From positions 637,901 through 701,900 of the forward strand of contig NZ_JARSBN010000001.1 of NCBI RefSeq assembly GCF_029624125.1: 64,000 nucleotides of DNA, written 5' to 3'. This DNA is from Winogradskyella marincola (GTDB lineage: Bacteria > Bacteroidota > Bacteroidia > Flavobacteriales > Flavobacteriaceae). The notes under the pieces are model-generated. The model made no database searches. It saw only the letters and a program-made list of their open reading frames with translations, and was not told the origin of the DNA. Below are positions 1 to 64,000 of this stretch, piece by piece (within the stretch, counting starts at the first letter, position 1; every line of letters begins with the position of its first letter). Made by a program: the position numbers and the translations under genes.

Positions 1-846
1 CCACTTTAATCTTGGTATGTAAAAATCATCGTAAGTCTTATCTACCTTTAGCTCTTGTAATTTTCCTGCTTGTAAATCGTATAAGTGTAGAGATACTTTC
101 GAATTTTTCTCACCTGCTTTAGGATACTTAAAAACCTGCTGTGTCTGGTACAGATTAGAACCATAAACATCCATAGAAAACTCTGGCACTTCAGATTCAT
201 CAAAACGAATAAAAGCGATTAAGTTGCTATCCGCATTCCAATCAAACGCTCTTACAAAACTAAATTCTTCTTCATAAACCCAATCCGTAATACCGTTAAT
301 GATTTTATTCTTCTCACCATCATTCGTGATTTGTTTTACCTTACCTGAACTTAAATCTTTTATGTAAAGATTATTTTCATACCCATAAGCAATTTTAGTT
401 CCATCTGGCGATAAAGTTGGCTCTTGTACCATTTGGTCTGAAACCTTTGTTAATTGCTTTGTATTGATATCATACACATAATACTCACCTAAAGCAGATC
501 TTCTGTACACAGGAATTTCGTTGGTTGTTAAAACCACTTTAGATTCATCTTTGCTAAACGTGTAATCAAAAAACCCTCGTAGTTCTGAAATATCTTCAGA
601 AGACACTAAGGTCTTTACTTTTTTTAAGGTTTTATAATCGTAAATATCGATGGTAGATGTGCCGTTTTGCCTGTTGTAGTTTAATACGGAATACTGCGTT
701 CCGTTGTTCATAGAATGTAAGGCTTGCATACCTTCAGTTCTAAAGGCTCCACTCCAAATTTCTTCGAGGGTAATTTGTTTATCCTGACTGTAAATCAAGG
801 TGGTAGTTAGGAATCCAATAATAGCTACGAAGTATCTTAATTTCAT
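1..846 (-). CDS. S9 family peptidase, dipeptidyl peptidase IV-like (N-terminal part)
   Basis: The gene is cut by the left window edge; 282 codons are visible, read leftwards from the ATG at 846-844. The protein starts with a signal peptide (MKLRYFVAIIGFLTTTLIYS, then QDKQ), so it should be periplasmic or surface-exposed. The visible part is the DPP-IV beta-propeller, with repeated strands such as EPTLSPDGTKIAYGYENNLY. It carries the motif DWVYEEEF near residue 190; the Glu pair in this position binds the free N-terminus of the substrate in DPP-IV enzymes. The Ser-Asp-His catalytic domain would lie outside the window. The family releases X-Pro or X-Ala dipeptides. The EE motif makes the assignment to the DPP-IV branch rather than other S9 peptidases quite secure. 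It is divergent from the mevalonate genes on its right. Confidence 0.9.
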   Translation of the reverse strand, partial: MKLRYFVAIIGFLTTTLIYSQDKQITLEEIWSGAFRTEGMQALHSMNNGTQYSVLNYNRQNGTSTIDIYDYKTLKKVKTLVSSEDISELRGFFDYTFSKDESKVVLTTNEIPVYRRSALGEYYVYDINTKQLTKVSDQMVQEPTLSPDGTKIAYGYENNLYIKDLSSGKVKQITNDGEKNKIINGITDWVYEEEFSFVRAFDWNADSNLIAFIRFDESEVPEFSMDVYGSNLYQTQQVFKYPKAGEKNSKVSLHLYDLQAGKLQELKVDKTYDDFYIPRLKW

Positions 847-966
847 ATTAATCTTTTTTCAATAAAGCAATGCCAAGTTTACTAAAAAATATGCAAAAAT
901 CAGGCATTATTAACAGTAAATCGGCAATAATAGTGGAATAGGCACACATTTTATGCCAATCCTAAG

Positions 967-974
967 TATCTTTG
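967..974 (+). promoter_or_regulatory. -7 promoter box of the HMG-CoA reductase gene
   Basis: TATCTTTG matches the Bacteroidota -7 consensus TAnnTTTG and lies 21 nt before the ATG at 996. The TTG inside this box is in frame with the gene and could be misread as a start codon. No clear -33 TTTG is seen at the expected distance. Confidence 0.6.
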
Positions 975-995
975 CAATTTAAAATCAATTTAACT

Positions 996-2297
996 ATGCC
1001 AACCGCTATTTCTGGCTTCTCTAAACTATCTAAATCTGAAAAGATTGAATGGCTTTTAGACACTTATTTTTCTAATAAAGAAAATGCTCGAAACCTGGTA
1101 CAACAGTATTGGAATTCTGACGCAAAACTTCAAAAGCTACACGATGAGTTTATAGAAAACACTATTACTAATTATTATTTACCTCTTGGTGTTGCTCCAA
1201 ATTTCTCAATCAACAACAAACTTTACACCATACCAATGGCAATTGAAGAAAGTTCTGTGGTTGCAGCAGCAAGTAAGGCTGCAAAATTTTGGCTAAATAG
1301 AGGTGGATTTAAAGCTGATGTGATTTCAACAGAAAAAATTGGTCAAGTTCATTTTTCATATTCTGGTAATTTTGAAACATTACAATCATTTTTTGAAAGT
1401 GTAAAACCAAAACTAATTGAAGACACCAAAGCCATAACTAAAAATATGGAACGTCGAGGCGGAGGTATTTTAGATATTGAACTTAAAAATAAAACCGAAG
1501 ATTTAGAGCACTACTACCAACTGCATGCTACCTTTGAAACACTAGATGCAATGGGTGCCAACTTTATAAACTCTTGTTTAGAACAGTTTGCTAAAACCTT
1601 TAAAGCCGAAGCGCAAACACAATTAGAAGAAGATGTAAACATTGTAATGAGCATACTCTCTAACTACGTACCAAATTGTCTGGTTAGAGCTGAAGTGTCT
1701 TGCCCTATCGCTGATTTAAAAAGCAAAGACATAACAAACCCAACTCTGTTTGCCGAAAAATTTAAACAAGCTGTTAACATCGCTGAAGTTGAACCATACA
1801 GAGCTGTAACACACAACAAAGGTATAATGAACGGTATCGACGCTGTGGTTTTAGCCACAGGCAACGACTTTAGAGCTGTTGAAGCTGGTGTACACGCCTA
1901 TGCAGCAAAAGATGGTAAGTACTCAAGCTTAACGCACTGTTCTATTGAAAACGATACTTTTAAATTTTGGATTGAAATTCCACTTGCATTGGGAACAGTT
2001 GGAGGCTTAACAAGTTTACATCCTTTAGTAAAATTTGCTTTGGAAATGCTAGAAAAACCATCTGCAAAAGACCTAATGCAAATTGTTGCTGTAGCAGGTT
2101 TAGCTCAGAATTTTGCAGCTGTAAAATCCTTAACCACTACTGGTATTCAAGAAGGCCATATGAAGATGCATTTAATGAACATATTGAATCAGTTTGAAGC
2201 TACTTCAGAAGAAAAAGAAAAAATAGTAGAGCATTTTAAAACTAATGTAGTTACACATAGTGCAGTTGTTGAGGCTATTGAAAACATAAGACGCTAA
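996..2297 (+). CDS. mvaA: hydroxymethylglutaryl-CoA reductase, class II (degradative-type fold)
   Basis: The product catalyses conversion between HMG-CoA and mevalonate, the committed step of the mevalonate route to isoprenoids; it is cytoplasmic. With the ATG at 996 it has 433 residues, the usual class II size. Motifs seen are EESS (84-87) with the catalytic Glu, DAMGAN (184-189), HNKGIMNG with the catalytic Lys (about 275), GNDFRA with the catalytic Asp (about 291), GTVGG (333-337) and GIQEGHMKMH with the C-terminal His. An in-frame TTG at 972 would add eight residues, but it lies inside the -7 promoter box, so ATG 996 is preferred. The GHMP kinase gene follows after one base, so the two genes are probably co-transcribed. 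Class II enzymes occur as biosynthetic enzymes in many Bacteroidota; the biosynthetic direction is inferred from the kinase neighbour. Confidence 0.92.
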   Translation: MPTAISGFSKLSKSEKIEWLLDTYFSNKENARNLVQQYWNSDAKLQKLHDEFIENTITNYYLPLGVAPNFSINNKLYTIPMAIEESSVVAAASKAAKFWLNRGGFKADVISTEKIGQVHFSYSGNFETLQSFFESVKPKLIEDTKAITKNMERRGGGILDIELKNKTEDLEHYYQLHATFETLDAMGANFINSCLEQFAKTFKAEAQTQLEEDVNIVMSILSNYVPNCLVRAEVSCPIADLKSKDITNPTLFAEKFKQAVNIAEVEPYRAVTHNKGIMNGIDAVVLATGNDFRAVEAGVHAYAAKDGKYSSLTHCSIENDTFKFWIEIPLALGTVGGLTSLHPLVKFALEMLEKPSAKDLMQIVAVAGLAQNFAAVKSLTTTGIQEGHMKMHLMNILNQFEATSEEKEKIVEHFKTNVVTHSAVVEAIENIRR

Positions 2298-2298
2298 T

Positions 2299-3219
2299 AT
2301 GACAACTTTCAAAAGCAAGGGAAAATTATTAATCACTGGTGAATACGTTGTACTTGATGGTGCAAAATCGTTAGCTATACCGACAAAATATGGTCAAAGT
2401 CTCGAAGTAGAAGAAGACAACAGCAATACCTTAAGCTGGAAAAGCTATGATGAAAAGGGTAATGTTTGGTTTGAAAACAGTTTCACTTTAGATAATGGTG
2501 AGATTCTTAAAACCATTGACAATGATAATGATGTTTCTACTCGATTAAAACAAATTATTGATACTGCACAACAGCTCAATCCAAACTTTTTAAAAAACGA
2601 AAAAGGACATAAGGTTTCAACTCATTTAGAATTTAATAAAAGTTGGGGACTAGGCACTTCCTCTACATTAATAAACAATATTGCACAATGGGCAAATATT
2701 AATGCTTATCAGCTTTTAGAAAAAACGTTTGGCGGAAGTGGCTATGACATTGCTTGTGCTCAACATAACACACCAATTACTTTTCAGTTAGATAAAAACA
2801 ATCAACCATTAGTAACTCCTATTGATTTTAATCCAAGTTTTAAAGACCAATTATATTTCGTTTACCTTAATCAAAAGCAAAATAGTAGAGATGGTATTAA
2901 AGCTTATAAAAGCCTAAATAAAGTTAGTAACGCTGTAATTAATGATATTAATGCTATTACAGAGGAAACCATAAAAACAACATCTCTAGCTACTTTTGAA
3001 AGCTTATTAACTGAACATGAAAATATAATTGGCAAACTACTAAACCAAGAGCCTGTAAAATCAAAATTATTCAGGGATTTTAATGGATGTGTTAAAAGCC
3101 TTGGAGCTTGGGGAGGCGATTTTGTTTTAGCTACCTCTCCTACCAACCCTAAAGATTACTTTAAGTCTAAAGGTCTAGACATTGTAATTCCATATTCCAC
3201 AATGATATTATCTCAATAA
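2299..3219 (+). CDS. GYDIA family GHMP kinase
   Basis: This 306-residue protein belongs to the GHMP small-molecule kinase superfamily. It has the N-terminal substrate strand motif KLLITGEYVVLDGAKSLAIP (residues 9-28), the ATP-binding loop WGLGTSSTLI (116-125) and the family-naming GSGYDIACA stretch (146-154). A C-terminal Gly-rich motif (SLGAWGGDFVLA) resembles the third GHMP motif. The start one base after the HMG-CoA reductase stop suggests translational coupling and a role in the mevalonate pathway, as mevalonate or phosphomevalonate kinase. The exact substrate cannot be read from sequence, and the GYDIA group is not, as far as I know, biochemically assigned. A bidirectional terminator closes the transcript. 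Confidence 0.8.
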   Translation: MTTFKSKGKLLITGEYVVLDGAKSLAIPTKYGQSLEVEEDNSNTLSWKSYDEKGNVWFENSFTLDNGEILKTIDNDNDVSTRLKQIIDTAQQLNPNFLKNEKGHKVSTHLEFNKSWGLGTSSTLINNIAQWANINAYQLLEKTFGGSGYDIACAQHNTPITFQLDKNNQPLVTPIDFNPSFKDQLYFVYLNQKQNSRDGIKAYKSLNKVSNAVINDINAITEETIKTTSLATFESLLTEHENIIGKLLNQEPVKSKLFRDFNGCVKSLGAWGGDFVLATSPTNPKDYFKSKGLDIVIPYSTMILSQ

Positions 3220-3225
3220 AAATAA

Positions 3226-3255
3226 AAAAGGCTTTACAAAAATGTAAAGCCTTTT
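3226..3255. terminator. bidirectional Rho-independent terminator
   Basis: A perfect 13-bp stem (3226-3238 with 3243-3255) with an AAAA loop and A/T tracts on both sides lies between the converging GYDIA kinase and PpiD-like genes. It can stop transcription from either strand. Confidence 0.9.
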
Positions 3256-3281
3256 ATGTATTATAAAATCGTTCTCCGTAA

Positions 3282-5444
3282 TTAGAAAACTGTTTTAGCT
3301 CTGTTATCTTCGATTTCAGCAGATTTCTCTAATGCTTGGTACACTTTTCCTTGAGCTGCACCACGCTTAGCTGTGTTTAATCTATTTACTATTGAAGTGT
3401 AGTTGTCTAACTCAGTAGCTTCAGTAACTTTAGTTACTTCTATAACGTAAACACCTTTTTCTCCATCAATAGGCTTAGAGGTTTTACCTTGCTCTAAACC
3501 AAATGCAGCACCAACTACTTTTGGCTCTACACCTGCTCCTGCTATTGTTGTATTCTTTAACGTTAAAGCTGAAGCTGTCTTTGGGCTCTGACCTTGATTC
3601 TTAGCAATCTCATCTATTGAAGTTGCTTTGATTTTCTCACGTATCATTTTAGCCTTCTTTTCTTTTCTTATTTGAGGCAAAGCTATTACTGATGCATCTT
3701 CTACGCTCATTAATCCCTCTTCATTCTTCTCTACCAATTTAGCAACGATAAATCCAAATCCAGAAACTGGAAAGCTTTTAAAATCTCCTTCATCTCTTCC
3801 TTCTTCAAAGAACCAACGTACAACCTGTCTTTGACTTCCTAGGCCAGGAATATTCTCATCAAGCTCTTTAAAAGTAATTGGCTTTACCACTAACTCTTGC
3901 TCTTTAGCTAAAGCGTTAAAATCACCATCTTTTGCTGCGATTTCAAACTTTGTTGCCTTATTGTAAACATCGTCTAATGTCTTTTGAGAAGGCTCTATCT
4001 TTCTAGCTAAAGTCGCTATTTTGTATACGTCTGACTCACCTTTTTGCCCTTCAATTTCTATAATATGAAAACCATAAGCAGTCTCTACAACACCCATATC
4101 ACCTGTTTTTCCTTTGAAAGAAAAATCTCTAAATGGTGCTACCATTCTGTTGTATGGAAACCAATCGTAACGACCTCCATTATTAACACTTCCTTGATCT
4201 GTAGAATATTCTGTAACAAAATCATCAAACTTAGAGTTGTCCGACTTTAAAATATTATAAAGACTATCTGCCTGATTGTTTGCTTGCTCTCTTGTTAATG
4301 TAACATCAGGACCTGCAGATGCTGCACCAATAAAAGGAATTAATATATGTCTTGTTTTTACAGAGTCTGGTAATTGATCTTTAGCAATCATTTTAGAAAG
4401 CTTAAAGAAACCTGCTTCTTTGTATGGTCCGTAATACTCACCTACTTCTAGGCTAATTATATTTTCTTTTGATTCAGCAGGAATTAAACCAGCAGTTAAA
4501 AATGTATCGTTGTACTTAATATCAGAATTAGAGTTAATGAACTCAGCAACATCCTTTACACTATCAAAACCAGGAATAGTATCTGTGTTACCGCTACTTT
4601 CGTTATACTCTGCTCTATCGTTCTTTAACTTTAATAGTTCTGCTTTAATAGCTTCTTCATCTTCTTTAGAAGCTTCCTCTTTAAACTCTACATAAACAAC
4701 TTCTCTGTTTGCATCTGCTTTAAACTTCTGCTCATGATCTTTCATGTAAGCTTTAACATCTGACTTAGACACTTCTACTAAACTATCTGAGATTGAAGCG
4801 TAAGGAATTTGAACAAAACGGATGTTTACGTTTTTTGCTTCGGCTAAATACTCATCTTTAGCTTCTGCAATAGTTGTATTAACACCAGCTTTAACTAGGT
4901 TATAGTATGTTTGCTTTAGAGAACCTGAAGCAATACTTTGCTCATTGTTTGTCCAGATATCGTAATTGATATTTACAGTTTGTCCTGCAGAAGTTAATGG
5001 TGCAGAATCAGGACTAATATCTTTAAGGTTACTTATAAATGCATTAAGACGGTTAACATCAAAGTTTCCGTTTTCATCTTGAAACTCTGGGTTAGACTGA
5101 AAGCTATTTTTTAGCAAATCGCGCATTTCATCTTTTTCGACAGACAAACCAAGTGCTTCAAATTCTTCGTCTAAAACAATGTTACTTACTTCTTGGTTGT
5201 AAATAGCATTCATTGCTTGAGAAGAAGATATTCTTCCACCAGATCTATCTTGGTAGTTCTTCACTTTTTGCTGAAAATCAGTAACGTCAATATCTGTTCC
5301 GTTAACTGTTGCTACAACACCTTGAGAGTTTGAAAACGCATTTGGGTTATCAATTACACCTTGGATAACGAAAGCAAATAATGCTAATGCTATTACTAAT
5401 ATTAAGATTAGTGAGCGCTGTCTAATTTTATTTAAAATTGCCAT
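3282..5444 (-). CDS. ppiD: PpiD-like membrane-anchored peptidylprolyl isomerase / periplasmic chaperone
   Basis: The 720-residue protein has one N-terminal membrane anchor (residues 12-30, SLILILVIALALFAFVIQGV), a SurA-like N-terminal chaperone region (about 35-300) and a parvulin (PPIC) domain around 345-460. The parvulin domain shows KTRHILIPF, FDDFVTEYSTDQGSVNNGG and YGFHIIEIEG. A C-terminal region repeats parvulin-like strands (KTSKPIDGEKGVYVIEVTK). This is the PpiD architecture: a periplasm-facing foldase attached to the inner membrane that assists secreted and outer-membrane proteins leaving the translocon. It is the last gene of the minus-strand operon beginning at coaX, separated by about 95 bases from the CNNM gene, in which no terminator is evident. 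The family assignment is firm; client proteins are unknown. Confidence 0.88.
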   Translation of the reverse strand: MAILNKIRQRSLILILVIALALFAFVIQGVIDNPNAFSNSQGVVATVNGTDIDVTDFQQKVKNYQDRSGGRISSSQAMNAIYNQEVSNIVLDEEFEALGLSVEKDEMRDLLKNSFQSNPEFQDENGNFDVNRLNAFISNLKDISPDSAPLTSAGQTVNINYDIWTNNEQSIASGSLKQTYYNLVKAGVNTTIAEAKDEYLAEAKNVNIRFVQIPYASISDSLVEVSKSDVKAYMKDHEQKFKADANREVVYVEFKEEASKEDEEAIKAELLKLKNDRAEYNESSGNTDTIPGFDSVKDVAEFINSNSDIKYNDTFLTAGLIPAESKENIISLEVGEYYGPYKEAGFFKLSKMIAKDQLPDSVKTRHILIPFIGAASAGPDVTLTREQANNQADSLYNILKSDNSKFDDFVTEYSTDQGSVNNGGRYDWFPYNRMVAPFRDFSFKGKTGDMGVVETAYGFHIIEIEGQKGESDVYKIATLARKIEPSQKTLDDVYNKATKFEIAAKDGDFNALAKEQELVVKPITFKELDENIPGLGSQRQVVRWFFEEGRDEGDFKSFPVSGFGFIVAKLVEKNEEGLMSVEDASVIALPQIRKEKKAKMIREKIKATSIDEIAKNQGQSPKTASALTLKNTTIAGAGVEPKVVGAAFGLEQGKTSKPIDGEKGVYVIEVTKVTEATELDNYTSIVNRLNTAKRGAAQGKVYQALEKSAEIEDNRAKTVF

Positions 5445-5538
5445 GTCTTAAATTTTTCGTATAAATAAGTCTGCGAAAATAGTATTTTCTAACAAATAAT
5501 AAAAGGAGAACTATAGTTTTTGTAAGCTATTATAGTCT

Positions 5539-6828
5539 TTAATCTACATCAAGGATTTTAAGCCTTACAATATCTATTTTGGTTGAGGACACTTCCTCGA
5601 TAGTAAACTTAAAATTATTGACTAAAACATCTTCGTTTTTCTCGGGAATACCCTCAGTTTCATTAACTATTAATCCACCTAAAGTCTCATAGGTTTCACT
5701 TTCAGGAAGGTCTAATTTATAAGCTTCGTTAATGTAATCTACTTCTAGTCTTGCAGAAAACCTATAAGTGTTTTCATCTATTTTTTCTTCTGTCATCTCC
5801 AAAGTATCGTGCTCATCTTCTATCTCTCCAAACAACTCTTCAACAATATCCTCAACAGACATAAGACCAGAGGTTCCTCCATATTCATCTATCACAACAG
5901 CAATACTTTGACGCTTTTTTGTAAGAATATTAAGCACATCTTTTATAAGTATAGTCTCTGGAACAAAGCTCACCGGAATAATGATAGACTTTATATCTTT
6001 TGGTTTTTTAAACAACTCAAAAGCATGCACATATCCTAAAATATCATCAATACTATCTTTGTAAACGATAATTTTTGTTCGTCCGGTTTCTATAAAAAGT
6101 TGACTTAAGTTTTCAATAGACTCTGAGATATCTACAGCCGAAATTTCGGTGCGAGGCACCATAACTTCTCTAGCCTTAACATCTGAAAACTCTAACGCAT
6201 TCTGAAAAATCTGAATTTCGCTATCCACCTCTTCATGGTCCTCAACAGATTCCATCTGCTCACTAATATAATTACCAAGCTCTACTTTGGTCATTGCCAG
6301 TACAACATCTTCGCCTTTTGCTTTAAAAATATATTTTAACACAGCGTCAGAAATCCAAAGCACTAAATCTGATATCAATGAAAAAATCAAATAAAACACA
6401 TAGGTTGGCAAGGCTAAAACTTTCATTAAAGTATTGGCATATATCTGAAAAAACACTTTAGGTAAAAACTCTGCCGTAATTAATATTACAAAAGTTGAAA
6501 TTACGGTTTGTGTTAAAAGCTGAAAGTCATAAAACAAGTAAGTTAGCACAGCGCTATCTGATGGCAACATAGACTGAAACCACCTCACAAGCACATCTCC
6601 CATTTTGAGGCCATAAATTACCAGTGCAATATTGTTACCAATAAGCATCGTGGCAATATATTTTGAAGGCTTTGCTGTTAACTTGGTTAATATTTTTCCA
6701 AGAAAATCTTCCTGCTTTTTTTCTAACTCAATGTGTATTTTATTAGACGACACATAAGCTATTTCCATACCTGAGAAAAAAGCCGAAAGGATTAGTGTAA
6801 CTATTATTATGACTATATCTAGAGTCAT
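5539..6828 (-). CDS. CNNM/CBS-domain membrane protein (hemolysin C/CorC family)
   Basis: The 429-residue protein begins with a DUF21/CNNM transmembrane region (about 1-170; several hydrophobic segments and the family stretch SAFFSGMEIAYVSSNK). A CBS pair follows (about 200-330, starting at VMVPRTEIS and including VVIDEYGGTSGLMSVEDIVE), then a C-terminal CorC_HlyC domain. Relatives are implicated in divalent cation, mainly Mg2+, transport or its control. In gliding Bacteroidota the paralogue GldE has the same architecture, but that gene normally neighbours gldD, which is absent here, so a general CNNM protein is the better call. It begins three bases after the stop of the small membrane protein upstream and belongs to the coaX operon. 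Confidence 0.88.
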   Translation of the reverse strand: MTLDIVIIIVTLILSAFFSGMEIAYVSSNKIHIELEKKQEDFLGKILTKLTAKPSKYIATMLIGNNIALVIYGLKMGDVLVRWFQSMLPSDSAVLTYLFYDFQLLTQTVISTFVILITAEFLPKVFFQIYANTLMKVLALPTYVFYLIFSLISDLVLWISDAVLKYIFKAKGEDVVLAMTKVELGNYISEQMESVEDHEEVDSEIQIFQNALEFSDVKAREVMVPRTEISAVDISESIENLSQLFIETGRTKIIVYKDSIDDILGYVHAFELFKKPKDIKSIIIPVSFVPETILIKDVLNILTKKRQSIAVVIDEYGGTSGLMSVEDIVEELFGEIEDEHDTLEMTEEKIDENTYRFSARLEVDYINEAYKLDLPESETYETLGGLIVNETEGIPEKNEDVLVNNFKFTIEEVSSTKIDIVRLKILDVD

Positions 6829-6831
6829 AAA

Positions 6832-7023
6832 TTAGTCTTTATTTCTGTCTTGAAATTTGCTTGCAAAACGTTTTCTAAAGAAAAACATAAATATGGCTAA
6901 AGCCACAAAGAAAAGCGACATATACGATCTGCTTCTATCTACAGACCAATTTGATATGGCATCCCAAAGAAATAAAACTGCAAAGATGATATACGCGAAT
7001 TGAAATATTTTAAGAATTTTCAT
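6832..7023 (-). CDS. small two-helix membrane protein, unknown function
   Basis: A 63-residue protein with two hydrophobic helices (residues 5-22, FQFAYIIFAVLFLWDAIS; 33-48, SYMSLFFVALAIFMFFF) and a basic tail RKRFASKFQDRNKD, which predicts a hairpin with a cytoplasmic C-terminus. It lies between lptC (38 bases upstream) and the CNNM gene (three bases downstream), so it is almost certainly expressed with them. I do not recognise a named family; a role with the CNNM transporter is only guilt by association. Confidence 0.7.
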   Translation of the reverse strand: MKILKIFQFAYIIFAVLFLWDAISNWSVDRSRSYMSLFFVALAIFMFFFRKRFASKFQDRNKD

Positions 7024-7061
7024 GAGTGAGTTATCTAAGTAAATTTAAGTTACAAAGATAG

Positions 7062-7628
7062 TTAATTATCGAGTTCAAAATCGCCACCCATTTCTAACAT
7101 CTGAAAATTTTTGAAGTCTTTGTCTGAATCGAAACCAACACCATGTTTTGTACCTGAGATTTGGGTAAACCTCCATGGCTCGTTAGTAAATACCCATTCT
7201 AACTTTTCGTTGTAGTACAATTGCTCTGTTACCAGCTTTTCTTTTTGATGGGTTGTTATCGTAACATTACCCCTTAAGTCTATTATATCGGTCTCTGTGT
7301 AGAAAATAGCGTAACGCGATGTTATAGTTGTAAGTTTACCATCGTCATCATACACCTTTAAAAGAATACCTTCTGGGAACTCAGAGAATGCAAAATCTCT
7401 GTTAGAGTAATCGAGCATTACAGGACTGATTAAATTTGCTTTGAGTCTTACCGTGTCCTCTAAAAACTCTGTATATTTTAAATCAATATTTTCAGCTTCG
7501 CCTATAGGCTGATTTTGAAAAACTCCGACTTTTTGAATCTCATCAAAATCGTTTTCACAAGAAAAAAACAAAGTCACAGCTAATACTGTGACTAAGTTCT
7601 TTATGATATGTGAAAATTTTAAACTCAT
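7062..7628 (-). CDS. lptC: LPS export ABC transporter periplasmic protein LptC
   Basis: LptC is part of the trans-envelope bridge that carries lipopolysaccharide from the inner to the outer membrane. With the start at 7628 the protein has 188 residues, a signal sequence ending in a lipobox-like VTLFFSC (Cys 24) and a LptC/OstA-type beta-jellyroll. The jellyroll is visible as strands such as EGILLKVYDDDGKLTTITS, AIFYTETDIIDLRGNVTI and QLYYNEKLEWVFTNEP. A longer reading frame to 7667 exists, but the 7628 ATG overlaps the upstream TPR gene stop as TAATG, typical of coupling, and puts the signal peptide at the very N-terminus. A lipidated LptC is usual in Bacteroidota; in Proteobacteria the protein is anchored by a helix. 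Confidence 0.85.
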   Translation of the reverse strand: MSLKFSHIIKNLVTVLAVTLFFSCENDFDEIQKVGVFQNQPIGEAENIDLKYTEFLEDTVRLKANLISPVMLDYSNRDFAFSEFPEGILLKVYDDDGKLTTITSRYAIFYTETDIIDLRGNVTITTHQKEKLVTEQLYYNEKLEWVFTNEPWRFTQISGTKHGVGFDSDKDFKNFQMLEMGGDFELDN

Positions 7629-8992
7629 TATATGTTTGGTACTGTTACAGAACGACCAATCCAACATCCAATTTTTATTGTTTGTCCTGCATTACCTTCA
7701 GTAAAGATATCTGATTTTGAAGGTGCACTTGCTCTATAGCTTGCTGCAGATTTTGCTGCCGCAGATTTTAATCTACTATCTACTCTTCCTGCTTTTTCTG
7801 CCTCTAAAGCCGCTAACCAGAATACTGCTCTTTTATTAAAGTTAGAATCACCACAGTTATTAGCACTATTAGCATACATTGCTGAGATAGCTAAGTAAGG
7901 AGAACCGTCTGAAGGGTTTAATTTCATAGACTCCATGTAGTACTGTCTTGCTTGACTGTAGCTTCCTTTTTTCTTTAATTCGTTAGCTAACTTTTTGTAA
8001 AGCTTTGCTTTCTTTAAAGGATCTGGCTCTAATTCTAATGTTTGATTAAAATACTTTTGCTCATTAGTTAACAAGTATAAGTAATATGCTGTATCTGCAC
8101 TTGGCTCTATACTGTTTTTTTGCTGAACTAACTTTAAGAATAATGGCTCTTCTTTACAACCTTTAGCATACATACGGTTCATAGCTCTTTGTAACCATAC
8201 ACCATCAGTTTTGTTAGCTTCGTAATTCTTTTCGTATAAAGGAATTAACACCTCGCAATTTGCTCTATCACCAAGCTTTTTGTCCATACTTGGTACAACT
8301 TGCTCTTCTAAAGCTTTTATATTAGCTTCATAGTAATTCTTTAGCTTACCTTCTCTACTAGAAAGTTTTCCACCAGCTTCTTCTTTTTCTACAAGCTTGT
8401 TTAATTTTAAAGTATTATCGCCTACAATGTTTTCTATAACTTCCGTAACGTCATCATACTTATCAAACATTTGCTGAGCTGGTTTGCTTCCTGCATCAAA
8501 CAAATCTACCATTAAAGAAAAGTAAGTATAAAGTCCCTTAGCGTTTGTAAAGTTTTTTACATCTTTTACATAAGCTGTATCAAACATGTTAAATAACTGC
8601 TCATCGCTTTTACCTAACTCTTTTCTGTACTTATAAGCTAAGTTAGCTTTATCAACTAATATTTCTCCTTCATCATACTTTGATGGGAAGTTTACTCTAC
8701 TTTGATCGTAAAGCAACATTAAATCATTGATATGCGCTACTTGCTCAGCACCTGTTGTGTTCTCTATCTTATGAGTTAATATTTTTTCACCATGTGCATA
8801 AATAGCTCTATTGAATTTAGGACACTTGTTTCGAACAATTTTCCAAGGCTCATAAGCATCATCATATTTTTTTGTTTTTACATAACTATCAAAAATTGAT
8901 AAGTTATTCATACACTCTTCATCTTGCTGAGCAAAACTAATATTGAAGCCTACAAAAACAGCCGCTAGTATTATAGTAATTCTCGTCTTCAT
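7628..8992 (-). CDS. secreted tetratricopeptide-repeat protein
   Basis: This 454-residue protein has a signal peptide (MKTRITIILAAVFVGFNISFAQ) and TPR-like helices. The clearest repeat is near residue 335-375 (LYKKLANELKKKGSYSQARQYYMESMKLNPSDGSPYLAIS), preceded by further helix pairs. Cys residues at about 27 and 54 could form a disulfide. It sits between the outer-membrane protein gene and lptC, with a TAATG overlap to lptC, so a scaffold or assembly role at the envelope is plausible but unproven. The order OMP - TPR - LptC - CNNM - PpiD is familiar to me from flavobacterial genomes, which supports a real operon. Confidence 0.8.
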   Translation of the reverse strand: MKTRITIILAAVFVGFNISFAQQDEECMNNLSIFDSYVKTKKYDDAYEPWKIVRNKCPKFNRAIYAHGEKILTHKIENTTGAEQVAHINDLMLLYDQSRVNFPSKYDEGEILVDKANLAYKYRKELGKSDEQLFNMFDTAYVKDVKNFTNAKGLYTYFSLMVDLFDAGSKPAQQMFDKYDDVTEVIENIVGDNTLKLNKLVEKEEAGGKLSSREGKLKNYYEANIKALEEQVVPSMDKKLGDRANCEVLIPLYEKNYEANKTDGVWLQRAMNRMYAKGCKEEPLFLKLVQQKNSIEPSADTAYYLYLLTNEQKYFNQTLELEPDPLKKAKLYKKLANELKKKGSYSQARQYYMESMKLNPSDGSPYLAISAMYANSANNCGDSNFNKRAVFWLAALEAEKAGRVDSRLKSAAAKSAASYRASAPSKSDIFTEGNAGQTIKIGCWIGRSVTVPNI

Positions 8993-9007
8993 CTTTTATT
9001 TTTATTG

Positions 9008-10330
9008 TTAGTTGTACTTCTTTTGTCTAAACCATCTAGAGTTCAAAGATAAACTTACATTGAAGTTTATAAAGTTCTCTTGGATTAAATTATTGTTAGT
9101 TGTTCCTCGTTTTCCGATTTCTACACCTAGGTTTAAATTTGAAAAAGGATCACGAGATCGTTGACCAACTGGTAATCCTAAACCAAAAGATATGCCAAAC
9201 TCTTTTATCGATTCATTTTTCACCACTAGACCTGTATTAGCAAAGTTAACTCCAGCTCTATACACAACGCGCTTGAAGTAACCTGTAAATGCATCAAAAT
9301 CAGGTATAAAAAACCCTCCTAATGAAAACTGAGAAGCGTTTTCAAAAGAAGAAACATCATTACTATAAAATGGGTTAGAAAAATTACTTGTATTCTGAAA
9401 GGTATACTCTGCACCAACAAACCAAGATTTAGGCATACCAACACCAGTACCTAGAGACCAACGTGAAGGTAACGTTAAATCTGTACTCTTTAAATTTTGA
9501 CTATCGAGATCTACTTCTACTGTATTTAAAACAGTTTCTGTACCTGTAGTTGTAACTTCTATAGTAGAAATTGCACGACCGTTGTCTGATTTTAATTTAC
9601 TTTCTGGCGCAAAGGTTGCTGTAGCAGAAAGCTCTAGCTTTTCAGATATTTTAGTCTTATAAGCCAATCCAAAATTAACATTCAAACCACTTAAATCCGA
9701 CCTACTATCTTCTCTTGTTTGTAATTCTACCAAGTCGCCTTCTGGTGTGTAAGCAAACTCAATAGCTGAGTTTCTAATGTTACCAAAATTGTAATTAAAA
9801 TCTACACCAGCGCTTAACTTATTAGAAATTTGATAACCCAAACCTGCAAAAACTCTATTAACTCCTCCTTCACCTCTAAAGCGATTAATAAGATCGTTAT
9901 CTCCATTAATATCATCTAACTTATAACCTACAGATGTGTATGGCAACAACCCAAAACCAAAACCAAACTTACCAATTGGCACTGACAATGCTATATAATC
10001 AAACGTTGAGCTATTACCATCCGCTTCTCCAGAATTTCCTTTTAGTGTAACGTTAGATGTTGTTCCGGCAACCGAAAATTTTACTGGTCTACTTTCTCCA
10101 TCATAAGGATAAGCATCTACATTTTTCCCTACATAAGAAGCAGGATTCCTTAGATTAAGGTGAATACTATCTAAATATACACCTATACCACCCATACTGC
10201 GATTCTCTACTGTACCTTTAAACTTAAGGCTACCTATGCCGTAAAACGAATATGGCGATGCTGTACCTTGCTGAGCAAAAACACTAGAACTTATAATTGC
10301 AATACAAATTACAATGAGTCTCTTTATCAT
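9008..10330 (-). CDS. outer-membrane beta-barrel protein (OmpP1/FadL-like)
   Basis: A 440-residue secreted protein with signal peptide (MIKRLIVICIAIISSSVFAQ) and a mature start QQGTASPYSFYGIGSLKF. It carries repeated aromatic, Gly-rich amphipathic strands (FGFGFGLLPYTSVGYKL, KLSAGVDFNYNFGN, LSLNSRWFRQKKYN) typical of an outer-membrane barrel. The N-terminal NPASY and RSMGGIGV segments resemble FadL/OmpP1 proteins, which take up hydrophobic compounds. Cargo cannot be inferred. Its start codon overlaps the coaX stop as TAATG, so it is translated from the coaX transcript. Confidence 0.82.
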   Translation of the reverse strand: MIKRLIVICIAIISSSVFAQQGTASPYSFYGIGSLKFKGTVENRSMGGIGVYLDSIHLNLRNPASYVGKNVDAYPYDGESRPVKFSVAGTTSNVTLKGNSGEADGNSSTFDYIALSVPIGKFGFGFGLLPYTSVGYKLDDINGDNDLINRFRGEGGVNRVFAGLGYQISNKLSAGVDFNYNFGNIRNSAIEFAYTPEGDLVELQTREDSRSDLSGLNVNFGLAYKTKISEKLELSATATFAPESKLKSDNGRAISTIEVTTTGTETVLNTVEVDLDSQNLKSTDLTLPSRWSLGTGVGMPKSWFVGAEYTFQNTSNFSNPFYSNDVSSFENASQFSLGGFFIPDFDAFTGYFKRVVYRAGVNFANTGLVVKNESIKEFGISFGLGLPVGQRSRDPFSNLNLGVEIGKRGTTNNNLIQENFINFNVSLSLNSRWFRQKKYN

Positions 10331-11058
10331 TATTTTGAATTAAAATCTAGAATGTAATTCAAACCTTCTAGTAGAAAATTTGAATTCGCAAATATGCTAT
10401 TTTTTAATTGGTTTGACAAAAAATTGGCGTCACCACCTGTTAAAATAACTGTTAAATCTTGGTGTTCAGCCTTATATTGATCTATAACACCATCTATTTC
10501 CTTAACCACTCCCATAATTACACCTGAATGTATAGAAGATTCTGTAGAACCACCAATGATACTTTTTGGCTGTTTCTTTTCTAATAACGGAAGGTTTGCT
10601 GTTAAATTATGAAGCGCATGATAGCGAAGCCTAATTCCTGGCGAAATGGCTCCTCCTAAATATTCATTTTCAGTAGTAACAAAATCATAGGTTATGCATG
10701 TACCTGCATCTATAATTAAGGCATTACTTTCAGGAAACTGGCTTACAGAAGCACTAACCAAAGCTATACGATCTACACCTAAAGTTTTTGGTGTTTCATA
10801 AAGATTCTTAAAAGGTAACTCTAAGTCATGACTCAATACCAAGACCTCTAATTCCTCTTCAACAATTTCTATTTGCTTTTTTGAGAGTTTACCAACAGAA
10901 GAAATCACTGCTTTTTTTAGTTTTGGAAATTCTTTTTTAATTTTTTTGAATTCTTTTTTAAAACCAGAAAGTTCAAAACTTTTTTTACCCACAAGACTAT
11001 CCTCCTGAAAAACAGCAAATTTCACAAAGGTATTTCCTACATCTACGATTAGATTCAT
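10330..11058 (-). CDS. coaX: type III pantothenate kinase
   Basis: CoaX phosphorylates pantothenate, the first step of coenzyme A synthesis, in the cytoplasm. The 242-residue length is normal. The N-terminal phosphate-binding motif DVGNTFVKFA (6-15), the motif KTLGVDRIAL (91-100) and DAGTCITYD (117-125) are all present, the last with the catalytic Asp region of the ASKHA fold; LTGGDA near 210 is the adenosine-site loop. It is the first gene of the seven-gene minus-strand operon and has a matching promoter 17 bases upstream. Type III enzymes are not feedback-inhibited by CoA and lack sequence similarity to CoaA. Confidence 0.93.
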   Translation of the reverse strand: MNLIVDVGNTFVKFAVFQEDSLVGKKSFELSGFKKEFKKIKKEFPKLKKAVISSVGKLSKKQIEIVEEELEVLVLSHDLELPFKNLYETPKTLGVDRIALVSASVSQFPESNALIIDAGTCITYDFVTTENEYLGGAISPGIRLRYHALHNLTANLPLLEKKQPKSIIGGSTESSIHSGVIMGVVKEIDGVIDQYKAEHQDLTVILTGGDANFLSNQLKNSIFANSNFLLEGLNYILDFNSK

Positions 11059-11075
11059 ACATTTTTTATCTGAAG

Positions 11076-11083
11076 CAAATTTA
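11076..11083 (-). promoter_or_regulatory. -7 promoter box for the coaX operon
   Basis: Read on the minus strand this is TAAATTTG, a full match to TAnnTTTG, 17 bases upstream of the coaX ATG. A TTTG lies further upstream (11099-11102), but its 15-nt spacing is shorter than usual. Confidence 0.55.
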
Positions 11084-11108
11084 TAAAATCAAATTTTACA
11101 AATTTCTT

Positions 11109-11139
11109 TTTGGTAAAACTAAAAATGCATTTATATTTG
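11109..11139 (+). promoter_or_regulatory. promoter of tRNA-Phe
   Basis: TTTG at 11109-11112 and TATATTTG at 11132-11139 match the Bacteroidota -33 and -7 elements with a 19-nt spacer. Transcription would start about 11146, some 15 nt before the mature tRNA. Confidence 0.75.
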
Positions 11140-11160
11140 CATCCGCTTAATTAAGCAACT

Positions 11161-11236
11161 GGTGCCTTAGCTCAGTTGGTAGAGCAAAGGACTGAAAATC
11201 CTTGTGTCCCTGGTTCGATTCCTGGAGGCACCACCA
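11161..11236 (+). tRNA. tRNA-Phe (GAA)
   Basis: A complete cloverleaf is seen. The acceptor stem is GGTGCCT (11161-11167) with AGGCACC (11226-11232), the anticodon stem AAGGA/TCCTT encloses the anticodon GAA (11194-11196), and the T-arm carries GGTTCGATTCC. CCA is encoded at 11234-11236. Its last 15 bases form the left boundary of the integrated island and were kept intact by the insertion. The normal terminator seems to have been displaced to 27911-27940. Confidence 0.98.
11222..11236 (+). repeat. left attachment site core of the island
   Basis: CTGGAGGCACCACCA, the tRNA-Phe 3' end, is repeated exactly in direct orientation at 27893-27907. The bases on either side differ between the two copies, so the identity block is 15 bp. 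Confidence 0.88.
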
Positions 11237-11273
11237 AAAAACCCTTATAAACCTTGTGTTTGTAAGGGTTTTT
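11237..11273 (+). terminator. terminator just inside the island, serving tRNA-Phe
   Basis: An 11-bp stem (11237-11247 with 11263-11273) starts at the base after the encoded CCA and ends in a T-rich arm. It is in the right place to replace the chromosomal terminator that the insertion moved away. Confidence 0.7.
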
Positions 11274-11280
11274 AAATTTA

Positions 11281-11299
11281 GTGTGCTGATATGTGTGCT
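11281..11299 (+). repeat. twin GTGTGCT repeats, left end (possible integrase arm sites)
   Basis: GTGTGCT occurs at 11281-11287 and 11293-11299, 12 bp apart start to start. The same pair with the same spacing and orientation occurs at 27744-27762 near the other end. Arm-type recombinase binding sites have this form; the role is inferred. Confidence 0.5.
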
Positions 11300-11304
11300 A
11301 ATAA

Positions 11305-11334
11305 AAAACCGCTACATTTGATGTAACGGTTTTA
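11305..11334 (-). terminator. terminator of the DUF6266 gene
   Basis: The hairpin AAACCG-C-TACAT-TTG-ATGTA-A-CGGTTT has a T-tract in the minus-strand direction, 28 bases beyond the DUF6266 stop. It also shields the island from tRNA read-through. Confidence 0.7.
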
Positions 11335-11361
11335 CTTAATGTGTATTTAAAAAAATCAAAT

Positions 11362-12003
11362 CTATGACGCCGTACCAGAGCCTAAATACACACTATTTGA
11401 CACTTGACTACCATCAGCAGTAATAAACGCCATAAACAGCTCTACTGTATCTCCTGCATAAGCATCTGGAATTGTAACAACTTCAGAACCTACAGTTCTA
11501 TCTGAACCATCAAGAATTGAAATTGATTCTTTTTTACTAGGATTGTAAACTATCAACATCGCTTTATCTGTTGCATTAGCATTTCCTCCTGTTGAGTTAT
11601 CGTCCCAACCAAAAGATACTTGACCTGCTACAGTTAAATCTGTTGTACCATTCAGCACACCTGCTAAATTACCTCTACTTAATAAAGCTAAAGAATAATC
11701 GATTGTAAAGTTAGGTGCGATACCACCTACTGCATTATTTAACACATAAGACATTGCAGCATTAAACTCGGTCTTACCAACCGCATAAGATTTATAACCT
11801 TTTTTAATAAAGGCTAAATTCGGTTGAAGAAACTCCAACGTTGCTGAAAATTTATTACGCTGATTGACCTGACCTTCTGTACGTGGATTAGCTACACTTA
11901 CAGGCTTCGCTCTGATATAATCAATGTTCTTCCATCTTCCACCTACTATGGTTCCTACTTTACCAGAGAAACCTCCTAAAATACCTTGGGCAATTTTTCC
12001 CAT
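11362..12003 (-). CDS. DUF6266 family protein
   Basis: A 213-residue protein starting MGKIAQGILGGFSGKVGTIV, followed by GRWKNIDYIRAKP, the conserved N-terminal signature I associate with DUF6266. The rest is beta-rich with two similar halves; the second (about 118-205) looks like an immunoglobulin-like strand set (VSFGWDDNS, KAMLIVYNPS, DTVELFMAFITADGSQVSNSVYLG). No signal peptide or catalytic motif is seen. Function is unknown. It is the leftmost gene of the island and is followed by its own terminator; DUF6266 genes recur in flavobacterial mobile DNA as far as I recall. Confidence 0.75.
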   Translation of the reverse strand: MGKIAQGILGGFSGKVGTIVGGRWKNIDYIRAKPVSVANPRTEGQVNQRNKFSATLEFLQPNLAFIKKGYKSYAVGKTEFNAAMSYVLNNAVGGIAPNFTIDYSLALLSRGNLAGVLNGTTDLTVAGQVSFGWDDNSTGGNANATDKAMLIVYNPSKKESISILDGSDRTVGSEVVTIPDAYAGDTVELFMAFITADGSQVSNSVYLGSGTAS

Positions 12004-12159
12004 CTTTATAAAAATTTTAAATTAATACTTATTCGGACTTGATACGGACTTGATACAGACTTAAAAACTACAATTAATATACGGTTATTTAATAAAATAA
12101 AATGAGTTAAAATGCCAACATACAATAGATTACATCTTAATACATTAATTTACCATTGA

Positions 12160-12591
12160 CTACTTACGACTTAAATTAAACAGAGTGTTTGTAAATGATA
12201 ATTTAAGATTTTCAAGCTTAATTATTGTTTGCTTAAGTTCTTGCTGCTTTTTATTAATACCTGATACTATTTCAATACTCTTTTTGAACTCAAAATCAGT
12301 ATTTTCAATTAACCTCAAACCATTTTTAAGCGTATTTCTGCAATCATCTACAGATATGAACTGAATAACACTACCCTTTAAATAATAAGCGTAAAAACCG
12401 CCTATTTGTAACATCATAGACAAGTGAAAAAGTGTGTTTTTCTCTGTTTCAGTTTTTGTGATTACTACAAAACAGTTAGGACAAGGATTTGAAAGTGGTT
12501 TTCCGCTGTTAAGTCCTTTGTTAAGGATAAAAAAATGAGGGTTCGAGTAGGTTCTTCCGATTTGGTGGGTTTTCATTTCAAAATAAGACAT
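12160..12591 (-). CDS. hypothetical protein, possibly DUF6943
   Basis: A 143-residue protein without membrane segments or signal peptide. The N-terminus contains QIGRTYSNPHFFILNKGLNS and a CxxC (NPCPNCFVVI, about 37-40). The C-terminal half is helical with a likely coiled coil (about 105-140, GINKKQQELKQTIIKLENLK). I believe this resembles the DUF6943 family but cannot confirm it. It lies about 155 bases upstream of the DUF6266 gene on the same strand; the AT-rich gap holds no other gene. No function can be assigned. Confidence 0.6.
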   Translation of the reverse strand: MSYFEMKTHQIGRTYSNPHFFILNKGLNSGKPLSNPCPNCFVVITKTETEKNTLFHLSMMLQIGGFYAYYLKGSVIQFISVDDCRNTLKNGLRLIENTDFEFKKSIEIVSGINKKQQELKQTIIKLENLKLSFTNTLFNLSRK

Positions 12592-12872
12592 AGCTATCCA
12601 ATTAAAAGTTCGCTACGCTCACACATATTTTTTTTGAAAATGAAAAAGAAAAAAATTAAAAAAAGAAAGCCAACCGCTTTGTGGCGTGGGTAAGGCTGTC
12701 AAGCTTTTTTTTAAAAAGTTTTTGAAAAATTTTATTGAAAATGAAATTGCACTAATTTAAGCCTAAAGTTGTTTTGTAGTAGTAATAAAAAGTTTTTTAA
12801 AAAACCGTAGGCTTGAGCTTTATAGCCTTAAAGCGTGGGCAGTAGGAAGCCACATATATTTGCTGTCTTTTA

Positions 12873-13040
12873 TTAATTTAATGTTATACCTGCCAATATT
12901 ACTATTATAACAAGCATAATGATTGTGAAAAGTTTAGTACCAAAAGAATCATCACCTTCAGGATTTTCGATTTTATTACCGTTTTCATCTATGTCGTGAG
13001 GAAAGAATAAATCAAATAAGTCTACAATCATTTGTTTCAT
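12873..13040 (-). CDS. small single-pass membrane protein, unknown
   Basis: With the ATG at 13040 the product has 55 residues (MKQMIVDLFDLFFPHDIDEN onwards) and a C-terminal hydrophobic helix TIIMLVIIVILAGITLN (about 39-55), so it is a tail-anchored-type protein. The reading frame extends to an upstream start at 13073, but this adds only a polar, poorly placed leader. The acidic middle (DIDENGNKIENPEGDDS) would face the cytoplasm. No family is recognised. It is flanked by about 280-base stretches in which I see no gene. Confidence 0.5.
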   Translation of the reverse strand: MKQMIVDLFDLFFPHDIDENGNKIENPEGDDSFGTKLFTIIMLVIIVILAGITLN

Positions 13041-13317
13041 ACTATAAATATAACTTTTCTGGGGAATTAACACTTAAAAAATAGGTTTTAGCACCCTATT
13101 TAGCGATGGATGAAGCGTTTGTATAGGTAGCGTTTTAAATAGTTGTTTGATAAAACAGCATTTAAATAAGCTACTTATACAGGACTTTTAGACAATAACT
13201 TATTGTTTTTTTGAGGTACGATAAAAAGTAATGTGCTATGGCGTAGTACTACACTTTATAAACCTATTTTTTATAACCGCTAACTTGGGTGGTGGGGAAA
13301 AGTGGATGTATTAATAA

Positions 13318-13971
13318 CTATAACCAATCTTTTGGTTTAGTTAAAGTTTTACCGTTAGTTAAATTAATTGTTGAGCTAAATTGGTTAGCGATAAGCGTTT
13401 TTCTACCTATTGTAAAATAACCTTTTGCTACACGGCGTACATCATCATTTGCTCGATTTGGTGGAAATGCTACAAAAACTCTCTTTTTCTGAAAAGATGA
13501 ATGTACTGCATTTATAGGTGGAACTAAATCACTATCTCCAGAAATTAACATTGCAGCATCATATCTATCTTCCATTGCGTGTTTAATTAAATCAACAGAT
13601 ATATTTACATCTGTCATTTTTTCTTCGTAGGTAAACCAAGTTGATTCGCAAGAGCGACAGTGTTTTTTCTTTTTTTTGTAATGACCTAGTGTAATTGTAA
13701 CGCCAGAATTTTTTAATGCATCTACATAAGAAACTTGACGTTTAACTTTTGCATCGTTGTTTGAGATCATTGCAGTGTAATATCTAACCTCTTCAAGTAT
13801 TTGGTTAGATTTTAAAAGACTTTTGGATAGTGAATATAAGTCTAGCCACTTGGTATTTTTATATTTTGAGGTCATCCCAAAATAAAGGTTAAAACCATCT
13901 ACGTAGACAATAACCCTTTCTTTTTTAACATTTTTTTTAAATACTTTCAAATTATTATTGTAAATTTGCAC
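13318..13971 (-). CDS. NYN domain (LabA/DUF88-type) putative ribonuclease
   Basis: The 217-residue protein has the NYN/PIN-like fold motifs: YVDGFNLYFG with Asp25, DVNISVDLIKHA with Asp121 and Asp127, and LISGDSDLVPPI with Asp146 and Asp148. These acidic residues form the Mg2+-binding nuclease centre in the family. A basic insertion with a CxxC (KKKKKHCRSCES, about 99-110) may bind RNA or zinc. The likely start is a GTG at 13971; no in-frame ATG is available before the domain. The gene diverges from a candidate small RNA whose promoter box overlaps the start codon region. A role in RNA turnover or phage defence fits, but no partner proves it. Confidence 0.85.
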   Translation of the reverse strand: MQIYNNNLKVFKKNVKKERVIVYVDGFNLYFGMTSKYKNTKWLDLYSLSKSLLKSNQILEEVRYYTAMISNNDAKVKRQVSYVDALKNSGVTITLGHYKKKKKHCRSCESTWFTYEEKMTDVNISVDLIKHAMEDRYDAAMLISGDSDLVPPINAVHSSFQKKRVFVAFPPNRANDDVRRVAKGYFTIGRKTLIANQFSSTINLTNGKTLTKPKDWL

Positions 13972-13974
13972 TAT

Positions 13975-14036
13975 AAAACATCACCAAGGATAGTATCCTT
14001 GGCCCGACGCATCAGAAATGATGCGTTTCTTTTTTT
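13975..14036 (+). ncRNA. candidate structured small RNA beside the NYN gene
   Basis: A plus-strand -7 box TAAATTTG (13961-13968) precedes two tight hairpins: a perfect 9-bp palindrome CCAAGGATA-G-TATCCTTGG (13984-14002) and ACGCATCA-GAAA-TGATGCGT (14007-14026) with a GNRA tetraloop. The second is followed at once by TTCTTTTTTT (14027-14036), a proper U-tract on this strand only. Together they would give an RNA of about 60 nt ending at a Rho-independent terminator. Alternatively the same DNA is the structured leader of the divergent NYN mRNA. It might match a known Rfam family such as Flavo-1; that needs a covariance search. Confidence 0.5.
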
Positions 14037-14235
14037 AGCGGTTATACTTCTAGGCTAAAATACAATCTTTCAATGAATTAAATAGCAAAAGGACAACACA
14101 ATTGTTACTATTCACATTTGTTAACGAAATGAAACAAACAAAGACTTGAGGTAAGGAATACTTGGACTTAACGATGGTTTTGTGCAGCTTGAATGAGATA
14201 ACGAATATTATTATCAATTAACGTAATCATTTAAA

Positions 14236-14260
14236 TGTACAAATGTTTAATGTTTGTACA
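14236..14260. promoter_or_regulatory. operator-like dyad TGTACAAA-N9-TTTGTACA
   Basis: Perfect 8-bp inverted half-sites with a 9-bp AT-rich centre, the form of a dimeric repressor site. No gene starts next to it, so it may be a remnant. Confidence 0.35.
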
Positions 14261-14305
14261 AAATGTGGTTCAATGTTCGGAATTGCGCGTTGGAATAGCG
14301 GATAT

Positions 14306-14401
14306 TTTACATAATACCAGTTATAGCTACAAAATGCATTAACACTGCGATAGCAAACCTTTGAAAAGTGCCGTTTGCTACTATAACTTGTATTATGTAA
14401 A
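14306..14401. repeat. imperfect long inverted repeat / stem-loop element
   Basis: The 21-bp outer arms (14306-14326 and 14381-14401) match at 20 positions. An inner pair TAGCAAAC (14351-14358) and GTTTGCTA (14373-14380) extends the stem, with 24 bases bulged on the left side. The shape fits a MITE-like element or a folded recombination site; no target duplication was found. Confidence 0.6.
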
Positions 14402-14612
14402 CATAGCTTTGGGTAGTTTTTGGTATAAGCGTAGGCAACAGCTTTTTACTTTTTTATTGTACCTATTTATTAAAATATAAAAGTTAAATAAAACAAGTAA
14501 TGTGCTGTGTGAGGGTTGGCAGACAAAAACTACAATCGCGTTGGCGAGCGGAACAAAATAAAAGACAGAGGGTTTTGAGGTACGAAAAAACTGGGTTTTG
14601 TTTTGTGGGGAA

Positions 14613-15347
14613 TTATAGTTGTTGACCTTCCATATCGGGTTCTTCTTCAACACCATTAAACCTATCAAATACCCGGTAATCAAATTTAGATACAAGAACA
14701 ATATCAGATTTAGGAATCAGAATACCCATTTTTTCATCAATTAAGCTTTCTTGGTCATTATTAATAAAATGTGTAAGTACAGATATATAATCTGTTGTTA
14801 TTTCAAATACTTGAGTTTCTTTATTTCTATATCCACTGAAATTAGGAATAACAGTAATATGAGCATTCCCAATAGGTTCTGAAATACGATTAACATATCC
14901 AACATATACTTTATTGCTTTTAGTGGTAATCATCATTAATTTATCAGCATCATCTTCATTCTTTAGTGATGACCAAAACAGTTTTTCATATTCATCACCC
15001 CATTTATTTACAACATAGTTTAGCATCCACCTATCACTTATGATCAAGTTTAAAAATTTGGCCAATGGATAGGATAACAAAAAGATAAGTATTGATTGAT
15101 TTAGACCATCATATTCTAATAAAATCAACTTGCCTAAAAATTCTCTGAAATTTAATAAGCAATTACTTTTTAAAATATATGTATCAATAAACAAACCTAT
15201 AATCGATAAAAAAAAGGCAAGAATTGAAGAGTTAAAAATCAACCTTTGCCTTTCTATTCTTTGATGATAGAACTTTGTTAACTTAAATGTAATTAGGAAA
15301 ATATAACCACCTAATAATGGTAAAAGGATTAAATCAAATTTAGGCAT
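14613..15347 (-). CDS. membrane protein with C-terminal cytoplasmic domain, unknown
   Basis: A 244-residue protein with three predicted membrane helices (about 5-22, LILLPLLGGYIFLITFKL; 40-57, NSSILAFFLSIIGLFIDT; 83-102, LNQSILIFLLSYPLAKFLNL). A soluble domain follows (110-244) with strands DKLMMITTKSNKVYVGYVN and DIVLVSKFDYRVFDRF, somewhat like a small Sm/SH3-type barrel in sequence pattern. I do not recognise the family. Its start overlaps the stop of the 69-residue gene by 8 bases, so the two are co-translated. Lying downstream of the restriction operon inside the island, it may be a defence or immunity component, but this is guesswork. Confidence 0.7.
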   Translation of the reverse strand: MPKFDLILLPLLGGYIFLITFKLTKFYHQRIERQRLIFNSSILAFFLSIIGLFIDTYILKSNCLLNFREFLGKLILLEYDGLNQSILIFLLSYPLAKFLNLIISDRWMLNYVVNKWGDEYEKLFWSSLKNEDDADKLMMITTKSNKVYVGYVNRISEPIGNAHITVIPNFSGYRNKETQVFEITTDYISVLTHFINNDQESLIDEKMGILIPKSDIVLVSKFDYRVFDRFNGVEEEPDMEGQQL

Positions 15348-15549
15348 TTACCTTTGCTTTAATTTCAGGCTTTGCAGTATTTGTTTTGTAGTTTTCAAGT
15401 GCTTTAGCCAATTTTTCAAGTAAAGAAAGTGATTCCTTTTTGTTGTTAAATATATCAGAACTACGCATATAGAAAGCACCATTAGAAGTCACTCTAATTT
15501 TAGAATAATCTGTCTTATTTTTTCTTATTGTTACTTTTCTAGAACTCAT
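15340..15549 (-). CDS. small basic protein, unknown
   Basis: A 69-residue, Lys-rich soluble protein (MSSRKVTIRKNKTDYSKIRV at the start; helix DIFNNKKESLSLLEKLAKAL near 33-52). It overlaps the membrane-protein gene by 8 bases and has its own promoter and an adjacent palindrome upstream, so the pair looks like an autoregulated two-gene unit. It has no recognised DNA-binding fold, although charge and size would allow one. No function assigned. Confidence 0.6.
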   Translation of the reverse strand: MSSRKVTIRKNKTDYSKIRVTSNGAFYMRSSDIFNNKKESLSLLEKLAKALENYKTNTAKPEIKAKVNA

Positions 15550-15558
15550 AGTAAATTG

Positions 15559-15600
15559 GTATATGATATACTTAAATATACAAAATTTGTACCAAATATA
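15559..15600 (-). promoter_or_regulatory. promoter and operator-like palindrome of the two-gene membrane unit
   Basis: On the minus strand TATATTTG (15600-15593) is a full -7 match, about 45 bases from the ATG at 15549. The 13-bp perfect palindrome GTATATGATATAC (15559-15571) lies between it and the start codon, where a bound protein would block elongation or initiation. Confidence 0.45.
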
Positions 15601-15667
15601 TCATTTTTTTTCAATTAAAAGGTATTAAGCTAATTGTACAACAGGGTTTTATAATTGATATGAACAA

Positions 15668-18600
15668 CTATAATTTAACACCAACTACTTCAAACTTATC
15701 AAGATTTTGAGAAATTTCAATTACTTCATCTTTAGTACTTGACAATACAATTTTCTTTATTGTTTCATCAAACATACCTACTTTTCTTGTTTCTTCTATT
15801 AGATTAAATGATTTTATAGACATTCCTTTTTTCTTATAACCGCTATCTTCAATTTGTGGGTGAAATGATAAAATGATTTGATTTTTTAATTCTTCTGTAG
15901 ATGGTAATGATGAATCAAATAGCAACCACTTATTTTTAAATTCTTCACCTAAAGAATCGTTTTTAACCATTGTTGCAAAAACAGTATCTGGATATTTTGA
16001 TTTATCTACTTTTAGCCATTTTAATACTTTAGGTGATTTGTGTTGAATGAAATTAGAATAGGCTTGTTTTGCTTCGTATGCTGGTACGTATTCAATAAAC
16101 TTTAATTCTTCAGGTACTTCTTCATCGACAATTACTTCTGATTTTGTTTGAAGTTGCTTAAAGTATTCTTCTGCTTCAATTCTGAAATCATCGAATGATT
16201 TAGTAAAGTCTTTTAACTTTTTCATTTGAACTTCAAAAACAACCATACCAACATAACTGTCTACTTTACCAATACCTTCAACATTATTTAATTCAAGTAA
16301 CAGTCTATTCTTTTTCACATTAGAGAACGCTTCACCTTTAATTTCTATAACATATATTATTTTATTATAGAAAAATATGAAGTCTGGAAAATACTTATGT
16401 GTACCGTATTTGAAATGAATATTTCTTTCGTTACGTAACCAAAAAGGTTCTTTTTTGTCTGGTTCTTGTTCTATAAGATAATTAACATAATCTGCTAATT
16501 GCTTTTCTGGATAGGAATCAAATTTATCATAATCATAAATTGAGTTTTCATATCCATAGAAATAGTAACCATTTTTTATAAGTGCTATTAACTCGTCTTT
16601 ATCTTGAATAGCTCTTGAGTTGTTTTGTTTATCCTTTGTACGAATTTTAATTTTTTCAGTTTTAAACTCATTTTGTAACCACCAAGAATTAGACTCTGAA
16701 TCTAAAGTATCAAAATCAAGCTCGAAATATTCATTTTCAACATAATGAATATAGAAATAGGTAAAATAATCTTTAAATCTATTATGTGCTAATTTTTCAT
16801 CTACCTCATCCAAATTATAATAGTATAAACCTATATCATTTAACAGCTTACCATACTCTTGAAAAATTTTATAAGTTTTTGGAATGTCTGGTATAGGTTT
16901 TAAATCTTTTAAAACCCTACCGTAAACTTCTTTCATATCTTTTTCAGATATTTCTAATTTTTCATAATTCCAATCTTGATCTTCACCCAGCTTATGAAAT
17001 GTATCTGCATCAGTAAATAAATCAACTTCTGTAAAGAAACTGTTTGGGGTGTACTTTAGAAAGCTTTTTTTGGATTCTTCAAAATCTCTATTAAAAGAAT
17101 TTGAGGTTAAAAAATCAGTAGTAATTTTATCATAATTAGTAATAACCTCTTGAATATTTGCACCTTCTTTTCTCTTAAAATCAATAGTGATTTTTGGTAT
17201 TTGAATGCCCTTTAATTTTTCTTCTTTTACTGGGTTTTCAATTACTTCTTCTGCACCTCTTTCCATAGCAAAAGTTTTATCGTTAAGACCAAACTCTTGT
17301 TGAATTTGCATAACGACCTCTTCAAAAGAAGCACCCTTATCACAAACTATATGTAACTTCTCTGTATGTGTTAAAAGGTCGTTATCCTCCACCTCATCAT
17401 ATTCTCTTTGCAGTTTATTTAATCTAACACCTCTACCAACTATTTGTTTTACAGATGTTTTAAATTCAGAAGGTGTATCATTAATAATTACCATAGAGTA
17501 AATATTAGGCATATCAATACCTTCATTTAGCATATCTATAAATATTACTATTTCAACATCATTTTTCTGAATATCATCAAATTGTTTATGTACAAGCTTA
17601 TCTGCTTTAGAATGTAATAATATTGAAGTTTTAGCAACCCTTTCAATCTCTTTCTGTAATAGATTAATGTCTGATTTAAAATCATCTTGAAACATTTCTA
17701 AAATTAGATTAGTTGTTTCAGTATCTTCTACTTTGGCTTTTTCAAGAATGATTTCTAATGATTCAGTATCTGATGCTAATTCATTTTTTATGTAATCTTC
17801 AACCTTTTCTGAAAATGCAATTTCATTTTTAACTTTTACAAAACCTATTGGTTTTAAATCTCTACATTTTACATCACTATTTATTGCCTTCTTCTTAACA
17901 AGATGAACTAAAAAGAATGTTTGAAGTTTATACTTTTCTATATCTGAAAGTGATGTTTTTTTTCCTTTTGATGGTTTATCATCTCCTGGTAATGCTAATA
18001 CTCTTACTTTTTTACCATACTTATCTTCTAAAAACCTTTTAATATCATATTTGTAAACGATTGTTTGGTTTTTCTTTTTCTCATTTCGTTCTTTCTCAAC
18101 TGCTGTTGCTGTATATTCAATTACCGCTAATGGATGAAAGGCATTAATTACTTGTTTAGCTTTTCTACTTTGAGCGTGGTGTGCTTCATCTGATATAATT
18201 GCTAAATCATTTTGTGCTAAATAATCTAATAGACTAATTGTATTACCATCTTTATCTTTCCACTCTGAACCTTCCCATTCTTTTTTAGTTTGTGTAGCAT
18301 TAGTCCCAAACTTATCAATGTTAAATATGAAAATATTTGCATCTGTGTCAGTTGCAAAAAGGTCTTTTGTGTCTTTATAATTATCACCTGTAATTAAATT
18401 GAATTTAAAAGGTACTTCATCATCCCATACTGTTTCTGCTGTACCTTTTGTAAAATTCTTTATCGTCTTTTTATATATTTCTGTTGAGGATGGTGTTATT
18501 ATTAAAAAATTCTTGACGTTATGATACTTATTAAGATAATAAGTTGTTGCCCCCATTAACATAGTTTTACCAGAACCGGTTGCCATTTCAAAACCAATAA

Positions 18601-18940
18601 ATGGTGCTAACTTACCTGTTTCTTTATCTACTTTTTCTAATAATGGTTTTATATGCAAATATCCATTTTGACGTAATAGATTCTTTCTTACATTTTCAGG
18701 TGACCTACAAACATCTAAAGCTTGTGTGTAAATAGCGTGTAATGTATATATTGCTTCCTTTTGGTAATATCTAAAAGGATATTTAGTTACGCCTTGTGCA
18801 ATGTTTTTAAGAAATACAACATCATCTGAAACATTACCAAATAAATCTCCTGCATCTGGATCTACACGATTTTGAATTTCTTGTAATTTTTTTTGAAGTA
18901 CCTTTTGGTACTCTTGATAGTATGGTTTTATAGTAGGCAT
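15668..18940 (-). CDS. type III restriction enzyme, Res subunit (SF2 helicase-nuclease)
   Basis: The 1090-residue protein is the ATP-dependent restriction subunit. It has an SF2 core with Walker A ATGSGKT (about 120), motif II DEAHH (about 250), motif III EYTATA (about 275) and motif VI IVGRGVRLNK. The C-terminal PD-(D/E)xK nuclease reads YFPDFIFFY (about 852) and VIEIKGEA (about 865). In type III systems Res acts in complex with Mod: it senses two unmethylated sites and cleaves DNA 25-27 bp from one. It follows mod after three bases on the same transcript. All expected catalytic residues are present, so the enzyme looks intact. Recognition is set by Mod, not by this subunit. Confidence 0.92.
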   Translation of the reverse strand: MPTIKPYYQEYQKVLQKKLQEIQNRVDPDAGDLFGNVSDDVVFLKNIAQGVTKYPFRYYQKEAIYTLHAIYTQALDVCRSPENVRKNLLRQNGYLHIKPLLEKVDKETGKLAPFIGFEMATGSGKTMLMGATTYYLNKYHNVKNFLIITPSSTEIYKKTIKNFTKGTAETVWDDEVPFKFNLITGDNYKDTKDLFATDTDANIFIFNIDKFGTNATQTKKEWEGSEWKDKDGNTISLLDYLAQNDLAIISDEAHHAQSRKAKQVINAFHPLAVIEYTATAVEKERNEKKKNQTIVYKYDIKRFLEDKYGKKVRVLALPGDDKPSKGKKTSLSDIEKYKLQTFFLVHLVKKKAINSDVKCRDLKPIGFVKVKNEIAFSEKVEDYIKNELASDTESLEIILEKAKVEDTETTNLILEMFQDDFKSDINLLQKEIERVAKTSILLHSKADKLVHKQFDDIQKNDVEIVIFIDMLNEGIDMPNIYSMVIINDTPSEFKTSVKQIVGRGVRLNKLQREYDEVEDNDLLTHTEKLHIVCDKGASFEEVVMQIQQEFGLNDKTFAMERGAEEVIENPVKEEKLKGIQIPKITIDFKRKEGANIQEVITNYDKITTDFLTSNSFNRDFEESKKSFLKYTPNSFFTEVDLFTDADTFHKLGEDQDWNYEKLEISEKDMKEVYGRVLKDLKPIPDIPKTYKIFQEYGKLLNDIGLYYYNLDEVDEKLAHNRFKDYFTYFYIHYVENEYFELDFDTLDSESNSWWLQNEFKTEKIKIRTKDKQNNSRAIQDKDELIALIKNGYYFYGYENSIYDYDKFDSYPEKQLADYVNYLIEQEPDKKEPFWLRNERNIHFKYGTHKYFPDFIFFYNKIIYVIEIKGEAFSNVKKNRLLLELNNVEGIGKVDSYVGMVVFEVQMKKLKDFTKSFDDFRIEAEEYFKQLQTKSEVIVDEEVPEELKFIEYVPAYEAKQAYSNFIQHKSPKVLKWLKVDKSKYPDTVFATMVKNDSLGEEFKNKWLLFDSSLPSTEELKNQIILSFHPQIEDSGYKKKGMSIKSFNLIEETRKVGMFDETIKKIVLSSTKDEVIEISQNLDKFEVVGVKL

Positions 18941-18943
18941 AGT

Positions 18944-20755
18944 TTATCTTTCTAATTCTGAAAAAATAGCGTTAGGTACTTTTATGATGTCTAAATCTTC
19001 TGGAATAGTATCTTGAGCCAAGTCTATACCTTTATTGGTATAAATAACTAATGATTGAAAATCTTCTTGATTTTTAAGAGTATTGTATATTGTTTTTACA
19101 TCCTCATTAGAAATCACAGCTTCTTTATCATTTGGTGACATAAGGGTTGCGATACCATACACACTTTTACCTGATGAGCCGATTAGTTTACCCACTGTAG
19201 GTTGGTTTTGTTTATCTGGAAATATTTGAGCAGGAAATACGTTAATATCTTGCACTACAAAATCATAAGAAAGCAATAAAGATTCTTGAATAAACTGTTT
19301 ACCTAATTGCCAATTAAACTCACCCTTGCCAGTTTCTTTATCTACATTAATAATAGATTCTCCTAAATGATAATATTTAAAAGAACCACCACCTTGCCAA
19401 TTTACGCTTTCTGTAATGCCAATTTTATCAGTACCGTTAATTACACCTTTCATTCTTGAAATAATGTGAGTGTCTGCGTGGTTACCAATTTCTACACCTA
19501 TCCATTTTCTATTCATTTTGTGAGCAACCGCGAAAGTAGTACCGCTACCACCAAAACAATCAAACACTAAATCTCCTTCATTAGTTGCTAAATGAATTAT
19601 TCTTTGCATTAATTTTTCTGGTTTTGGTGTATCAAAAACATCATCTTCATTAAGCTCTTTAACTTCCTTTTTAGCATCTTGATTATGACCAACCTCACCA
19701 TAAAGCCATATTGTTAATGGTGTAATACCTGATTTAACATCCTTTAAAAAACGTTTTAGCCTTGGAACACCGTCACCATTTTTTCCAAACCATAACCTAT
19801 TATCGTCCAAGAGTTCTTTATACTTATATTCTGGCACACGCCAACTTGTACCTGCTGGTGGATTACAAACCCTACCACTGGGTGTAGTAATTGTATAAAC
19901 ACCTGATTTTTGCACATCTTTTCTTAATAAGTCACCTGAAGTCCATTTACCTCTTGGGTCATCATCTAAATTTTTATATCTACTATCCATTTCATCGGTA
20001 CGAGGAAGTAAATTAGGTCTCCAATTTTCTTTATCTTTAGCATACACTAAAATATGGTCGTGCATATCTGAAAACCATTTTGCATCATTTTGAGGTGAAA
20101 ATTTTTTCTGCCAAATTATGTTAGAAACAAAATTATCTCTACCAAATACATCATCGCAAAGCACTTTCAAATAATGGCTTTCATCATCATCAATAGTTAT
20201 CCAAATACTACCATCTTCGCTTAATAATTGTTTTAAAACATTTAACCTATCACGCATTAATGTTAACCATTCAGAATGCATAAGATTGTCATCGTATTGT
20301 TCAAAAGCAGAACCTGTATTATAAGGTGGGTCTATGAAAATACATTTGATTTTTTCATTATCTGGTAATTTATCAAAATGCTTTTTCAAAGTATTAAGCA
20401 CTAAAAGATTATCTCCTTTAATTAGCATATTATCGGTGTCCAAAACATCCTCTTCTTTTTCTACCTCTTTGATTGAAAAACCTTTTTCTTGTTCAACAGC
20501 TTTAAACCCCTTTTGAAACACTAAAGGTCTTGCCTCCTTAACGCGAATGTCGTCACGATTTACCCAATATGGCGTATTGCCTTTTCCATCATCCTTATTT
20601 AAGTCATAGAATAATGCTTCATCTTTATTTATCCAATTGATAAGAGGTGCTGGAATATCTGATTCTGATTTAATGCTTGATTCATCAAGATTAACAATTG
20701 CTTTTTGTTTGTTAAACCAATCAAGTGTTAATGAGCCTTTATATTTTTTTGCCAT
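18944..20755 (-). CDS. type III DNA methyltransferase, Mod subunit
   Basis: A 603-residue amino-methyltransferase with the beta-class order: catalytic motif IV IDPPYNTGSAFEQYDDN (141-157) before the SAM-binding motif I FDCFGGSGTT (about 398). The segment between them (about 190-390) is the target-recognition domain and determines the site. DPPY is typical of N6-adenine methylation. The C-terminal part (about 440-603) is usual for Mod and contacts Res. It begins four bases after the UvrD-like gene stop and ends three bases before res, so the three genes form one operon. The sequence looks complete; no simple repeat tract that would suggest phase variation is seen. Confidence 0.93.
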   Translation of the reverse strand: MAKKYKGSLTLDWFNKQKAIVNLDESSIKSESDIPAPLINWINKDEALFYDLNKDDGKGNTPYWVNRDDIRVKEARPLVFQKGFKAVEQEKGFSIKEVEKEEDVLDTDNMLIKGDNLLVLNTLKKHFDKLPDNEKIKCIFIDPPYNTGSAFEQYDDNLMHSEWLTLMRDRLNVLKQLLSEDGSIWITIDDDESHYLKVLCDDVFGRDNFVSNIIWQKKFSPQNDAKWFSDMHDHILVYAKDKENWRPNLLPRTDEMDSRYKNLDDDPRGKWTSGDLLRKDVQKSGVYTITTPSGRVCNPPAGTSWRVPEYKYKELLDDNRLWFGKNGDGVPRLKRFLKDVKSGITPLTIWLYGEVGHNQDAKKEVKELNEDDVFDTPKPEKLMQRIIHLATNEGDLVFDCFGGSGTTFAVAHKMNRKWIGVEIGNHADTHIISRMKGVINGTDKIGITESVNWQGGGSFKYYHLGESIINVDKETGKGEFNWQLGKQFIQESLLLSYDFVVQDINVFPAQIFPDKQNQPTVGKLIGSSGKSVYGIATLMSPNDKEAVISNEDVKTIYNTLKNQEDFQSLVIYTNKGIDLAQDTIPEDLDIIKVPNAIFSELER

Positions 20756-20759
20756 TTTA

Positions 20760-23501
20760 TTATGCTTTTATACCTGAACATAATTGCCTCTGCCAACACG
20801 TATTGCAAGTTGTGGGTGGGCAAGATTTCTGTAATTTATTATCTCGTATATCATTAGCAGAAGTAATGATACGCTCTTTTATTTCGTCAATTTTTGAGTT
20901 ATCTAAACGCTGTGTATGTTTAGAGTTTTTGTCTTCATCTAAATTAAATATCTGAAGTCTATCTGCTGTTTTACCTGTTAATTCTTTGTAACCAAGCGCA
21001 TACATAGATAATTGCTCCATTGTAATATCCTGGTCTTGTGATTCTTTTTTACTTTTAAAATCAATTATGGTGGTACTTTCATTACCATCTAAATCAATTT
21101 TCTTAATTAAATCCATTCTACCATTAACCATAATGCCATCACCTAAATCAATTTGAATTTCTTGTTCAGCATATTCAATATTGTCAAATTCTTTATGGTT
21201 TTCTTCCAAGTATGCTGTAGCAACATTATTAGTTGTTTGCTTAATATTTTCTAACACAATATTAGTAGCATAAGGAATGTGTACGTGGCTTTCTACTAAT
21301 TCATCAATATTGATGTTAGCTACATCTTCACCATTTAAATGTCTACGATGCATTTCCATTAGTACATTATGAATTGAATTACCATATCCCATACGTTCAG
21401 TAATAGGTGATACAAAACCATATAAACTAATTAGTTTAAAACGATAAGGGCAATCAAAGAATGCTTTTAATACAGAAAAGTTTAATTGAATTGCACCAGC
21501 TTCTTTTTTAGGTGTTGGTGTTAGATTCTCTAAATGTGAATAATTTGGATTTTTATCTGAAATGATATATTCTGAATTACTAATTTCTTTTGCAAAAGGT
21601 GACTCTTTTTGATACAGTCTATTCTCTTTACTACGTGTAATGAAAAGGTACTTTTGCGAACGGGTTATAGCCACATAAAATAAACGTCTTTCAGCTTCTT
21701 CACTAACTTCTAATCTATGTTGGTCTTTAATCCATTCTCTTTCTATAAAGTGCCAAATTTGTTTACCTCCTGGTCTTTTAATTGGTAAATAATTTTTATT
21801 TAAACCAGGAATAAAAACAATAGGAAACTCCAATCCTTTTGATTGGTATACAGTCATTATCTGAACTGCATTTGGTGTCTTGTAACTATTGTTTAACCAA
21901 CCTTCTGGATAATATCCATCTGCAGAATAGTTTAAAAAATTCAAAAACCCTTTTAATTTATATATAGGCTTGTCTTTAAAATGAATTGTAGCATAATCAT
22001 TGATAATTTGAGAAAACATACCCAAATTGTAATATATAACTTCGTTAATATCATTACCGACAACTCCTTGATGTTCTTCATCTGCAAAAACCTCTTCTGA
22101 TAATTTTGCTTTTTCAATAAACATCCAAAATATTTCCTGAATATTAAACGTACTGAAGTACATTTTAGGATTAGGTTTCTTTTTACTTATAGCTTCAATT
22201 GCAGCATCTAAATCTTCACTTTTAATATTTTTTGAAACAGCTTCCCAATATGCTTTTAGTGTATCTTCTTCAATATCATTATTTAGATATTGATATATAG
22301 CTTTAGATGCTTTAATTTCAGGTCTTTCAAAAAGATTATTTACACCGCTTACTACAAAAGGAATATTGTGTTCTGCCAACATTTCCATTATAGAAGTTGC
22401 CTTTTTCCAAGTTCTTAATAATATTGCACAATCAGAATAGTCTAAACCTCTTTTTGCACCGCCATTTCTATCTTGAAATTCTTTACCTCTTAATTTTTGA
22501 ATAGTTTCTGCTATAAATTGATTTTCACTTTCAACATTTTCATATTGATTATAAATAATATCACCATCTCTAAAACGTTGATGACCTTTAGCATTCATTA
22601 TTTTAGGTAAGCGTTTTGTGTTATTAGTAATACATTTTAGAGCAGAGTCGATAATACCTTTGGAAGACCTAAAGTTATCTTCTAATTTGATATAAGAAAC
22701 ATCTTTGTAACGTTCTTTAAAATGTTGAATATATTTTACATCTGATAAACGCCATTCATATAGTGTTTGGTCATCATCACCAACTACGCATATATTACAA
22801 TTTGATTTAGATAACTGTTCAATTAAGTTTTCTTGGACTGGGTTCACATCCTGATATTCATCAACTACCAAATATTTAAGATTACCTAATATATTATCTT
22901 GAAAGGCTTTATTAGATTTAAGGTTCTTTATAACCTCTGTCATAATCATTGTAAAGTCAAAATAGGAATGATTATGTAAAGTTTCTTCGTAACTCTTAAC
23001 CGCATCTTTCCATTCTTCAGGTAACTCAACACCTTCATTTAATTCTGCTTCTCTAAACAAAGACATAATAGCAAGAAAACGACCTGTATCTTTATACCTA
23101 TCCATCCCTACAGAAGCCATTCCTATAAAATTATAGTACTTATCTACAAATAGCTTTTGTTTAATATCATCTAATATGGAATACCTTTGATACTTGAATA
23201 TGTTATCCTGGATTGCTTGTAAACACCAAGAGTGAATAGTGCCAATATACATATCAGCAAGACCTTTGATATCACCCAGTTGTTCCCTACATAATTTTAA
23301 AACTCTTGTTTTAAGTTCTGCAGCAGCTTTTTCTGTATAAGTAAAAGCAATAATATTTATAGGTTCAACATCTTCTTGTTTTAAGATTTCTACTAACCTT
23401 TGACTAATAACTTGTGTTTTACCTGCACCTGCACAAGCAATGATTTGTAGGTTATCTTTGATAGTATTTATAGCAGAATGTTGCTCTTTGGTATATTGCA
23501 T
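20760..23501 (-). CDS. UvrD-like helicase fused to AddB-type Fe-S nuclease
   Basis: The 913-residue protein has an SF1A helicase: Walker A AGAGKT (24-29), DEYQD (214-218), VVGDDDQTLYEWR, EDNFRSS and VAITRSQKYLFITRS. A C-terminal PD-(D/E)xK nuclease domain contains IIDFKSK (about 814-820). Four Cys are placed as in AddB-like iron-sulfur nucleases: FFDCPYRFKL (about 684), then C-x2-C-x5-C at 899, 902 and 908. It is therefore a combined helicase-nuclease that should process DNA ends. It is the first gene of the operon with mod and res (four-base gap), an unusual partner for a type III RM pair. It might degrade DNA cut by Res; alternatively it is a separate defence or repair enzyme sharing the promoter. 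Confidence 0.9.
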   Translation of the reverse strand: MQYTKEQHSAINTIKDNLQIIACAGAGKTQVISQRLVEILKQEDVEPINIIAFTYTEKAAAELKTRVLKLCREQLGDIKGLADMYIGTIHSWCLQAIQDNIFKYQRYSILDDIKQKLFVDKYYNFIGMASVGMDRYKDTGRFLAIMSLFREAELNEGVELPEEWKDAVKSYEETLHNHSYFDFTMIMTEVIKNLKSNKAFQDNILGNLKYLVVDEYQDVNPVQENLIEQLSKSNCNICVVGDDDQTLYEWRLSDVKYIQHFKERYKDVSYIKLEDNFRSSKGIIDSALKCITNNTKRLPKIMNAKGHQRFRDGDIIYNQYENVESENQFIAETIQKLRGKEFQDRNGGAKRGLDYSDCAILLRTWKKATSIMEMLAEHNIPFVVSGVNNLFERPEIKASKAIYQYLNNDIEEDTLKAYWEAVSKNIKSEDLDAAIEAISKKKPNPKMYFSTFNIQEIFWMFIEKAKLSEEVFADEEHQGVVGNDINEVIYYNLGMFSQIINDYATIHFKDKPIYKLKGFLNFLNYSADGYYPEGWLNNSYKTPNAVQIMTVYQSKGLEFPIVFIPGLNKNYLPIKRPGGKQIWHFIEREWIKDQHRLEVSEEAERRLFYVAITRSQKYLFITRSKENRLYQKESPFAKEISNSEYIISDKNPNYSHLENLTPTPKKEAGAIQLNFSVLKAFFDCPYRFKLISLYGFVSPITERMGYGNSIHNVLMEMHRRHLNGEDVANINIDELVESHVHIPYATNIVLENIKQTTNNVATAYLEENHKEFDNIEYAEQEIQIDLGDGIMVNGRMDLIKKIDLDGNESTTIIDFKSKKESQDQDITMEQLSMYALGYKELTGKTADRLQIFNLDEDKNSKHTQRLDNSKIDEIKERIITSANDIRDNKLQKSCPPTTCNTCWQRQLCSGIKA

Positions 23502-23683
23502 TTAGTTGATTGATTCAATTTTTAGAAAAACATAAAAATATAAATATATATTGGTTAAATAATAAGGTTTTCCTCATAATCTAATTAGCGTTTATCAAAA
23601 CACTATAGGTATCATATTATTACTCTTTTTTTTATATTACTTATTGATATATATATAATGTTATTCTTGTATTATATATCTAC

Positions 23684-24406
23684 TTATAATGTTTCTATTT
23701 TTTTCCTTCTTTTAAAGTATAATTCGGTGTAAATCTTATCAATTTGCTGAATATAGTAGTCTTCATTTAAAAATACTATATTTTGACTTTCGTCTCGGTA
23801 CTGATTCCCTTTTTTGGCTGCATAAACTTGATTTTTTTGAAGTTTAAAGTATTGCTTTTTCACCTCAATAAGACCCTGCTCTTCTGCTGCTTGTTTTAAC
23901 CTTACCGCTTTATTAATTGTGATTCCGAAAAAATTACGAATACTTAATACAGAAACTTCTGCATATTTTTTAATATCACAGGAAAACGCTGTAGACTTAT
24001 CGGCGCTTCTACTTTTTAGCACGTTGCTACCGCGTTTAAAATATTTCCTGCAATATGTTTTATAGGGTTGTGTATATATAATTGCACCTAATGTTGCTCT
24101 TATATGAAATATATCTTTAGCTGTAAATGGAAAAGCTTTTCTTGACACCCAATTGTAATGTTTTCTTATTTTATCTAATGAAGACAACCTATAGAATTGA
24201 TAATCTTCATCATAAATTAACCATTGTAATTCTTTAAGCTTATTGAAATTAGATTTTACCGTTTTTGTTGTTTTGTATAGCGTAATACTTGCGCAGTCAA
24301 TATCGCAAGAATTCCAACTTATTTTACCCGATGGATAGTACAATTTTAGATAAACAAACAACCTAAAAAGGTTTTCTTTATTGTTTTGCACTACCCAATT
24401 ACACAT
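23684..24406 (-). CDS. winged-helix-like island protein, unknown
   Basis: A 240-residue basic protein with alternating helices and aromatic residues. A middle segment (ISWNSCDIDCASITLYKTTK, about 29-48) and a later one (SIRNFFGITINKAVRLKQAA, about 156-175) both look like helix-turn-helix or winged-helix parts, and the C-terminus is Lys/Arg-rich (ELYFKRRKKIETL). It may bind DNA in replication, excision or regulation of the island. I do not recognise a named family. It stands at the junction between the recombination module and the restriction cargo, with 182 AT-rich bases and no gene between it and the helicase. Confidence 0.65.
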   Translation of the reverse strand: MCNWVVQNNKENLFRLFVYLKLYYPSGKISWNSCDIDCASITLYKTTKTVKSNFNKLKELQWLIYDEDYQFYRLSSLDKIRKHYNWVSRKAFPFTAKDIFHIRATLGAIIYTQPYKTYCRKYFKRGSNVLKSRSADKSTAFSCDIKKYAEVSVLSIRNFFGITINKAVRLKQAAEEQGLIEVKKQYFKLQKNQVYAAKKGNQYRDESQNIVFLNEDYYIQQIDKIYTELYFKRRKKIETL

Positions 24407-24438
24407 TTGTAAAGGGATATTAACTTTTGGTGAGCTTA

Positions 24439-24723
24439 TTATTTTTTTTTACTCGGATAGTAATTCGCATCAATTACATTATAAATATCTGAAAGCTTAT
24501 AAAAAATCTTTGATTTTACTTGTAAGTAAGGCAAAATTCCATCGGTACGCCAAGTACTAGCCGTTTTGGCGGTAATTTTAAATAATTGCATTATATCGGC
24601 ATTATCTAAAATTGTGTACTCTGGCGATTGTATATTATTAATTTTCTGTTGCTTTATTAAATAATCTAACCTGTCATTTATCTTTTTAAGACTATCGTTT
24701 ATTGGGTGTTTGAATGTAGACAT
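24439..24723 (-). CDS. helix-turn-helix protein (excisionase/MerR-like)
   Basis: A 94-residue protein. The segment DNADIMQLFKITAKTASTWR, followed by TDGILPYLQVKSKIFYKLSD (about 41-80), is a winged HTH of the type found in excisionases: a recognition helix, then the short hairpin wing. A short coiled coil (about 8-27) precedes it and suggests dimerisation. It begins six bases after the stop of the next HTH gene upstream, with which it forms a pair. Such pairs next to an integrase usually control excision or the transcription of the element; the precise role is inferred. Confidence 0.8.
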   Translation of the reverse strand: MSTFKHPINDSLKKINDRLDYLIKQQKINNIQSPEYTILDNADIMQLFKITAKTASTWRTDGILPYLQVKSKIFYKLSDIYNVIDANYYPSKKK

Positions 24724-24729
24724 AATTAA

Positions 24730-25023
24730 TTATTTTTTAGAGTTAATACTAATTAATGCTTCGTCTAATTCGGTGCGTTTATACCTGATTAGGTTTCCTA
24801 ATCGATACGGTTTTAAAACGCCTTTTTTATTCCAATCTGATAAGGTTACTAAAGATACTTTTAGAATTTTTGCAGCTTCTTTTCGAGTGATGTATTCAGC
24901 AGGTTTTACAGGTTGAAAATGTTGAACTAAAGTTTTTAGCTCTGTTCTTACATCGTTTAAAATGTTTTCTTTTAATTCGTTTGGCGTGATACCAAACACT
25001 TGTGTTACTTTACTTTGTTCCAT
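24730..25023 (-). CDS. excisionase-family helix-turn-helix protein
   Basis: A 97-residue protein with the typical excisionase HTH: EYITRKEAAKILKVSLVTLS (about 43-62), then WNKKGVLKPYRLGNLIRYKR (63-82), where the last part is the wing that contacts the minor groove. The N-terminal 40 residues are helical. It is upstream of the second HTH gene and downstream of the RteC-like gene, all in one direction with the integrase. Likely a recombination directionality factor or a local regulator. Confidence 0.82.
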   Translation of the reverse strand: MEQSKVTQVFGITPNELKENILNDVRTELKTLVQHFQPVKPAEYITRKEAAKILKVSLVTLSDWNKKGVLKPYRLGNLIRYKRTELDEALISINSKK

Positions 25024-25104
25024 CGTATTGTGATTTATTATTTGATGGTGTAAAATTAAGTAAGGTGCACTTTGATAAACGTACCAGAAGGTACTCGAAC
25101 GGTT

Positions 25105-26385
25105 CTAGCTTACTATATTTCTGTGAGGTATGTTAAAACCGTTTTGCTCAAACTTCCTCATAGGTTCTTGTCCTTTTTCTGAATCCGTATTAAGATATTT
25201 AGATAATGTATTTTCTGTTGTATCAATATCAAAAGTTTGCTTAACCAGTTTAGCAAATTGAGTATAGTTAACATCTCCGTTTTGTCTTAATGGTGCTTCT
25301 ATATATCCTAAATCTGTTAAGGAAGAAATAATAAATCCTAATTGAGATGGTTTACCTAACCACTTTAATTTTGATATTGGTTCTAATAATTCTTCTTCCA
25401 TTAGATTAATATTTGTATTAGATTTTTTTGATTTTGACTCTATAAATTCCGTGATTTTTTTAACCTCTAGCATACTAGCGTAACAATAGAAGTCAATTTG
25501 AATACATAGCAAATTATGTTGTTCTTGATGCGTTGCATGGTAGATTCCTTGATAATAGGTATTTAATACTTCATTCAATTCTTTATTTTTAAAGTTTGGG
25601 AACTCATTTAAATCAACATCATATTTTTTAATATACTGGTCAAGAAAGTTTTCAGGAATACTAGCATAAGGCGTTTTAGTCACTTTATCTAACACATAAC
25701 TTAAGTAATCTTCTTTCTTATCTTTATCTAGAATTAAAAGATTTTCTGTAATTTCGGATTCTAAATAAGGTCTATAATGCGTGAGGCCGTAATCGTATAA
25801 TTGCATAAATGATGTTTCTCTAACTGCTCTTTCATTGCTTATTTCTTTACAAAAAACATTTAGGTATTCGTCTTTAAAAGGTTTTGTTTTTGCAATCGGT
25901 ATTTGTGCCTGATTTTGAGGTTTAACTTTAGGGATTTTAAACCTTAAAAATTCTATAAGCTCATTAGCGTACATACAACAGAAATAATTTAAGAAATCCA
26001 TTTGCACTAAAAAAGCTTTGTCTTTTTCTTTAGAAAAGGGCTCCATATCGTTATAATGTCTATCTAAAACTGTAAAAATTGGTTCTTTATGGTCTTCTTC
26101 TTCTAAAATGGCATCTATGGAAATATTATATTCTTTAAGCCATTTATTTATATAATTAATACCAACATCTTTTACATAGTACTGCTTTTCAATTTCATTG
26201 ATTAGAAACTCTAAAAAAACATCTTGATTTTCAGTTCTATTCATTAGTTCTTTTAAGACCTGTGACTTTATATCAGCTATGTAAGTTTGAAATTGTTTTG
26301 CAACACCAAAAGCCGTAGAAGTTCTTAAAATATCTTCATCACTTAATAACTCACAAAATTTATTGAATGAATAACTATCTAACAT
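25105..26385 (-). CDS. RteC-like mobile-element protein
   Basis: A 426-residue soluble, helical protein. The C-terminal part (about 335-420, ISKLKWLGKPSQLGFIISSL and FAKLVKQTFDIDTTENTLSK) has the pattern of the RteC domain: a Lys-Trp-x-Gly start, a helix with LGYIEAP, then a helix pair. RteC of the Bacteroides element CTnDOT activates excision genes. The gene lies between the integrase (22 bases) and the HTH genes (81 bases), as expected for an excision regulator. The N-terminal 300 residues have no recognised domain. Family membership is a similarity judgement by eye. Confidence 0.6.
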   Translation of the reverse strand: MLDSYSFNKFCELLSDEDILRTSTAFGVAKQFQTYIADIKSQVLKELMNRTENQDVFLEFLINEIEKQYYVKDVGINYINKWLKEYNISIDAILEEEDHKEPIFTVLDRHYNDMEPFSKEKDKAFLVQMDFLNYFCCMYANELIEFLRFKIPKVKPQNQAQIPIAKTKPFKDEYLNVFCKEISNERAVRETSFMQLYDYGLTHYRPYLESEITENLLILDKDKKEDYLSYVLDKVTKTPYASIPENFLDQYIKKYDVDLNEFPNFKNKELNEVLNTYYQGIYHATHQEQHNLLCIQIDFYCYASMLEVKKITEFIESKSKKSNTNINLMEEELLEPISKLKWLGKPSQLGFIISSLTDLGYIEAPLRQNGDVNYTQFAKLVKQTFDIDTTENTLSKYLNTDSEKGQEPMRKFEQNGFNIPHRNIVS

Positions 26386-26407
26386 TAATATTAATTATCA
26401 ATTAGGA

Positions 26408-27709
26408 TTAAACGTTAAAAAAACCGCCCTTAACAATATGAGATGCTCTCTCTTGATTTTTGATTCTAATATACTTATAAAATTCTTTTTCAGTAGTATG
26501 ACCAGAAAACAACATAATATCAAACACGCTCATTCCTGCTTTATATTTGTTAGTACAGAAACTTCTTCTAGCAGTATGGGATTTGATTAAGTCGTATTTT
26601 GGAATCATTTCCGTATTAAGCTTTCCGCCTTTGGTGTACTCACATTTAATTAACTCATCCCATTCTAACATTTGACCAACCTGCTTGATATTTTCGTTTA
26701 AATCTTGTTCCTGAATCTTTTTAGGTGGTTTTCCGTTATACCTCTTATTCATTATAGATTTCATTTCCTTGGTAATAGGACAATGTACTACCCTACCGTA
26801 CTTACGGTTTTTCTTCTGCTTAATTTCAAAAAACTGCACACCATCTATGGTAATAATATCTTCTTCTTTTAATCCGTTGTAATCGCTTATACGTTGACCT
26901 GTGTAGCATCCCATTAAAAAAACGTCTCTTGCGTGTTCTAACTCTGGATATTTGGATAGGTCTTTTTCAAACATTTGATGTATTTCTTCTTCAGTTAGAT
27001 AAATTTCAGTTGTAATTTCCTTTTTAACTTTGAAGTCGTTACTCCTAAATTTTTGATTAGCTGAATAGCCTTCTGAAATTGCATAATTTAAAAACGTTTT
27101 TAGTGTTTTTATATGTTTTCCTATAGTATTTAATGAGTAATCATTAGCCTCCATAAACTTTACAAACTTATTATAGAAACTCATATCAATTGATTGAAAT
27201 ATCAATCTCGTTTTATAATACTTCTCATATTCTCGTAATCGTTTTTGAGTTTGCTTATATGAACGTAACGTTATGTTTGAAATTTGCCCATCTTTTAAGT
27301 CAATAAATTGCTGAATAACCTCGAAGAAGGTTAAGTTCTTATTCAATTCTACGTTAGGTTTTATTTTTTTAGTAAAAACGTCCAAATGATACTTTAAAAC
27401 ATCTTTAGAGACCTCTCCTTGCTCTTTAGTTAGTTCTGAATACGTTTTATTGATAAACTTTTCTAAACCGCTCAAAAAGTCGTTTACTTCGTCTTTGTTT
27501 GAAATTGAAGCTTTATTTTTTACTCTTTGCTTTTTAAAATCCCAATCATCATAACAACTTTTATATCCAGTTGAGTACCTAAAACGTGTAGTTCCGTATG
27601 CAAAGTTCAAAATAATTAAACTCTGCTTTTGTTTTGAATTTTGTAATTTAGTATTCGATTCCCTAAATGCAAAACGAGCTGTACCTTTAGAACGTGAAAT
27701 AGTAGTCAT
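26408..27709 (-). CDS. tyrosine site-specific integrase of the island
   Basis: A 433-residue tyrosine recombinase with an N-terminal arm-binding region (about 1-120), a SAM-like core-binding domain (about 125-215) and a catalytic domain. Catalytic residues are Arg273 in YTGQRISDY, His378 and Arg381 in SHTARRSF, His404 in LFSGHTTE and the nucleophile Tyr411 in EFYKY; all five are present, so it should be active. It starts 184 bases from the right attachment core and is transcribed into the island, the common arrangement for tRNA-targeting elements. It should catalyse recombination between the tRNA-Phe 3' end and the element's circular form. Between it and the boundary lie the twin GTGTGCT repeats. 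Confidence 0.95.
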   Translation of the reverse strand: MTTISRSKGTARFAFRESNTKLQNSKQKQSLIILNFAYGTTRFRYSTGYKSCYDDWDFKKQRVKNKASISNKDEVNDFLSGLEKFINKTYSELTKEQGEVSKDVLKYHLDVFTKKIKPNVELNKNLTFFEVIQQFIDLKDGQISNITLRSYKQTQKRLREYEKYYKTRLIFQSIDMSFYNKFVKFMEANDYSLNTIGKHIKTLKTFLNYAISEGYSANQKFRSNDFKVKKEITTEIYLTEEEIHQMFEKDLSKYPELEHARDVFLMGCYTGQRISDYNGLKEEDIITIDGVQFFEIKQKKNRKYGRVVHCPITKEMKSIMNKRYNGKPPKKIQEQDLNENIKQVGQMLEWDELIKCEYTKGGKLNTEMIPKYDLIKSHTARRSFCTNKYKAGMSVFDIMLFSGHTTEKEFYKYIRIKNQERASHIVKGGFFNV

Positions 27710-27743
27710 AACATTGATTTGTTTGACTTAAAGATACAAAATT

Positions 27744-27762
27744 GTGTGCTTTTTTGTGTGCT
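27744..27762 (+). repeat. twin GTGTGCT repeats, right end (possible integrase arm sites)
   Basis: GTGTGCT at 27744-27750 and 27756-27762, 12 bp apart, in the same orientation and spacing as the pair at 11281-11299. It lies just upstream of the integrase gene, so binding here could also autoregulate it. Confidence 0.5.
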
Positions 27763-27892
27763 TTTTAAGGTTTATTTTTTTAGAATTTACTTAATTAAAT
27801 TATAACAAAAAACACTCTAAAACCCTCATTTTAAAGGATTTTAAAGATATTTTGAAAAGAAATGAAATGTTTTAAGAAAGAATACATAAGTA

Positions 27893-27907
27893 CTGGAGGC
27901 ACCACCA
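27893..27907 (+). repeat. right attachment site core of the island
   Basis: CTGGAGGCACCACCA, an exact direct copy of the tRNA-Phe 3' end at 11222-11236. The preceding bases do not continue the tRNA match. Confidence 0.88.
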
Positions 27908-27910
27908 TCA

Positions 27911-27940
27911 AAAGCCCGATTCATTTGAATCGGGTTTTTT
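27911..27940 (+). terminator. original tRNA-Phe terminator, displaced by the island
   Basis: The hairpin CCCGATTCA-TT-TGAATCGGG (27915-27934) followed by TTTTTT begins a few bases after the right attachment core. In the uninterrupted chromosome it would directly follow tRNA-Phe. It now stops transcription leaving the island before the ilv leader. Confidence 0.75.
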
Positions 27941-28082
27941 GGTTTTACAGCATACTCTCCACACCAACAAAACATTTAACCTAAACAACCTCCAATCATC
28001 TTCACATAAAAAAACTAAATTTCAGTTATTTAAGAAAATGTTAGGATATCTATTATTTATTTTAAATATTTGTTTAACATTT

Positions 28083-28142
28083 ATGAAAAAACAAACCACT
28101 AATATCATTTCTATTACAATTATTGCGATTATTTCGCAATGA
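28083..28142 (+). CDS. Thr/Ile leader peptide of the ilv-thr operon
   Basis: A 19-codon frame, MKKQTTNIISITIIAIISQ, with seven Ile and three Thr codons ending just before a terminator hairpin. Composition and position are those of an attenuator leader peptide for an operon making threonine and isoleucine. A longer in-frame reading (from 27939) exists but its upstream part is not peptide-like and overlaps the tRNA terminator. A near-match to the -7 box (TATTTG, 28067-28072) lies 11 bases before the ATG. Ribosome stalling at Ile or Thr codons would control the downstream hairpins. Confidence 0.8.
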   Translation: MKKQTTNIISITIIAIISQ

Positions 28143-28207
28143 TAGGATGGTATTATTAAATAAATCTCAAAAAATGCCTTCCTGTAATTTGGAAGGCATT
28201 TTTTTTA
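28122..28207 (+). promoter_or_regulatory. transcription attenuator of the ilv-thr operon
   Basis: Three competing structures are visible. ATTGCGA-TTATT-TCGCAAT (28122-28140) overlaps the end of the leader peptide. A terminator AAAATGCCTTCC-TGTAATTT-GGAAGGCATTTT (28171-28202) is followed by T's. AGGATGG (28144-28150) can pair with CCTTCCT (28177-28183) with one mismatch, as an antiterminator. Stalling on the Ile codons would prevent the first hairpin and favour the antiterminator. The terminator ends 13-17 bases before the ilvE ATG. Confidence 0.75.
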
Positions 28208-28219
28208 TATACCTATATT

Positions 28220-29107
28220 ATGTACAAAAAAGAAAATAGCATCGTATTTCACAATGGAGAATTTATTAATGCCAATGATGTTTTAATAAACCCTTACAGC
28301 CAAAGTCTTCACTATGGTAATGGAATTTTTGAAGGAATCAGATCATACAAAACGGTTAATGGAGCTCGAATTTTTAAAGCCCAAGAACACTACGAAAGAC
28401 TGTGCTATGGAGCAAAAGCCATGCATATTCCTATAAATTATTCAGTAGAAGAACTCGTTGACATAACCTATCGTTTATTGAAAAAAAACAACTTTGAAGA
28501 TGCCTACATAAGACCTCTCGTTACCACAGGAGCAGACATGAGCCTACTGAGCTCTAAAGAAAGTTTTTTAACCATTCAGTGCTGGGAATGGGGAAAATAC
28601 ATGGGTGATAAATTATTAAAAGTAAAAACCTCTCAATACCAAAGACCAAATCCAAAATCTTGCATTGTTGACGCAAAAGTGACTGGCCACTATACTAATT
28701 CCATTTTAGCAACTAACGAGGCCAAAAACGCAGGTTACGATGAAGCATTATTGCTAGATATGAATGGCTATGTGGCCGAATGTTCAGGCGCTAACGTCTT
28801 TATCGAAAAAAACGACATCTTATATACTCCACCAAAAGGAAACATTATGCCTGGCATTACCAGACAAACAGTAATGGATATTTGCAAAGAAGAAGGGATT
28901 GAAGTGGTAGAAAAATATTTCACATTAGATGAATTAAAAAAAGCAGACAACGCTTTTTTTACAGGCACAGCTGCCGAAGTGGTAGGCTTACAATCTATTG
29001 ACGATTATCAATTTCCTAAAAAATGGGAAACAACACATGGCTATAATTTAATGCACTTGTATAAAAATGAAGTTTTAGAAACTAGAAAAACAAATGCACC
29101 TATATGA
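28220..29107 (+). CDS. ilvE: branched-chain amino acid aminotransferase
   Basis: A class IV PLP aminotransferase of 295 residues that transfers the amino group from glutamate to the keto acids of Ile, Val and Leu. Seen are [12 protein letters not shown] (32-43), the PLP lysine in AKVTGHYTN (Lys153) and the cofactor-loop region [11 protein letters not shown] and FFTGTAAEV. Its stop overlaps the ilvD start as ATGA, so it is the first gene of the operon, directly behind the attenuator. Placing the final transaminase first is unremarkable for flavobacteria. Confidence 0.93.
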
Positions 29108-30789
29108 GCCAACTAAATAAACACAGTAAAACCGTAACACAAGATCCAACATTACCTGCAGCACAAGCCATGTTGCATGCCATTGGTTTAAATGATGATG
29201 ATTTACAAAAACCATTTGTAGGTATTGCAAGTACAGGTTATGAAGGTAATCCTTGCAACATGCATCTCAACAAATTGGCCACTTACGCAAAAAAAGGGAC
29301 TGAAAATGCTGATTTAGTAGGTTTGATTTTTAACACTATTGGCGTTAGCGATGGTATTTCAAACGGAACACCTGGAATGCGATTTTCATTACCATCAAGA
29401 GATCTTATTGCAGATTCAATGGAAACTGTTGTTGAAGCTATGAGCTACGACGGATTAGTAACTGTAGTTGGCTGTGATAAAAATATGCCAGGAGCACTTA
29501 TGGCAATGTTGCGCTTAAACAGACCTTCTATTTTGGTTTATGGCGGAACCATTGCTTCAGGCTGTCATGACGGAAAAAAACTAGATATCATTTCGGCTTT
29601 TGAGGCTTACGGACAAAAAGTTGCAGGAACAATAGACGAAACAGAATATAAAGAAGTTGTACACAAAGCTTGTCCTGGTGCTGGTGCTTGTGGTGGTATG
29701 TACACAGCAAATACAATGGCTTCTGCTATTGAAGCTTTAGGGATGTCACTGCCTTTTAATTCTTCAAACCCTGCAGTAAGTAGTGGTAATATTAAAGAAG
29801 AAGAAAGTGTTAAAGCTGGTGAAGCTATGCGATTGCTTTTAGAAAAAGATATTAAGCCTTCAGACATTGTTACTAAAAAATCTTTAGAAAATGCTTTCAG
29901 ACTGGTGACTGTTTTAGGAGGATCAACAAATGCTGTTTTACACTTTTTAGCCATTGCAAAGGCTGCAAAAGTTGAATTTACTTTGAATGATTTTAAAAGA
30001 ATAAGTGACACTACGCCATTATTGGCAGATTTAAAACCTAGCGGAAAATATGCTATGGAAGATTTACACAGCGTTGGTGGTATTCCTGGAGTTTTAAAGT
30101 ACATGTTAGATAATAACATGCTTCATAAAGATTGCTTAACCGTTACAGGAAAAACAATCGCTGAAAATTTAAAAAACGTACCAAACCTTATTGAAGGACA
30201 AGACATCATAAAAACATTAGATAAGCCAATCAAAGATTCAGGACACATTCGTATTCTTTTCGGAAATCTAGCTACAGAAGGTGCTGTTGCAAAAATAACA
30301 GGTAAAGAAGGCTTGTTTTTTAAAGGTGTTGCTAATGTTTTTAATAGCGAAAAAGAGGTGAACGAAGGAATAAAATCTGGTAAAGTTAAAAAAGGAGATG
30401 TGGTTATTATTCGTTACGAAGGTCCTAAAGGAGCACCTGGAATGCCAGAAATGCTTAAGCCAACATCGTCGATAATGGGAGCTGGTTTAGGAAAAGATGT
30501 CGCATTAATAACTGATGGAAGATTTTCAGGCGGCTCTCATGGTTTTGTTGTTGGTCACGTTTCACCAGAAGCTCAAGTAGGTGGAAATATTGCTTTAGTA
30601 GAAAATGGAGACATCATAGCTATTGATGCTGTAAACAATTCAATAAACATTGAAATTTCTGAAGAAGAATTAACAAAACGAAGAGAAAAGTGGAAAGCAC
30701 CAGAATTAAAATTTAATCGTGGGGTGCTTTACAAATATGCTAAAACAGTGTCGTCTGCATCCAAAGGTTGTGTTACCGATGAGTTTTAA
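29104..30789 (+). CDS. ilvD: dihydroxy-acid dehydratase
   Basis: The 561-residue enzyme dehydrates 2,3-dihydroxy acids to the keto acids of valine and isoleucine, using an iron-sulfur cluster and Mg2+. Cluster cysteines lie in CNMHLNKLA (about 52), [13 protein letters not shown] (about 124) and [16 protein letters not shown] (about 197); [14 protein letters not shown] and the C-terminal GRFSGGSHG are also family signatures. Start and stop fit the usual length. It overlaps ilvE by four bases and is followed by a 137-bp insertion-like element before ilvB. Confidence 0.95.
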
Positions 30790-30790
30790 C

Positions 30791-30927
30791 AAATTCCTGC
30801 GCAGGCAGGAATCTAAAAGTGATGAGCACAAAATAAATGTTTTAATAAAATTATAAAACTCAAGTATTACTTGAGAAAACATAAAAATTAAAAAGGTAGG
30901 ATAAGATTTCTGCCTGCGCAGGAATTT
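30791..30927. repeat. MITE-like element with 24-bp terminal inverted repeats
   Basis: The ends 30791-30814 and 30904-30927 are inverted copies identical at 23 of 24 positions; each end is itself a near-palindrome around CCTGCGCAGG. The interior (89 bp) is noncoding and contains a perfect palindrome CTCAAGTA-T-TACTTGAG (30859-30875). The right end abuts the ilvB ATG at 30928. No target-site duplication is obvious. A related single copy is at 47371-47391. Confidence 0.7.
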
Positions 30928-32661
30928 ATGGAAACAAAAACGATAAAAAACAACGAGCAATCTACTTCAAAAACTATTCGAATTTCGGGTAGCGAAGCGG
31001 TTGTTAGAAGCTTAATGGCTGAAGGCGTAGATGTACTTTATGGTTATCCTGGCGGTGCAATTATGCCAGTTTATGACCAGTTGTATAAGTTTCAAAACGA
31101 AATTCATCACGTCTTAACACGTCATGAGCAAGGTGCAACGCATGCAGCACAAGGTTACGCGCGTATTTCTGGTAAAGTTGGTGTCGCTATGGCAACTTCT
31201 GGTCCTGGAGCAACCAACCTAATCACAGGTATTGCAGATGCTCAAATCGATAGTACACCAATGGTATGTATTACAGGTCAAGTTGGATCGCATTTATTAG
31301 GTAGCGATGCGTTTCAAGAAACCGATATCGTTGGTATTTCAACGCCTGTTACCAAATGGAATCATCAAGTCACAAAAGCTTCAGAAATTCCTGAAGTGAT
31401 TGCTAAAGCGTTTTATATCGCAAAAAGTGGTCGTCCTGGTCCAGTTTTAATAGATATCACGAAGGATGCGCAGTTTGAAGAATTCGATTTTAAATACGAA
31501 AAATGTACTGGAATTAGAAGTTACAAACCAATTCCTGAAACCAATCCAAACACTTTACAAGCTGCTGCAGATTTAATAAATAATGCAAAAAAACCTTTAG
31601 TGGTTTGGGGACAAGGTGTGATTTTAGGTGAAGCTGAAGCTGAATTTAAAGCGGTTATAGAAAAAGCAAGTTTACCATCGGCTTGGACTATTTTAGGTGC
31701 TTCGGCAATTCCTTCAACTCATCCATTAAATGTCGGAATGGTTGGTATGCACGGCAATTATGCTCCAAATGTTTTAACTAATGAATGTGATGTTTTAATC
31801 GCAATCGGAATGCGTTTTGACGATCGTGTCACTGGCAATCTGAATTACTATGCCAAACAAGCTAAAATCATTCATTTTGAAATTGATCCTGCAGAAGTTG
31901 ATAAAAATGTCAAAACAGATGTTGCAGTTTTAGGAAACTCAAAAGAGACTTTGGCGGCAATTCTTCCTCTTTTAAAAGAAAACTCACATAAAGAATGGCA
32001 TCAAAAATTTAAAGATTTATACCAAGTTGAATTTGATAAAGTCATAAAAAACGATTTGCATCCAACAAAAGATGGTTTAACCATGGGCGAAGTGCTTAAA
32101 GAGATTAATGCACAAACCAAAGGTGAAGCAGCAATAGTTAGTGATGTTGGTCAGCATCAAATGATTGCATGTCGTTATGCCGATTTCAATGTCTCTAAAA
32201 GCAACATTACGTCTGGTGGTTTGGGTACTATGGGATTTGCATTACCTGCGGCTATTGGAGCAAAAATGGGTGCGCCAAATCGTGAAGTAGTAACCATAAT
32301 TGGAGATGGTGGTTATCAAATGACCATCCAAGAATTAGGCACCATTTTTCAAACTAAAGTACCAGTAAAAATTGTAGTGCTAAACAATAATTTTTTAGGT
32401 ATGGTAAGACAGTGGCAGCAACTATTTTTTGATAAACGATATGCTTCAACCGAAATGGTGAATCCCGATTTTGTTACCATAGCAAAAGGCTACCATATTA
32501 ATGCAAAAAGTGTATCAAAAAGAGAAGATCTGACAAATACCATAAAAGAAATGATAGATCATAAAGGTCCTTTCTTTCTTGAAGTTAAGGTTGAAAAAGA
32601 GGACAATGTATTTCCAATGATTCAGACAGGTGCGAGTGTTTCAGATATAAGACTAGAATAA
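30928..32661 (+). CDS. ilvB: acetolactate synthase, large (catalytic) subunit
   Basis: A 577-residue thiamine-diphosphate enzyme joining pyruvate with pyruvate or 2-oxobutyrate, the first common step of Val and Ile synthesis. The catalytic Glu lies in LTRHEQGATHAAQGYAR (about 63-79), FAD-region signatures are in the middle, and the TPP motif begins GDGGYQMTIQELGTIF (about 461) and ends at the NN pair. The biosynthetic isoform is supported by the adjacent regulatory subunit gene ilvN, two bases downstream. The first ATG directly follows the inverted-repeat element, so its translation signals overlap that repeat. Confidence 0.94.
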   Translation: METKTIKNNEQSTSKTIRISGSEAVVRSLMAEGVDVLYGYPGGAIMPVYDQLYKFQNEIHHVLTRHEQGATHAAQGYARISGKVGVAMATSGPGATNLITGIADAQIDSTPMVCITGQVGSHLLGSDAFQETDIVGISTPVTKWNHQVTKASEIPEVIAKAFYIAKSGRPGPVLIDITKDAQFEEFDFKYEKCTGIRSYKPIPETNPNTLQAAADLINNAKKPLVVWGQGVILGEAEAEFKAVIEKASLPSAWTILGASAIPSTHPLNVGMVGMHGNYAPNVLTNECDVLIAIGMRFDDRVTGNLNYYAKQAKIIHFEIDPAEVDKNVKTDVAVLGNSKETLAAILPLLKENSHKEWHQKFKDLYQVEFDKVIKNDLHPTKDGLTMGEVLKEINAQTKGEAAIVSDVGQHQMIACRYADFNVSKSNITSGGLGTMGFALPAAIGAKMGAPNREVVTIIGDGGYQMTIQELGTIFQTKVPVKIVVLNNNFLGMVRQWQQLFFDKRYASTEMVNPDFVTIAKGYHINAKSVSKREDLTNTIKEMIDHKGPFFLEVKVEKEDNVFPMIQTGASVSDIRLE

Positions 32662-32663
32662 TT

Positions 32664-33191
32664 ATGGATAAAGTAAAACAATATACCGTAACAATATATA
32701 CCGAAAACAATGTTGGATTACTCAATCGGATTTCAGCAATTTTTCAACGAAGACACATCAATATTGAAAGTATAAACTCTTCAATTTCTGAAATTGAAAA
32801 TGTGTCTAAATGGACCATTGTGGTGAAGTTAACCGAAGACCAAATGAAAAAAATCATTGGTCAAATCGAAAAACAGGTAGAGGTCATAAAAGCTTTTTAC
32901 CATACTGAAGACGAGATTGTTTATCAGGAATCATGCCTATTCAAAATTAAGTCTGATTTACTGTTTGATGAACGTCAAATTCAGAATATAATAAAAGAAA
33001 GCAACTCAAGAATTGTAACTGTTAACAAAGCATTTTTCGTCATAGAAAAATCAGGAAAAAAAGAAGAAATAGACCTACTCTACAGAGAGCTTAGTGTTTT
33101 TGGAATCATGCAATTTACACGTTCTGGAAGAATCGCTGTAACCAAAGACGAAATGAAGATATCAACACTATTAAAGGCACTACAACACTAA
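32664..33191 (+). CDS. ilvN: acetolactate synthase, small regulatory subunit
   Basis: A 175-residue protein with an N-terminal ACT domain (about 5-75; YTVTIYTENNVGLLNRISAI and RRHINIESI). A C-terminal ALS_ss domain follows (about 85-170). It binds valine and confers feedback inhibition on IlvB, and it also stimulates activity. Placement between ilvB and ilvC is standard. I use ilvN; ilvH is an equally valid label for this type. Confidence 0.92.
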   Translation: MDKVKQYTVTIYTENNVGLLNRISAIFQRRHINIESINSSISEIENVSKWTIVVKLTEDQMKKIIGQIEKQVEVIKAFYHTEDEIVYQESCLFKIKSDLLFDERQIQNIIKESNSRIVTVNKAFFVIEKSGKKEEIDLLYRELSVFGIMQFTRSGRIAVTKDEMKISTLLKALQH

Positions 33192-33203
33192 AAAAACCAA
33201 GAA

Positions 33204-34709
33204 ATGGCAAATTATTTTAACACATTACCATTAAGAAAACAATTAGAGCAATTAGGAAAATGCAGATTTATGGATGCTTCAGAATTTGAAGATGGCATAG
33301 CTGCATTAAAAGATAAAAAAATAGTCATTGTAGGTTGTGGCGCACAAGGATTAAACCAAGGGTTAAACATGAGAGATTCTGGTTTAGATATTTCTTATGC
33401 TTTACGTCAACAAGCTATTGATGAAAAACGAGCGTCGTACAAAAATGCGACTGATAACGGTTTTAATGTTGGAACCTACGAAGACTTAATCCCAACAGCA
33501 GATTTGGTGTTAAACTTAACACCAGATAAGCAACATACAGATGTAGTTAACCAAGTGATGCCTTTAATGAAAAAAGGCGCAACGTTAAGCTACTCGCATG
33601 GATTTAATATTGTTGAAGAAGGCACACAAATCCGTAAAGATATTACGGTAATTATGGTCGCGCCAAAATGTCCAGGAACCGAAGTACGTGAAGAATACAA
33701 ACGTGGTTTTGGTGTGCCAACATTAATTGCTGTGCATCCAGAAAATGATCCAGAAAATAAAGGTTGGGCACAAGCAAAAGCTTACGCAGTTGCAACTGGT
33801 GGCAATAGAGCAGGTGTTTTAGAATCGTCTTTTGTGGCAGAGGTGAAATCTGATTTAATGGGTGAGCAAACCATTTTATGTGGCTTATTGCAAACTGGCG
33901 CAATCTTGTCTTTTGACAAAATGGTTGCCGAAGGAATTGATGCTGGCTATGCAGCAAAATTAATTCAGTTTGGTTGGGAAACTATTACTGAAGCTTTAAA
34001 ACATGGAGGAATTACAAATATGATGGATAGATTATCAAATCCTTCAAAAATTAAAGCTTTTGAATTGTCTGAAGAATTAAAAACCATCATGCGTCCGTTA
34101 TTCGAAAAACATATGGACGATATCATTTCTGGTCATTTCTCAAAAACTATGATGGAAGATTGGACTAATGATGATGTTAACCTATTAAAATGGCGAGCAG
34201 CAACTGGCGAAACTGCTTTTGAAAAAACCGAATTAACTTCAGACCATATTACAGAACAAGAGTATTTTGATCATGGTGTGCTGTTAGTCGCATTTGTAAA
34301 ATCTGGAGTAGAACTCGCTTTTGAAACAATGGTAAGCGCAGGAATAATCGAAGATTCTGCTTACTACGAATCGTTACACGAGTTGCCATTAATAGCAAAT
34401 ACTATTGCGAGAAAGAAGTTATTTGAAATGAATCGTGTCATTTCTGATACTGCCGAATATGGTTGCTATTTATTTGATCATGCGTGTAAACCTTTACTAG
34501 CAGATTTTATGAAAACGATAAATACTTCAGTAATAGGAAAGTCATTTTCAACTAAAACAGGTGTTGGTAATATCGAATTAATCAAAGTGAATGACGCTAT
34601 TAGAAATCATCCTATTGAAACTATTGGTAAACGTCTTCGTGCCGCAATGACTGCAATGAAAGTGATAAAAACAGAAGAAACTAAAACTCGAGATTCTGTC
34701 CTAGCCTAA
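33204..34709 (+). CDS. ilvC: ketol-acid reductoisomerase, class II
   Basis: The enzyme isomerises and reduces acetolactate or acetohydroxybutyrate with NADPH and Mg2+. At 501 residues it is the long class II form, with two C-terminal knotted domains instead of one. Seen are the Rossmann motif [18 protein letters not shown] (about 44-61), the coenzyme loop [14 protein letters not shown], and metal ligands in [10 protein letters not shown] and the later repeated domain. Its stop overlaps the ilvA start as TAATG. Confidence 0.95.
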
Positions 34710-35974
34710 TGGAAACACGCACCACATACAAACCATCTTTAAAATCTGTAGAACAAGCCGCAAGTCGACTTGAAGGTATTGCTTCCGTGACACCACTCAT
34801 TAACAACATGCAACATTCAAAAAAATATGAGTGCAACATCATGTTTAAAAGAGAAGATTTACAAGAAGTACGCTCGTATAAAATCAGAGGAGCTTATAAT
34901 AAAATAGCATCTTTAACAGATACCGAAATTGAAAATGGTATTGTGTGCGCCAGTGCTGGTAATCATGCCCAAGGTGTCGCATTATCCTGCAAAATTTTGA
35001 AGATTAAAGGCACCATTTTTATGCCTTCACCAACACCTAACCAAAAAATAGAACAGGTAAAAATGTTTGGTGAGAACTATATTGATGTCATTTTATTTGG
35101 CGATAGTTTTGACGATGCCTACCATGCTGCTATGAAACAATGTGAGGAATTGAGCAAAACCTTTATTCATCCCTTTAATGACAAAAAAGTCATAGAAGGT
35201 CAGGCTACCGTTGGATTAGAAATTATTGACCAAACTAAAACACATCCAATCCATTATGTCTTTGTTCCTATTGGAGGTGGTGGACTTTCTGCTGGATTAT
35301 CTTCAGTTTTTAAAGAACTCTCACCACAAACTAAAATCATTGGCGTAGAACCAAAAGGAGCACCTTCAATGTCTACTTCAATAAAGAATAATAGAAATAC
35401 AGAACTCAATCACATAGAAAATTTTGTTGATGGTGCTGCAGTAAAACGTGTTGGAGATTTAACTTTTGAAATCTGTAAAGAAACGCTTCATGATGTAATT
35501 ATTGTAGATGAAGGTAAAATCTGTCAAACTATCTTAGAGTTATACAACAAGGAAGCTATTGTTGCTGAACCTGCAGGCGCACTAAGCATTGCTGCGTTAG
35601 ACACTTATGCAAATGAAATAAAAGGCAAAAATGTAGTATGTATTATTAGCGGCAGTAATAACGACATAACACGTACTGCCGAAATAAAAGAACGCGCACT
35701 ACTCTATTCTAACCTAAAACACTATTTTATTGTGAAGTTTCCGCAACGCGCTGGAGCTTTAAAAGAATTTGTTGTTGAAATCTTAGGACCAAACGATGAT
35801 ATCGCTCATTTTGAATACACAAAAAAATCCAACAGAGATACAGGTTCCGCAGTTGTTGGCATAGAGTTAAAATCGCCTGAAGATTTAGAACCCTTAATCA
35901 CCAAAATGAAACTTCATAAATTCTACGGAGATTATCTAAATAACAAGCCCGATTTATTTCAATTTTTAATATAA
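34709..35974 (+). CDS. ilvA: threonine ammonia-lyase (threonine deaminase)
   Basis: A 421-residue PLP enzyme converting threonine to 2-oxobutyrate, the entry to isoleucine. The PLP lysine is Lys58 in VRSYKIRGAYNK, and the phosphate loop GGGGL is near residue 190. One C-terminal ACT-like regulatory domain (about 340-421; HYFIVKFPQRAGALKEFVVE) is present, so this is the shorter biosynthetic form that should be inhibited by isoleucine. It links the ilv half to the thr half of the operon. Confidence 0.93.
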   Translation: METRTTYKPSLKSVEQAASRLEGIASVTPLINNMQHSKKYECNIMFKREDLQEVRSYKIRGAYNKIASLTDTEIENGIVCASAGNHAQGVALSCKILKIKGTIFMPSPTPNQKIEQVKMFGENYIDVILFGDSFDDAYHAAMKQCEELSKTFIHPFNDKKVIEGQATVGLEIIDQTKTHPIHYVFVPIGGGGLSAGLSSVFKELSPQTKIIGVEPKGAPSMSTSIKNNRNTELNHIENFVDGAAVKRVGDLTFEICKETLHDVIIVDEGKICQTILELYNKEAIVAEPAGALSIAALDTYANEIKGKNVVCIISGSNNDITRTAEIKERALLYSNLKHYFIVKFPQRAGALKEFVVEILGPNDDIAHFEYTKKSNRDTGSAVVGIELKSPEDLEPLITKMKLHKFYGDYLNNKPDLFQFLI

Positions 35975-35994
35975 TTGTTAAAAAAGAACAATAG

Positions 35995-38442
35995 ATGAAA
36001 GTCCTTAAGTTCGGTGGCACTTCAGTTGCCAACGCAGAAAACATATCAAAGGTTATAAAGATTCTAGAAAGTGAATCTAAAAAAAATAAGATTGCAGTTG
36101 TTGTTTCAGCTTTAGGAGGCACAACAGACATGCTTATTGAAGCCGGAAATCTTGCTACAAACAAAGATGAGAAGTACATAGAAGTGTTTCAAAATATTGT
36201 CAATCGCCACATTAACACTGTTGAAGAATTAATTGACAACAAAAACAAACAAGCAGTCTTAAATGAAGTTAACACCAAGCTTGAAGAATTAAAACAAATT
36301 CTTCAAGGGCTTTATCTTATCAACGAATTTTCTAACAAAACCATTGATAAAATTGTAAGTTTTGGCGAACTGCTATCTTCTTACATCATTTCCGAAGCAT
36401 TACAACAAACTGTAAAAAACGCTTCTTTAAAAGACAGTAGAGAACTGATTTTAACAGACTCTACATTCACTAATGCAACTGTAAAAATCAAGGAAACCAC
36501 AACTAATATTTCTTCATTTTTCAAAAAGAATAAAGATAAAATTGTTGTGCTGCCAGGTTTTGTTTCCAGAAATAAAAACAACGAAACCACAACATTAGGA
36601 AGAGGTGGCTCTGACTACACAGCAGCCTTAATTGCCTCAGCTGTTAAAGCAGATGTATTAGAAATTTGGACTGATGTTAGCGGCATGTACACTGCAAATC
36701 CTAAACTAGTAAAACAAGCATTTCCGATAGAAGAAATCTCATATCAGGAAGCCATGGAATTGTCACACTTTGGAGCGAAAGTACTGTATCCACCTACTGT
36801 TCATCCAGCCTTACAAAAAAAAATTCCGATTCTCATAAAGAATACGTTTTCACCAGATGAAAAAGGCACTTTAATCACAAAAAAAGGCAAAGACAAAAAG
36901 CAACCGGTTAAAGGTATAAGTCATATTGAAAACATAGCTTTATTGACTTTAGAAGGTAATGGTATGGTTGGTGTTCCTGGATTTTCTAAGCGTTTATTTT
37001 CTGCGCTATCAAGAAACAACATCAATGTGGTTTTAATTACCCAAGCGTCATCAGAACATTCTATTTGTGTTGGTATTTTTAGCTCTGAATCTAAAAAGGC
37101 AAAACACGTTGTGGATGAAGAATTTGTTTACGAAATTTCTAAAAAGAAAATAAAGCCTTTACTCATTGAAGATAGCCTAGCCATTGTTGCTGTTGTTGGA
37201 GATAACATGAAAAATCACCAAGGTATTAGTGGCAGAATGTTTAGAGCTCTAGGCAACAACAATGTTAATGTTAGAGCTATTGCTCAAGGCGCTTCTGAGC
37301 GAAACATTTCAGCCGTTATTTCTCACAAAGACATAAAAAAAGCACTCACAGCATTACACAATCGCTTTTTTGAAAAACAAATTAAAACACTCAATCTCTT
37401 TATTGTCGGTGTTGGAAATGTTGGTGGTATTTTGTTGAATCAAATCAAAAAACAACAAGATTATCTTAACGAAAATCTTCTACTTAATGTTAGAGTTGTT
37501 GGTATAAGCAACTCAAAAAAAATGATTTTTGAAGAAGAAGGCATTAACCTAAACACTTGGAACGAGCAATTACAAAAAGGCAAAAAACAATCTCATAAAT
37601 TATTTTTTGACACTATAAAAGAACTTAACCTCAGTAATAGCATTTTTATTGACGTTACAGCAAACGAAGACGTTGCAAAAACTTACAAAAATTATTTAAG
37701 AGAAAGTATTTCGGTTATCGCTTGCAACAAAATTGCCTGTTCTTCTAAATATTCAGATTATAAAGAACTGAAGGATTTATCAAGAAAATATAATGCTTCA
37801 TTTTTATTCGAAACTAATGTTGGTGCAGGTTTACCAGTAATCAACACATTAAACAACCTTATTAACTCAGGTGACAAGGTGACTTCTATTCAAGCTGTTT
37901 TATCTGGAAGCCTAAACTTCATATTCAACAATTTTAATGATACTAGTAGTTTTCATGACATCGTAAAACAAGCCCAAGCAGAAGGCTACACAGAGCCCGA
38001 CCCAAGAATAGATCTTAGTGGTGTAGATGTTGCCAGAAAGATATTAATTCTAGCCAGAGAAGCTGGCTACAAGCTCGATTTAAAAGATATTAAAAACCAA
38101 TCGTTTTTACCTAAAGAAAGCTTAGAAGCTAAGACTGTTGATGATTTCTACAACACCTTAAAAACTGAAGAGTCACACTTTAGCGAACTATATAAATCAG
38201 CACAAAACAACGACTCCCAACTAAAATACGTTGCTGAATTTAACAACGGAAAGGCAAGTGTTGGATTAAAAGAGATTGACAAAGAACATCCTTTTTACAA
38301 CCTAAAAGGAAAAGATAATATTGTATTATTCTTCACAGAACGATACACAGAACAACCATTAATTATAAAAGGTGCTGGTGCTGGCGCAGAAGTTACAGCC
38401 TCTGGTTTATTTGGAGATATTATTACTTTAGGAAGAAATTAA
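35995..38442 (+). CDS. thrA: bifunctional aspartokinase / homoserine dehydrogenase
   Basis: An 815-residue fusion. The aspartokinase part (about 1-300) starts KVLKFGGTSVANAENI and contains GRGGSDYTAALIA. Two ACT domains follow (about 305-455; VPGFSKRLFSALSRNNINVV and GRMFRALGNNNVNVRAIAQG). The homoserine dehydrogenase part (about 460-815) has the NAD(P) motif VGVGNVGGILLNQI and ends GAGAGAEVTASGLFGDI. It makes aspartyl phosphate and later reduces the semialdehyde to homoserine; the intermediate reductase gene is not in this window. Threonine feedback is expected from the ACT domains. Confidence 0.95.
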   Translation: MKVLKFGGTSVANAENISKVIKILESESKKNKIAVVVSALGGTTDMLIEAGNLATNKDEKYIEVFQNIVNRHINTVEELIDNKNKQAVLNEVNTKLEELKQILQGLYLINEFSNKTIDKIVSFGELLSSYIISEALQQTVKNASLKDSRELILTDSTFTNATVKIKETTTNISSFFKKNKDKIVVLPGFVSRNKNNETTTLGRGGSDYTAALIASAVKADVLEIWTDVSGMYTANPKLVKQAFPIEEISYQEAMELSHFGAKVLYPPTVHPALQKKIPILIKNTFSPDEKGTLITKKGKDKKQPVKGISHIENIALLTLEGNGMVGVPGFSKRLFSALSRNNINVVLITQASSEHSICVGIFSSESKKAKHVVDEEFVYEISKKKIKPLLIEDSLAIVAVVGDNMKNHQGISGRMFRALGNNNVNVRAIAQGASERNISAVISHKDIKKALTALHNRFFEKQIKTLNLFIVGVGNVGGILLNQIKKQQDYLNENLLLNVRVVGISNSKKMIFEEEGINLNTWNEQLQKGKKQSHKLFFDTIKELNLSNSIFIDVTANEDVAKTYKNYLRESISVIACNKIACSSKYSDYKELKDLSRKYNASFLFETNVGAGLPVINTLNNLINSGDKVTSIQAVLSGSLNFIFNNFNDTSSFHDIVKQAQAEGYTEPDPRIDLSGVDVARKILILAREAGYKLDLKDIKNQSFLPKESLEAKTVDDFYNTLKTEESHFSELYKSAQNNDSQLKYVAEFNNGKASVGLKEIDKEHPFYNLKGKDNIVLFFTERYTEQPLIIKGAGAGAEVTASGLFGDIITLGRN

Positions 38443-38448
38443 AAAATC

Positions 38449-39369
38449 ATGAATCAAATTAAAGTGTTTTCACCTGCAACAGTTGCCAATGTATCGTGTG
38501 GTTACGACGCTATGGGCTTTGCATTAGAAACTTTAGGAGACGACATGATTTTTACTAAAACAAACAGCAAAGATGTTGTCATTTCTAAAATCGAAGGTGC
38601 TATTCTCCCATATGAAGCCAATAAAAATGTTGCTGGAGTTGTTGCTCTACTCATGCTTAAAGACAGTAAAGCCAACTTCGGATTAGACATTCAAATTTTT
38701 AAAAACTTTAAGCCTGGTAGCGGATTAGGAAGTAGTGCTGCAAGTGCTTCAGGTACTGCTTTTGCTGTAAATCAGTTATTAGGTAATAAATATTCAAATT
38801 TAGAATTAACCCTTTTTGCCATGCAAGGCGAAGTAGCCGCTTGTGGATCTGCCATTGCAGACAATGTTGCAGCAGCAATTTACGGAGGCTTTATTCTGGT
38901 TAAAAACTACGAACCTCTAGACATTGTTAGCATACCAACTCCTACAAATTTGGTTGCTACAATTATCCATCCTCAAATTGAAATTAAAACTGAAGATGCG
39001 CGCAAAGTTGTACCAACACAAATCGATTTAAAAACAGCCATTACACAATGGTCTAATGTTGGTGGATTAATCAGCGGTTTACACAGCAATGACTTTGATT
39101 TAATTGGTCGTTCTTTGGTTGATTTGGTAGCAGAACCTAACCGAAAAAAATTAATTCCACATTTTGACGATGTTAAACAATCTGCAATTGCTGCAGGTGC
39201 TTTGGGAGCTGGCATTTCTGGCTCTGGACCATCAATTTTCGCACTAAGTAAAAATCTTAAAACTGCCCAAAAAGTTGAAACAGCAATGGATGCCGTTTAT
39301 AAAAATTCTGGCATAGATTATAGCACTTACGTATCTCATATAAGTAAAACTGGAACACGAATTCAATGA
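38449..39369 (+). CDS. thrB: homoserine kinase
   Basis: A 306-residue GHMP kinase phosphorylating homoserine. It has the N-terminal FSPATVANVSCGYDAMGFAL (5-24), the ATP loop KPGSGLGSSAASASG (about 86-100) and the C-terminal GAGISGSGPSIFAL. It starts six bases after thrA and its stop overlaps thrC as ATGA. The conserved residues and neighbours separate it from other GHMP kinases. Confidence 0.95.
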   Translation: MNQIKVFSPATVANVSCGYDAMGFALETLGDDMIFTKTNSKDVVISKIEGAILPYEANKNVAGVVALLMLKDSKANFGLDIQIFKNFKPGSGLGSSAASASGTAFAVNQLLGNKYSNLELTLFAMQGEVAACGSAIADNVAAAIYGGFILVKNYEPLDIVSIPTPTNLVATIIHPQIEIKTEDARKVVPTQIDLKTAITQWSNVGGLISGLHSNDFDLIGRSLVDLVAEPNRKKLIPHFDDVKQSAIAAGALGAGISGSGPSIFALSKNLKTAQKVETAMDAVYKNSGIDYSTYVSHISKTGTRIQ

Positions 39370-40670
39370 CATATTTTAGCTTAAACCATAACGCACCAGA
39401 AGTTACATTTGAAGAAGCTGTTGTTAGAGGATTAGCACCTGATAAGGGTTTATATTTTCCAAAGACAATTCAACAATTACCAGATTCTTTCTTTCAAAAT
39501 ATTGAAAACCTAAGCCATGTTGACATTGCTTTTGAAGCCATAAAACAATTTGTTGGAGATGAAATTCATGAAGAAGATTTAAAATCTATTCTAAAAGATG
39601 TTTTAAGTTTTGATTTTCCACTAGTTAAAATTGATAAAAACATAGCTTCATTAGAATTGTACCATGGACCAACTATGGCATTTAAAGATGTTGGAGCGCG
39701 TTTTATGGCACGTTGCCTTGGTTATTTCAACAGCAAAAACAAAAACACAAATAAGGTTACGGTTTTAGTAGCCACTTCTGGAGATACAGGTGGAGCTGTA
39801 GCTAGTGGTTTTTTAGGTGTAGATGGTGTAGATGTTGTCATCTTATACCCAAGCGGAAAGGTTAGCGATATACAAGAAAAACAACTTACAACGCTTGGCC
39901 AAAATATTACAGCACTTGAAGTTGATGGCGTTTTTGATGATTGTCAAGACATGGTTAAAACAGCATTTTTAGATGAAGATTTAAAAACAGCCAGAACACT
40001 TACCTCAGCAAACTCCATAAATATTGCCAGATGGCTACCACAAATGTTTTACTATTTATTTGCCTACAAAACATTAAAACAAAAAGACAAAAAACTAGTC
40101 TTCTCGGTGCCAAGCGGTAATTATGGCAATATTTGTGCTGGCATGATGGCGCAAAAATTAGGCTTACCTACCCATCATTTTGTTACAGGCACCAATGCAA
40201 ATAACATAGTACCTGAATACTTAAAAACAGGCAACTACTTTACTAAAGCCTCAGTGGCTACAATTAGCAATGCTATGGATGTTGGTGCACCAAGTAATTT
40301 CATAAGGATTGAAGCACTTCACAATAACAATTTTGCGCAATTGCAATCTAATCTTTCCGGTTATAGCTACACAGATTCTGAAACTATTGAAGCCATAAAG
40401 TTTTTAAAAACAGAGCACAATTATACAGCTGACCCTCATGGAGCCATTGGCTATTTGGCACTTAGAAAATATCTTGAAAATAAAACCGGCTTACAAGGTG
40501 TCTTTTTAGAAACAGCACATCCAATAAAATTCTTACCTGTAATGCCTAAGTCAATTGCAGATTCAATGGAAACTCCACAACAGATTAAATCTATTTTGCA
40601 TAAAGAAAAGAAGAGTATCAAGATTTCTAGCTACAACCAACTAAAACATTTTCTTTTAAACAACCCTTAA
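39366..40670 (+). CDS. thrC: threonine synthase
   Basis: A 434-residue PLP enzyme turning O-phosphohomoserine into threonine. The PLP lysine is Lys107 in PTMAFKDVGARFMA, the phosphate-binding loop is VATSGDTGGAVASG (about 136-149) and SVPSGNYGNICAG lies near 245. It is the last gene of the nine-gene operon; the 147 bases that follow contain no strong terminator on the plus strand. Confidence 0.95.
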   Translation: MTYFSLNHNAPEVTFEEAVVRGLAPDKGLYFPKTIQQLPDSFFQNIENLSHVDIAFEAIKQFVGDEIHEEDLKSILKDVLSFDFPLVKIDKNIASLELYHGPTMAFKDVGARFMARCLGYFNSKNKNTNKVTVLVATSGDTGGAVASGFLGVDGVDVVILYPSGKVSDIQEKQLTTLGQNITALEVDGVFDDCQDMVKTAFLDEDLKTARTLTSANSINIARWLPQMFYYLFAYKTLKQKDKKLVFSVPSGNYGNICAGMMAQKLGLPTHHFVTGTNANNIVPEYLKTGNYFTKASVATISNAMDVGAPSNFIRIEALHNNNFAQLQSNLSGYSYTDSETIEAIKFLKTEHNYTADPHGAIGYLALRKYLENKTGLQGVFLETAHPIKFLPVMPKSIADSMETPQQIKSILHKEKKSIKISSYNQLKHFLLNNP

Positions 40671-40698
40671 CTATTTAAATTCATTTTTAAAATTACAA

Positions 40699-40770
40699 AC
40701 CCTTTAATTTTTAGGGTTAAAAAATGATTTTATCATAATTATACATATTCACCCCTGAAATTTTAAGGGT
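40699..40770 (+). promoter_or_regulatory. paired ACCC...GGGT dyads upstream of the P-II/amtB genes
   Basis: Two similar imperfect palindromes, ACCCTTTAATTTTTAGGGT (40699-40717) and ACCCCTGAAATTTTAAGGGT (40751-40770), start 52 bp apart, about five helical turns. The second ends 17 bases before the -7 box. This suggests two sites for one dimeric regulator, possibly of nitrogen genes. Confidence 0.5.
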
Positions 40771-40787
40771 TATATTTTTATTTATTA

Positions 40788-40795
40788 TAAATTTG
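40788..40795 (+). promoter_or_regulatory. -7 promoter box of the P-II/amtB operon
   Basis: TAAATTTG is a full TAnnTTTG match 22 bases before the P-II start codon. No TTTG is seen at -33, in keeping with a promoter that needs an activator at the adjacent dyad. Confidence 0.6.
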
Positions 40796-40817
40796 AGGGA
40801 AATCAAAATTTATTTCA

Positions 40818-41156
40818 ATGAAAAAAGTTGAAGCCATTATTAGAAAATCTAAATTTTCGGCTGTAAAAAGCGCACTGCATAATGTTGGTGTTAATTTCTT
40901 CTCTTATTGGGACGTTACAGGTCTTGGCAACGAAAAAGAAGGCCATGTCTACAGAGGTGTTTCCTATAGCACCAGCGACATACAAAGACGCTACTTATCT
41001 ATTGTAGTTAATGACGATTTTGAAGAAGTTACTATTAAAGCCATTTTAGAAGCCGCTTCAACTGGCGAAGTTGGTGACGGTAAAATTTTTGTATCTGACA
41101 TCAAGGAATGCTACAGAATACGAACAGGAGAAAAAGGTGGTCAAACTTTAAACTAA
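40818..41156 (+). CDS. P-II family nitrogen regulator
   Basis: A 112-residue trimeric signalling protein that reads ATP/ADP and 2-oxoglutarate. Pairing with amtB (four bases downstream) indicates a GlnK-like role: blocking the ammonium channel when nitrogen is plentiful. The B-loop and C-loop are clear (TGEVGDGKIFV, about 82-92; YRIRTGEKG, about 100-108). The T-loop (about 40-58, EGHVYRGVSYSTSDIQRR) keeps the Tyr at position 50 equivalent to the uridylylated Tyr51 of E. coli, but is about two residues shorter. Whether it is modified is unknown; no uridylyltransferase gene is nearby. Confidence 0.92.
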   Translation: MKKVEAIIRKSKFSAVKSALHNVGVNFFSYWDVTGLGNEKEGHVYRGVSYSTSDIQRRYLSIVVNDDFEEVTIKAILEAASTGEVGDGKIFVSDIKECYRIRTGEKGGQTLN

Positions 41157-41160
41157 AAAA

Positions 41161-42456
41161 ATGGAATTATTTACTACAAACAATGTTTGGATGATGATTT
41201 GCACTGCCCTAGTCTTCTTTATGCATCTTGGGTTTGCTTTCTTAGAAATAGGATTAACACGTCAAAAAAACACTTTAAACATATTATTTAAAAACATATT
41301 CATCATTACTGTTGGTCTGCTACTCTACTATTTAGTAGGCTTCAACTTAATGTATCCTGGAGAGTTTAATGGTTTTATTGGATTTTCTGGTTTCGGACTA
41401 GATGCACCATTAACAGATTCCGGCACTTTAGACTTAACCTACAATGAAGGCTATACGTATTGGACAGACTTTCTATTTCAAGGTATGTTTGCAGCAACTG
41501 CAGCTACTATAGTTTCTGGAGCTGTTGCAGAACGTATTAAGATCGGTCCTTTTATGGTTTTTGCAGTTTTATATGTAGGTTTAATTTACCCTATAGCTGG
41601 TTCTTGGAAATGGGGAGGCGGATTTTTAGACAAGCTTGGGTTCTACGACTTTGCGGGCTCAACACTTGTACACTCTGTTGGTGGTTGGGCTGCATTAGTA
41701 GCCGTATGTTTATTAGGAGCAAGAATCGGAAAACTTAAAGAAGGAAAACTACAAGCTATACCTGGCCACAACATACCAATCGCTACAGCAGGAGTATTAA
41801 TTCTATGGTTAGGCTGGTTTGGATTTAACGGTGGCTCTGTACTTTCTGCTGATCCGGAAGCGACATCATTAACACTTGTAACTACTTGTCTTGCCGCAGC
41901 TGCAGGAGGTGTTTTTTCTGCCATAACCTCAACAATTATGTTCAAAAATCTTGACCTTACTATGTTTTTGAACGGTATACTTGGCGGACTAGTTGGCATC
42001 ACAGCAGGAGCTGATGTTATGAGTCCAACAGACGCTATTATAATTGGTGCCGTCTCAGGAACTATTATTGTACTGGCTGTTAGTTTTATTGACAAACTTA
42101 AACTGGACGACCCAGTTGGAGCTATAGCTGTACATCTTGTATGCGGTATTTGGGGAACTTTAGCGGTTGGAATTTTTGGTTTTAAACCATTAACTAATGA
42201 GGCAGGTGATTTTTTAAACGCAAATGGCAATGTAGTAGCTTCTGCACTAGATGCTGCTAACGAACTATCATTTTTACCTCAACTTTATGGCGTACTAGCT
42301 TATGCAGCCATCTGCCTGACGTCTTCGTTTTTAATCATTTTTACATTAAAGAAAACTGTAGGCATTAGAGTTTCTGAACTTGAAGAATTAGAAGGCTTAG
42401 ATGCACACGAACACGGCATGAACGCTTACCCAGACTTTAGACTAAACGAGCATTAA
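41161..42456 (+). CDS. amtB: ammonium transporter
   Basis: A 431-residue inner-membrane channel with about eleven helices and no cleavable signal peptide. Family features include FMHLGFAFLEIG near the N-terminus (19-30), the conserved DFLFQGMFAATAATIVSG (about 101-118), GGWAALVAVCLLGAR, and the pore His region HLVCGIWGTLAVG (about 324-336). It transports NH3 after deprotonation of ammonium and forms trimers gated by the P-II protein encoded just upstream. The pair is conserved across bacteria. A bidirectional terminator follows. Confidence 0.95.
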   Translation: MELFTTNNVWMMICTALVFFMHLGFAFLEIGLTRQKNTLNILFKNIFIITVGLLLYYLVGFNLMYPGEFNGFIGFSGFGLDAPLTDSGTLDLTYNEGYTYWTDFLFQGMFAATAATIVSGAVAERIKIGPFMVFAVLYVGLIYPIAGSWKWGGGFLDKLGFYDFAGSTLVHSVGGWAALVAVCLLGARIGKLKEGKLQAIPGHNIPIATAGVLILWLGWFGFNGGSVLSADPEATSLTLVTTCLAAAAGGVFSAITSTIMFKNLDLTMFLNGILGGLVGITAGADVMSPTDAIIIGAVSGTIIVLAVSFIDKLKLDDPVGAIAVHLVCGIWGTLAVGIFGFKPLTNEAGDFLNANGNVVASALDAANELSFLPQLYGVLAYAAICLTSSFLIIFTLKKTVGIRVSELEELEGLDAHEHGMNAYPDFRLNEH

Positions 42457-42490
42457 ATATTATATACTTTGTTTTTAATTTAAATTGTGA

Positions 42491-42526
42491 AAAACACCCT
42501 CTAAACATAACATTAGAGGGTGTTTT
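42491..42526. terminator. bidirectional terminator between amtB and ppc
   Basis: A perfect 14-bp stem AAAACACCCTCTAA (42491-42504) with TTAGAGGGTGTTTT (42513-42526) and an 8-base loop, between two converging genes. Confidence 0.92.
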
Positions 42527-42551
42527 ATTTTACTTCGTTTTCAAAAATCTA

Positions 42552-45131
42552 TTAAGCAGAATTCCTACTTGCATTAATGTTTCCGAATAAGGATCTGGTA
42601 ACCATTTTTTCGAAAATCTCAATCTTATCTAAATCTTTTTGATCTGTACTTTTTAACTCTTGCATCTTCTTTAACGCATATTGCTGAATCGTCAACAACG
42701 GTAACACTATAGATTCTCTAACAGCAATGGACGCCTTTGCTACAGGCTCATTTTCCATTAATTCATTAAAGCCAGTAAGTTTTAGAATAAGACTTTTTGT
42801 AGTTTCGTATTCTTTATAAATCAACTTCCAGAACTCTCCATATTCAGGATCGTCTGCCATATAACGGGTTAAGTCAAAAAACGACTTAGACAACGACATC
42901 ATACTATTAGCTATTAAGGTTCTAAAAAATCGTGATTCTTTATACAAATGCTGGACCTTTTCAAATTCACCTTTATCTTCATAATGTTTTAAAGCTGTAC
43001 CAACACCAAAGAATCCAGGTACATTTTGCTTTAATTGACTCCAAGAACCCACAAAAGGAATCGCTCTAAGATCATTAAAATCTAAACCTTCAGACTTACC
43101 TCGTTTAGAAGGTCGACTACCAATATTTGTCTTAGCATAATACTTTAACGTACTCATGTGCTCTAAGTAAGACAAAAATTTAGGATGACCTTTAAAATCT
43201 ACATAAGCCTGATAACTCAACTCTGCCAAGTGGTCCATAACCGCTTTGTCTTCTGGAGCCATCTCAGTATTTTTATCATTAAGACGATTCATAATACCAG
43301 AACTTATAAGTTGCTCCATATTGTATTGTGAAGAATCTAAAGTTCCGAAGTTAGAACTAATCGTCTGTCCTTGAATGGTTAACTGAATTTCTTTATCCTC
43401 TATAGTTGGACCTAAAGACGCATAAAACTGGTGTGTTTTTCCTCCACCACGCGCAGGTGGTCCACCTCTACCATCAAAGAAAATCACATCGATATCATAC
43501 TGTCTAGACAGCGCTGTTAAGGCTTCTTTCGCCTTAAAAATTGCCCAGTTAGCCATAAGATAACCACCATCTTTGGTACCATCACTAAACCCAAGCATTA
43601 TGGTTTGTTTGTTATTTCTATTTTCTAAATGTGCACGGTAATGCGGATTTGTATACAACTCTTCCATAACTTTTGGCGCAGCAATTAAATCTGTTACAGT
43701 CTCAAAAAGCGGCACCACATCTGCAGTTAATTTCTCATTAAATGCCACAACCTTCAACATAGCAAACAACTGCAACACATTCATTGTTGTTTGGTTATTA
43801 CTAATAATGTAACGACTACAAGCTATTTCACCATTAGTTTCCTGTATAGCTTTCATGGCTCTTATAGTCTGAACTATATCTTGAGAAAGCTCTTCTTTAA
43901 ATTCTATATCACCAATTGAACCTTTTACTGATGCTAAATGTAACTTTTGTTCATCTTCTGGCAATTCAAAGAAATTCTTTGGAAACAATCCACTTCCATT
44001 GTCTATCAATTCACCCACAAGCGACCTAAACATTTTATCATGCACACGACTATCTTGTCGTATATCTAAACTCGCAAAATGATAACCAAACAGTGTCGTT
44101 TTATTTATCAATGAAGTTACCTTGTCTAAATACAACGATTGATGATTTTCTATTAATTGTGTCCTAATTTCATTCAACTCAGACTTTAACTCTTCTAATG
44201 AAATATGATTACTCTTATTTAGCAACGTATTATGCAGCCTGTGGTTTACATCAATAATTCGATCTCTAATACCTTTGAACGTTAATCGACGTCTAAGATA
44301 TTTCACATCTTTAATGTAATTTTTGATGATAGACTCCTTTAGTTTTTTGGCAACATTAAGTGTTATTTGAGGTGTTACAAACGGATTACCATCTCTATCG
44401 CCTCCTGGCCAAAAACCTATATTCACCAATGAGTTATCAATCTCATCGTAATCGAAAATATTTTGCTGAACATAATCGTAAATACTCCCAAAAGAATGGT
44501 AGAATACATTCTTTAAATACCAAATTAAATTTACAGCCTCATCATAAGGAGTTGGTTTATGATCTTTAAAAAATGGTGTTTTTCCTAACTGCCCTAAAAG
44601 GTCACTAATCTCAGTTAAATTATCTGTTTTTATAGCTTCGGCTAAATCGGTAATAATACCCAAAACAGCACCAGGATAAAACTGTGTAGGATGCGCTGTT
44701 AAAACAATCCTTACATTAAACGTTTCTAAGTATTGCTTTAGCAAGTCCTTTTTGTGCTGAGCGGTTGCGTTTTCTTTTAAACTCCTTAAAGACCCAACAC
44801 CTTCCATATTATTTACAGTTGGAAAAGCCGCATCTTCCACAGCATCAAACAACACAACTTGTCGCTCTATATATTGAATGAAGCGAAACAATAAATCTAT
44901 CTGTCCTTTTTCATTCAACTGGCTTTGATATTTATCAAAAAACGTGTTTACTATTGTTGTAGGATCGTTTTTTTCTTCAAATCCCAATTTGCATGTTTCA
45001 TGAAACAGTGGCAACAACGCTACAGTTTTCGACAAGGTATCAAACGGTAACGTCATAAAAATACTGTTATAAATCTGATACTTAGACAGTACATTCTGAT
45101 TGAAACGTGCTAATTTTGGTTCAGTATGCAT
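42552..45131 (-). CDS. ppc: phosphoenolpyruvate carboxylase
   Basis: An 859-residue enzyme fixing bicarbonate onto PEP to give oxaloacetate, which feeds the aspartate family made by the thr operon nearby. The catalytic His is in VLTAHPTQFYPG (about 144-155). The Gly-rich loop reads FDGRGGPPARGGGKTHQFYA, the variant typical of Bacteroidota rather than FHGRGG in E. coli, and LASLDIRQDSRVH-like substrate residues are present. The C-terminus (FGNINASRNSA) differs from the QNTG ending of proteobacterial enzymes. Monocistronic, reading towards amtB. Confidence 0.94.
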   Translation of the reverse strand: MHTEPKLARFNQNVLSKYQIYNSIFMTLPFDTLSKTVALLPLFHETCKLGFEEKNDPTTIVNTFFDKYQSQLNEKGQIDLLFRFIQYIERQVVLFDAVEDAAFPTVNNMEGVGSLRSLKENATAQHKKDLLKQYLETFNVRIVLTAHPTQFYPGAVLGIITDLAEAIKTDNLTEISDLLGQLGKTPFFKDHKPTPYDEAVNLIWYLKNVFYHSFGSIYDYVQQNIFDYDEIDNSLVNIGFWPGGDRDGNPFVTPQITLNVAKKLKESIIKNYIKDVKYLRRRLTFKGIRDRIIDVNHRLHNTLLNKSNHISLEELKSELNEIRTQLIENHQSLYLDKVTSLINKTTLFGYHFASLDIRQDSRVHDKMFRSLVGELIDNGSGLFPKNFFELPEDEQKLHLASVKGSIGDIEFKEELSQDIVQTIRAMKAIQETNGEIACSRYIISNNQTTMNVLQLFAMLKVVAFNEKLTADVVPLFETVTDLIAAPKVMEELYTNPHYRAHLENRNNKQTIMLGFSDGTKDGGYLMANWAIFKAKEALTALSRQYDIDVIFFDGRGGPPARGGGKTHQFYASLGPTIEDKEIQLTIQGQTISSNFGTLDSSQYNMEQLISSGIMNRLNDKNTEMAPEDKAVMDHLAELSYQAYVDFKGHPKFLSYLEHMSTLKYYAKTNIGSRPSKRGKSEGLDFNDLRAIPFVGSWSQLKQNVPGFFGVGTALKHYEDKGEFEKVQHLYKESRFFRTLIANSMMSLSKSFFDLTRYMADDPEYGEFWKLIYKEYETTKSLILKLTGFNELMENEPVAKASIAVRESIVLPLLTIQQYALKKMQELKSTDQKDLDKIEIFEKMVTRSLFGNINASRNSA

Positions 45132-45306
45132 ACAATTTTAGTTTATTTTTTTAGTATGAATTTGTAATAAAACAAAGAATCTTAAAGATACCATTTTTAC
45201 CACAAACACTAAAGCTTTAGCAAATATTTAGGTATTAAATTATTGTTATACGATTATCACATTATGTATTTTTACATTACAAAACAGAAAATTGAAAAAC
45301 AGCGTC

Positions 45307-45780
45307 ATGACAGAACAAGAAAAATACATGCAAGAAGCCGTAAATGCTGCTTTAAAAGGAATGCGAAATAATGAAGGTGGTCCTTTTGGTTGCGTTATTG
45401 TAAAAGAAGGAAAAATAGTAGGCATAGGCAATAATAAAGTAACCTCAACCAACGACCCAACAGCACATGCAGAAGTAACAGCTATTAGAGACGCATGCAA
45501 AAACTTAGGCTCTTTTCAACTCGAAGGCTGTACAGTTTATACCTCATGCGAACCTTGCCCTATGTGCTTAGGTGCTATTTATTGGGCAAGACCAGATAAG
45601 GTTTATTACGGAAGCAACCAAGTAGATGCTGCAAATATTGGGTTTGACGATGAGTTTATATATAAAGAAATTCCACTACCATATAGCGAAAGAAGTATTC
45701 CGTTTGAGCAATTAGCACCAGAAATTGCAATTAAACCTTTTGAAGAATGGGATAAAAAAGAAGATAAAACAGAGTACTAA
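45307..45780 (+). CDS. guaD: guanine deaminase (CDA superfamily)
   Basis: With ATG 45307 the protein has 157 residues. It closely resembles the small Bacillus-type guanine deaminase: GGPFGCVIVKEG (24-35), TNDPTAHAEVTAIRDACKNLG with the catalytic His-Ala-Glu (54-56), YTSCEPCPMCLGAIYWARPD with zinc Cys84 and Cys87, and the domain-swapped tail containing NIGFDDEFIYKEI. It converts guanine to xanthine in purine salvage. An in-frame TTG at 45292 could extend it by five residues, but the ATG aligns with the family start. It lies between ppc and the arsenosugar genes, facing the same way as the latter, though a link is not evident. Confidence 0.9.
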   Translation: MTEQEKYMQEAVNAALKGMRNNEGGPFGCVIVKEGKIVGIGNNKVTSTNDPTAHAEVTAIRDACKNLGSFQLEGCTVYTSCEPCPMCLGAIYWARPDKVYYGSNQVDAANIGFDDEFIYKEIPLPYSERSIPFEQLAPEIAIKPFEEWDKKEDKTEY

Positions 45781-45908
45781 ACACTTGGTTTCACTCAATT
45801 TTAATCTCAAAATTAATTATCTTTTTTAAGGTTTTCTGTAATCTTTAAGAATTAACCTCGACAAAAAACATTATCTTGATTTTTCGTACAATTTTAAAAC
45901 TATTTTAA

Positions 45909-46244
45909 ATGTCTAAAACCTATTACGACCCAGCAGATTTAAGAAAATTTGGAAATATTACTGAATGGGATGAAGAACTTGGCAACAAATTTTTTGACTA
46001 CTACGGAAAAGTATTTGAAGAAGGAGCATTAACTGCTCGCGAAAAATCTTTGATTGCATTAGCCGTTGCTCACACAGAACAATGCCCTTATTGCATTGAT
46101 GCATACACTAAAGACACGCTTCAAAGAGGTGTTACCAAAGAAGAAATGATGGAAGCCATACATGTTGGTGCTGCTATAAAAAGTGGAGCTACTCTAGTAC
46201 ATGGTGTACAAATGATGGACAAGGTCAACAAACTAGATGGCTAA
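45909..46244 (+). CDS. arsenosugar biosynthesis-associated AhpD/CMD-like protein
   Basis: A 111-residue carboxymuconolactone decarboxylase/AhpD-fold protein. The redox pair Cys59 and Cys62 in EQCPYCIDAYTKD, with the acidic and His residues of the family (HTEQCPYC, HVGAAIKSG), resembles AhpD alkylhydroperoxidases. This subgroup is regularly found beside the radical SAM ArsS (the next gene, 67 bases on), and in some relatives a selenocysteine replaces one Cys. It may keep arsenic trivalent or remove peroxides for ArsS; neither is shown. It is the first gene of the arsenosugar set. Confidence 0.82.
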   Translation: MSKTYYDPADLRKFGNITEWDEELGNKFFDYYGKVFEEGALTAREKSLIALAVAHTEQCPYCIDAYTKDTLQRGVTKEEMMEAIHVGAAIKSGATLVHGVQMMDKVNKLDG

Positions 46245-46311
46245 GACAGCTCTAGCACAAAACTTATCAATCTTTATTTTCGTAAATATACTGAACAAGA
46301 AAATTTAATTA

Positions 46312-47367
46312 ATGGCCACCAAATCTTTGCATAAACGAGATAACGCACTAGCACAAAGCAAAAAACAGTTAGAAATTCTTTCTAACGGAATTTTTCAGAA
46401 TGGCGAACTGCCAACGTTTAAAGATAAAATTGCAGAAACAAGTCAGTTTCCATTAAAGGCAAAACCATTAGAAATTCTTCAGATTAATGTTGGCTACATG
46501 TGTAACCAAGTCTGCGAACATTGCCACGTAGATGCAGGACCAGATCGGAAAGAAATAATGACTAAAGAAACCATGCAGCAATGCCTGGAAGTTATTAAGA
46601 AGACTGGAGCTCACACCTTGGATTTAACAGGTGGAGCACCAGAAATGAATCCTAATTTTAGATGGTTTGTTGAAGAAGCTGCAAAAGCTGGCATTAAGGA
46701 TTTTATTATACGTTCTAACCTTACCATAATTAGAGCTAACAAAAAATATTACGACTTACCAGAGTTTTTCAAAAAGCACAATGTACATGTTGTAAGCTCA
46801 ATGCCACATTGGACACGCGGAAAAACAGACAAACAAAGAGGAGATGGTGTTTTTGACAAATCCATAAAAGCTCTACAAGAACTTAATGCTATTGGTTATG
46901 GTATGCCAGACAGCAACCTAAGACTAGATTTAGTTTATAACCCTTCAGGTGCTTTTTTACCAGGCGACCAAGCTTCAATGGAAAAGGATTTTAAAAAGGC
47001 ACTAATGGAAGATTTTGGTATTCAATTTCATAATTTGTTTGCTATTACCAATCTTCCGATTAGTAGATTTTTAGATTATCTGATAGCTTCAGAAAACTAC
47101 GAAGACTACATGTATCAGTTGGTTGATGCTTACAATCCTGCTGCTGTTGCCAACGTAATGTGCACCAACACACTGTCGGTAAGTTGGGATGGTTATTTGT
47201 ACGATTGCGACTTTAACCAAATGCTAGAATTACCTGTAAACAGTAAAGTTAAACACATTTCAGAATACAATGAAGATTTATTAGAAGGCAGAAATATTGT
47301 AATATCTCAACACTGCTATGGCTGCACAGCTGGTGCTGGGAGTAGCTGCCAAGGTACAGTTGCCTAG
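46312..47367 (+). CDS. arsS: arsenosugar biosynthesis radical SAM protein ArsS
   Basis: A 351-residue radical SAM enzyme. The [4Fe-4S] motif is CNQVCEHC (Cys64, 68, 71), followed by LDLTGGAPEMNP near 103-114. The C-terminal domain (about 240-351) is Cys-rich: CTNTLS, YDCDF, and QHCYGCTAGAGSSCQG, probably binding arsenic or a second cluster. Family members transfer the 5'-deoxyadenosyl group of SAM to dimethylated trivalent arsenic, forming the precursor of arsenosugars. ArsM, two glycosyltransferases and a purine nucleoside phosphorylase nearby support this. All expected cysteines are present. Confidence 0.92.
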   Translation: MATKSLHKRDNALAQSKKQLEILSNGIFQNGELPTFKDKIAETSQFPLKAKPLEILQINVGYMCNQVCEHCHVDAGPDRKEIMTKETMQQCLEVIKKTGAHTLDLTGGAPEMNPNFRWFVEEAAKAGIKDFIIRSNLTIIRANKKYYDLPEFFKKHNVHVVSSMPHWTRGKTDKQRGDGVFDKSIKALQELNAIGYGMPDSNLRLDLVYNPSGAFLPGDQASMEKDFKKALMEDFGIQFHNLFAITNLPISRFLDYLIASENYEDYMYQLVDAYNPAAVANVMCTNTLSVSWDGYLYDCDFNQMLELPVNSKVKHISEYNEDLLEGRNIVISQHCYGCTAGAGSSCQGTVA

Positions 47368-47370
47368 CAT

Positions 47371-47391
47371 ATTCCTACGAAAGCAGGAATC
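47371..47391 (+). repeat. dispersed palindromic repeat, single copy
   Basis: ATTCCTACGAAAGCAGGAAT is a short palindrome-like unit (outer ATTCCT/AGGAAT) related to the ends of the element at 30791-30927. It fills the gap between arsS and the rhodanese gene, ending six bases before the latter's ATG. Confidence 0.55.
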
Positions 47392-47396
47392 TTAAA

Positions 47397-47891
47397 ATGA
47401 AAAACAAAATTTTATACATATTACTACTTTTCTCAGGAATCTTGTTCGCTCAAGAATCGCTTTCAGAATTATTAAAAAAGCACAATAACGAAAGCGTACC
47501 TTATATTTCAGTTCAAGAATTAGCAATGCCAAAAACCAATGCTATTCTTTTAGACGCAAGAGAACTTAGAGAATATGAAGTTAGCCATTTAAAAGATGCT
47601 CTACATGTTGGCTATAACGAATTTAATTTAGCCAACACCACAAAAAAACTAAACAACAAAGACCAAATGATTGTTGTCTATTGCTCTCTAGGAATACGAT
47701 CAGAGGACATTGCAGAGCAGTTAAAAAAAGAAGGTTACACCAATGTTTACAATCTTTTTGGTGGTATTTTTGAATGGAAAAACAACGACTTTAAAGTTTA
47801 CGACAAAAAAAATAAACTTACTGAAAATGTACACGCATTTTCAAAAGAATGGAGTCAATGGCTCATAAAAGGCAATAAAATTTATGACTAA
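47397..47891 (+). CDS. secreted rhodanese-like protein
   Basis: A 164-residue protein with a signal peptide (MKNKILYILLLFSGILFAQ) and one rhodanese domain (about 35-140). The active-site loop CSLGIRSED has Cys96 after IVVY, so a sulfurtransferase or thiol-transfer function is possible. Its location is predicted to be periplasmic, which is odd for arsenic methylation in the cytoplasm. The gene overlaps the TIGR04282-type glycosyltransferase by 8 bases, so the two are translated together. Confidence 0.82.
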   Translation: MKNKILYILLLFSGILFAQESLSELLKKHNNESVPYISVQELAMPKTNAILLDARELREYEVSHLKDALHVGYNEFNLANTTKKLNNKDQMIVVYCSLGIRSEDIAEQLKKEGYTNVYNLFGGIFEWKNNDFKVYDKKNKLTENVHAFSKEWSQWLIKGNKIYD

Positions 47892-48513
47892 AAATCTCGT
47901 TATAGTGTTTGTTAAAAACACCAAATTAGGATCTGTTAAAACAAGATTAGCCAAAACTATAGGAGATTTTGCCGCACTAGAAGTGTACAAAGCACTTTTA
48001 AAGGTTACCCAAAATGCTATTTCGGAATTAGACGCAGACACACACATCTACTTTAGCAAAGAAATCGATACCAATACGTGGACTAACCACAAAAAACAAC
48101 TGCAACAAGGCAAGGATTTAGGCGAACGTATGCTTAATGCTTTCAAAGATGGCTTTAATAGTGGTTATAAAAATATCATTCTAATAGGTTCGGATTTACC
48201 AGACATTAGTTCGTTTCATATTGAAAACGGCTTTAAATCATTACAAAAAAGCAAAGTGGTTTTTGGTCCTGCTGAAGATGGTGGTTATTATTTGGTAGGC
48301 ATGTCTAACCTGGTTAAAGACATTTTTTGCAATAAACCTTGGAGTCAACCTTCACTTTTAGAAGAAACGTTACAAGAGTTACACACATTAAACGTTTCTA
48401 TTAGTAAATTAGAAACTTTAAATGACATAGACACTTATGAAGATTTAATAGCTTCAGATTTTTATAAAAACAATCAACAACTACAAGAAAAAATCAGACA
48501 ATTCCATGATTAA
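47884..48513 (+). CDS. TIGR04282-type arsenosugar biosynthesis glycosyltransferase
   Basis: A 209-residue GT-A fold protein of the nucleotidyl/glycosyltransferase type (DUF2064). It has an N-terminal VFVKNTKLGSVKTRLAKTIG (8-27) with a nucleotide-binding Lys-Thr-Arg, then LIGSDLPDIS (about 99-108) and GPAEDGGYYLVGM (about 129-141). This family co-occurs with ArsM/ArsS and is thought to act on the arsenosugar ring; its exact donor is not known. It overlaps both neighbours by 8 bases (rhodanese and the phosphorylase), a strong sign of a tight operon. Confidence 0.85.
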   Translation: MTKNLVIVFVKNTKLGSVKTRLAKTIGDFAALEVYKALLKVTQNAISELDADTHIYFSKEIDTNTWTNHKKQLQQGKDLGERMLNAFKDGFNSGYKNIILIGSDLPDISSFHIENGFKSLQKSKVVFGPAEDGGYYLVGMSNLVKDIFCNKPWSQPSLLEETLQELHTLNVSISKLETLNDIDTYEDLIASDFYKNNQQLQEKIRQFHD

Positions 48514-49318
48514 ATTTATAGAAGAAAGTACAGAATACTTAAAACAAAAAGGATTTAACAATCCAGAAGTTGGCATTATTTTAGGAACTGGCTTAGGTCA
48601 GCTCATTAACGAAATAGATATTGAAGCTGAAGCCAGCTACAACCATATTCCAAATTTCCCAACGGCAACTGTAGAGTTTCATAAAGGAAAACTCATTTAC
48701 GGTACACTTGGAGGAAAGAAAGTAGTAGTAATGCAAGGTCGTTTTCATGTGTATGAAGGCTACACGTTTCAAGATGTAACTTTTCCGGTGAGAATCATGG
48801 AAAAGCTAGGCATTAAAACACTATTAGTTTCTAACGCAGCTGGTGCTGTTAATTTAGATTTCAAAAAAGGCGAATTAATGGTCATTGACGACCACATCAA
48901 CCTTCAAGGAGGTTCACCGCTTGCCTTTAAAGGAGTTTCTAAACTTGGTGAGCGTTTTGTAGATATGAGCGCGCCTTACAATGCTGAAATTATTTCAAAA
49001 TTTGAAAGTATAGCTTCAGAGCACAACATTACACTTCACAAAGGTGTGTACGCTTCTGTTGTTGGACCTCAACTTGAAACACGAGCAGAATACCGTATGC
49101 TTAAAATTTTAGGTGCCGATGCTGTTGGTATGAGTACAGTACCAGAAATTATTGTTGCCAACCATCTAAAACTAAAAGCCGCAGCAGTGTCTGTATTAAC
49201 AGACGAATGTGATCCTGAAAATTTAGAACCTGTAGATATTACCGATATCATAGCCATGGCAAACAAAGCAGAACCAGATATGATTACGTTATTTAAAGAA
49301 TTAATTAAAAGTATATAG
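48506..49318 (+). CDS. purine-nucleoside phosphorylase
   Basis: A 270-residue trimeric PNP (PNP/MTAP family). The phosphate-binding GTGLGQLIN (about 28-36), MQGRFHVYEGYTFQDVTFPV (about 76-95), SNAAGAVN (about 110-117) and the substrate loop VVGPQLETRAEYRMLK are present. It cleaves purine nucleosides with phosphate. Embedded with 8-base overlaps between arsenosugar genes, it could remove adenine from the deoxy-arsinoyl-adenosine made by ArsS, giving a ribose-1-phosphate for glycosyl transfer; this is inference. Guanosine/inosine salvage is the fallback role. Confidence 0.92.
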   Translation: MIKFIEESTEYLKQKGFNNPEVGIILGTGLGQLINEIDIEAEASYNHIPNFPTATVEFHKGKLIYGTLGGKKVVVMQGRFHVYEGYTFQDVTFPVRIMEKLGIKTLLVSNAAGAVNLDFKKGELMVIDDHINLQGGSPLAFKGVSKLGERFVDMSAPYNAEIISKFESIASEHNITLHKGVYASVVGPQLETRAEYRMLKILGADAVGMSTVPEIIVANHLKLKAAAVSVLTDECDPENLEPVDITDIIAMANKAEPDMITLFKELIKSI

Positions 49319-49366
49319 TATTCATATACAATACTACTTTTTACTTCATACTTATTACTTAGAAAT

Positions 49367-50335
49367 ATGAGTTACCTAGAAACCACAAAAGACGTTTACA
49401 AAGAAGCTGCACTAACACCAGATGTTGGACTGTGTTGCACCACTAATCCTATTTGGGAATTACCTGGTTTGAAGATTCCAAGAATCATGCAAGAGATGAA
49501 TTACGGTTGTGGTTCAACAGTGCACGCACGTGATTTAACGAACAACCCAAAAACACTTTATGTTGGTGTTGGTGGTGGTATGGAACTGCTTCAGTTTGCT
49601 TATTTCAGCAGACAAAAAGGAGGTGTTATTGGTGTGGATGTTGTTGATGAAATGTTAGAGGCTTCTCGTAAAAACTTCAAAATAGCGGAAGAACAAAACG
49701 ACTGGTTTAAATCTGAATTTGTTGATCTTAAAAAAGGTGATGCTATGAATCTTCCGGTTGAAGATAATAGCATTGATGTTGCTGCTCAAAATTGTTTGTT
49801 CAATATTTTCAAAGCTGAAGATCTAAAAAAAGCCATTGCAGAAATGTATCGTGTGCTAAAACCTCATGGACGTTTGGTAATGAGCGATCCTACTTGCGAG
49901 CAACCTATGAACGACGACTTACGAAACGACGAACGATTAAGAGCACTTTGCTTAAGTGGTAGCTTGCCAATTGCCGACTACGTAAAAGCACTAACAGATG
50001 CTGGCTTTGGTACCATTGAAATTAGAGCTCGCAAACCCTACCGAATTCTGGATCCGAAGCACTACCCAACTGATGAATTAATCTATATAGAATCTATTGA
50101 AGTTGCTGCAATAAAAGATCCTATGCCTGCAGATGGACCTTGTATTTTTACAGGAAAAGCAGCCATCTATTATGGCGAAGATGATTATTTTGATGATAAA
50201 GCAGGACACGTATTATTAAAAAACCAACCTCTAGCTGTTTGCGACAAAACTGCTGGAGATCTTGCTGGCTTGGGACGCGATGATATTTTTATTAGCGAAT
50301 CTACCTTTCATTACGATGGTGGAGGATGTTGTTAA
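49367..50335 (+). CDS. arsM: arsenosugar biosynthesis arsenite methyltransferase ArsM
   Basis: A 322-residue SAM-dependent methyltransferase. The SAM loop is YVGVGGGMELLQ (65-76). Cysteines that can hold As(III) are Cys23-Cys24, Cys48 in NYGCGST, Cys177 in DPTCEQP and Cys195 in LRALCLSG; the last two sit where the essential pair lies in algal ArsM. The C-terminus ends GGGCC. It should methylate arsenite stepwise to dimethylarsenic, the ArsS substrate. It lies 48 bases after the phosphorylase. No ArsR, arsenate reductase or arsenite efflux gene is in the window, which points to synthesis more than plain detoxification. Confidence 0.92.
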   Translation: MSYLETTKDVYKEAALTPDVGLCCTTNPIWELPGLKIPRIMQEMNYGCGSTVHARDLTNNPKTLYVGVGGGMELLQFAYFSRQKGGVIGVDVVDEMLEASRKNFKIAEEQNDWFKSEFVDLKKGDAMNLPVEDNSIDVAAQNCLFNIFKAEDLKKAIAEMYRVLKPHGRLVMSDPTCEQPMNDDLRNDERLRALCLSGSLPIADYVKALTDAGFGTIEIRARKPYRILDPKHYPTDELIYIESIEVAAIKDPMPADGPCIFTGKAAIYYGEDDYFDDKAGHVLLKNQPLAVCDKTAGDLAGLGRDDIFISESTFHYDGGGCC

Positions 50336-50369
50336 GCATCAAAATAAATTCATTTTAAAAACACTGATA

Positions 50370-51881
50370 ATGAAATTTAATCTTGTTTACATTTTTATTT
50401 TAATGACTTCACTTTGTTTTTCTCAAGAAATAACAAAAGGAAACATCGTTAAAGACAGGCAATTCCTTATTGACAAAGGCGAATTGACCGCTAATGATAA
50501 TCAAGGAAATTTCATATCTATTCGTCCGCACACCATCAATGGTTCGTTAAGAAATTACTTTGTTGAGTTTTTTGAGAATGAAAATTTCACGGACAGAATA
50601 GAAATTGAAACAAAGGATGATACCGAAATCCTCAAAGTATTTTTACTTAATCACAAAGCCTACGTATTTATAAAAGAGAGAGAAAACAGATCTATTTCTC
50701 TAAAACTAAATAGCGTAGACTTAAACACCAAGCAACAGTTTCAGCAAGTCATTTTTTCTGCCTCTAAAGATGAAAACATCAATATTTTTAGAGCACTAAA
50801 AGACAGCTACAACATAAAATTGTTAACAGATTCTAGTTTAGTTTTAAGCTTTCCTGTGGTAGAAGACAAGGAACTTTACAACGTAGTTAAAATATTTTCT
50901 GAAGACCTAAAAGAAACAGCTGATTACAAAATTACAGCAGGTGAAACAAGCACCAGTAAAAACACCGTTTTTTTGAATACATTTCAAATTGACGGAAAAA
51001 TCTATTCGCTATTTCAGGAAGAAAATAACGCGAATGAGAATTTTTATAAATTAGTAGAAACAGACAATGAAACTCAACGATTTTTAGAAATAAAAATTCC
51101 TGATGGCACTTTTGAACTCGTAAATTCCAGAAGTCGCAACAAGCAGATGATTATTAGTGGCTTGTATTCAAAATACAAAAAAGGTGGTTTTTCAGGCTTT
51201 ACATACTATAATATTGATCTCAACAAATTTCAATATACATCTAAACAAAGTCCTTTTTTAAATGAAAATGCGTCTCGCTTTTTTTCAGGATTATTTAAAG
51301 GAAACAGAAGTATTGACATTAAAGACATTTTTATTAATGATAATTTAGACACCTACATCGTTGCGCAATTTTATATTTTAAGAAAAAATGTAGCTCCTGT
51401 AGGTATACCTATAGCTTCATTTACTTTTGCTGGTGTTACTGGCTTTATTACATTTAATCCTGTTAGCTCATCCTACAAAGTCTTTGACGATATTTTGATT
51501 GGCAAAATCAACAGCTCTGGCGAGTTGCTATGGGACAACCTTTTGCAGTTAAGACAGACCGAAAAGATTTCTTCAAAATCTAACAAAAGAGACTCTTCTA
51601 CCTTTACATTTTTCTCTAATAACGAGATTAACATTCTCATTAATGGATCTATTGACGAGGACAAAGAAGAGTTAATCGTAAAACAGGATAAAAGACCTTC
51701 TAAAACCAATTTTTACAACATAATCGTAAATCCTCATGGTGGAATAACACCAAATATTTTGTTTTCTAACAAAGATTCTGAAACTATCTTCAGAACTGAA
51801 AACGCTGTAATGTCTGATAATATAATACACATATTAGGACAAGGAAACATGAGAAAGCAATTACTATTACTAAAAATTTAG
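50370..51881 (+). CDS. secreted protein of unknown function in the arsenosugar cluster
   Basis: A 503-residue protein beginning at ATG 50370 with a signal peptide (MKFNLVYIFILMTSLCFSQ). An upstream extension of the frame to 50262 would run through arsM and is rejected. The mature part is rich in beta strands with repeated aromatic/Lys patterns, perhaps a beta-propeller (VFLLNHKAYVFIKE, KIYSLFQEEN, KIDVLI-like strands, IIHILGQGN at the end). No catalytic motif or Cys pairs are seen. Its position between arsM and the hydroxylase-like gene is the only clue to function. Confidence 0.65.
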   Translation: MKFNLVYIFILMTSLCFSQEITKGNIVKDRQFLIDKGELTANDNQGNFISIRPHTINGSLRNYFVEFFENENFTDRIEIETKDDTEILKVFLLNHKAYVFIKERENRSISLKLNSVDLNTKQQFQQVIFSASKDENINIFRALKDSYNIKLLTDSSLVLSFPVVEDKELYNVVKIFSEDLKETADYKITAGETSTSKNTVFLNTFQIDGKIYSLFQEENNANENFYKLVETDNETQRFLEIKIPDGTFELVNSRSRNKQMIISGLYSKYKKGGFSGFTYYNIDLNKFQYTSKQSPFLNENASRFFSGLFKGNRSIDIKDIFINDNLDTYIVAQFYILRKNVAPVGIPIASFTFAGVTGFITFNPVSSSYKVFDDILIGKINSSGELLWDNLLQLRQTEKISSKSNKRDSSTFTFFSNNEINILINGSIDEDKEELIVKQDKRPSKTNFYNIIVNPHGGITPNILFSNKDSETIFRTENAVMSDNIIHILGQGNMRKQLLLLKI

Positions 51882-51885
51882 TGTA

Positions 51886-52779
51886 TTGGAAAAGTACTTA
51901 GACATCATAAAAAACTCTTATTCTGGGTATTGGAATTATCTTAAGCATGAGCTTATTGACATAAACCATTGGGATAACTATTTCTACGGTCTTATTATCA
52001 TTTCTATCTTAGTCTGGATACTAGAAATCGCTTTTCCTTGGAGAAAGAACCAAGCCATTTTTAGAAAAGATTTTTGGTTGGATACTTTTTATATGTTCTT
52101 TAATTTTTTCTTATTAAACCTTATTGTTTTAATTGCCTTATCTAATACAGTAGCAGAATTACTGAACGATATTTTAGGCTCTATCGGCTTGTCTTTATCA
52201 AGCTTTCAATTGTTTGATTCTACAGATTTACCAAAATGGTTAGGTCTACTTATTTTCTTTTTAGTCAACGATTTTGTGCAATGGAACACGCATCGACTAC
52301 TCCATCGATTTGATTGGCTATGGAACTTCCACAAAGTGCATCACAGTGTAAAAGAAATGGGCTTTGCAGCTCATCTGCGCTACCATTGGATGGAACCTGT
52401 GGTGTATAACTCTATTAGATACATACCTCTGGCTATCATTGCCAATTACAGCTCTCAAGATGTTGCTATAGTATATTTCTTTGCCATCACCATTGGCCAC
52501 CTTAACCACGCTAACTTAGGTTGGGATTATGGATTTTTGAAATATATTTTTAACAACCCTAAAATGCATATATGGCATCATGCAAAAGCTCTACCTCATA
52601 ACGTAAGGTATGGTGTTAATTTTGGACTAACTTTAAGTATTTGGGATTACATTTTTAAAACCAATTACATTCCTCATGATGGACGCGACATAGAATTAGG
52701 GTTTGAAGGAGATGAAGATTTCCCTAAGGATTTTGTGAATCAGGAATTGTATCCTGCATTTTCAAAAAAAGAAAAGTAG
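51886..52779 (+). CDS. sterol desaturase / fatty acid hydroxylase superfamily membrane protein
   Basis: A 297-residue polytopic protein with four or five membrane segments (about 34-52, 64-90, 119-132, 178-216) and the di-iron histidine clusters of the superfamily: HRLLH (136-140), HKVHH (149-153) and HIWHH (about 228-232) with PHN after it. These enzymes hydroxylate or desaturate lipids in membranes. The only start near the previous gene is TTG at 51886, four bases after its stop; the first internal ATG (about residue 70) would delete a helix. A lipid-modifying step in arsenolipid synthesis is a possible role, not shown. Confidence 0.85.
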   Translation: MEKYLDIIKNSYSGYWNYLKHELIDINHWDNYFYGLIIISILVWILEIAFPWRKNQAIFRKDFWLDTFYMFFNFFLLNLIVLIALSNTVAELLNDILGSIGLSLSSFQLFDSTDLPKWLGLLIFFLVNDFVQWNTHRLLHRFDWLWNFHKVHHSVKEMGFAAHLRYHWMEPVVYNSIRYIPLAIIANYSSQDVAIVYFFAITIGHLNHANLGWDYGFLKYIFNNPKMHIWHHAKALPHNVRYGVNFGLTLSIWDYIFKTNYIPHDGRDIELGFEGDEDFPKDFVNQELYPAFSKKEK

Positions 52780-52783
52780 AATT

Positions 52784-53581
52784 ATGAAATATAGATTAGT
52801 ATTTATTATCCTTTCTATTTTAACCAACTATGCTGTGACTCAACACAAAACCTCTGTTGATTCAACAAACACCAAAATCACAGAAATAGATTCAACCTTA
52901 AAAAAGAATACTACAGTTACAAAACGTTTTCTGAAAGAGCACGAGCTTTGGGATGAATTATTACAAAAGCATGTTTCCAACGATGGGAAAGTAAACTACA
53001 AATCTTTTAAAACTGAGCACAAAAAATTACTAGATTATATCTATTGCTTAAGCTTGATGCATAAGAGCAAGTATTTTGAATCATTTTCGAAAACTAAAAA
53101 AATTGCCTTCTGGATTAATGTCTACAATGCACTTACCATAGATTTAATTTTAAGAAACTACCCATTAGAAAGCATAAAAGACATTAAAGATCCATGGAAA
53201 CAACGTCTTTGGAAACTAGCTGACCTAGATTATAATTTAGATGAAATAGAACACAACATTCTCCGTAAAATGAACGAACCTCGCATTCACTTTGCTATTG
53301 TTTGTGCTTCTGAGTCTTGCCCAAAACTTCAAAACACAGCATTTACTGCCGAAATTTTAGAAGAGCAACTCACCAAAGCAACTCAAGAATTTCTGGCTGA
53401 TACCTCAAAAAATGAAATTTCTGAAAACGAAATAAAACTCTCTAAAATATTTAGATGGTTTAAAAAAGATTTTGAGCAAGATGGTAGCCTAATTGAATTT
53501 TTAAATAAATACACAGCTATTGAAATTTCAGATAAAGCAAAAAAGAGTTTTAAAGACTACAGTTGGGATTTGAATGATTAA
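52784..53581 (+). CDS. secreted DUF547 protein
   Basis: A 265-residue protein with a signal peptide (MKYRLVFIILSILTNYAVTQ) and a DUF547 domain (about 75-215) including IAFWINVYNALTIDLIL (about 107-123), YNLDEIEHNIL (about 155-165) and FAIVCASESCPKLQNTAF (about 176-193). The invariant Cys/His of this domain (SESCP, EH) resemble a papain-like thiol centre, but activity is unknown to me. It follows the hydroxylase gene after four bases and belongs to that transcript. Confidence 0.85.
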   Translation: MKYRLVFIILSILTNYAVTQHKTSVDSTNTKITEIDSTLKKNTTVTKRFLKEHELWDELLQKHVSNDGKVNYKSFKTEHKKLLDYIYCLSLMHKSKYFESFSKTKKIAFWINVYNALTIDLILRNYPLESIKDIKDPWKQRLWKLADLDYNLDEIEHNILRKMNEPRIHFAIVCASESCPKLQNTAFTAEILEEQLTKATQEFLADTSKNEISENEIKLSKIFRWFKKDFEQDGSLIEFLNKYTAIEISDKAKKSFKDYSWDLND

Positions 53582-53590
53582 TTGATTTGT

Positions 53591-53667
53591 TATGCTGAAT
53601 TTATTTCTGCATCTAACAAATTATATGGTTCAGCACCAACCACTCAACTAAGCTCAGTAGAATGACA
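53591..53667 (+). repeat. degenerate dispersed repeat before the TIGR04283-type gene
   Basis: The segments 53591-53614 (TATGCTGAATTTATTTCTGC...) and 53643-53667 (ending GCTCAGTAGAATGACA) look like decayed copies of the short dispersed repeats that many flavobacteria carry between genes. The ATG of the next gene (53662) lies inside the second segment. Confidence 0.45.
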
Positions 53668-54372
53668 AAGGGTTTAAACAAAATATCGATTATAATTCCG
53701 GTACTAAACGAGGCTGAAAATATTGATCGTTTACTACGTCATCTTACTGAGAATTCATCATCTGAAAATGTTTCAGAAATTATTGTGGTTGATGGCGGAA
53801 GCTCTGACAGGACTGTTGAAATCATAAAGAATTTCACTCTAAGAGATATAATACTTATTTCTTCAAAAAAAGGAAGAGCCAAACAGATGAATGTTGGCGC
53901 AAAGGCTTCAACAGAGAATATTCTTTACTTCTTACATGCCGACACCTTTCCTCCAAAAAATTATGATAAATTCATTTTAGACAAAGTACAAAAAGGACAT
54001 GAAGCTGGTTGCTTTAGAATGCAGTTTGACAGCAATCATTGGTGGCTAAAACTCACTGGCTGGCTTACAAAATTCAATTTAAAAGTGTGTCGTGGCGGAG
54101 ACCAGAGTTTATTTATTACTAAAGCACTTTTTAACACCATAGGAGGCTATAACGAAAACTACACCATCTACGAAGACAACATCTTAATTGGCGAACTTTA
54201 CAAGCGGAACCAATTTACTGTAATTAACCAGAAAATCACAACCTCAGCAAGACTTTACAAAAAAGTTGGCATCTGGAAGTTACAGTATCATTTTTTGGCT
54301 ATATATTTAAAAAAATGGCTTGGAGCTTCAGCAGATGAAATGCTTGCTTATTACAAAAGGAACATTACTTAG
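53662..54372 (+). CDS. TIGR04283-type arsenosugar biosynthesis glycosyltransferase
   Basis: A 236-residue GT2-like glycosyltransferase: ISIIIPVLNEAENIDRLL (about 8-25), IIVVDGGSSDRTVEII (about 42-57) with the nucleotide-binding Asp, and LHADTFPPKNYD (about 95-106) in place of a DxD. CRGGDQSLFITKALFNTIGG (about 147-166) and IYEDNILIGEL carry the acceptor-site residues. This subfamily is found with ArsM/ArsS and the TIGR04282-type enzyme, so it probably completes the arsenosugar. The stop abuts the stop of the convergent phosphatase gene with no base between. Confidence 0.87.
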   Translation: MTKGLNKISIIIPVLNEAENIDRLLRHLTENSSSENVSEIIVVDGGSSDRTVEIIKNFTLRDIILISSKKGRAKQMNVGAKASTENILYFLHADTFPPKNYDKFILDKVQKGHEAGCFRMQFDSNHWWLKLTGWLTKFNLKVCRGGDQSLFITKALFNTIGGYNENYTIYEDNILIGELYKRNQFTVINQKITTSARLYKKVGIWKLQYHFLAIYLKKWLGASADEMLAYYKRNIT

Positions 54373-55101
54373 CTATTTATTTCGGCCTAATTCTTCAGGA
54401 TACAGATGCATTAATGTATCACTTTGAAATACTTCTTTTGTATCAATATCTATAACCGATAGTCTCCCTGTAAAAGCAGCTCCTGTATCTATATTCCATA
54501 CATTTGCCGCTTGCATTGGCTCGTACTTATTAAATCTTGTAGTTGGCGTATGACCAATGTAAATTTCTTTGTAATGCTTTAATCGGTTTGGAAATAAATC
54601 TGAATTCTGCTGAATACGTTTATCCATTGTTAGCGCCATTTCCCAAAGTGTTCTATCATAATAAAACGCTTCTCTATGAATCTCTTTTCGCACACCATGC
54701 ATGGATGTAAAACCTGCATGTAAAAACAACCGATTTTCATCATCTATATGATACAATGGCATGGCTTCAAAAAAATCGAGATGTGCTTGTTTTTGTGTTT
54801 TTGAAAAGCCTTCATAGCTCTCCATTGTTTCTTTTCCTCCATGCACATACCAAACATCATTAACACTACCTTCTGCCAACCATTGTTCGCACCAAACATC
54901 ATGATTCCCTTTTATAAAAATGCATTTATTATACGAAGAAAGCTCTATGAGATAATCAATAACCTGAGCAGATTGGCTCCAACCATCTACATAATCTCCC
55001 AAAAAGATAAGATGATCTTTGGTTGTAACCTCAGCTCTTTTTAAAACTTGTTTTAAACCTTTAAATCCACCATGAATATCACCAACAGCAAGTGTTCTCA
55101 T
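54373..55101 (-). CDS. metallophosphoesterase (PPP-type serine/threonine phosphatase family)
   Basis: A 242-residue protein with the calcineurin-like motifs GDIHGGFKGL (7-16), GDYVDGWSQSA (35-45) and GNHDVW (65-70), plus two later metal-ligand His regions (HAGFTSMHG; YIGHTPTT). It resembles bacterial PPP phosphatases of the PrpA/ApaH type and may dephosphorylate proteins or dinucleotide polyphosphates. It is monocistronic, converging on the arsenosugar gene without a spacer, and has a promoter box 16 bases upstream. Confidence 0.88.
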   Translation of the reverse strand: MRTLAVGDIHGGFKGLKQVLKRAEVTTKDHLIFLGDYVDGWSQSAQVIDYLIELSSYNKCIFIKGNHDVWCEQWLAEGSVNDVWYVHGGKETMESYEGFSKTQKQAHLDFFEAMPLYHIDDENRLFLHAGFTSMHGVRKEIHREAFYYDRTLWEMALTMDKRIQQNSDLFPNRLKHYKEIYIGHTPTTRFNKYEPMQAANVWNIDTGAAFTGRLSVIDIDTKEVFQSDTLMHLYPEELGRNK

Positions 55102-55117
55102 ATTATTCGCTTTTACA

Positions 55118-55125
55118 CAAAGCTA
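55118..55125 (-). promoter_or_regulatory. -7 promoter box of the metallophosphoesterase gene
   Basis: On the minus strand TAGCTTTG matches TAnnTTTG and lies 16 bases before the start codon at 55101. Confidence 0.5.
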
Positions 55126-55168
55126 AGTTATAGTTAGTAAGTTTAAAGATTATAAGATTAAATTAGAG

Positions 55169-56176
55169 TTAATTATAAGCCGCGTACTTTTTAGACAACA
55201 CAGCTTCAACCGGTTTGTTTTGTGGAGTAAACATCGGATCTTCATGTCCACCAACCTCATTGTGTTTTATAAACCATTTCCAAATAAAACCACCTGCAAA
55301 CCAATCCTCATGCCAAAAAGCATCTAAAAGTGCTGTTGTTGTATTTACTTGTGCTTCAAGATTTACATCTCGCATTGTATAATCTGACACCCAAGGTTGT
55401 TTGGCAGAATAATCCACACTTCGGTATCCATATTCAGTAAACAAAATTGGTCTATCTAATTGCTTTGAAAGTTTTTCAATAATGGGTTTATGAGATTTCC
55501 AACCCTCTAAACAATCCTCGTAAGTAGGCGTCTTTTGGTCGCTAAGCGGAAAGTAAGCATCAATACCAATATAGTCTAATTGGTCCCAGAATGGTGTTTC
55601 TGTAAATTCATTCCAATTGGCTGCATAAGTAAGCTTTCCTTTATAAATGGATTTAACGTTTTCAATGAGTTGAAACCAATACTCTGGCCTGTGATTTACA
55701 AACAACTCTAGCTCTGTACCTATACAAAATACCTCTGCATTAACCTTTTCTGCAAGATCTGCATATTCTAATATAAAACTTGAATACGAAGTTTCTAATG
55801 CTTTCCAGTCTGTTTCGGTTGCCATCTTTATTTCGCCTGTAAACTCACCTTTCCAAACCCAAATTTGTGGTTTTATCATCACCTTTATACTGGCTTTTCG
55901 CAATTCAGAAATATATTGCTTTGCTCCTGCTCTGGTTTCACCAAACCATTGTCTGTCTGTGTTGTGAATAATCTCTGGATGCTCAAGATTTTTTATAAAA
56001 CCAAAAGGCATAATTGCGGCATAATTGGCATTGATTTTAACCACTGGAGCTACATGCGAGCTGTCCGCAACATCTCTCGCTGCCACAAAGCTAACACCAT
56101 TAATTTTGCTCGATTTATTGGGTGCGATAGAGCATCCAAAAGTCAAAAACACCCAAAACACTACTAAAATTCTCAT
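55169..56176 (-). CDS. GH113-like glycoside hydrolase lipoprotein
   Basis: A 335-residue protein with a lipoprotein signal (VVFWVFLTFGCS, Cys15) and a TIM-barrel glycosidase domain. Strand-end motifs include IKVMIKPQIWVWKGEF (about 95-110), VFCIGTELELFVN with the probable acid/base Glu (about 150-155), GKLTYAANWNE, LDYIGIDAYFPL and ILFTEYGYRSVDYS with the probable nucleophile Glu (about 250). The pattern fits family GH113 (mannanase-type) or a close relative. Substrate unknown. It is divergent from the FAD oxidoreductase gene. Confidence 0.82.
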   Translation of the reverse strand: MRILVVFWVFLTFGCSIAPNKSSKINGVSFVAARDVADSSHVAPVVKINANYAAIMPFGFIKNLEHPEIIHNTDRQWFGETRAGAKQYISELRKASIKVMIKPQIWVWKGEFTGEIKMATETDWKALETSYSSFILEYADLAEKVNAEVFCIGTELELFVNHRPEYWFQLIENVKSIYKGKLTYAANWNEFTETPFWDQLDYIGIDAYFPLSDQKTPTYEDCLEGWKSHKPIIEKLSKQLDRPILFTEYGYRSVDYSAKQPWVSDYTMRDVNLEAQVNTTTALLDAFWHEDWFAGGFIWKWFIKHNEVGGHEDPMFTPQNKPVEAVLSKKYAAYN

Positions 56177-56316
56177 AGCATAAAAATAAGAAAAGCCACG
56201 TCTTATTAAAACTCAAGACCTTACAAAACATTGTTAATTTAAACCCTTTCTAAATTGATTTCAGTTTTTAAGGTATTACCTTTAATGTCGACCTAAAGGA
56301 TATCTAAAAATCAAAA

Positions 56317-57660
56317 ATGGAACACATCGCCATAATTGGAAACGGCATTTCTGGAGTAACACTTGCCAGGCACATTAGAAAGTTTTCAGACAAAAAAATA
56401 ACACTCATTTCTGCCGAAAGTGATTATTTCTTTTCTCGCACTGCACTTATGTACGTGTATATGGGACACATGAAGTTTGAACACACACAACCTTACGAAA
56501 ATTGGTTTTGGAAGAAAAATAATATCGAACTAAAAAAAGGTTTCGTTAATGAGATTGATACTGATAACAAAGTGCTACATTTTGAAGAAGGCGACCAAAT
56601 AAGCTATGATAAATTAGTCATTGCAACTGGCAGCAAACCTAATAAATTTGGGTGGCCAGGTGAAAATCTAAAAGGCGTGCAAGGTTTGTACAGCAAACAA
56701 GATTTAGAACATCTTGAAATCTATGCACCAAACAATAAAGTTTGTAAACGCGCAGTCATTGTTGGTGGAGGACTCATTGGTATTGAATTAGCAGAAATGT
56801 TGAATTCCAGAAATATTCCTGTGACTTTCTTGGTGCGTGAAAGTAGTTTTTGGAATAGCGTTTTGCCAGAAGGCGAAAGCCAAATGCTAAATAGACACAT
56901 AAAGAATCATCATATCGATTTAAGACTTTCAACTAATCTTAAAGAAATCATTTCTGATGATAAAGGGAAAGTAAAATCAATCATCATTGAAGAAACAGGC
57001 GAAGAAATCCCTTGTGATTTTGTAGGCTTAACAGCTGGTGTAACACCTAACATTTCATTTTTAGAAGAAAGCAACATCGAAACTAACAAAGGTGTTTTGG
57101 TTAATCGATTTTTAGAAACCAACATTAATGATATTTATGCAATTGGCGATTGTGCTGAGCAACGCGAGGCAATTGGTAATCGCAGACCTATTGAAGCAGT
57201 TTGGTACACAGGTCGCATGATGGGCGAAACATTAGCGCAAACCATTTGTGGTAATCCTACAGAATACAAACCAGGACATTGGTTTAACAGTGCTAAATTT
57301 ATAGACATAGAATACCAAACCTATGGTTGGGTACATGGTAAAAAAGGAAGACCTGAATATGAAACTCATTTTCATTGGAAACATGACGACGACACCAAAT
57401 GCATTACCATAGCTTACCACAAAGACACTAAGGAATTTTTAGGCATCAATACCTTTGGCATAAGAATGCGTCACGAAGTGTTTGACAAATGGCTCACCGA
57501 AAAATGGACTATTGATACGGTTTTAAAACATCTTCAAGCTGCTAATTTTGATCCTGAGTTTTATAAACTTCACGAAAAAGATATTATCAAAAAATACAAC
57601 CAGGATACCAATAGCAACATTAAACTGAGCAAAAAACATTGGCGCAAATTATTTGCATAA
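56317..57660 (+). CDS. NAD(P)/FAD-dependent oxidoreductase
   Basis: A 447-residue two-dinucleotide-binding flavoprotein. IAIIGNGISGVTLARHIRKF (4-23) is the FAD Rossmann motif, VIATGSKPN lies near 105, AVIVGGGLIGIELAEML (about 145-161) is the NAD(P)H site and YAIGDCAEQ (about 270-278) the second FAD contact. The C-terminal 150 residues (from about 300) are not a standard dimerisation domain. The membrane polyferredoxin gene follows after 20 bases, so the flavoprotein may pass electrons to it. It resembles ferredoxin/nitrite reductase-type or rubredoxin-reductase-type flavoenzymes; substrate unknown. Confidence 0.86.
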   Translation: MEHIAIIGNGISGVTLARHIRKFSDKKITLISAESDYFFSRTALMYVYMGHMKFEHTQPYENWFWKKNNIELKKGFVNEIDTDNKVLHFEEGDQISYDKLVIATGSKPNKFGWPGENLKGVQGLYSKQDLEHLEIYAPNNKVCKRAVIVGGGLIGIELAEMLNSRNIPVTFLVRESSFWNSVLPEGESQMLNRHIKNHHIDLRLSTNLKEIISDDKGKVKSIIIEETGEEIPCDFVGLTAGVTPNISFLEESNIETNKGVLVNRFLETNINDIYAIGDCAEQREAIGNRRPIEAVWYTGRMMGETLAQTICGNPTEYKPGHWFNSAKFIDIEYQTYGWVHGKKGRPEYETHFHWKHDDDTKCITIAYHKDTKEFLGINTFGIRMRHEVFDKWLTEKWTIDTVLKHLQAANFDPEFYKLHEKDIIKKYNQDTNSNIKLSKKHWRKLFA

Positions 57661-57680
57661 TCCTAAGCTAAATAAGACAC

Positions 57681-59303
57681 ATGAAACTAATTAAATATAT
57701 AGGTTTAGCTATTTTCCTTTTGGGTTTAGCGCTATTTTCTGGAAGTATTTTTCTCGGCAATTTTAGTATGACCGACATACAAGTTGATGACTATATTTCT
57801 GAACAAGGTATTAAAAGTGACATCTTTTCCAAGGAACTTAAAAAGACTTTAGTCACCGAAGAACAAATCAACATTTTTGAGTTTTCTTCAGCTGTTAGAA
57901 AAGCACTTGAAACCTCTAACAACTATTACGACAAACAAATTGCTAAATACAACGCTGAAAAAAACTGGGCAAAAAAAGGAGAACAGTACCAATATAAAAT
58001 TCATGAAAAACCACACACCATCAGCTATAACCTGGCAAAAAAAGCTGGTTCTGGTTTTGTAAAAGAAAATATAGCTCTCATGTGGTGGCTCACATTTGGA
58101 CTGGGCATCATTGGAGCTCTTCTTTACATTTTACCAAATGTTTTGTTGTTAGGACCTCCAGGGATAAAAAACAATGGCATATACCATAAGTCTGCCACCA
58201 ATCGTGGTTGGATTGCTTGGTTAGTCCTTGTGTATCTTGTGGTCTTTTATTTGCTACTCTATTTTATGCCAGACTATGTTGTAAACTGGACATATATTTT
58301 AGACCCAATTAGCAATACACTTAATGGTGGTGATGCCAGCCAATGGTTTGTTTACGGATTTTTGTACTGCGTTATTATGGTGGTTATGGCTGTAAGAATG
58401 TATATAAAATATCGCCATAACAAGTACCAAATAATGCGAACGACATCTGTGTTATTTTTTCAGATTGTCTTTGCATTTTTAATTCCAGAGATCATGGCTA
58501 GCCTTAACATGCCTGGTTATGATTTTAAAAGTGCTTTCCCTTTAGATTATGACTTTTTCTTTGAATGGAACATTAAAAATCTTACTGAAAGTGGTGCTAT
58601 AGGACTCTTCATATTAGTTTGGGGAACAATTTTAACAATTATTATTGTGCCATTAATGGTTTACTTTTTCGGAAAGCGCTGGTATTGCAGTTGGGTTTGC
58701 GGTTGTGGTGGACTTGCAGAAACTCTAGGCGACCCTTACCGTCAGCACTCAGACAAAAGCCTGAAATCCTGGAAACTAGAACGATGGATTGTTCATTCTG
58801 TATTATTGATCTCTATAGTAATGACCATAGTGACCTTGTATTGCTATTTTACAGGAGCAAAATCCTTTATTGGTATCAATTCTCAATGGATTAAAGACTC
58901 ATACAGCTTTTTAATTGGTGCTTGGTTTGCAGGTGTTATTGGCACTGGCTTCTACCCTATTTTTGGCAATAGAGTGTGGTGCCGATTTGGCTGTCCTCTT
59001 GCGGCTTATTTAGGATTAGTTCAGCGTTTTAAATCTAGATTTAGAATTACCACCAATGGTGGACAATGTATTTCTTGCGGAAACTGTTCTACCTATTGTG
59101 AAATGGGAATTGATGTACGTGCCTATGCTCAAAAAGGTGAAAATATTGTACGTTCTAGCTGCGTTGGCTGTGGTGTTTGTAGCGCTGTTTGTCCTCGAGG
59201 TGTTTTAAAATTAGAAAACGATAGCACAAAAGGTCGTATTAATCCTAATGATATTTTGTTGGGTAACGATGTTAATCTAATGGATTTGGTAAATCAGAAA
59301 TAA
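57681..59303 (+). CDS. membrane 4Fe-4S polyferredoxin (NapH/CcoG-like)
   Basis: A 540-residue protein with about six or seven membrane helices (first at 5-27, KYIGLAIFLLGLALFSGSIF). Cys motifs CSWVCGCGG (about 334-342) and CRFGCPLAA (about 437-445) are typical of NapH/NosR/CcoG proteins. Two ferredoxin clusters follow, CISCGNCSTYC (about 463-473) and CVGCGVCSAVCPRG (about 496-509). It should move electrons across or along the inner membrane to an unknown acceptor. The unusually long N-terminal region (30-120) faces the periplasm or cytoplasm and is not recognised. Preceded by a flavoprotein gene and followed by glycosyltransferases. Confidence 0.85.
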   Translation: MKLIKYIGLAIFLLGLALFSGSIFLGNFSMTDIQVDDYISEQGIKSDIFSKELKKTLVTEEQINIFEFSSAVRKALETSNNYYDKQIAKYNAEKNWAKKGEQYQYKIHEKPHTISYNLAKKAGSGFVKENIALMWWLTFGLGIIGALLYILPNVLLLGPPGIKNNGIYHKSATNRGWIAWLVLVYLVVFYLLLYFMPDYVVNWTYILDPISNTLNGGDASQWFVYGFLYCVIMVVMAVRMYIKYRHNKYQIMRTTSVLFFQIVFAFLIPEIMASLNMPGYDFKSAFPLDYDFFFEWNIKNLTESGAIGLFILVWGTILTIIIVPLMVYFFGKRWYCSWVCGCGGLAETLGDPYRQHSDKSLKSWKLERWIVHSVLLISIVMTIVTLYCYFTGAKSFIGINSQWIKDSYSFLIGAWFAGVIGTGFYPIFGNRVWCRFGCPLAAYLGLVQRFKSRFRITTNGGQCISCGNCSTYCEMGIDVRAYAQKGENIVRSSCVGCGVCSAVCPRGVLKLENDSTKGRINPNDILLGNDVNLMDLVNQK

Positions 59304-59334
59304 GGCTTTTATTTTGCACTTTCAAACGAACTAA

Positions 59335-60030
59335 ATGCCCAAAATAGTTGTCATTATTCCGGCTTATAATGAAGAAGCCTCTATTCCTTATGTCATAAAA
59401 GAAATTCCTTCTATTGTTGATGAAATTATTGTTGTAAGCAACAATTCTACCGACAATACTGAAGAAAATGCAAGACAAGCTGGCGCTACTGTTTTGGTAG
59501 AACCCAACAAAGGTTATGGTTATGCTTGCTTAAAAGGCATGGATTATGTTGCCAGTTTTAAAAAAAATGAGCAACCAGATATCGTTGTTTTTTTAGATGG
59601 AGATTACAGTGATTACCCTGAGGAACTCACAAAAATCGTTCAACCTATTATAGAAGAAAACATTGATTTTGTTGTAGGCGCAAGAGTAAAAACGCTACGA
59701 GAGGAAGGCTCTATGACTGGCCCACAAATTTTCGGCAACTGGCTAGCAACCAATTTAATGCACCTATTTTTTAGATCTAAATTCACAGATCTCGGTCCTT
59801 TTAGGGCCATAAAATACGAAAAGCTTTTAGCTCTAAAAATGGAAGATAAAACCTATGGCTGGACAGTTGAAATGCAACTAAAAGCATTAAAGCAAAAATT
59901 AAGCTACAAGGAGATTCCTGTAAAATATAAAAACAGAATAGGTGTCTCAAAAGTTTCAGGAACGGTAAAAGGTGCTATATTTGCAGGCGTAAAAATCTTA
60001 ACATGGATTTTTAAATATAGTTTTAAGTGA
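59335..60030 (+). CDS. GT2 glycosyltransferase (polyprenyl-phosphate sugar synthase-like)
   Basis: A 231-residue GT-A enzyme: IVVIIPAYNEEASIPYVI (4-21), IIVVSNNSTDNTEEN (about 34-48) and the DxD-like VVFLDGDYSDYPEEL (about 83-97). TDLGPFRAIKYEKL and TYGWTVEMQLKALKQ follow, as in dolichyl-phosphate mannose/glucose synthases without membrane anchor. The next gene's GTG start overlaps its stop as GTGA. Together with the GT-C enzyme at 62042 it could make a lipid-linked sugar donor and use it; that is inference. Confidence 0.87.
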   Translation: MPKIVVIIPAYNEEASIPYVIKEIPSIVDEIIVVSNNSTDNTEENARQAGATVLVEPNKGYGYACLKGMDYVASFKKNEQPDIVVFLDGDYSDYPEELTKIVQPIIEENIDFVVGARVKTLREEGSMTGPQIFGNWLATNLMHLFFRSKFTDLGPFRAIKYEKLLALKMEDKTYGWTVEMQLKALKQKLSYKEIPVKYKNRIGVSKVSGTVKGAIFAGVKILTWIFKYSFK

Positions 60031-61520
60031 TATACCTGCATTACTTCATTATTGTAATTTATACTATTGCTATCGTACTTATTTTTATGTACGCACTAGC
60101 TCAATTAAACCTTCTTTATAATTATTTGTCATCAAAAAAGAAACGCAGTACTTGCGAAAAATTTGATCTCAATAATCCTGAAGAAGTACCATACATTACT
60201 ATACAGCTGCCTGTTTTTAACGAGATGTATGTAATGGAGCGTCTACTAGACAACATTGCTTTACTAGACTATCCTAAGGATAAATTAGAAATTCAAGTCT
60301 TAGACGATTCTACAGACGAAACCGTACATTCTACCCAAGCTCATATAGAGAAGTTAGCTGCAACAGGCTTGGATATAAAACATATTACTAGAACCAATCG
60401 TGTTGGTTTTAAAGCTGGTGCGCTTAAAGAAGGATTAGAAATCGCAAAAGGCGAATTCATTGCAATTTTTGATGCGGATTTTCTTCCAAAACCAAATTGG
60501 CTAAAACGCACAGTACCTTATTTTAAAGATGAAGAAATAGGTGTTGTACAAACACGTTGGGGACACATTAACAGAGACTATTCTTTGTTAACCAGAATAC
60601 AAGCTTTTGCATTAGATGCACACTTTACTTTAGAGCAAGTAGGACGTAACAGTAAAGGTCATTTTATAAACTTTAATGGCACAGCTGGTATATGGAGAAA
60701 AGACTGCATTATTGATGCTGGTAACTGGGAGGGAGATACACTAACAGAAGACTTAGACTTAAGCTACAGAGCACAATTAAAAAACTGGAAGTTTAAATAT
60801 CTGGAAGATGTTGAAACACCTGCAGAATTACCGATAGTTATTAGTGCTGCCAGATCTCAACAATTCCGTTGGAATAAAGGTGGTGCCGAAAACTTTAGAA
60901 AAATGCTTTGGCGTGTTGTTAAGTCAAAAAATATTTCGGCTAAAACCAAAGTACACGGTTTATTACACTTGCTAAACAGCTCTATGTTTTTAAGCATATT
61001 TGTTGTCGCTATTTTAAGCATACCAATGCTATACATTAAGAACGAATACGCACATTTAAGAGACTACTTCTACATTATGAGTTTCTTTATCATGAGCACC
61101 ATTATTTTCTTTGTATGCTATTGGTTTATGTACAAAAACATCTACGGAAGTGGCTTCAAAAAATTCTTTGGATATATTGGTATGTTCTTTACGTTTTTCT
61201 CAATTGCAATGGGCTTTTCGCTTCATAATTCTATTGCTGTAATAGAAGGTCATATTGGTAAGAAGAGTGAATTTGTAAGAACACCTAAGTTCAACATAAA
61301 GAAGTTTCAAGACAACTGGAAAAACAATAAATACCTTAAGAAATCCTTATCTAAAAATGTGGTTTTAGAAGGCTTATTAATGCTGTATTTTGCATTTGGA
61401 CTTTATAGCGCATTTATAGTTGGAGATCAAGGTGGAGACTTTGGATTGTTTCCTTTTCACTTAATGCTTTGTATTGGTTTTGGGTATGTGTTTTTTAAAT
61501 CTTTAGGTTCTAAAGTATAA
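60027..61520 (+). CDS. cellulose synthase-like membrane glycosyltransferase (GT2)
   Basis: A 497-residue processive-type GT2. An N-terminal helix (about 4-26), a catalytic domain with QLPVFNEMYVMERLLD (about 58-73), DDSTDET (about 92-98), FDADFLPKPNW (about 150-160), EDLDLSYR (about 246-253) and QQFRWNKGGAENF (about 285-297) corresponding to QxxRW, then four C-terminal helices (about 325-420 and 450-497). It starts with GTG overlapping the previous stop. Relatives make glucans or glucosylceramide-like glycolipids; the acceptor is unknown. The C-terminal helices place the active site at the cytoplasmic face. Confidence 0.88.
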   Translation: MIYLHYFIIVIYTIAIVLIFMYALAQLNLLYNYLSSKKKRSTCEKFDLNNPEEVPYITIQLPVFNEMYVMERLLDNIALLDYPKDKLEIQVLDDSTDETVHSTQAHIEKLAATGLDIKHITRTNRVGFKAGALKEGLEIAKGEFIAIFDADFLPKPNWLKRTVPYFKDEEIGVVQTRWGHINRDYSLLTRIQAFALDAHFTLEQVGRNSKGHFINFNGTAGIWRKDCIIDAGNWEGDTLTEDLDLSYRAQLKNWKFKYLEDVETPAELPIVISAARSQQFRWNKGGAENFRKMLWRVVKSKNISAKTKVHGLLHLLNSSMFLSIFVVAILSIPMLYIKNEYAHLRDYFYIMSFFIMSTIIFFVCYWFMYKNIYGSGFKKFFGYIGMFFTFFSIAMGFSLHNSIAVIEGHIGKKSEFVRTPKFNIKKFQDNWKNNKYLKKSLSKNVVLEGLLMLYFAFGLYSAFIVGDQGGDFGLFPFHLMLCIGFGYVFFKSLGSKV

Positions 61521-61524
61521 ATAA

Positions 61525-61953
61525 CTACTCTCTATCTTCAAAAGGCACTATAGTCCCTTTTTCTATATAGTCTTTTAACCCTTTTAAGAGCATTGCCCAA
61601 CAAAACGATGAATGTTTAAAGTGTGTATTGCACTCTGGCCAATCTTTATGAAAAAAGTGAAGATAAGTACCGTCGTCCTTTTCCTCTAGGTCAAAACCAA
61701 AGGTTGTAGGATTCCAATCATCATCAGATTTAATCATTTTATAGTGAATATGTTCCCCTTTTTGAACACTTTTCACTTTAGCATACCAATCGTATTTATC
61801 TGTAAAATTAAAATTGTATTCCTCGCCTTCGAAAGGAACTCCAGAACATTTTAATGGCCACCAATTTACCAAATGCTCTGGCTCTGATACAGCTCTATAA
61901 ACACTGAATTTATCGGTATTAATCATTAAGTTGAAATAAATAGAATGACTCAT
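61525..61953 (-). CDS. SRPBCC (AHSA1/START-like) domain protein
   Basis: A 142-residue single-domain protein of the SRPBCC fold: N-terminal YFNLMINTDKFSVYRAVSEP (6-25), then WWPLKCSGVPFEGEEYNF (about 31-48), HFFHKDWPE and the long C-terminal helix SSFCWAMLLKGLKDYIEKG (about 116-134). Such proteins bind hydrophobic ligands or are Aha1-type. It reads against the glycosyltransferase gene with four bases between the stops. The function is not inferable. Confidence 0.82.
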   Translation of the reverse strand: MSHSIYFNLMINTDKFSVYRAVSEPEHLVNWWPLKCSGVPFEGEEYNFNFTDKYDWYAKVKSVQKGEHIHYKMIKSDDDWNPTTFGFDLEEKDDGTYLHFFHKDWPECNTHFKHSSFCWAMLLKGLKDYIEKGTIVPFEDRE

Positions 61954-62027
61954 AACTCTACATTTTAATTCCTTCTAAAGTTATTATTCTTTTTTTATAT
62001 CGACTACCAAGCAGGCACAAATAATTC

Positions 62028-62035
62028 TATCTTTG
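62028..62035 (+). promoter_or_regulatory. -7 promoter box of the GT-C gene
   Basis: TATCTTTG matches TAnnTTTG and ends 7 bases before the ATG at 62042. The TTG within it is in frame and should not be used as a start. The same situation occurs at 967-974. Confidence 0.5.
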
Positions 62036-62041
62036 AGGACT

Positions 62042-63493
62042 ATGCTAGGACTATCTAACATCTACAAACACAAAAAAACAACATTACTATTTATAGCTTT
62101 AAGTTGTTTACTTTATGTTTGGTTTGCATACTTCACTCAACGAACAGATACACTACAACTCATTTTACTCTATGGCTGTTTATTTGTTTTGGGTTACCAA
62201 ATTTTGAAAACATCAGGATTCCATAGTTCGACTTCGCTCAGCACAGGCTTTAGAATTTTGGTTATCGCTTCTGTATTATTCAGATTGTTATTTCTATTTG
62301 CAACACCCAATTTATCACAAGATTTCTATCGGTTTATTTGGGATGGACACATGCTTTTAGAAGGGTTTAATCCTTATTTATACACACCTAATTATGTAAT
62401 AAATTGGAACACATCCATTCCCTTAGCACAAGACTTATACAATGGAATGGGTGCACTGAGCGCCTCACATTATACTAATTACCCACCTTTAAATCAACTA
62501 TGTTTTGTACTTGGAAATCTATTTCCCGGAAACAGCATTTTAAGCTCTGTTATAGGCATGAGACTTCTTATTATTGCTGCCGATATTGGTACACTATATT
62601 TTGGAAAAAAGCTTTTAGAAGCCTTAAAACTACCTTCTAATCGAATCTTTTGGTACATCTTAAACCCATTTATCATCATAGAGCTTACAGGCAACCTCCA
62701 TTTTGAAGGTGTTATGATTTTCTTTTTAGTGTGGAGTTTATACTTGCTACACAAAGGCTATTGGAAATGTGCAGCCGTTGTTTTTGCCTGTTCGGTTTCA
62801 GTAAAACTGATTCCTTTGATGTTTTTGTCTTTGTTTTTTTGGTGGTTCACTTCGACTTCATTGAATGATAAAAAAAACAGTCAACAAAAAAAGATTAGCT
62901 ACGCTGAACCTAATGGTTTATCTACATTCGCAGGAATAAAAAAACTAACTGTATTCTATACCATTGTTGGCATAACCTTAATTGCATTTTTCATTCCATT
63001 CTTTTCAATGGAATTTGTAAACAATTACTCTAAAACGGTTGGATTGTGGTTTAATAATTTTGAATTTAATGCTAGCATTTACTACATTCTTAGAGCTATT
63101 GGTTATGCTATTACTGGTTATAATGAAATTGGTATAATTGGTAAGATTCTGCCTCTAATTTCAGTTTTGGTAATTTTAGGTTTTTCGGTGTTAAAAAAGA
63201 ATAATTCCATACCTAAACTCAGCACATCCGTACTAATGGTTTTTACAATTTATCTTTTTTTAAGCACTACAGTACATCCTTGGTATATTGCTACTTTGGT
63301 AATGCTTTGCATTTTCACTAACTACAGATATCCTCTAATCTGGAGCGTAGTAATATTACTTAGTTACTTATCCTATCTTGGTATTGGCACAGCAGACAAA
63401 TCTGAAAATTTATGGATTGTAGCTCTAGAATACCTCATTGTATTTTCTGCATTTGCTTGGGAAGTGGTATTAAAAAAAAGACTGCCAATTTAA
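62042..63493 (+). CDS. GT-C type polytopic glycosyltransferase (GT87/mannosyltransferase-like)
   Basis: A 483-residue protein with about eleven membrane helices. The first extracytoplasmic loop carries NLSQDFYRFIWDGHMLLEGF followed by NPYLY (about 92-116), the Asp-containing GT-C signature (D..RY.WDG.....G.NPY) for polyprenyl-phosphate-sugar donors; SVKLIPLMFL (about 257-266) is also typical. Start ATG 62042 is preferred, since the upstream in-frame TTG is the promoter box. Two stretches look derived from intergenic repeats: 62225-62245 (loop 1) and about 62850-62940, which encodes the hydrophilic insert NDKKNSQQKKISYAEPNG. Acceptor unknown. Confidence 0.84.
   Translation: MLGLSNIYKHKKTTLLFIALSCLLYVWFAYFTQRTDTLQLILLYGCLFVLGYQILKTSGFHSSTSLSTGFRILVIASVLFRLLFLFATPNLSQDFYRFIWDGHMLLEGFNPYLYTPNYVINWNTSIPLAQDLYNGMGALSASHYTNYPPLNQLCFVLGNLFPGNSILSSVIGMRLLIIAADIGTLYFGKKLLEALKLPSNRIFWYILNPFIIIELTGNLHFEGVMIFFLVWSLYLLHKGYWKCAAVVFACSVSVKLIPLMFLSLFFWWFTSTSLNDKKNSQQKKISYAEPNGLSTFAGIKKLTVFYTIVGITLIAFFIPFFSMEFVNNYSKTVGLWFNNFEFNASIYYILRAIGYAITGYNEIGIIGKILPLISVLVILGFSVLKKNNSIPKLSTSVLMVFTIYLFLSTTVHPWYIATLVMLCIFTNYRYPLIWSVVILLSYLSYLGIGTADKSENLWIVALEYLIVFSAFAWEVVLKKRLPI
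62225..62245 (+). repeat. repeat-like sequence inside the GT-C gene
   Basis: The 21 bases include TTCGACTTCGCTCAGCACA, close to the dispersed flavobacterial repeat ending seen at 53652-53667. They encode a Ser/Thr-rich loop and keep the frame open. Confidence 0.4.
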
Positions 63494-63503
63494 TTAGCAG
63501 TCT
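63479..63503. terminator. hairpin between the GT-C gene and the converging acidic-protein gene
   Basis: AGACTGC (63479-63485) pairs with GCAGTCT (63497-63503), an 11-base loop containing the GT-C stop codon. A-rich and T-rich flanks allow termination on both strands; the stem is short. Confidence 0.6.
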
Positions 63504-63511
63504 CTTTAATA

Positions 63512-63880
63512 TTACATCTTTTTAATCTTTATGATGGTGTACTTTTCGTACGTTTCTTTATACCCATATTCATCTTCCTCCTCATAGGTTTCAATTTTAT
63601 AAGTTATCTGAAAACGTTCGCCTATTAAGCTATCAGATTTTAGATTTACAGCTTTTAATACTTCTGGTGTAACTTCAGAAAAGTACATAATATCTTCATC
63701 CTCGTCATCATCTTCTCCTTGCACTAAAAAGGCATAACCATCTTCTTCTTCATAACCATCAAAAGTTGCTATTACTGTAACGGTTTCCTGCTCTTGTTTA
63801 TCTTGTTTTGTGTCTATTATTGCGTTAACGCTAAATGCCATTACCAAAAATACAAATACTACAAATTGTCTGTTTTTCAT
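63512..63880 (-). CDS. secreted acidic protein, unknown
   Basis: A 122-residue protein with a signal peptide (MKNRQFVVFVFLVMAFSVNA) and a very acidic mature part (YEEEDGYAFLVQGEDDDEDE near 43-62; TYEEEDEYGYKETYEK near 100-115). The strands TVTVIATFDG and RFQITYKIETY suggest a small OB- or beta-barrel-like fold, and the acidic clusters could bind calcium or other cations. No family recognised. The last 120 bases of the window, upstream of it, hold no recognisable gene. Confidence 0.65.
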   Translation of the reverse strand: MKNRQFVVFVFLVMAFSVNAIIDTKQDKQEQETVTVIATFDGYEEEDGYAFLVQGEDDDEDEDIMYFSEVTPEVLKAVNLKSDSLIGERFQITYKIETYEEEDEYGYKETYEKYTIIKIKKM

Positions 63881-64000
63881 TTTTAATTGTTTTTTTTTTC
63901 GAAATTCTATCTTACAACGTCTTGCTCAAGAATTTCTATTTATAATTTTTTTTTGTAGTTGGGTATTTACCACCTCAAGCCCAAAACTTTTAGATCATTA

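Follow-up and report, generated by a model that had tools for sequence, protein, structure and literature searches.

Gene order suggests two separable gene sets in an arsenosugar-type locus of Winogradskyella marincola

Introduction

Which enzymes could lead from the product of the radical SAM protein ArsS to a finished arsenosugar? A review assigns the adenosylation of arsenic in oxo-arsenosugar biosynthesis to a radical SAM enzyme (PMC12159101). For the steps after ArsS, the loss of adenine and the attachment of an aglycone, we found no settled account in the open arsenosugar literature that we searched. The question is raised by a ten-gene locus in Winogradskyella marincola (GCF_029624125.1, contig NZ_JARSBN010000001.1), where we analysed a stretch of 64,000 nt, positions 637,901-701,900 of the forward strand, referred to here as the window. 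All coordinates below are those of the window.

Results

All ten reading frames lie on the plus strand between 45909 and 54372, in one direction and with the limits that an earlier note on this DNA had given. The note had also spoken of several 8-base overlaps between genes; these exist, but their number is two (47884-47891 and 48506-48513). The run opens with an AhpD-like protein (45909-46244; TIGR04169, 191 bits against a cut-off of 120) and ArsS (46312-47367; TIGR04167, 445 against 300), followed by a rhodanese (47397-47891; NF045521, 209 against 145), a TIGR04282/DUF2064 protein (47884-48513; 195 against 134), a purine nucleoside phosphorylase (PNP) of the trimeric type (48506-49318; NF006054, 341 against 218) and the arsenite methyltransferase ArsM (49367-50335; NF038099, 581 against 400), the sole copy above this cut-off in the genome. 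Further downstream lie a 503-residue protein without assigned family (50370-51881), a fatty-acid-hydroxylase-superfamily protein (51886-52779; PF04116) with a TTG start, a DUF547 protein (52784-53581; PF04784) and a TIGR04283 glycosyltransferase of the GT2 family (53662-54372; 235 against 182). Signal peptides were recognized by eye in the rhodanese, the 503-residue protein and the DUF547 protein. The short name of NF045521 is 'rhoda_near_glyco'.

Five of the ten genes match families named for arsenosugar synthesis, namely TIGR04167 with its CxxxCxxC motif, NF038099, TIGR04169, TIGR04282 and TIGR04283, all above their curated cut-offs; the other five are the rhodanese, the PNP, the two proteins with Pfam matches only and the 503-residue protein. 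The assignment as an arsenosugar-type biosynthetic locus is supported, and the probable product made from arsenic is a sugar that carries it. ArsS C64, C68 and C71 and five later cysteines were invariant in the relatives gathered by score (107/107), as were ten cysteines of ArsM (74/74), in agreement with the earlier statement that both motifs are intact. The same holds for C59 and C62 of the AhpD-like protein (99/99), C96 of the rhodanese (84/84), eleven histidines of the hydroxylase (30/30) and E156, H169, C174 and D229 of the DUF547 protein (71/71), again among relatives collected by score. We take motifs of the locus to have 4Fe-4S and di-iron roles. Genes for arsenic efflux or ArsR are missing among the near neighbours that we inspected, which is a weak pointer to a biosynthetic product.

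The gene order is widespread in Flavobacteriaceae, so that the cluster belongs to an already known kind. All genomes searched were from the phylum of the window, and TIGR04167 scored above its cut-off in 184 of 249 genomes of the family. From 80 ArsS loci we counted the 65 with enough flank and dropped 15, considering genes on the ArsS strand between 3 kb upstream and 10 kb downstream of ArsS. AhpD was present in all 65, TIGR04282 in 50, PNP in 49, rhodanese in 42 and ArsM in 40; for the distal genes, where counts are lower bounds, we found DUF547 in at least 36, TIGR04283 in at least 31 and the hydroxylase in at least 19. The gene order is hence not due to chance, and the recurrence with ArsS of the PNP, the hydroxylase and the DUF547 gene, on which the earlier note had made its pathway depend, was borne out.

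Whole genomes were compared in a non-random set of 80, hand-picked from the 249, with 46 ArsS-positive and 34 ArsS-negative members. TIGR04282 occurred in 46/46 and 12/34, respectively, and NF038099 ArsM was absent from four of the 46 (E 1e-60). The start of a PNP gene lay within 2 kb of the TIGR04282 start in 58/58 genomes. Twelve of the 34 ArsS-negative genomes retain TIGR04282, its PNP and a hydroxylase, and therefore these genes are not specific to arsenic. A hydroxylase match was found in 57 of 58 TIGR04282-positive and 1 of 22 TIGR04282-negative genomes. This link is weaker than it appears, since only 19 of the 58 matches share at least 60% identity; the other 39 (49-59%) come mainly from other loci and may represent a paralogue. 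In nine ArsS-positive genomes the PNP is distant from ArsS and adjoins TIGR04282, in six of them together with ArsM. Outside the family, PNP was present in 1/36 and ArsS in 11/36 TIGR04282 loci; a TIGR04282 match is present in all 39 loci, L211, L234 and L239 included.

A second set covered one genus and comprised 80 genomes, 12 with and 68 without TIGR04282, proportions that do not reflect natural prevalence. The positives were nine from one genome search plus G381, G393 and G521 from another; the negatives were 59 of the 72 from the first of these searches, after 13 mostly less complete genomes had been dropped, and nine from the second. Here, the hydroxylase (E <=1e-40) was found in 11/12 TIGR04282-positive versus 0/68 negative genomes, and a PNP of the window's class, class A as defined below, in 7/12 versus 0/68 (Fisher 1e-12 and 2e-7, both ignoring kinship). 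In all seven, class A PNP shared its stretch with ArsS (7/7), and six of the seven also carry an ordinary class B PNP. Positive genomes are scattered: well-supported branches force four changes in a tree of the ordinary PNP, which was built on 26 sequences of 25 genomes (two of them from G518) and includes only 5 of the 12 positives. In G565, a run of AhpD, ArsS, PNP and ArsM lies 0.9 Mb from a run of TIGR04282, hydroxylase, DUF547 and TIGR04283, and in G555 the same two runs are 18 kb apart. This suggests that the cluster consists of two joined gene sets, AhpD-ArsS-PNP-ArsM (module 1) and rhodanese-TIGR04282-hydroxylase-DUF547-TIGR04283 (module 2). The nine family-wide genomes with PNP beside TIGR04282 show the opposite split. 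A strict tie between PNP and TIGR04282 was considered and rejected: five of the 12 TIGR04282-positive genomes of the genus are without class A PNP, and two have the PNP elsewhere.

We divided the PNPs into two classes, A and B, according to their identity to the window's protein, and placed the limit at 56%. Human PNP numbering is used for these proteins on the assumption that positions 200, 201, 243 and 257 correspond. At the positions equated with 200, 243 and 257, class A has Leu, Asp and Ile or Val (115/115), class B Phe, Asp and His (8/8). The window PNP carries D233 for Asn243 and I245 for His257, so neither of these two residues of 6-oxopurine trimeric PNPs is present. In family, length and the Glu201 equivalent it resembles trimeric PNPs (PDB 4lna, 8swt, 8swu), from which it differs by Asp for Asn243, Leu for Phe200 and Ile/Val for His257; 4lna, however, likewise has the Asp and is without the His. 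Leu, Asp and a non-His residue also occupy these positions in 4m1e as well as 4lna, and the class A set is found in 8/8 stand-alone class A PNPs. Asp at position 243 was rejected as a mark of arsenic PNPs, as every PNP compared has it. Methylthioadenosine phosphorylases carry a base-site Asp, with a hydrophobic residue replacing His257. The window PNP has both kinds of residue, but keeps Glu201. It scored 94.4 bits with the model for methylthioadenosine phosphorylase (TIGR01694, cut-off 274.85) and 289.9 bits with that for 6-oxopurine trimeric PNP (TIGR01700, cut-off 293.35), thus below both, while reaching the broader NF006054. In the accessible parts of two papers, His257 is described as hydrogen-bonding the ligand 5'-OH, non-persistently in the simulations presented there (PMC4308819), and Glu201 and Asn243 as confining trimeric PNPs to 6-oxopurines (PMC9916683). 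The pocket changes of class A suggest a fit to a 5'-modified nucleoside. 6-Oxopurine activity is probably kept, because Asp at 243 is common to class B and Glu201 is retained.

For the TIGR04282 protein we obtained a structure model with a pLDDT of 94.6. A fold search retrieved the uncharacterised 3cgx (Z 27.2), then 7p97, 2i5e, 6bwh and 6bwg at Z 19.6-16.9 (185-188 residues, rmsd 2.5-2.7); the best glycosyltransferase came at Z 13.8. We take 2i5e, 7p97 and 6bwh to be CofC/FbiD guanylyltransferases, which makes these the nearest fold after 3cgx. Sequence matches to TIGR03552 and PF01983 were weak, and the protein differs from CofC/FbiD in failing the TIGR03552 cut-off (34.4 bits against 105). 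Named a glycosyltransferase, and read as such in the earlier note, the protein looks in its modelled fold like a nucleotidylyltransferase instead. In the open arsenosugar literature that we searched, we found TIGR04282 as an annotation only.

Proteins of the FA_hydroxylase superfamily are known to act on lipids. With OlsE, the ornithine lipid hydroxylase, the locus protein shares the superfamily and conserved histidines; at 80.3 bits against a cut-off of 475 (NF052566) it is not OlsE. Hydroxylase and DUF547 had been put forward as new pathway members, and both are conserved at the locus, but they also occur at ArsS-negative loci and were rejected as arsenic-specific genes. The 503-residue protein, which starts with ATG at 50370, a correction to the first description, matched nothing in Pfam or NCBIfam at E 0.001, and its single-sequence model (pLDDT 33.6) is unusable. 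Among the loci read it has one relative, in L053, at 48% identity. It looks accessory, and we rejected it as a general pathway member.

At 56317-59303 on the plus strand, a pyridine nucleotide-disulphide oxidoreductase and a NapH-like Fe-S protein are recurrent neighbours of uncertain membership. The FAD oxidoreductase was seen near TIGR04283 in 15/30 loci without ArsS in the stretch and in 0/6 with ArsS, counts that are limited by flank length and, if taken at face value, speak against a general link.

Discussion

We propose that the two modules form one route, in which an arsenical ribose-1-phosphate is converted to a nucleotide sugar and then to a glycoside; we regard this as having about an even chance of being right. 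In this route ArsM would methylate arsenite and ArsS would place the 5'-deoxyadenosyl group on methylated arsenic, both known chemistry. Class A PNP might then cleave the ArsS product, 5'-deoxy-5'-dimethylarsinoyl-adenosine, by phosphorolysis to adenine and arsenical ribose-1-phosphate. The TIGR04282 protein, as a CofC-like sugar-1-phosphate nucleotidylyltransferase, could convert the sugar phosphate to an NDP-sugar, TIGR04283 would glycosylate an acceptor, and the hydroxylase may modify a lipid acceptor. Module 1 would hence make the arsenical sugar phosphate that module 2 activates and transfers. Release of adenine by the PNP, as the earlier note had it, remains a plausible next step after ArsS in view of the co-occurrence in the genus, the AhpD-ArsS-PNP-ArsM runs in two genomes and the active-site changes; the persistence of PNP and TIGR04282 in 12/34 ArsS-negative genomes does not fit an exclusive role. 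There, module 2, usually with its own PNP copy, would have to use another sugar or nucleoside.

It is rather unlikely, in our view, that the PNP is instead a housekeeping phosphorylase of 5'-deoxyadenosine, methylthioadenosine and purines, placed in the operon because radical SAM chemistry yields 5'-deoxyadenosine. This would agree with its presence in 27/34 ArsS-negative genomes, with class A residues in stand-alone copies and with a single match per genome in 71 of the 73 members of the family-wide set that have a PNP; G033 (second copy, 47% identical) and G162 (a 20-bit hit) depart from this. Moreover, the window's genome has no other obvious methylthioadenosine enzyme of the PF01048 superfamily, because only two other such proteins were found, one DeoD-type and one uridine-phosphorylase-like below the cut-off. 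In the genus set, however, class A PNP is an added copy, confined to cluster genomes and in all seven of them located in a stretch with ArsS. The enzyme could also serve both roles simultaneously.

More doubtful still is an independent module 2, a glycolipid or envelope operon united with ArsS and ArsM by shared regulation or drift, with arsenosugar synthesis ending elsewhere. Module 2 does stand without ArsS in 10/20 ArsS-negative loci read, with no stops in TIGR04282, and in the genus set it is found at a site of its own, but no ArsS-positive genome (0/46) is missing TIGR04282, and ArsS accompanies it in the 11/36 loci outside the family. That the cluster is a plain detoxification operon with an unglycosylated end product seems very improbable: methylated and adenosylated arsenic from ArsM and ArsS alone may suffice for such a purpose, but the run repeatedly includes genes for nucleotidylyltransferase-like, glycosyltransferase and hydroxylase proteins as well. 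Hardly more than a faint chance, slightly smaller again, is given to the PNP as an arsenate reductase feeding ArsM. A review reports in vitro reduction of arsenate by PNP in the presence of a dithiol, a side reaction of ordinary PNP whose occurrence in vivo it calls not established (PMC12608789); the altered 5'-pocket and the place beside TIGR04282 would be left unexplained.

Compared with known ArsM/ArsS arsenosugar genes, with which it shares the five named families, the locus has in addition a class A PNP, placed after TIGR04282 and before ArsM, as well as the hydroxylase and DUF547 ahead of TIGR04283. The open literature that we searched does not name PNP, hydroxylase or DUF547 as steps in arsenosugar synthesis. 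A review recounts a scheme put forward earlier for an arsenolipid of algae, with an adenosyl nucleosidase to remove adenine and phytyl diphosphate as the partner (PMC10456119), whereas we propose a phosphorylase and a nucleotide sugar. New in this work are the two-module split, the distinct PNP class, the link between hydroxylase and TIGR04282 and the CofC-like fold of the latter.

As a tentative and rather less probable extension of the two-module route, we may speculate on a hitherto undescribed route of sugar activation in which a specialised PNP splits a 5'-modified nucleoside to a ribose-1-phosphate that TIGR04282 would convert to a nucleotide sugar, and TIGR04283 and the di-iron hydroxylase to a glycolipid. 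Arsenic would then be an optional 5' substituent supplied by ArsM and ArsS, and ArsS-free relatives would use a non-arsenical nucleoside such as 5'-deoxyadenosine. Our analysis puts forward candidate enzymes for all steps between the ArsS product and the arsenosugar, and calls the name of TIGR04282, glycosyltransferase, into question. The glycosylation half exists without the arsenic half, and therefore each can be tested on its own; the relatives G565 and G555, in which the locus is split, are natural experiments.

Results

The earlier note had placed ten genes at 45909-54372, and all of them were found as stated, on one strand: AhpD-like, ArsS, rhodanese, TIGR04282, PNP, ArsM, a 503-aa protein, hydroxylase (PF04116), DUF547 and TIGR04283. 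Its 8-base overlaps are real, although the several claimed come down to two, with short gaps elsewhere. In a family profile search, five of the ten proteins carry NCBIfam names for arsenosugar synthesis, the rhodanese and the PNP each fall into an NCBIfam family of their own, and the hydroxylase-type protein (with a sub-threshold OlsE match as well) and the DUF547 protein belong to Pfam families; the 503-aa protein matched no NCBIfam or Pfam profile. The genome (3.52 Mb, 24 contigs) holds one NF038099 ArsM over cut-off and one TIGR04282, and the nearest named relative of its ArsS, 95% identical, is from Winogradskyella tangerina. Below, AhpD, ArsS, PNP and ArsM are called module 1, and rhodanese, TIGR04282, hydroxylase, DUF547 and TIGR04283 module 2.

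Around the cluster, a GH113-family protein encoded on the other strand (55169-56176) recurs downstream. Next, at 56317-59303, come genes for a pyridine nucleotide-disulphide oxidoreductase and a NapH-like Fe-S protein. Comparable genes lie behind module 2 in several relatives whose stretch lacks ArsS; they could supply electrons to the hydroxylase. Elsewhere in the window, a low-GC block (0.29) at 12001-28000 carries a phage-type integrase (26408-27709, minus strand), a type III restriction-like helicase (15668-18940, minus strand) and further frames judged by eye to be helicase-like and DNA methyltransferase-like; it is possibly an integrated defence island.

ArsS exceeded the cut-off in 184 of 249 Flavobacteriaceae genomes. 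We read 80 ArsS loci, and in the 65 with sufficient flank the same partner genes recur. Many ArsS loci have the order AhpD-ArsS-rhodanese-TIGR04282-PNP-ArsM-(hydroxylase)-DUF547-TIGR04283, with exceptions such as Maribacter, Muricauda and Arenibacter loci, where only AhpD-ArsS is present. In several relatives, TonB-dependent/Oar-like outer-membrane proteins lie between ArsS and the remaining cluster or after TIGR04283 (L060:11124-18737, L052:11868-14981, L228:10426-13638; by eye also L236, L238 and L274), in L060 accompanied by SusD, an SSF-family symporter and a phosphoesterase. This placement, found in 9/65 loci by a rough pattern count, suggests that an arsenical or its product crosses the outer membrane. 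A second, divergent TIGR04282-like protein (DUF2064; for example L060:11124-11804), absent from the window, lies near ArsS in 19 of the 65.

Across 80 hand-picked genomes of the family (46 with ArsS, 34 without), TIGR04282 was present in 46/46 ArsS-positive versus 12/34 ArsS-negative genomes, so that none of the 46 had ArsS without it. The corresponding counts were 46/46 versus 27/34 for PNP, 42/46 versus 0/34 for arsenosugar-type ArsM and 45/46 versus 13/34 for the hydroxylase (both at E ≤ 1e-60); TIGR04283 occurred in 52 of the 80. At the same threshold the hydroxylase tracked TIGR04282 (57/58 positive versus 1/22 negative genomes). Of the 58 hydroxylase matches just 19 reach 60% identity; the other 39 (49-59%), mostly located elsewhere than the cluster, may be a paralogue. 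Twenty loci were read from ArsS-negative genomes. Ten of these (L163, L164, L171, L172, L174-L178 and L181) have TIGR04282 immediately upstream of PNP; eight of them also carry rhodanese, nine TIGR04283, five DUF547 and one the hydroxylase. The remaining ten loci have PNP among unrelated genes. The second half of the cluster thus exists without arsenic genes.

The two modules come apart within one genus, that of genome G328, which is probably Flavobacterium because its class A PNPs (the window's type, split from the ordinary class B at 56% identity to the window PNP) cluster with the PNP of a F. kayseriense locus (L121). TIGR04282 is rare there (9/81 genomes). In a genus set of 12 TIGR04282-positive and 68 TIGR04282-negative genomes, the hydroxylase (65-73% identical) was found in 11/12 versus 0/68, and class A PNP (58-69% identical to the window's) in 7/12 versus 0/68. 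The genus's ordinary PNP forms a separate class (45-51%), and six of the seven class A genomes have both. On the ordinary-PNP tree, which covers five of the 12 positives, TIGR04282-positive genomes are scattered, and well-supported branches force four changes. Class A PNP shares a stretch with ArsS in 7/7 cases (genus-set loci, L236 and L237 included). In two genomes AhpD-ArsS-PNP-ArsM stands apart from TIGR04282-hydroxylase-DUF547-TIGR04283: by 0.9 Mb in G565 (L276 and L275; in the latter one frame separates TIGR04282 from the hydroxylase) and by 18 kb in G555 (L279 and L278). Module 2 occurs without class A PNP in five (G549, G569 on two contigs, G576, G381 and G393). The G555 hydroxylase match (L278:9467-10339) contains one in-frame TAA, which may point to decay in a genome with separated modules. 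Contrary to this split, nine ArsS-positive genomes of the family-wide set have PNP distant from ArsS and adjoining TIGR04282, six of them with ArsM at that site too.

Across the phylum, TIGR04282 exceeded the cut-off in 174 of 296 genomes at least 95% complete. Thirty-nine loci were read; the 36 outside Flavobacteriaceae, picked to spread across families, included ArsS in 11, TIGR04283 in 15, either in 19 and PNP in one (L204). L210 and L222 carry a TIGR04283-TIGR04282 fusion.

Discussion

We propose that module 1 would yield an arsenical ribose-1-phosphate, which module 2 would activate and then transfer; module 2 could also do without module 1, which would be optional. Gene content, order, co-occurrence, residues and fold are observed; we infer all substrates and products downstream of ArsS, and hydroxylase, DUF547, rhodanese and AhpD-like protein have putative roles. 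In an algal arsenolipid scheme given in a review, an adenosyl nucleosidase takes off the base and the partner is phytyl diphosphate (PMC10456119), and a bacterial genome paper names 'arsenosugar biosynthesis glycosyltransferase' genes as annotation only (PMC13077682).

The TIGR04282 structure model (43-sequence alignment, mean pLDDT 94.6) best matched the uncharacterised 3cgx (Z 27.2), followed by 7p97, a 3-phospho-D-glycerate guanylyltransferase (19.6), 2i5e (19.1) and 6bwh (Rv2983; 17.5), with cytidylyltransferases (at most 14.6) and mannosylglycerate synthase (13.8) lower. Foldseek placed the glycosyltransferase GtrB at rank 18, and sequence profiles agreed weakly with CofC. A putative nucleotidylyltransferase coming right after a phosphorylase that releases a sugar-1-phosphate would pair coherently with it.

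Class A PNPs (115/115) have Leu, Glu, Asp and Ile (108) or Val (7), and class B PNPs (8/8) Phe, Glu, Asp and His, at positions that we take to be human 200, 201, 243 and 257, a numbering carried over in part from alignments without human PNP. Asp at 243 presumably suits a 6-aminopurine. According to two studies, His257 hydrogen-bonds the ligand 5'-OH, not persistently in simulations (PMC4308819), and 6-oxopurine specificity is tied to Glu201 and Asn243 (PMC9916683). Judged by residues, the absence of His at 257 would suit a substrate lacking the 5'-OH. Class A residues also occur outside arsenic loci, in eight stand-alone copies and in PDB 4lna and 4m1e, so they would be equally compatible with a wider function that covers 5'-deoxy or 5'-thio adenosines. 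The cluster is an ordinary possession of Flavobacteriaceae, and the point of interest is its internal logic.
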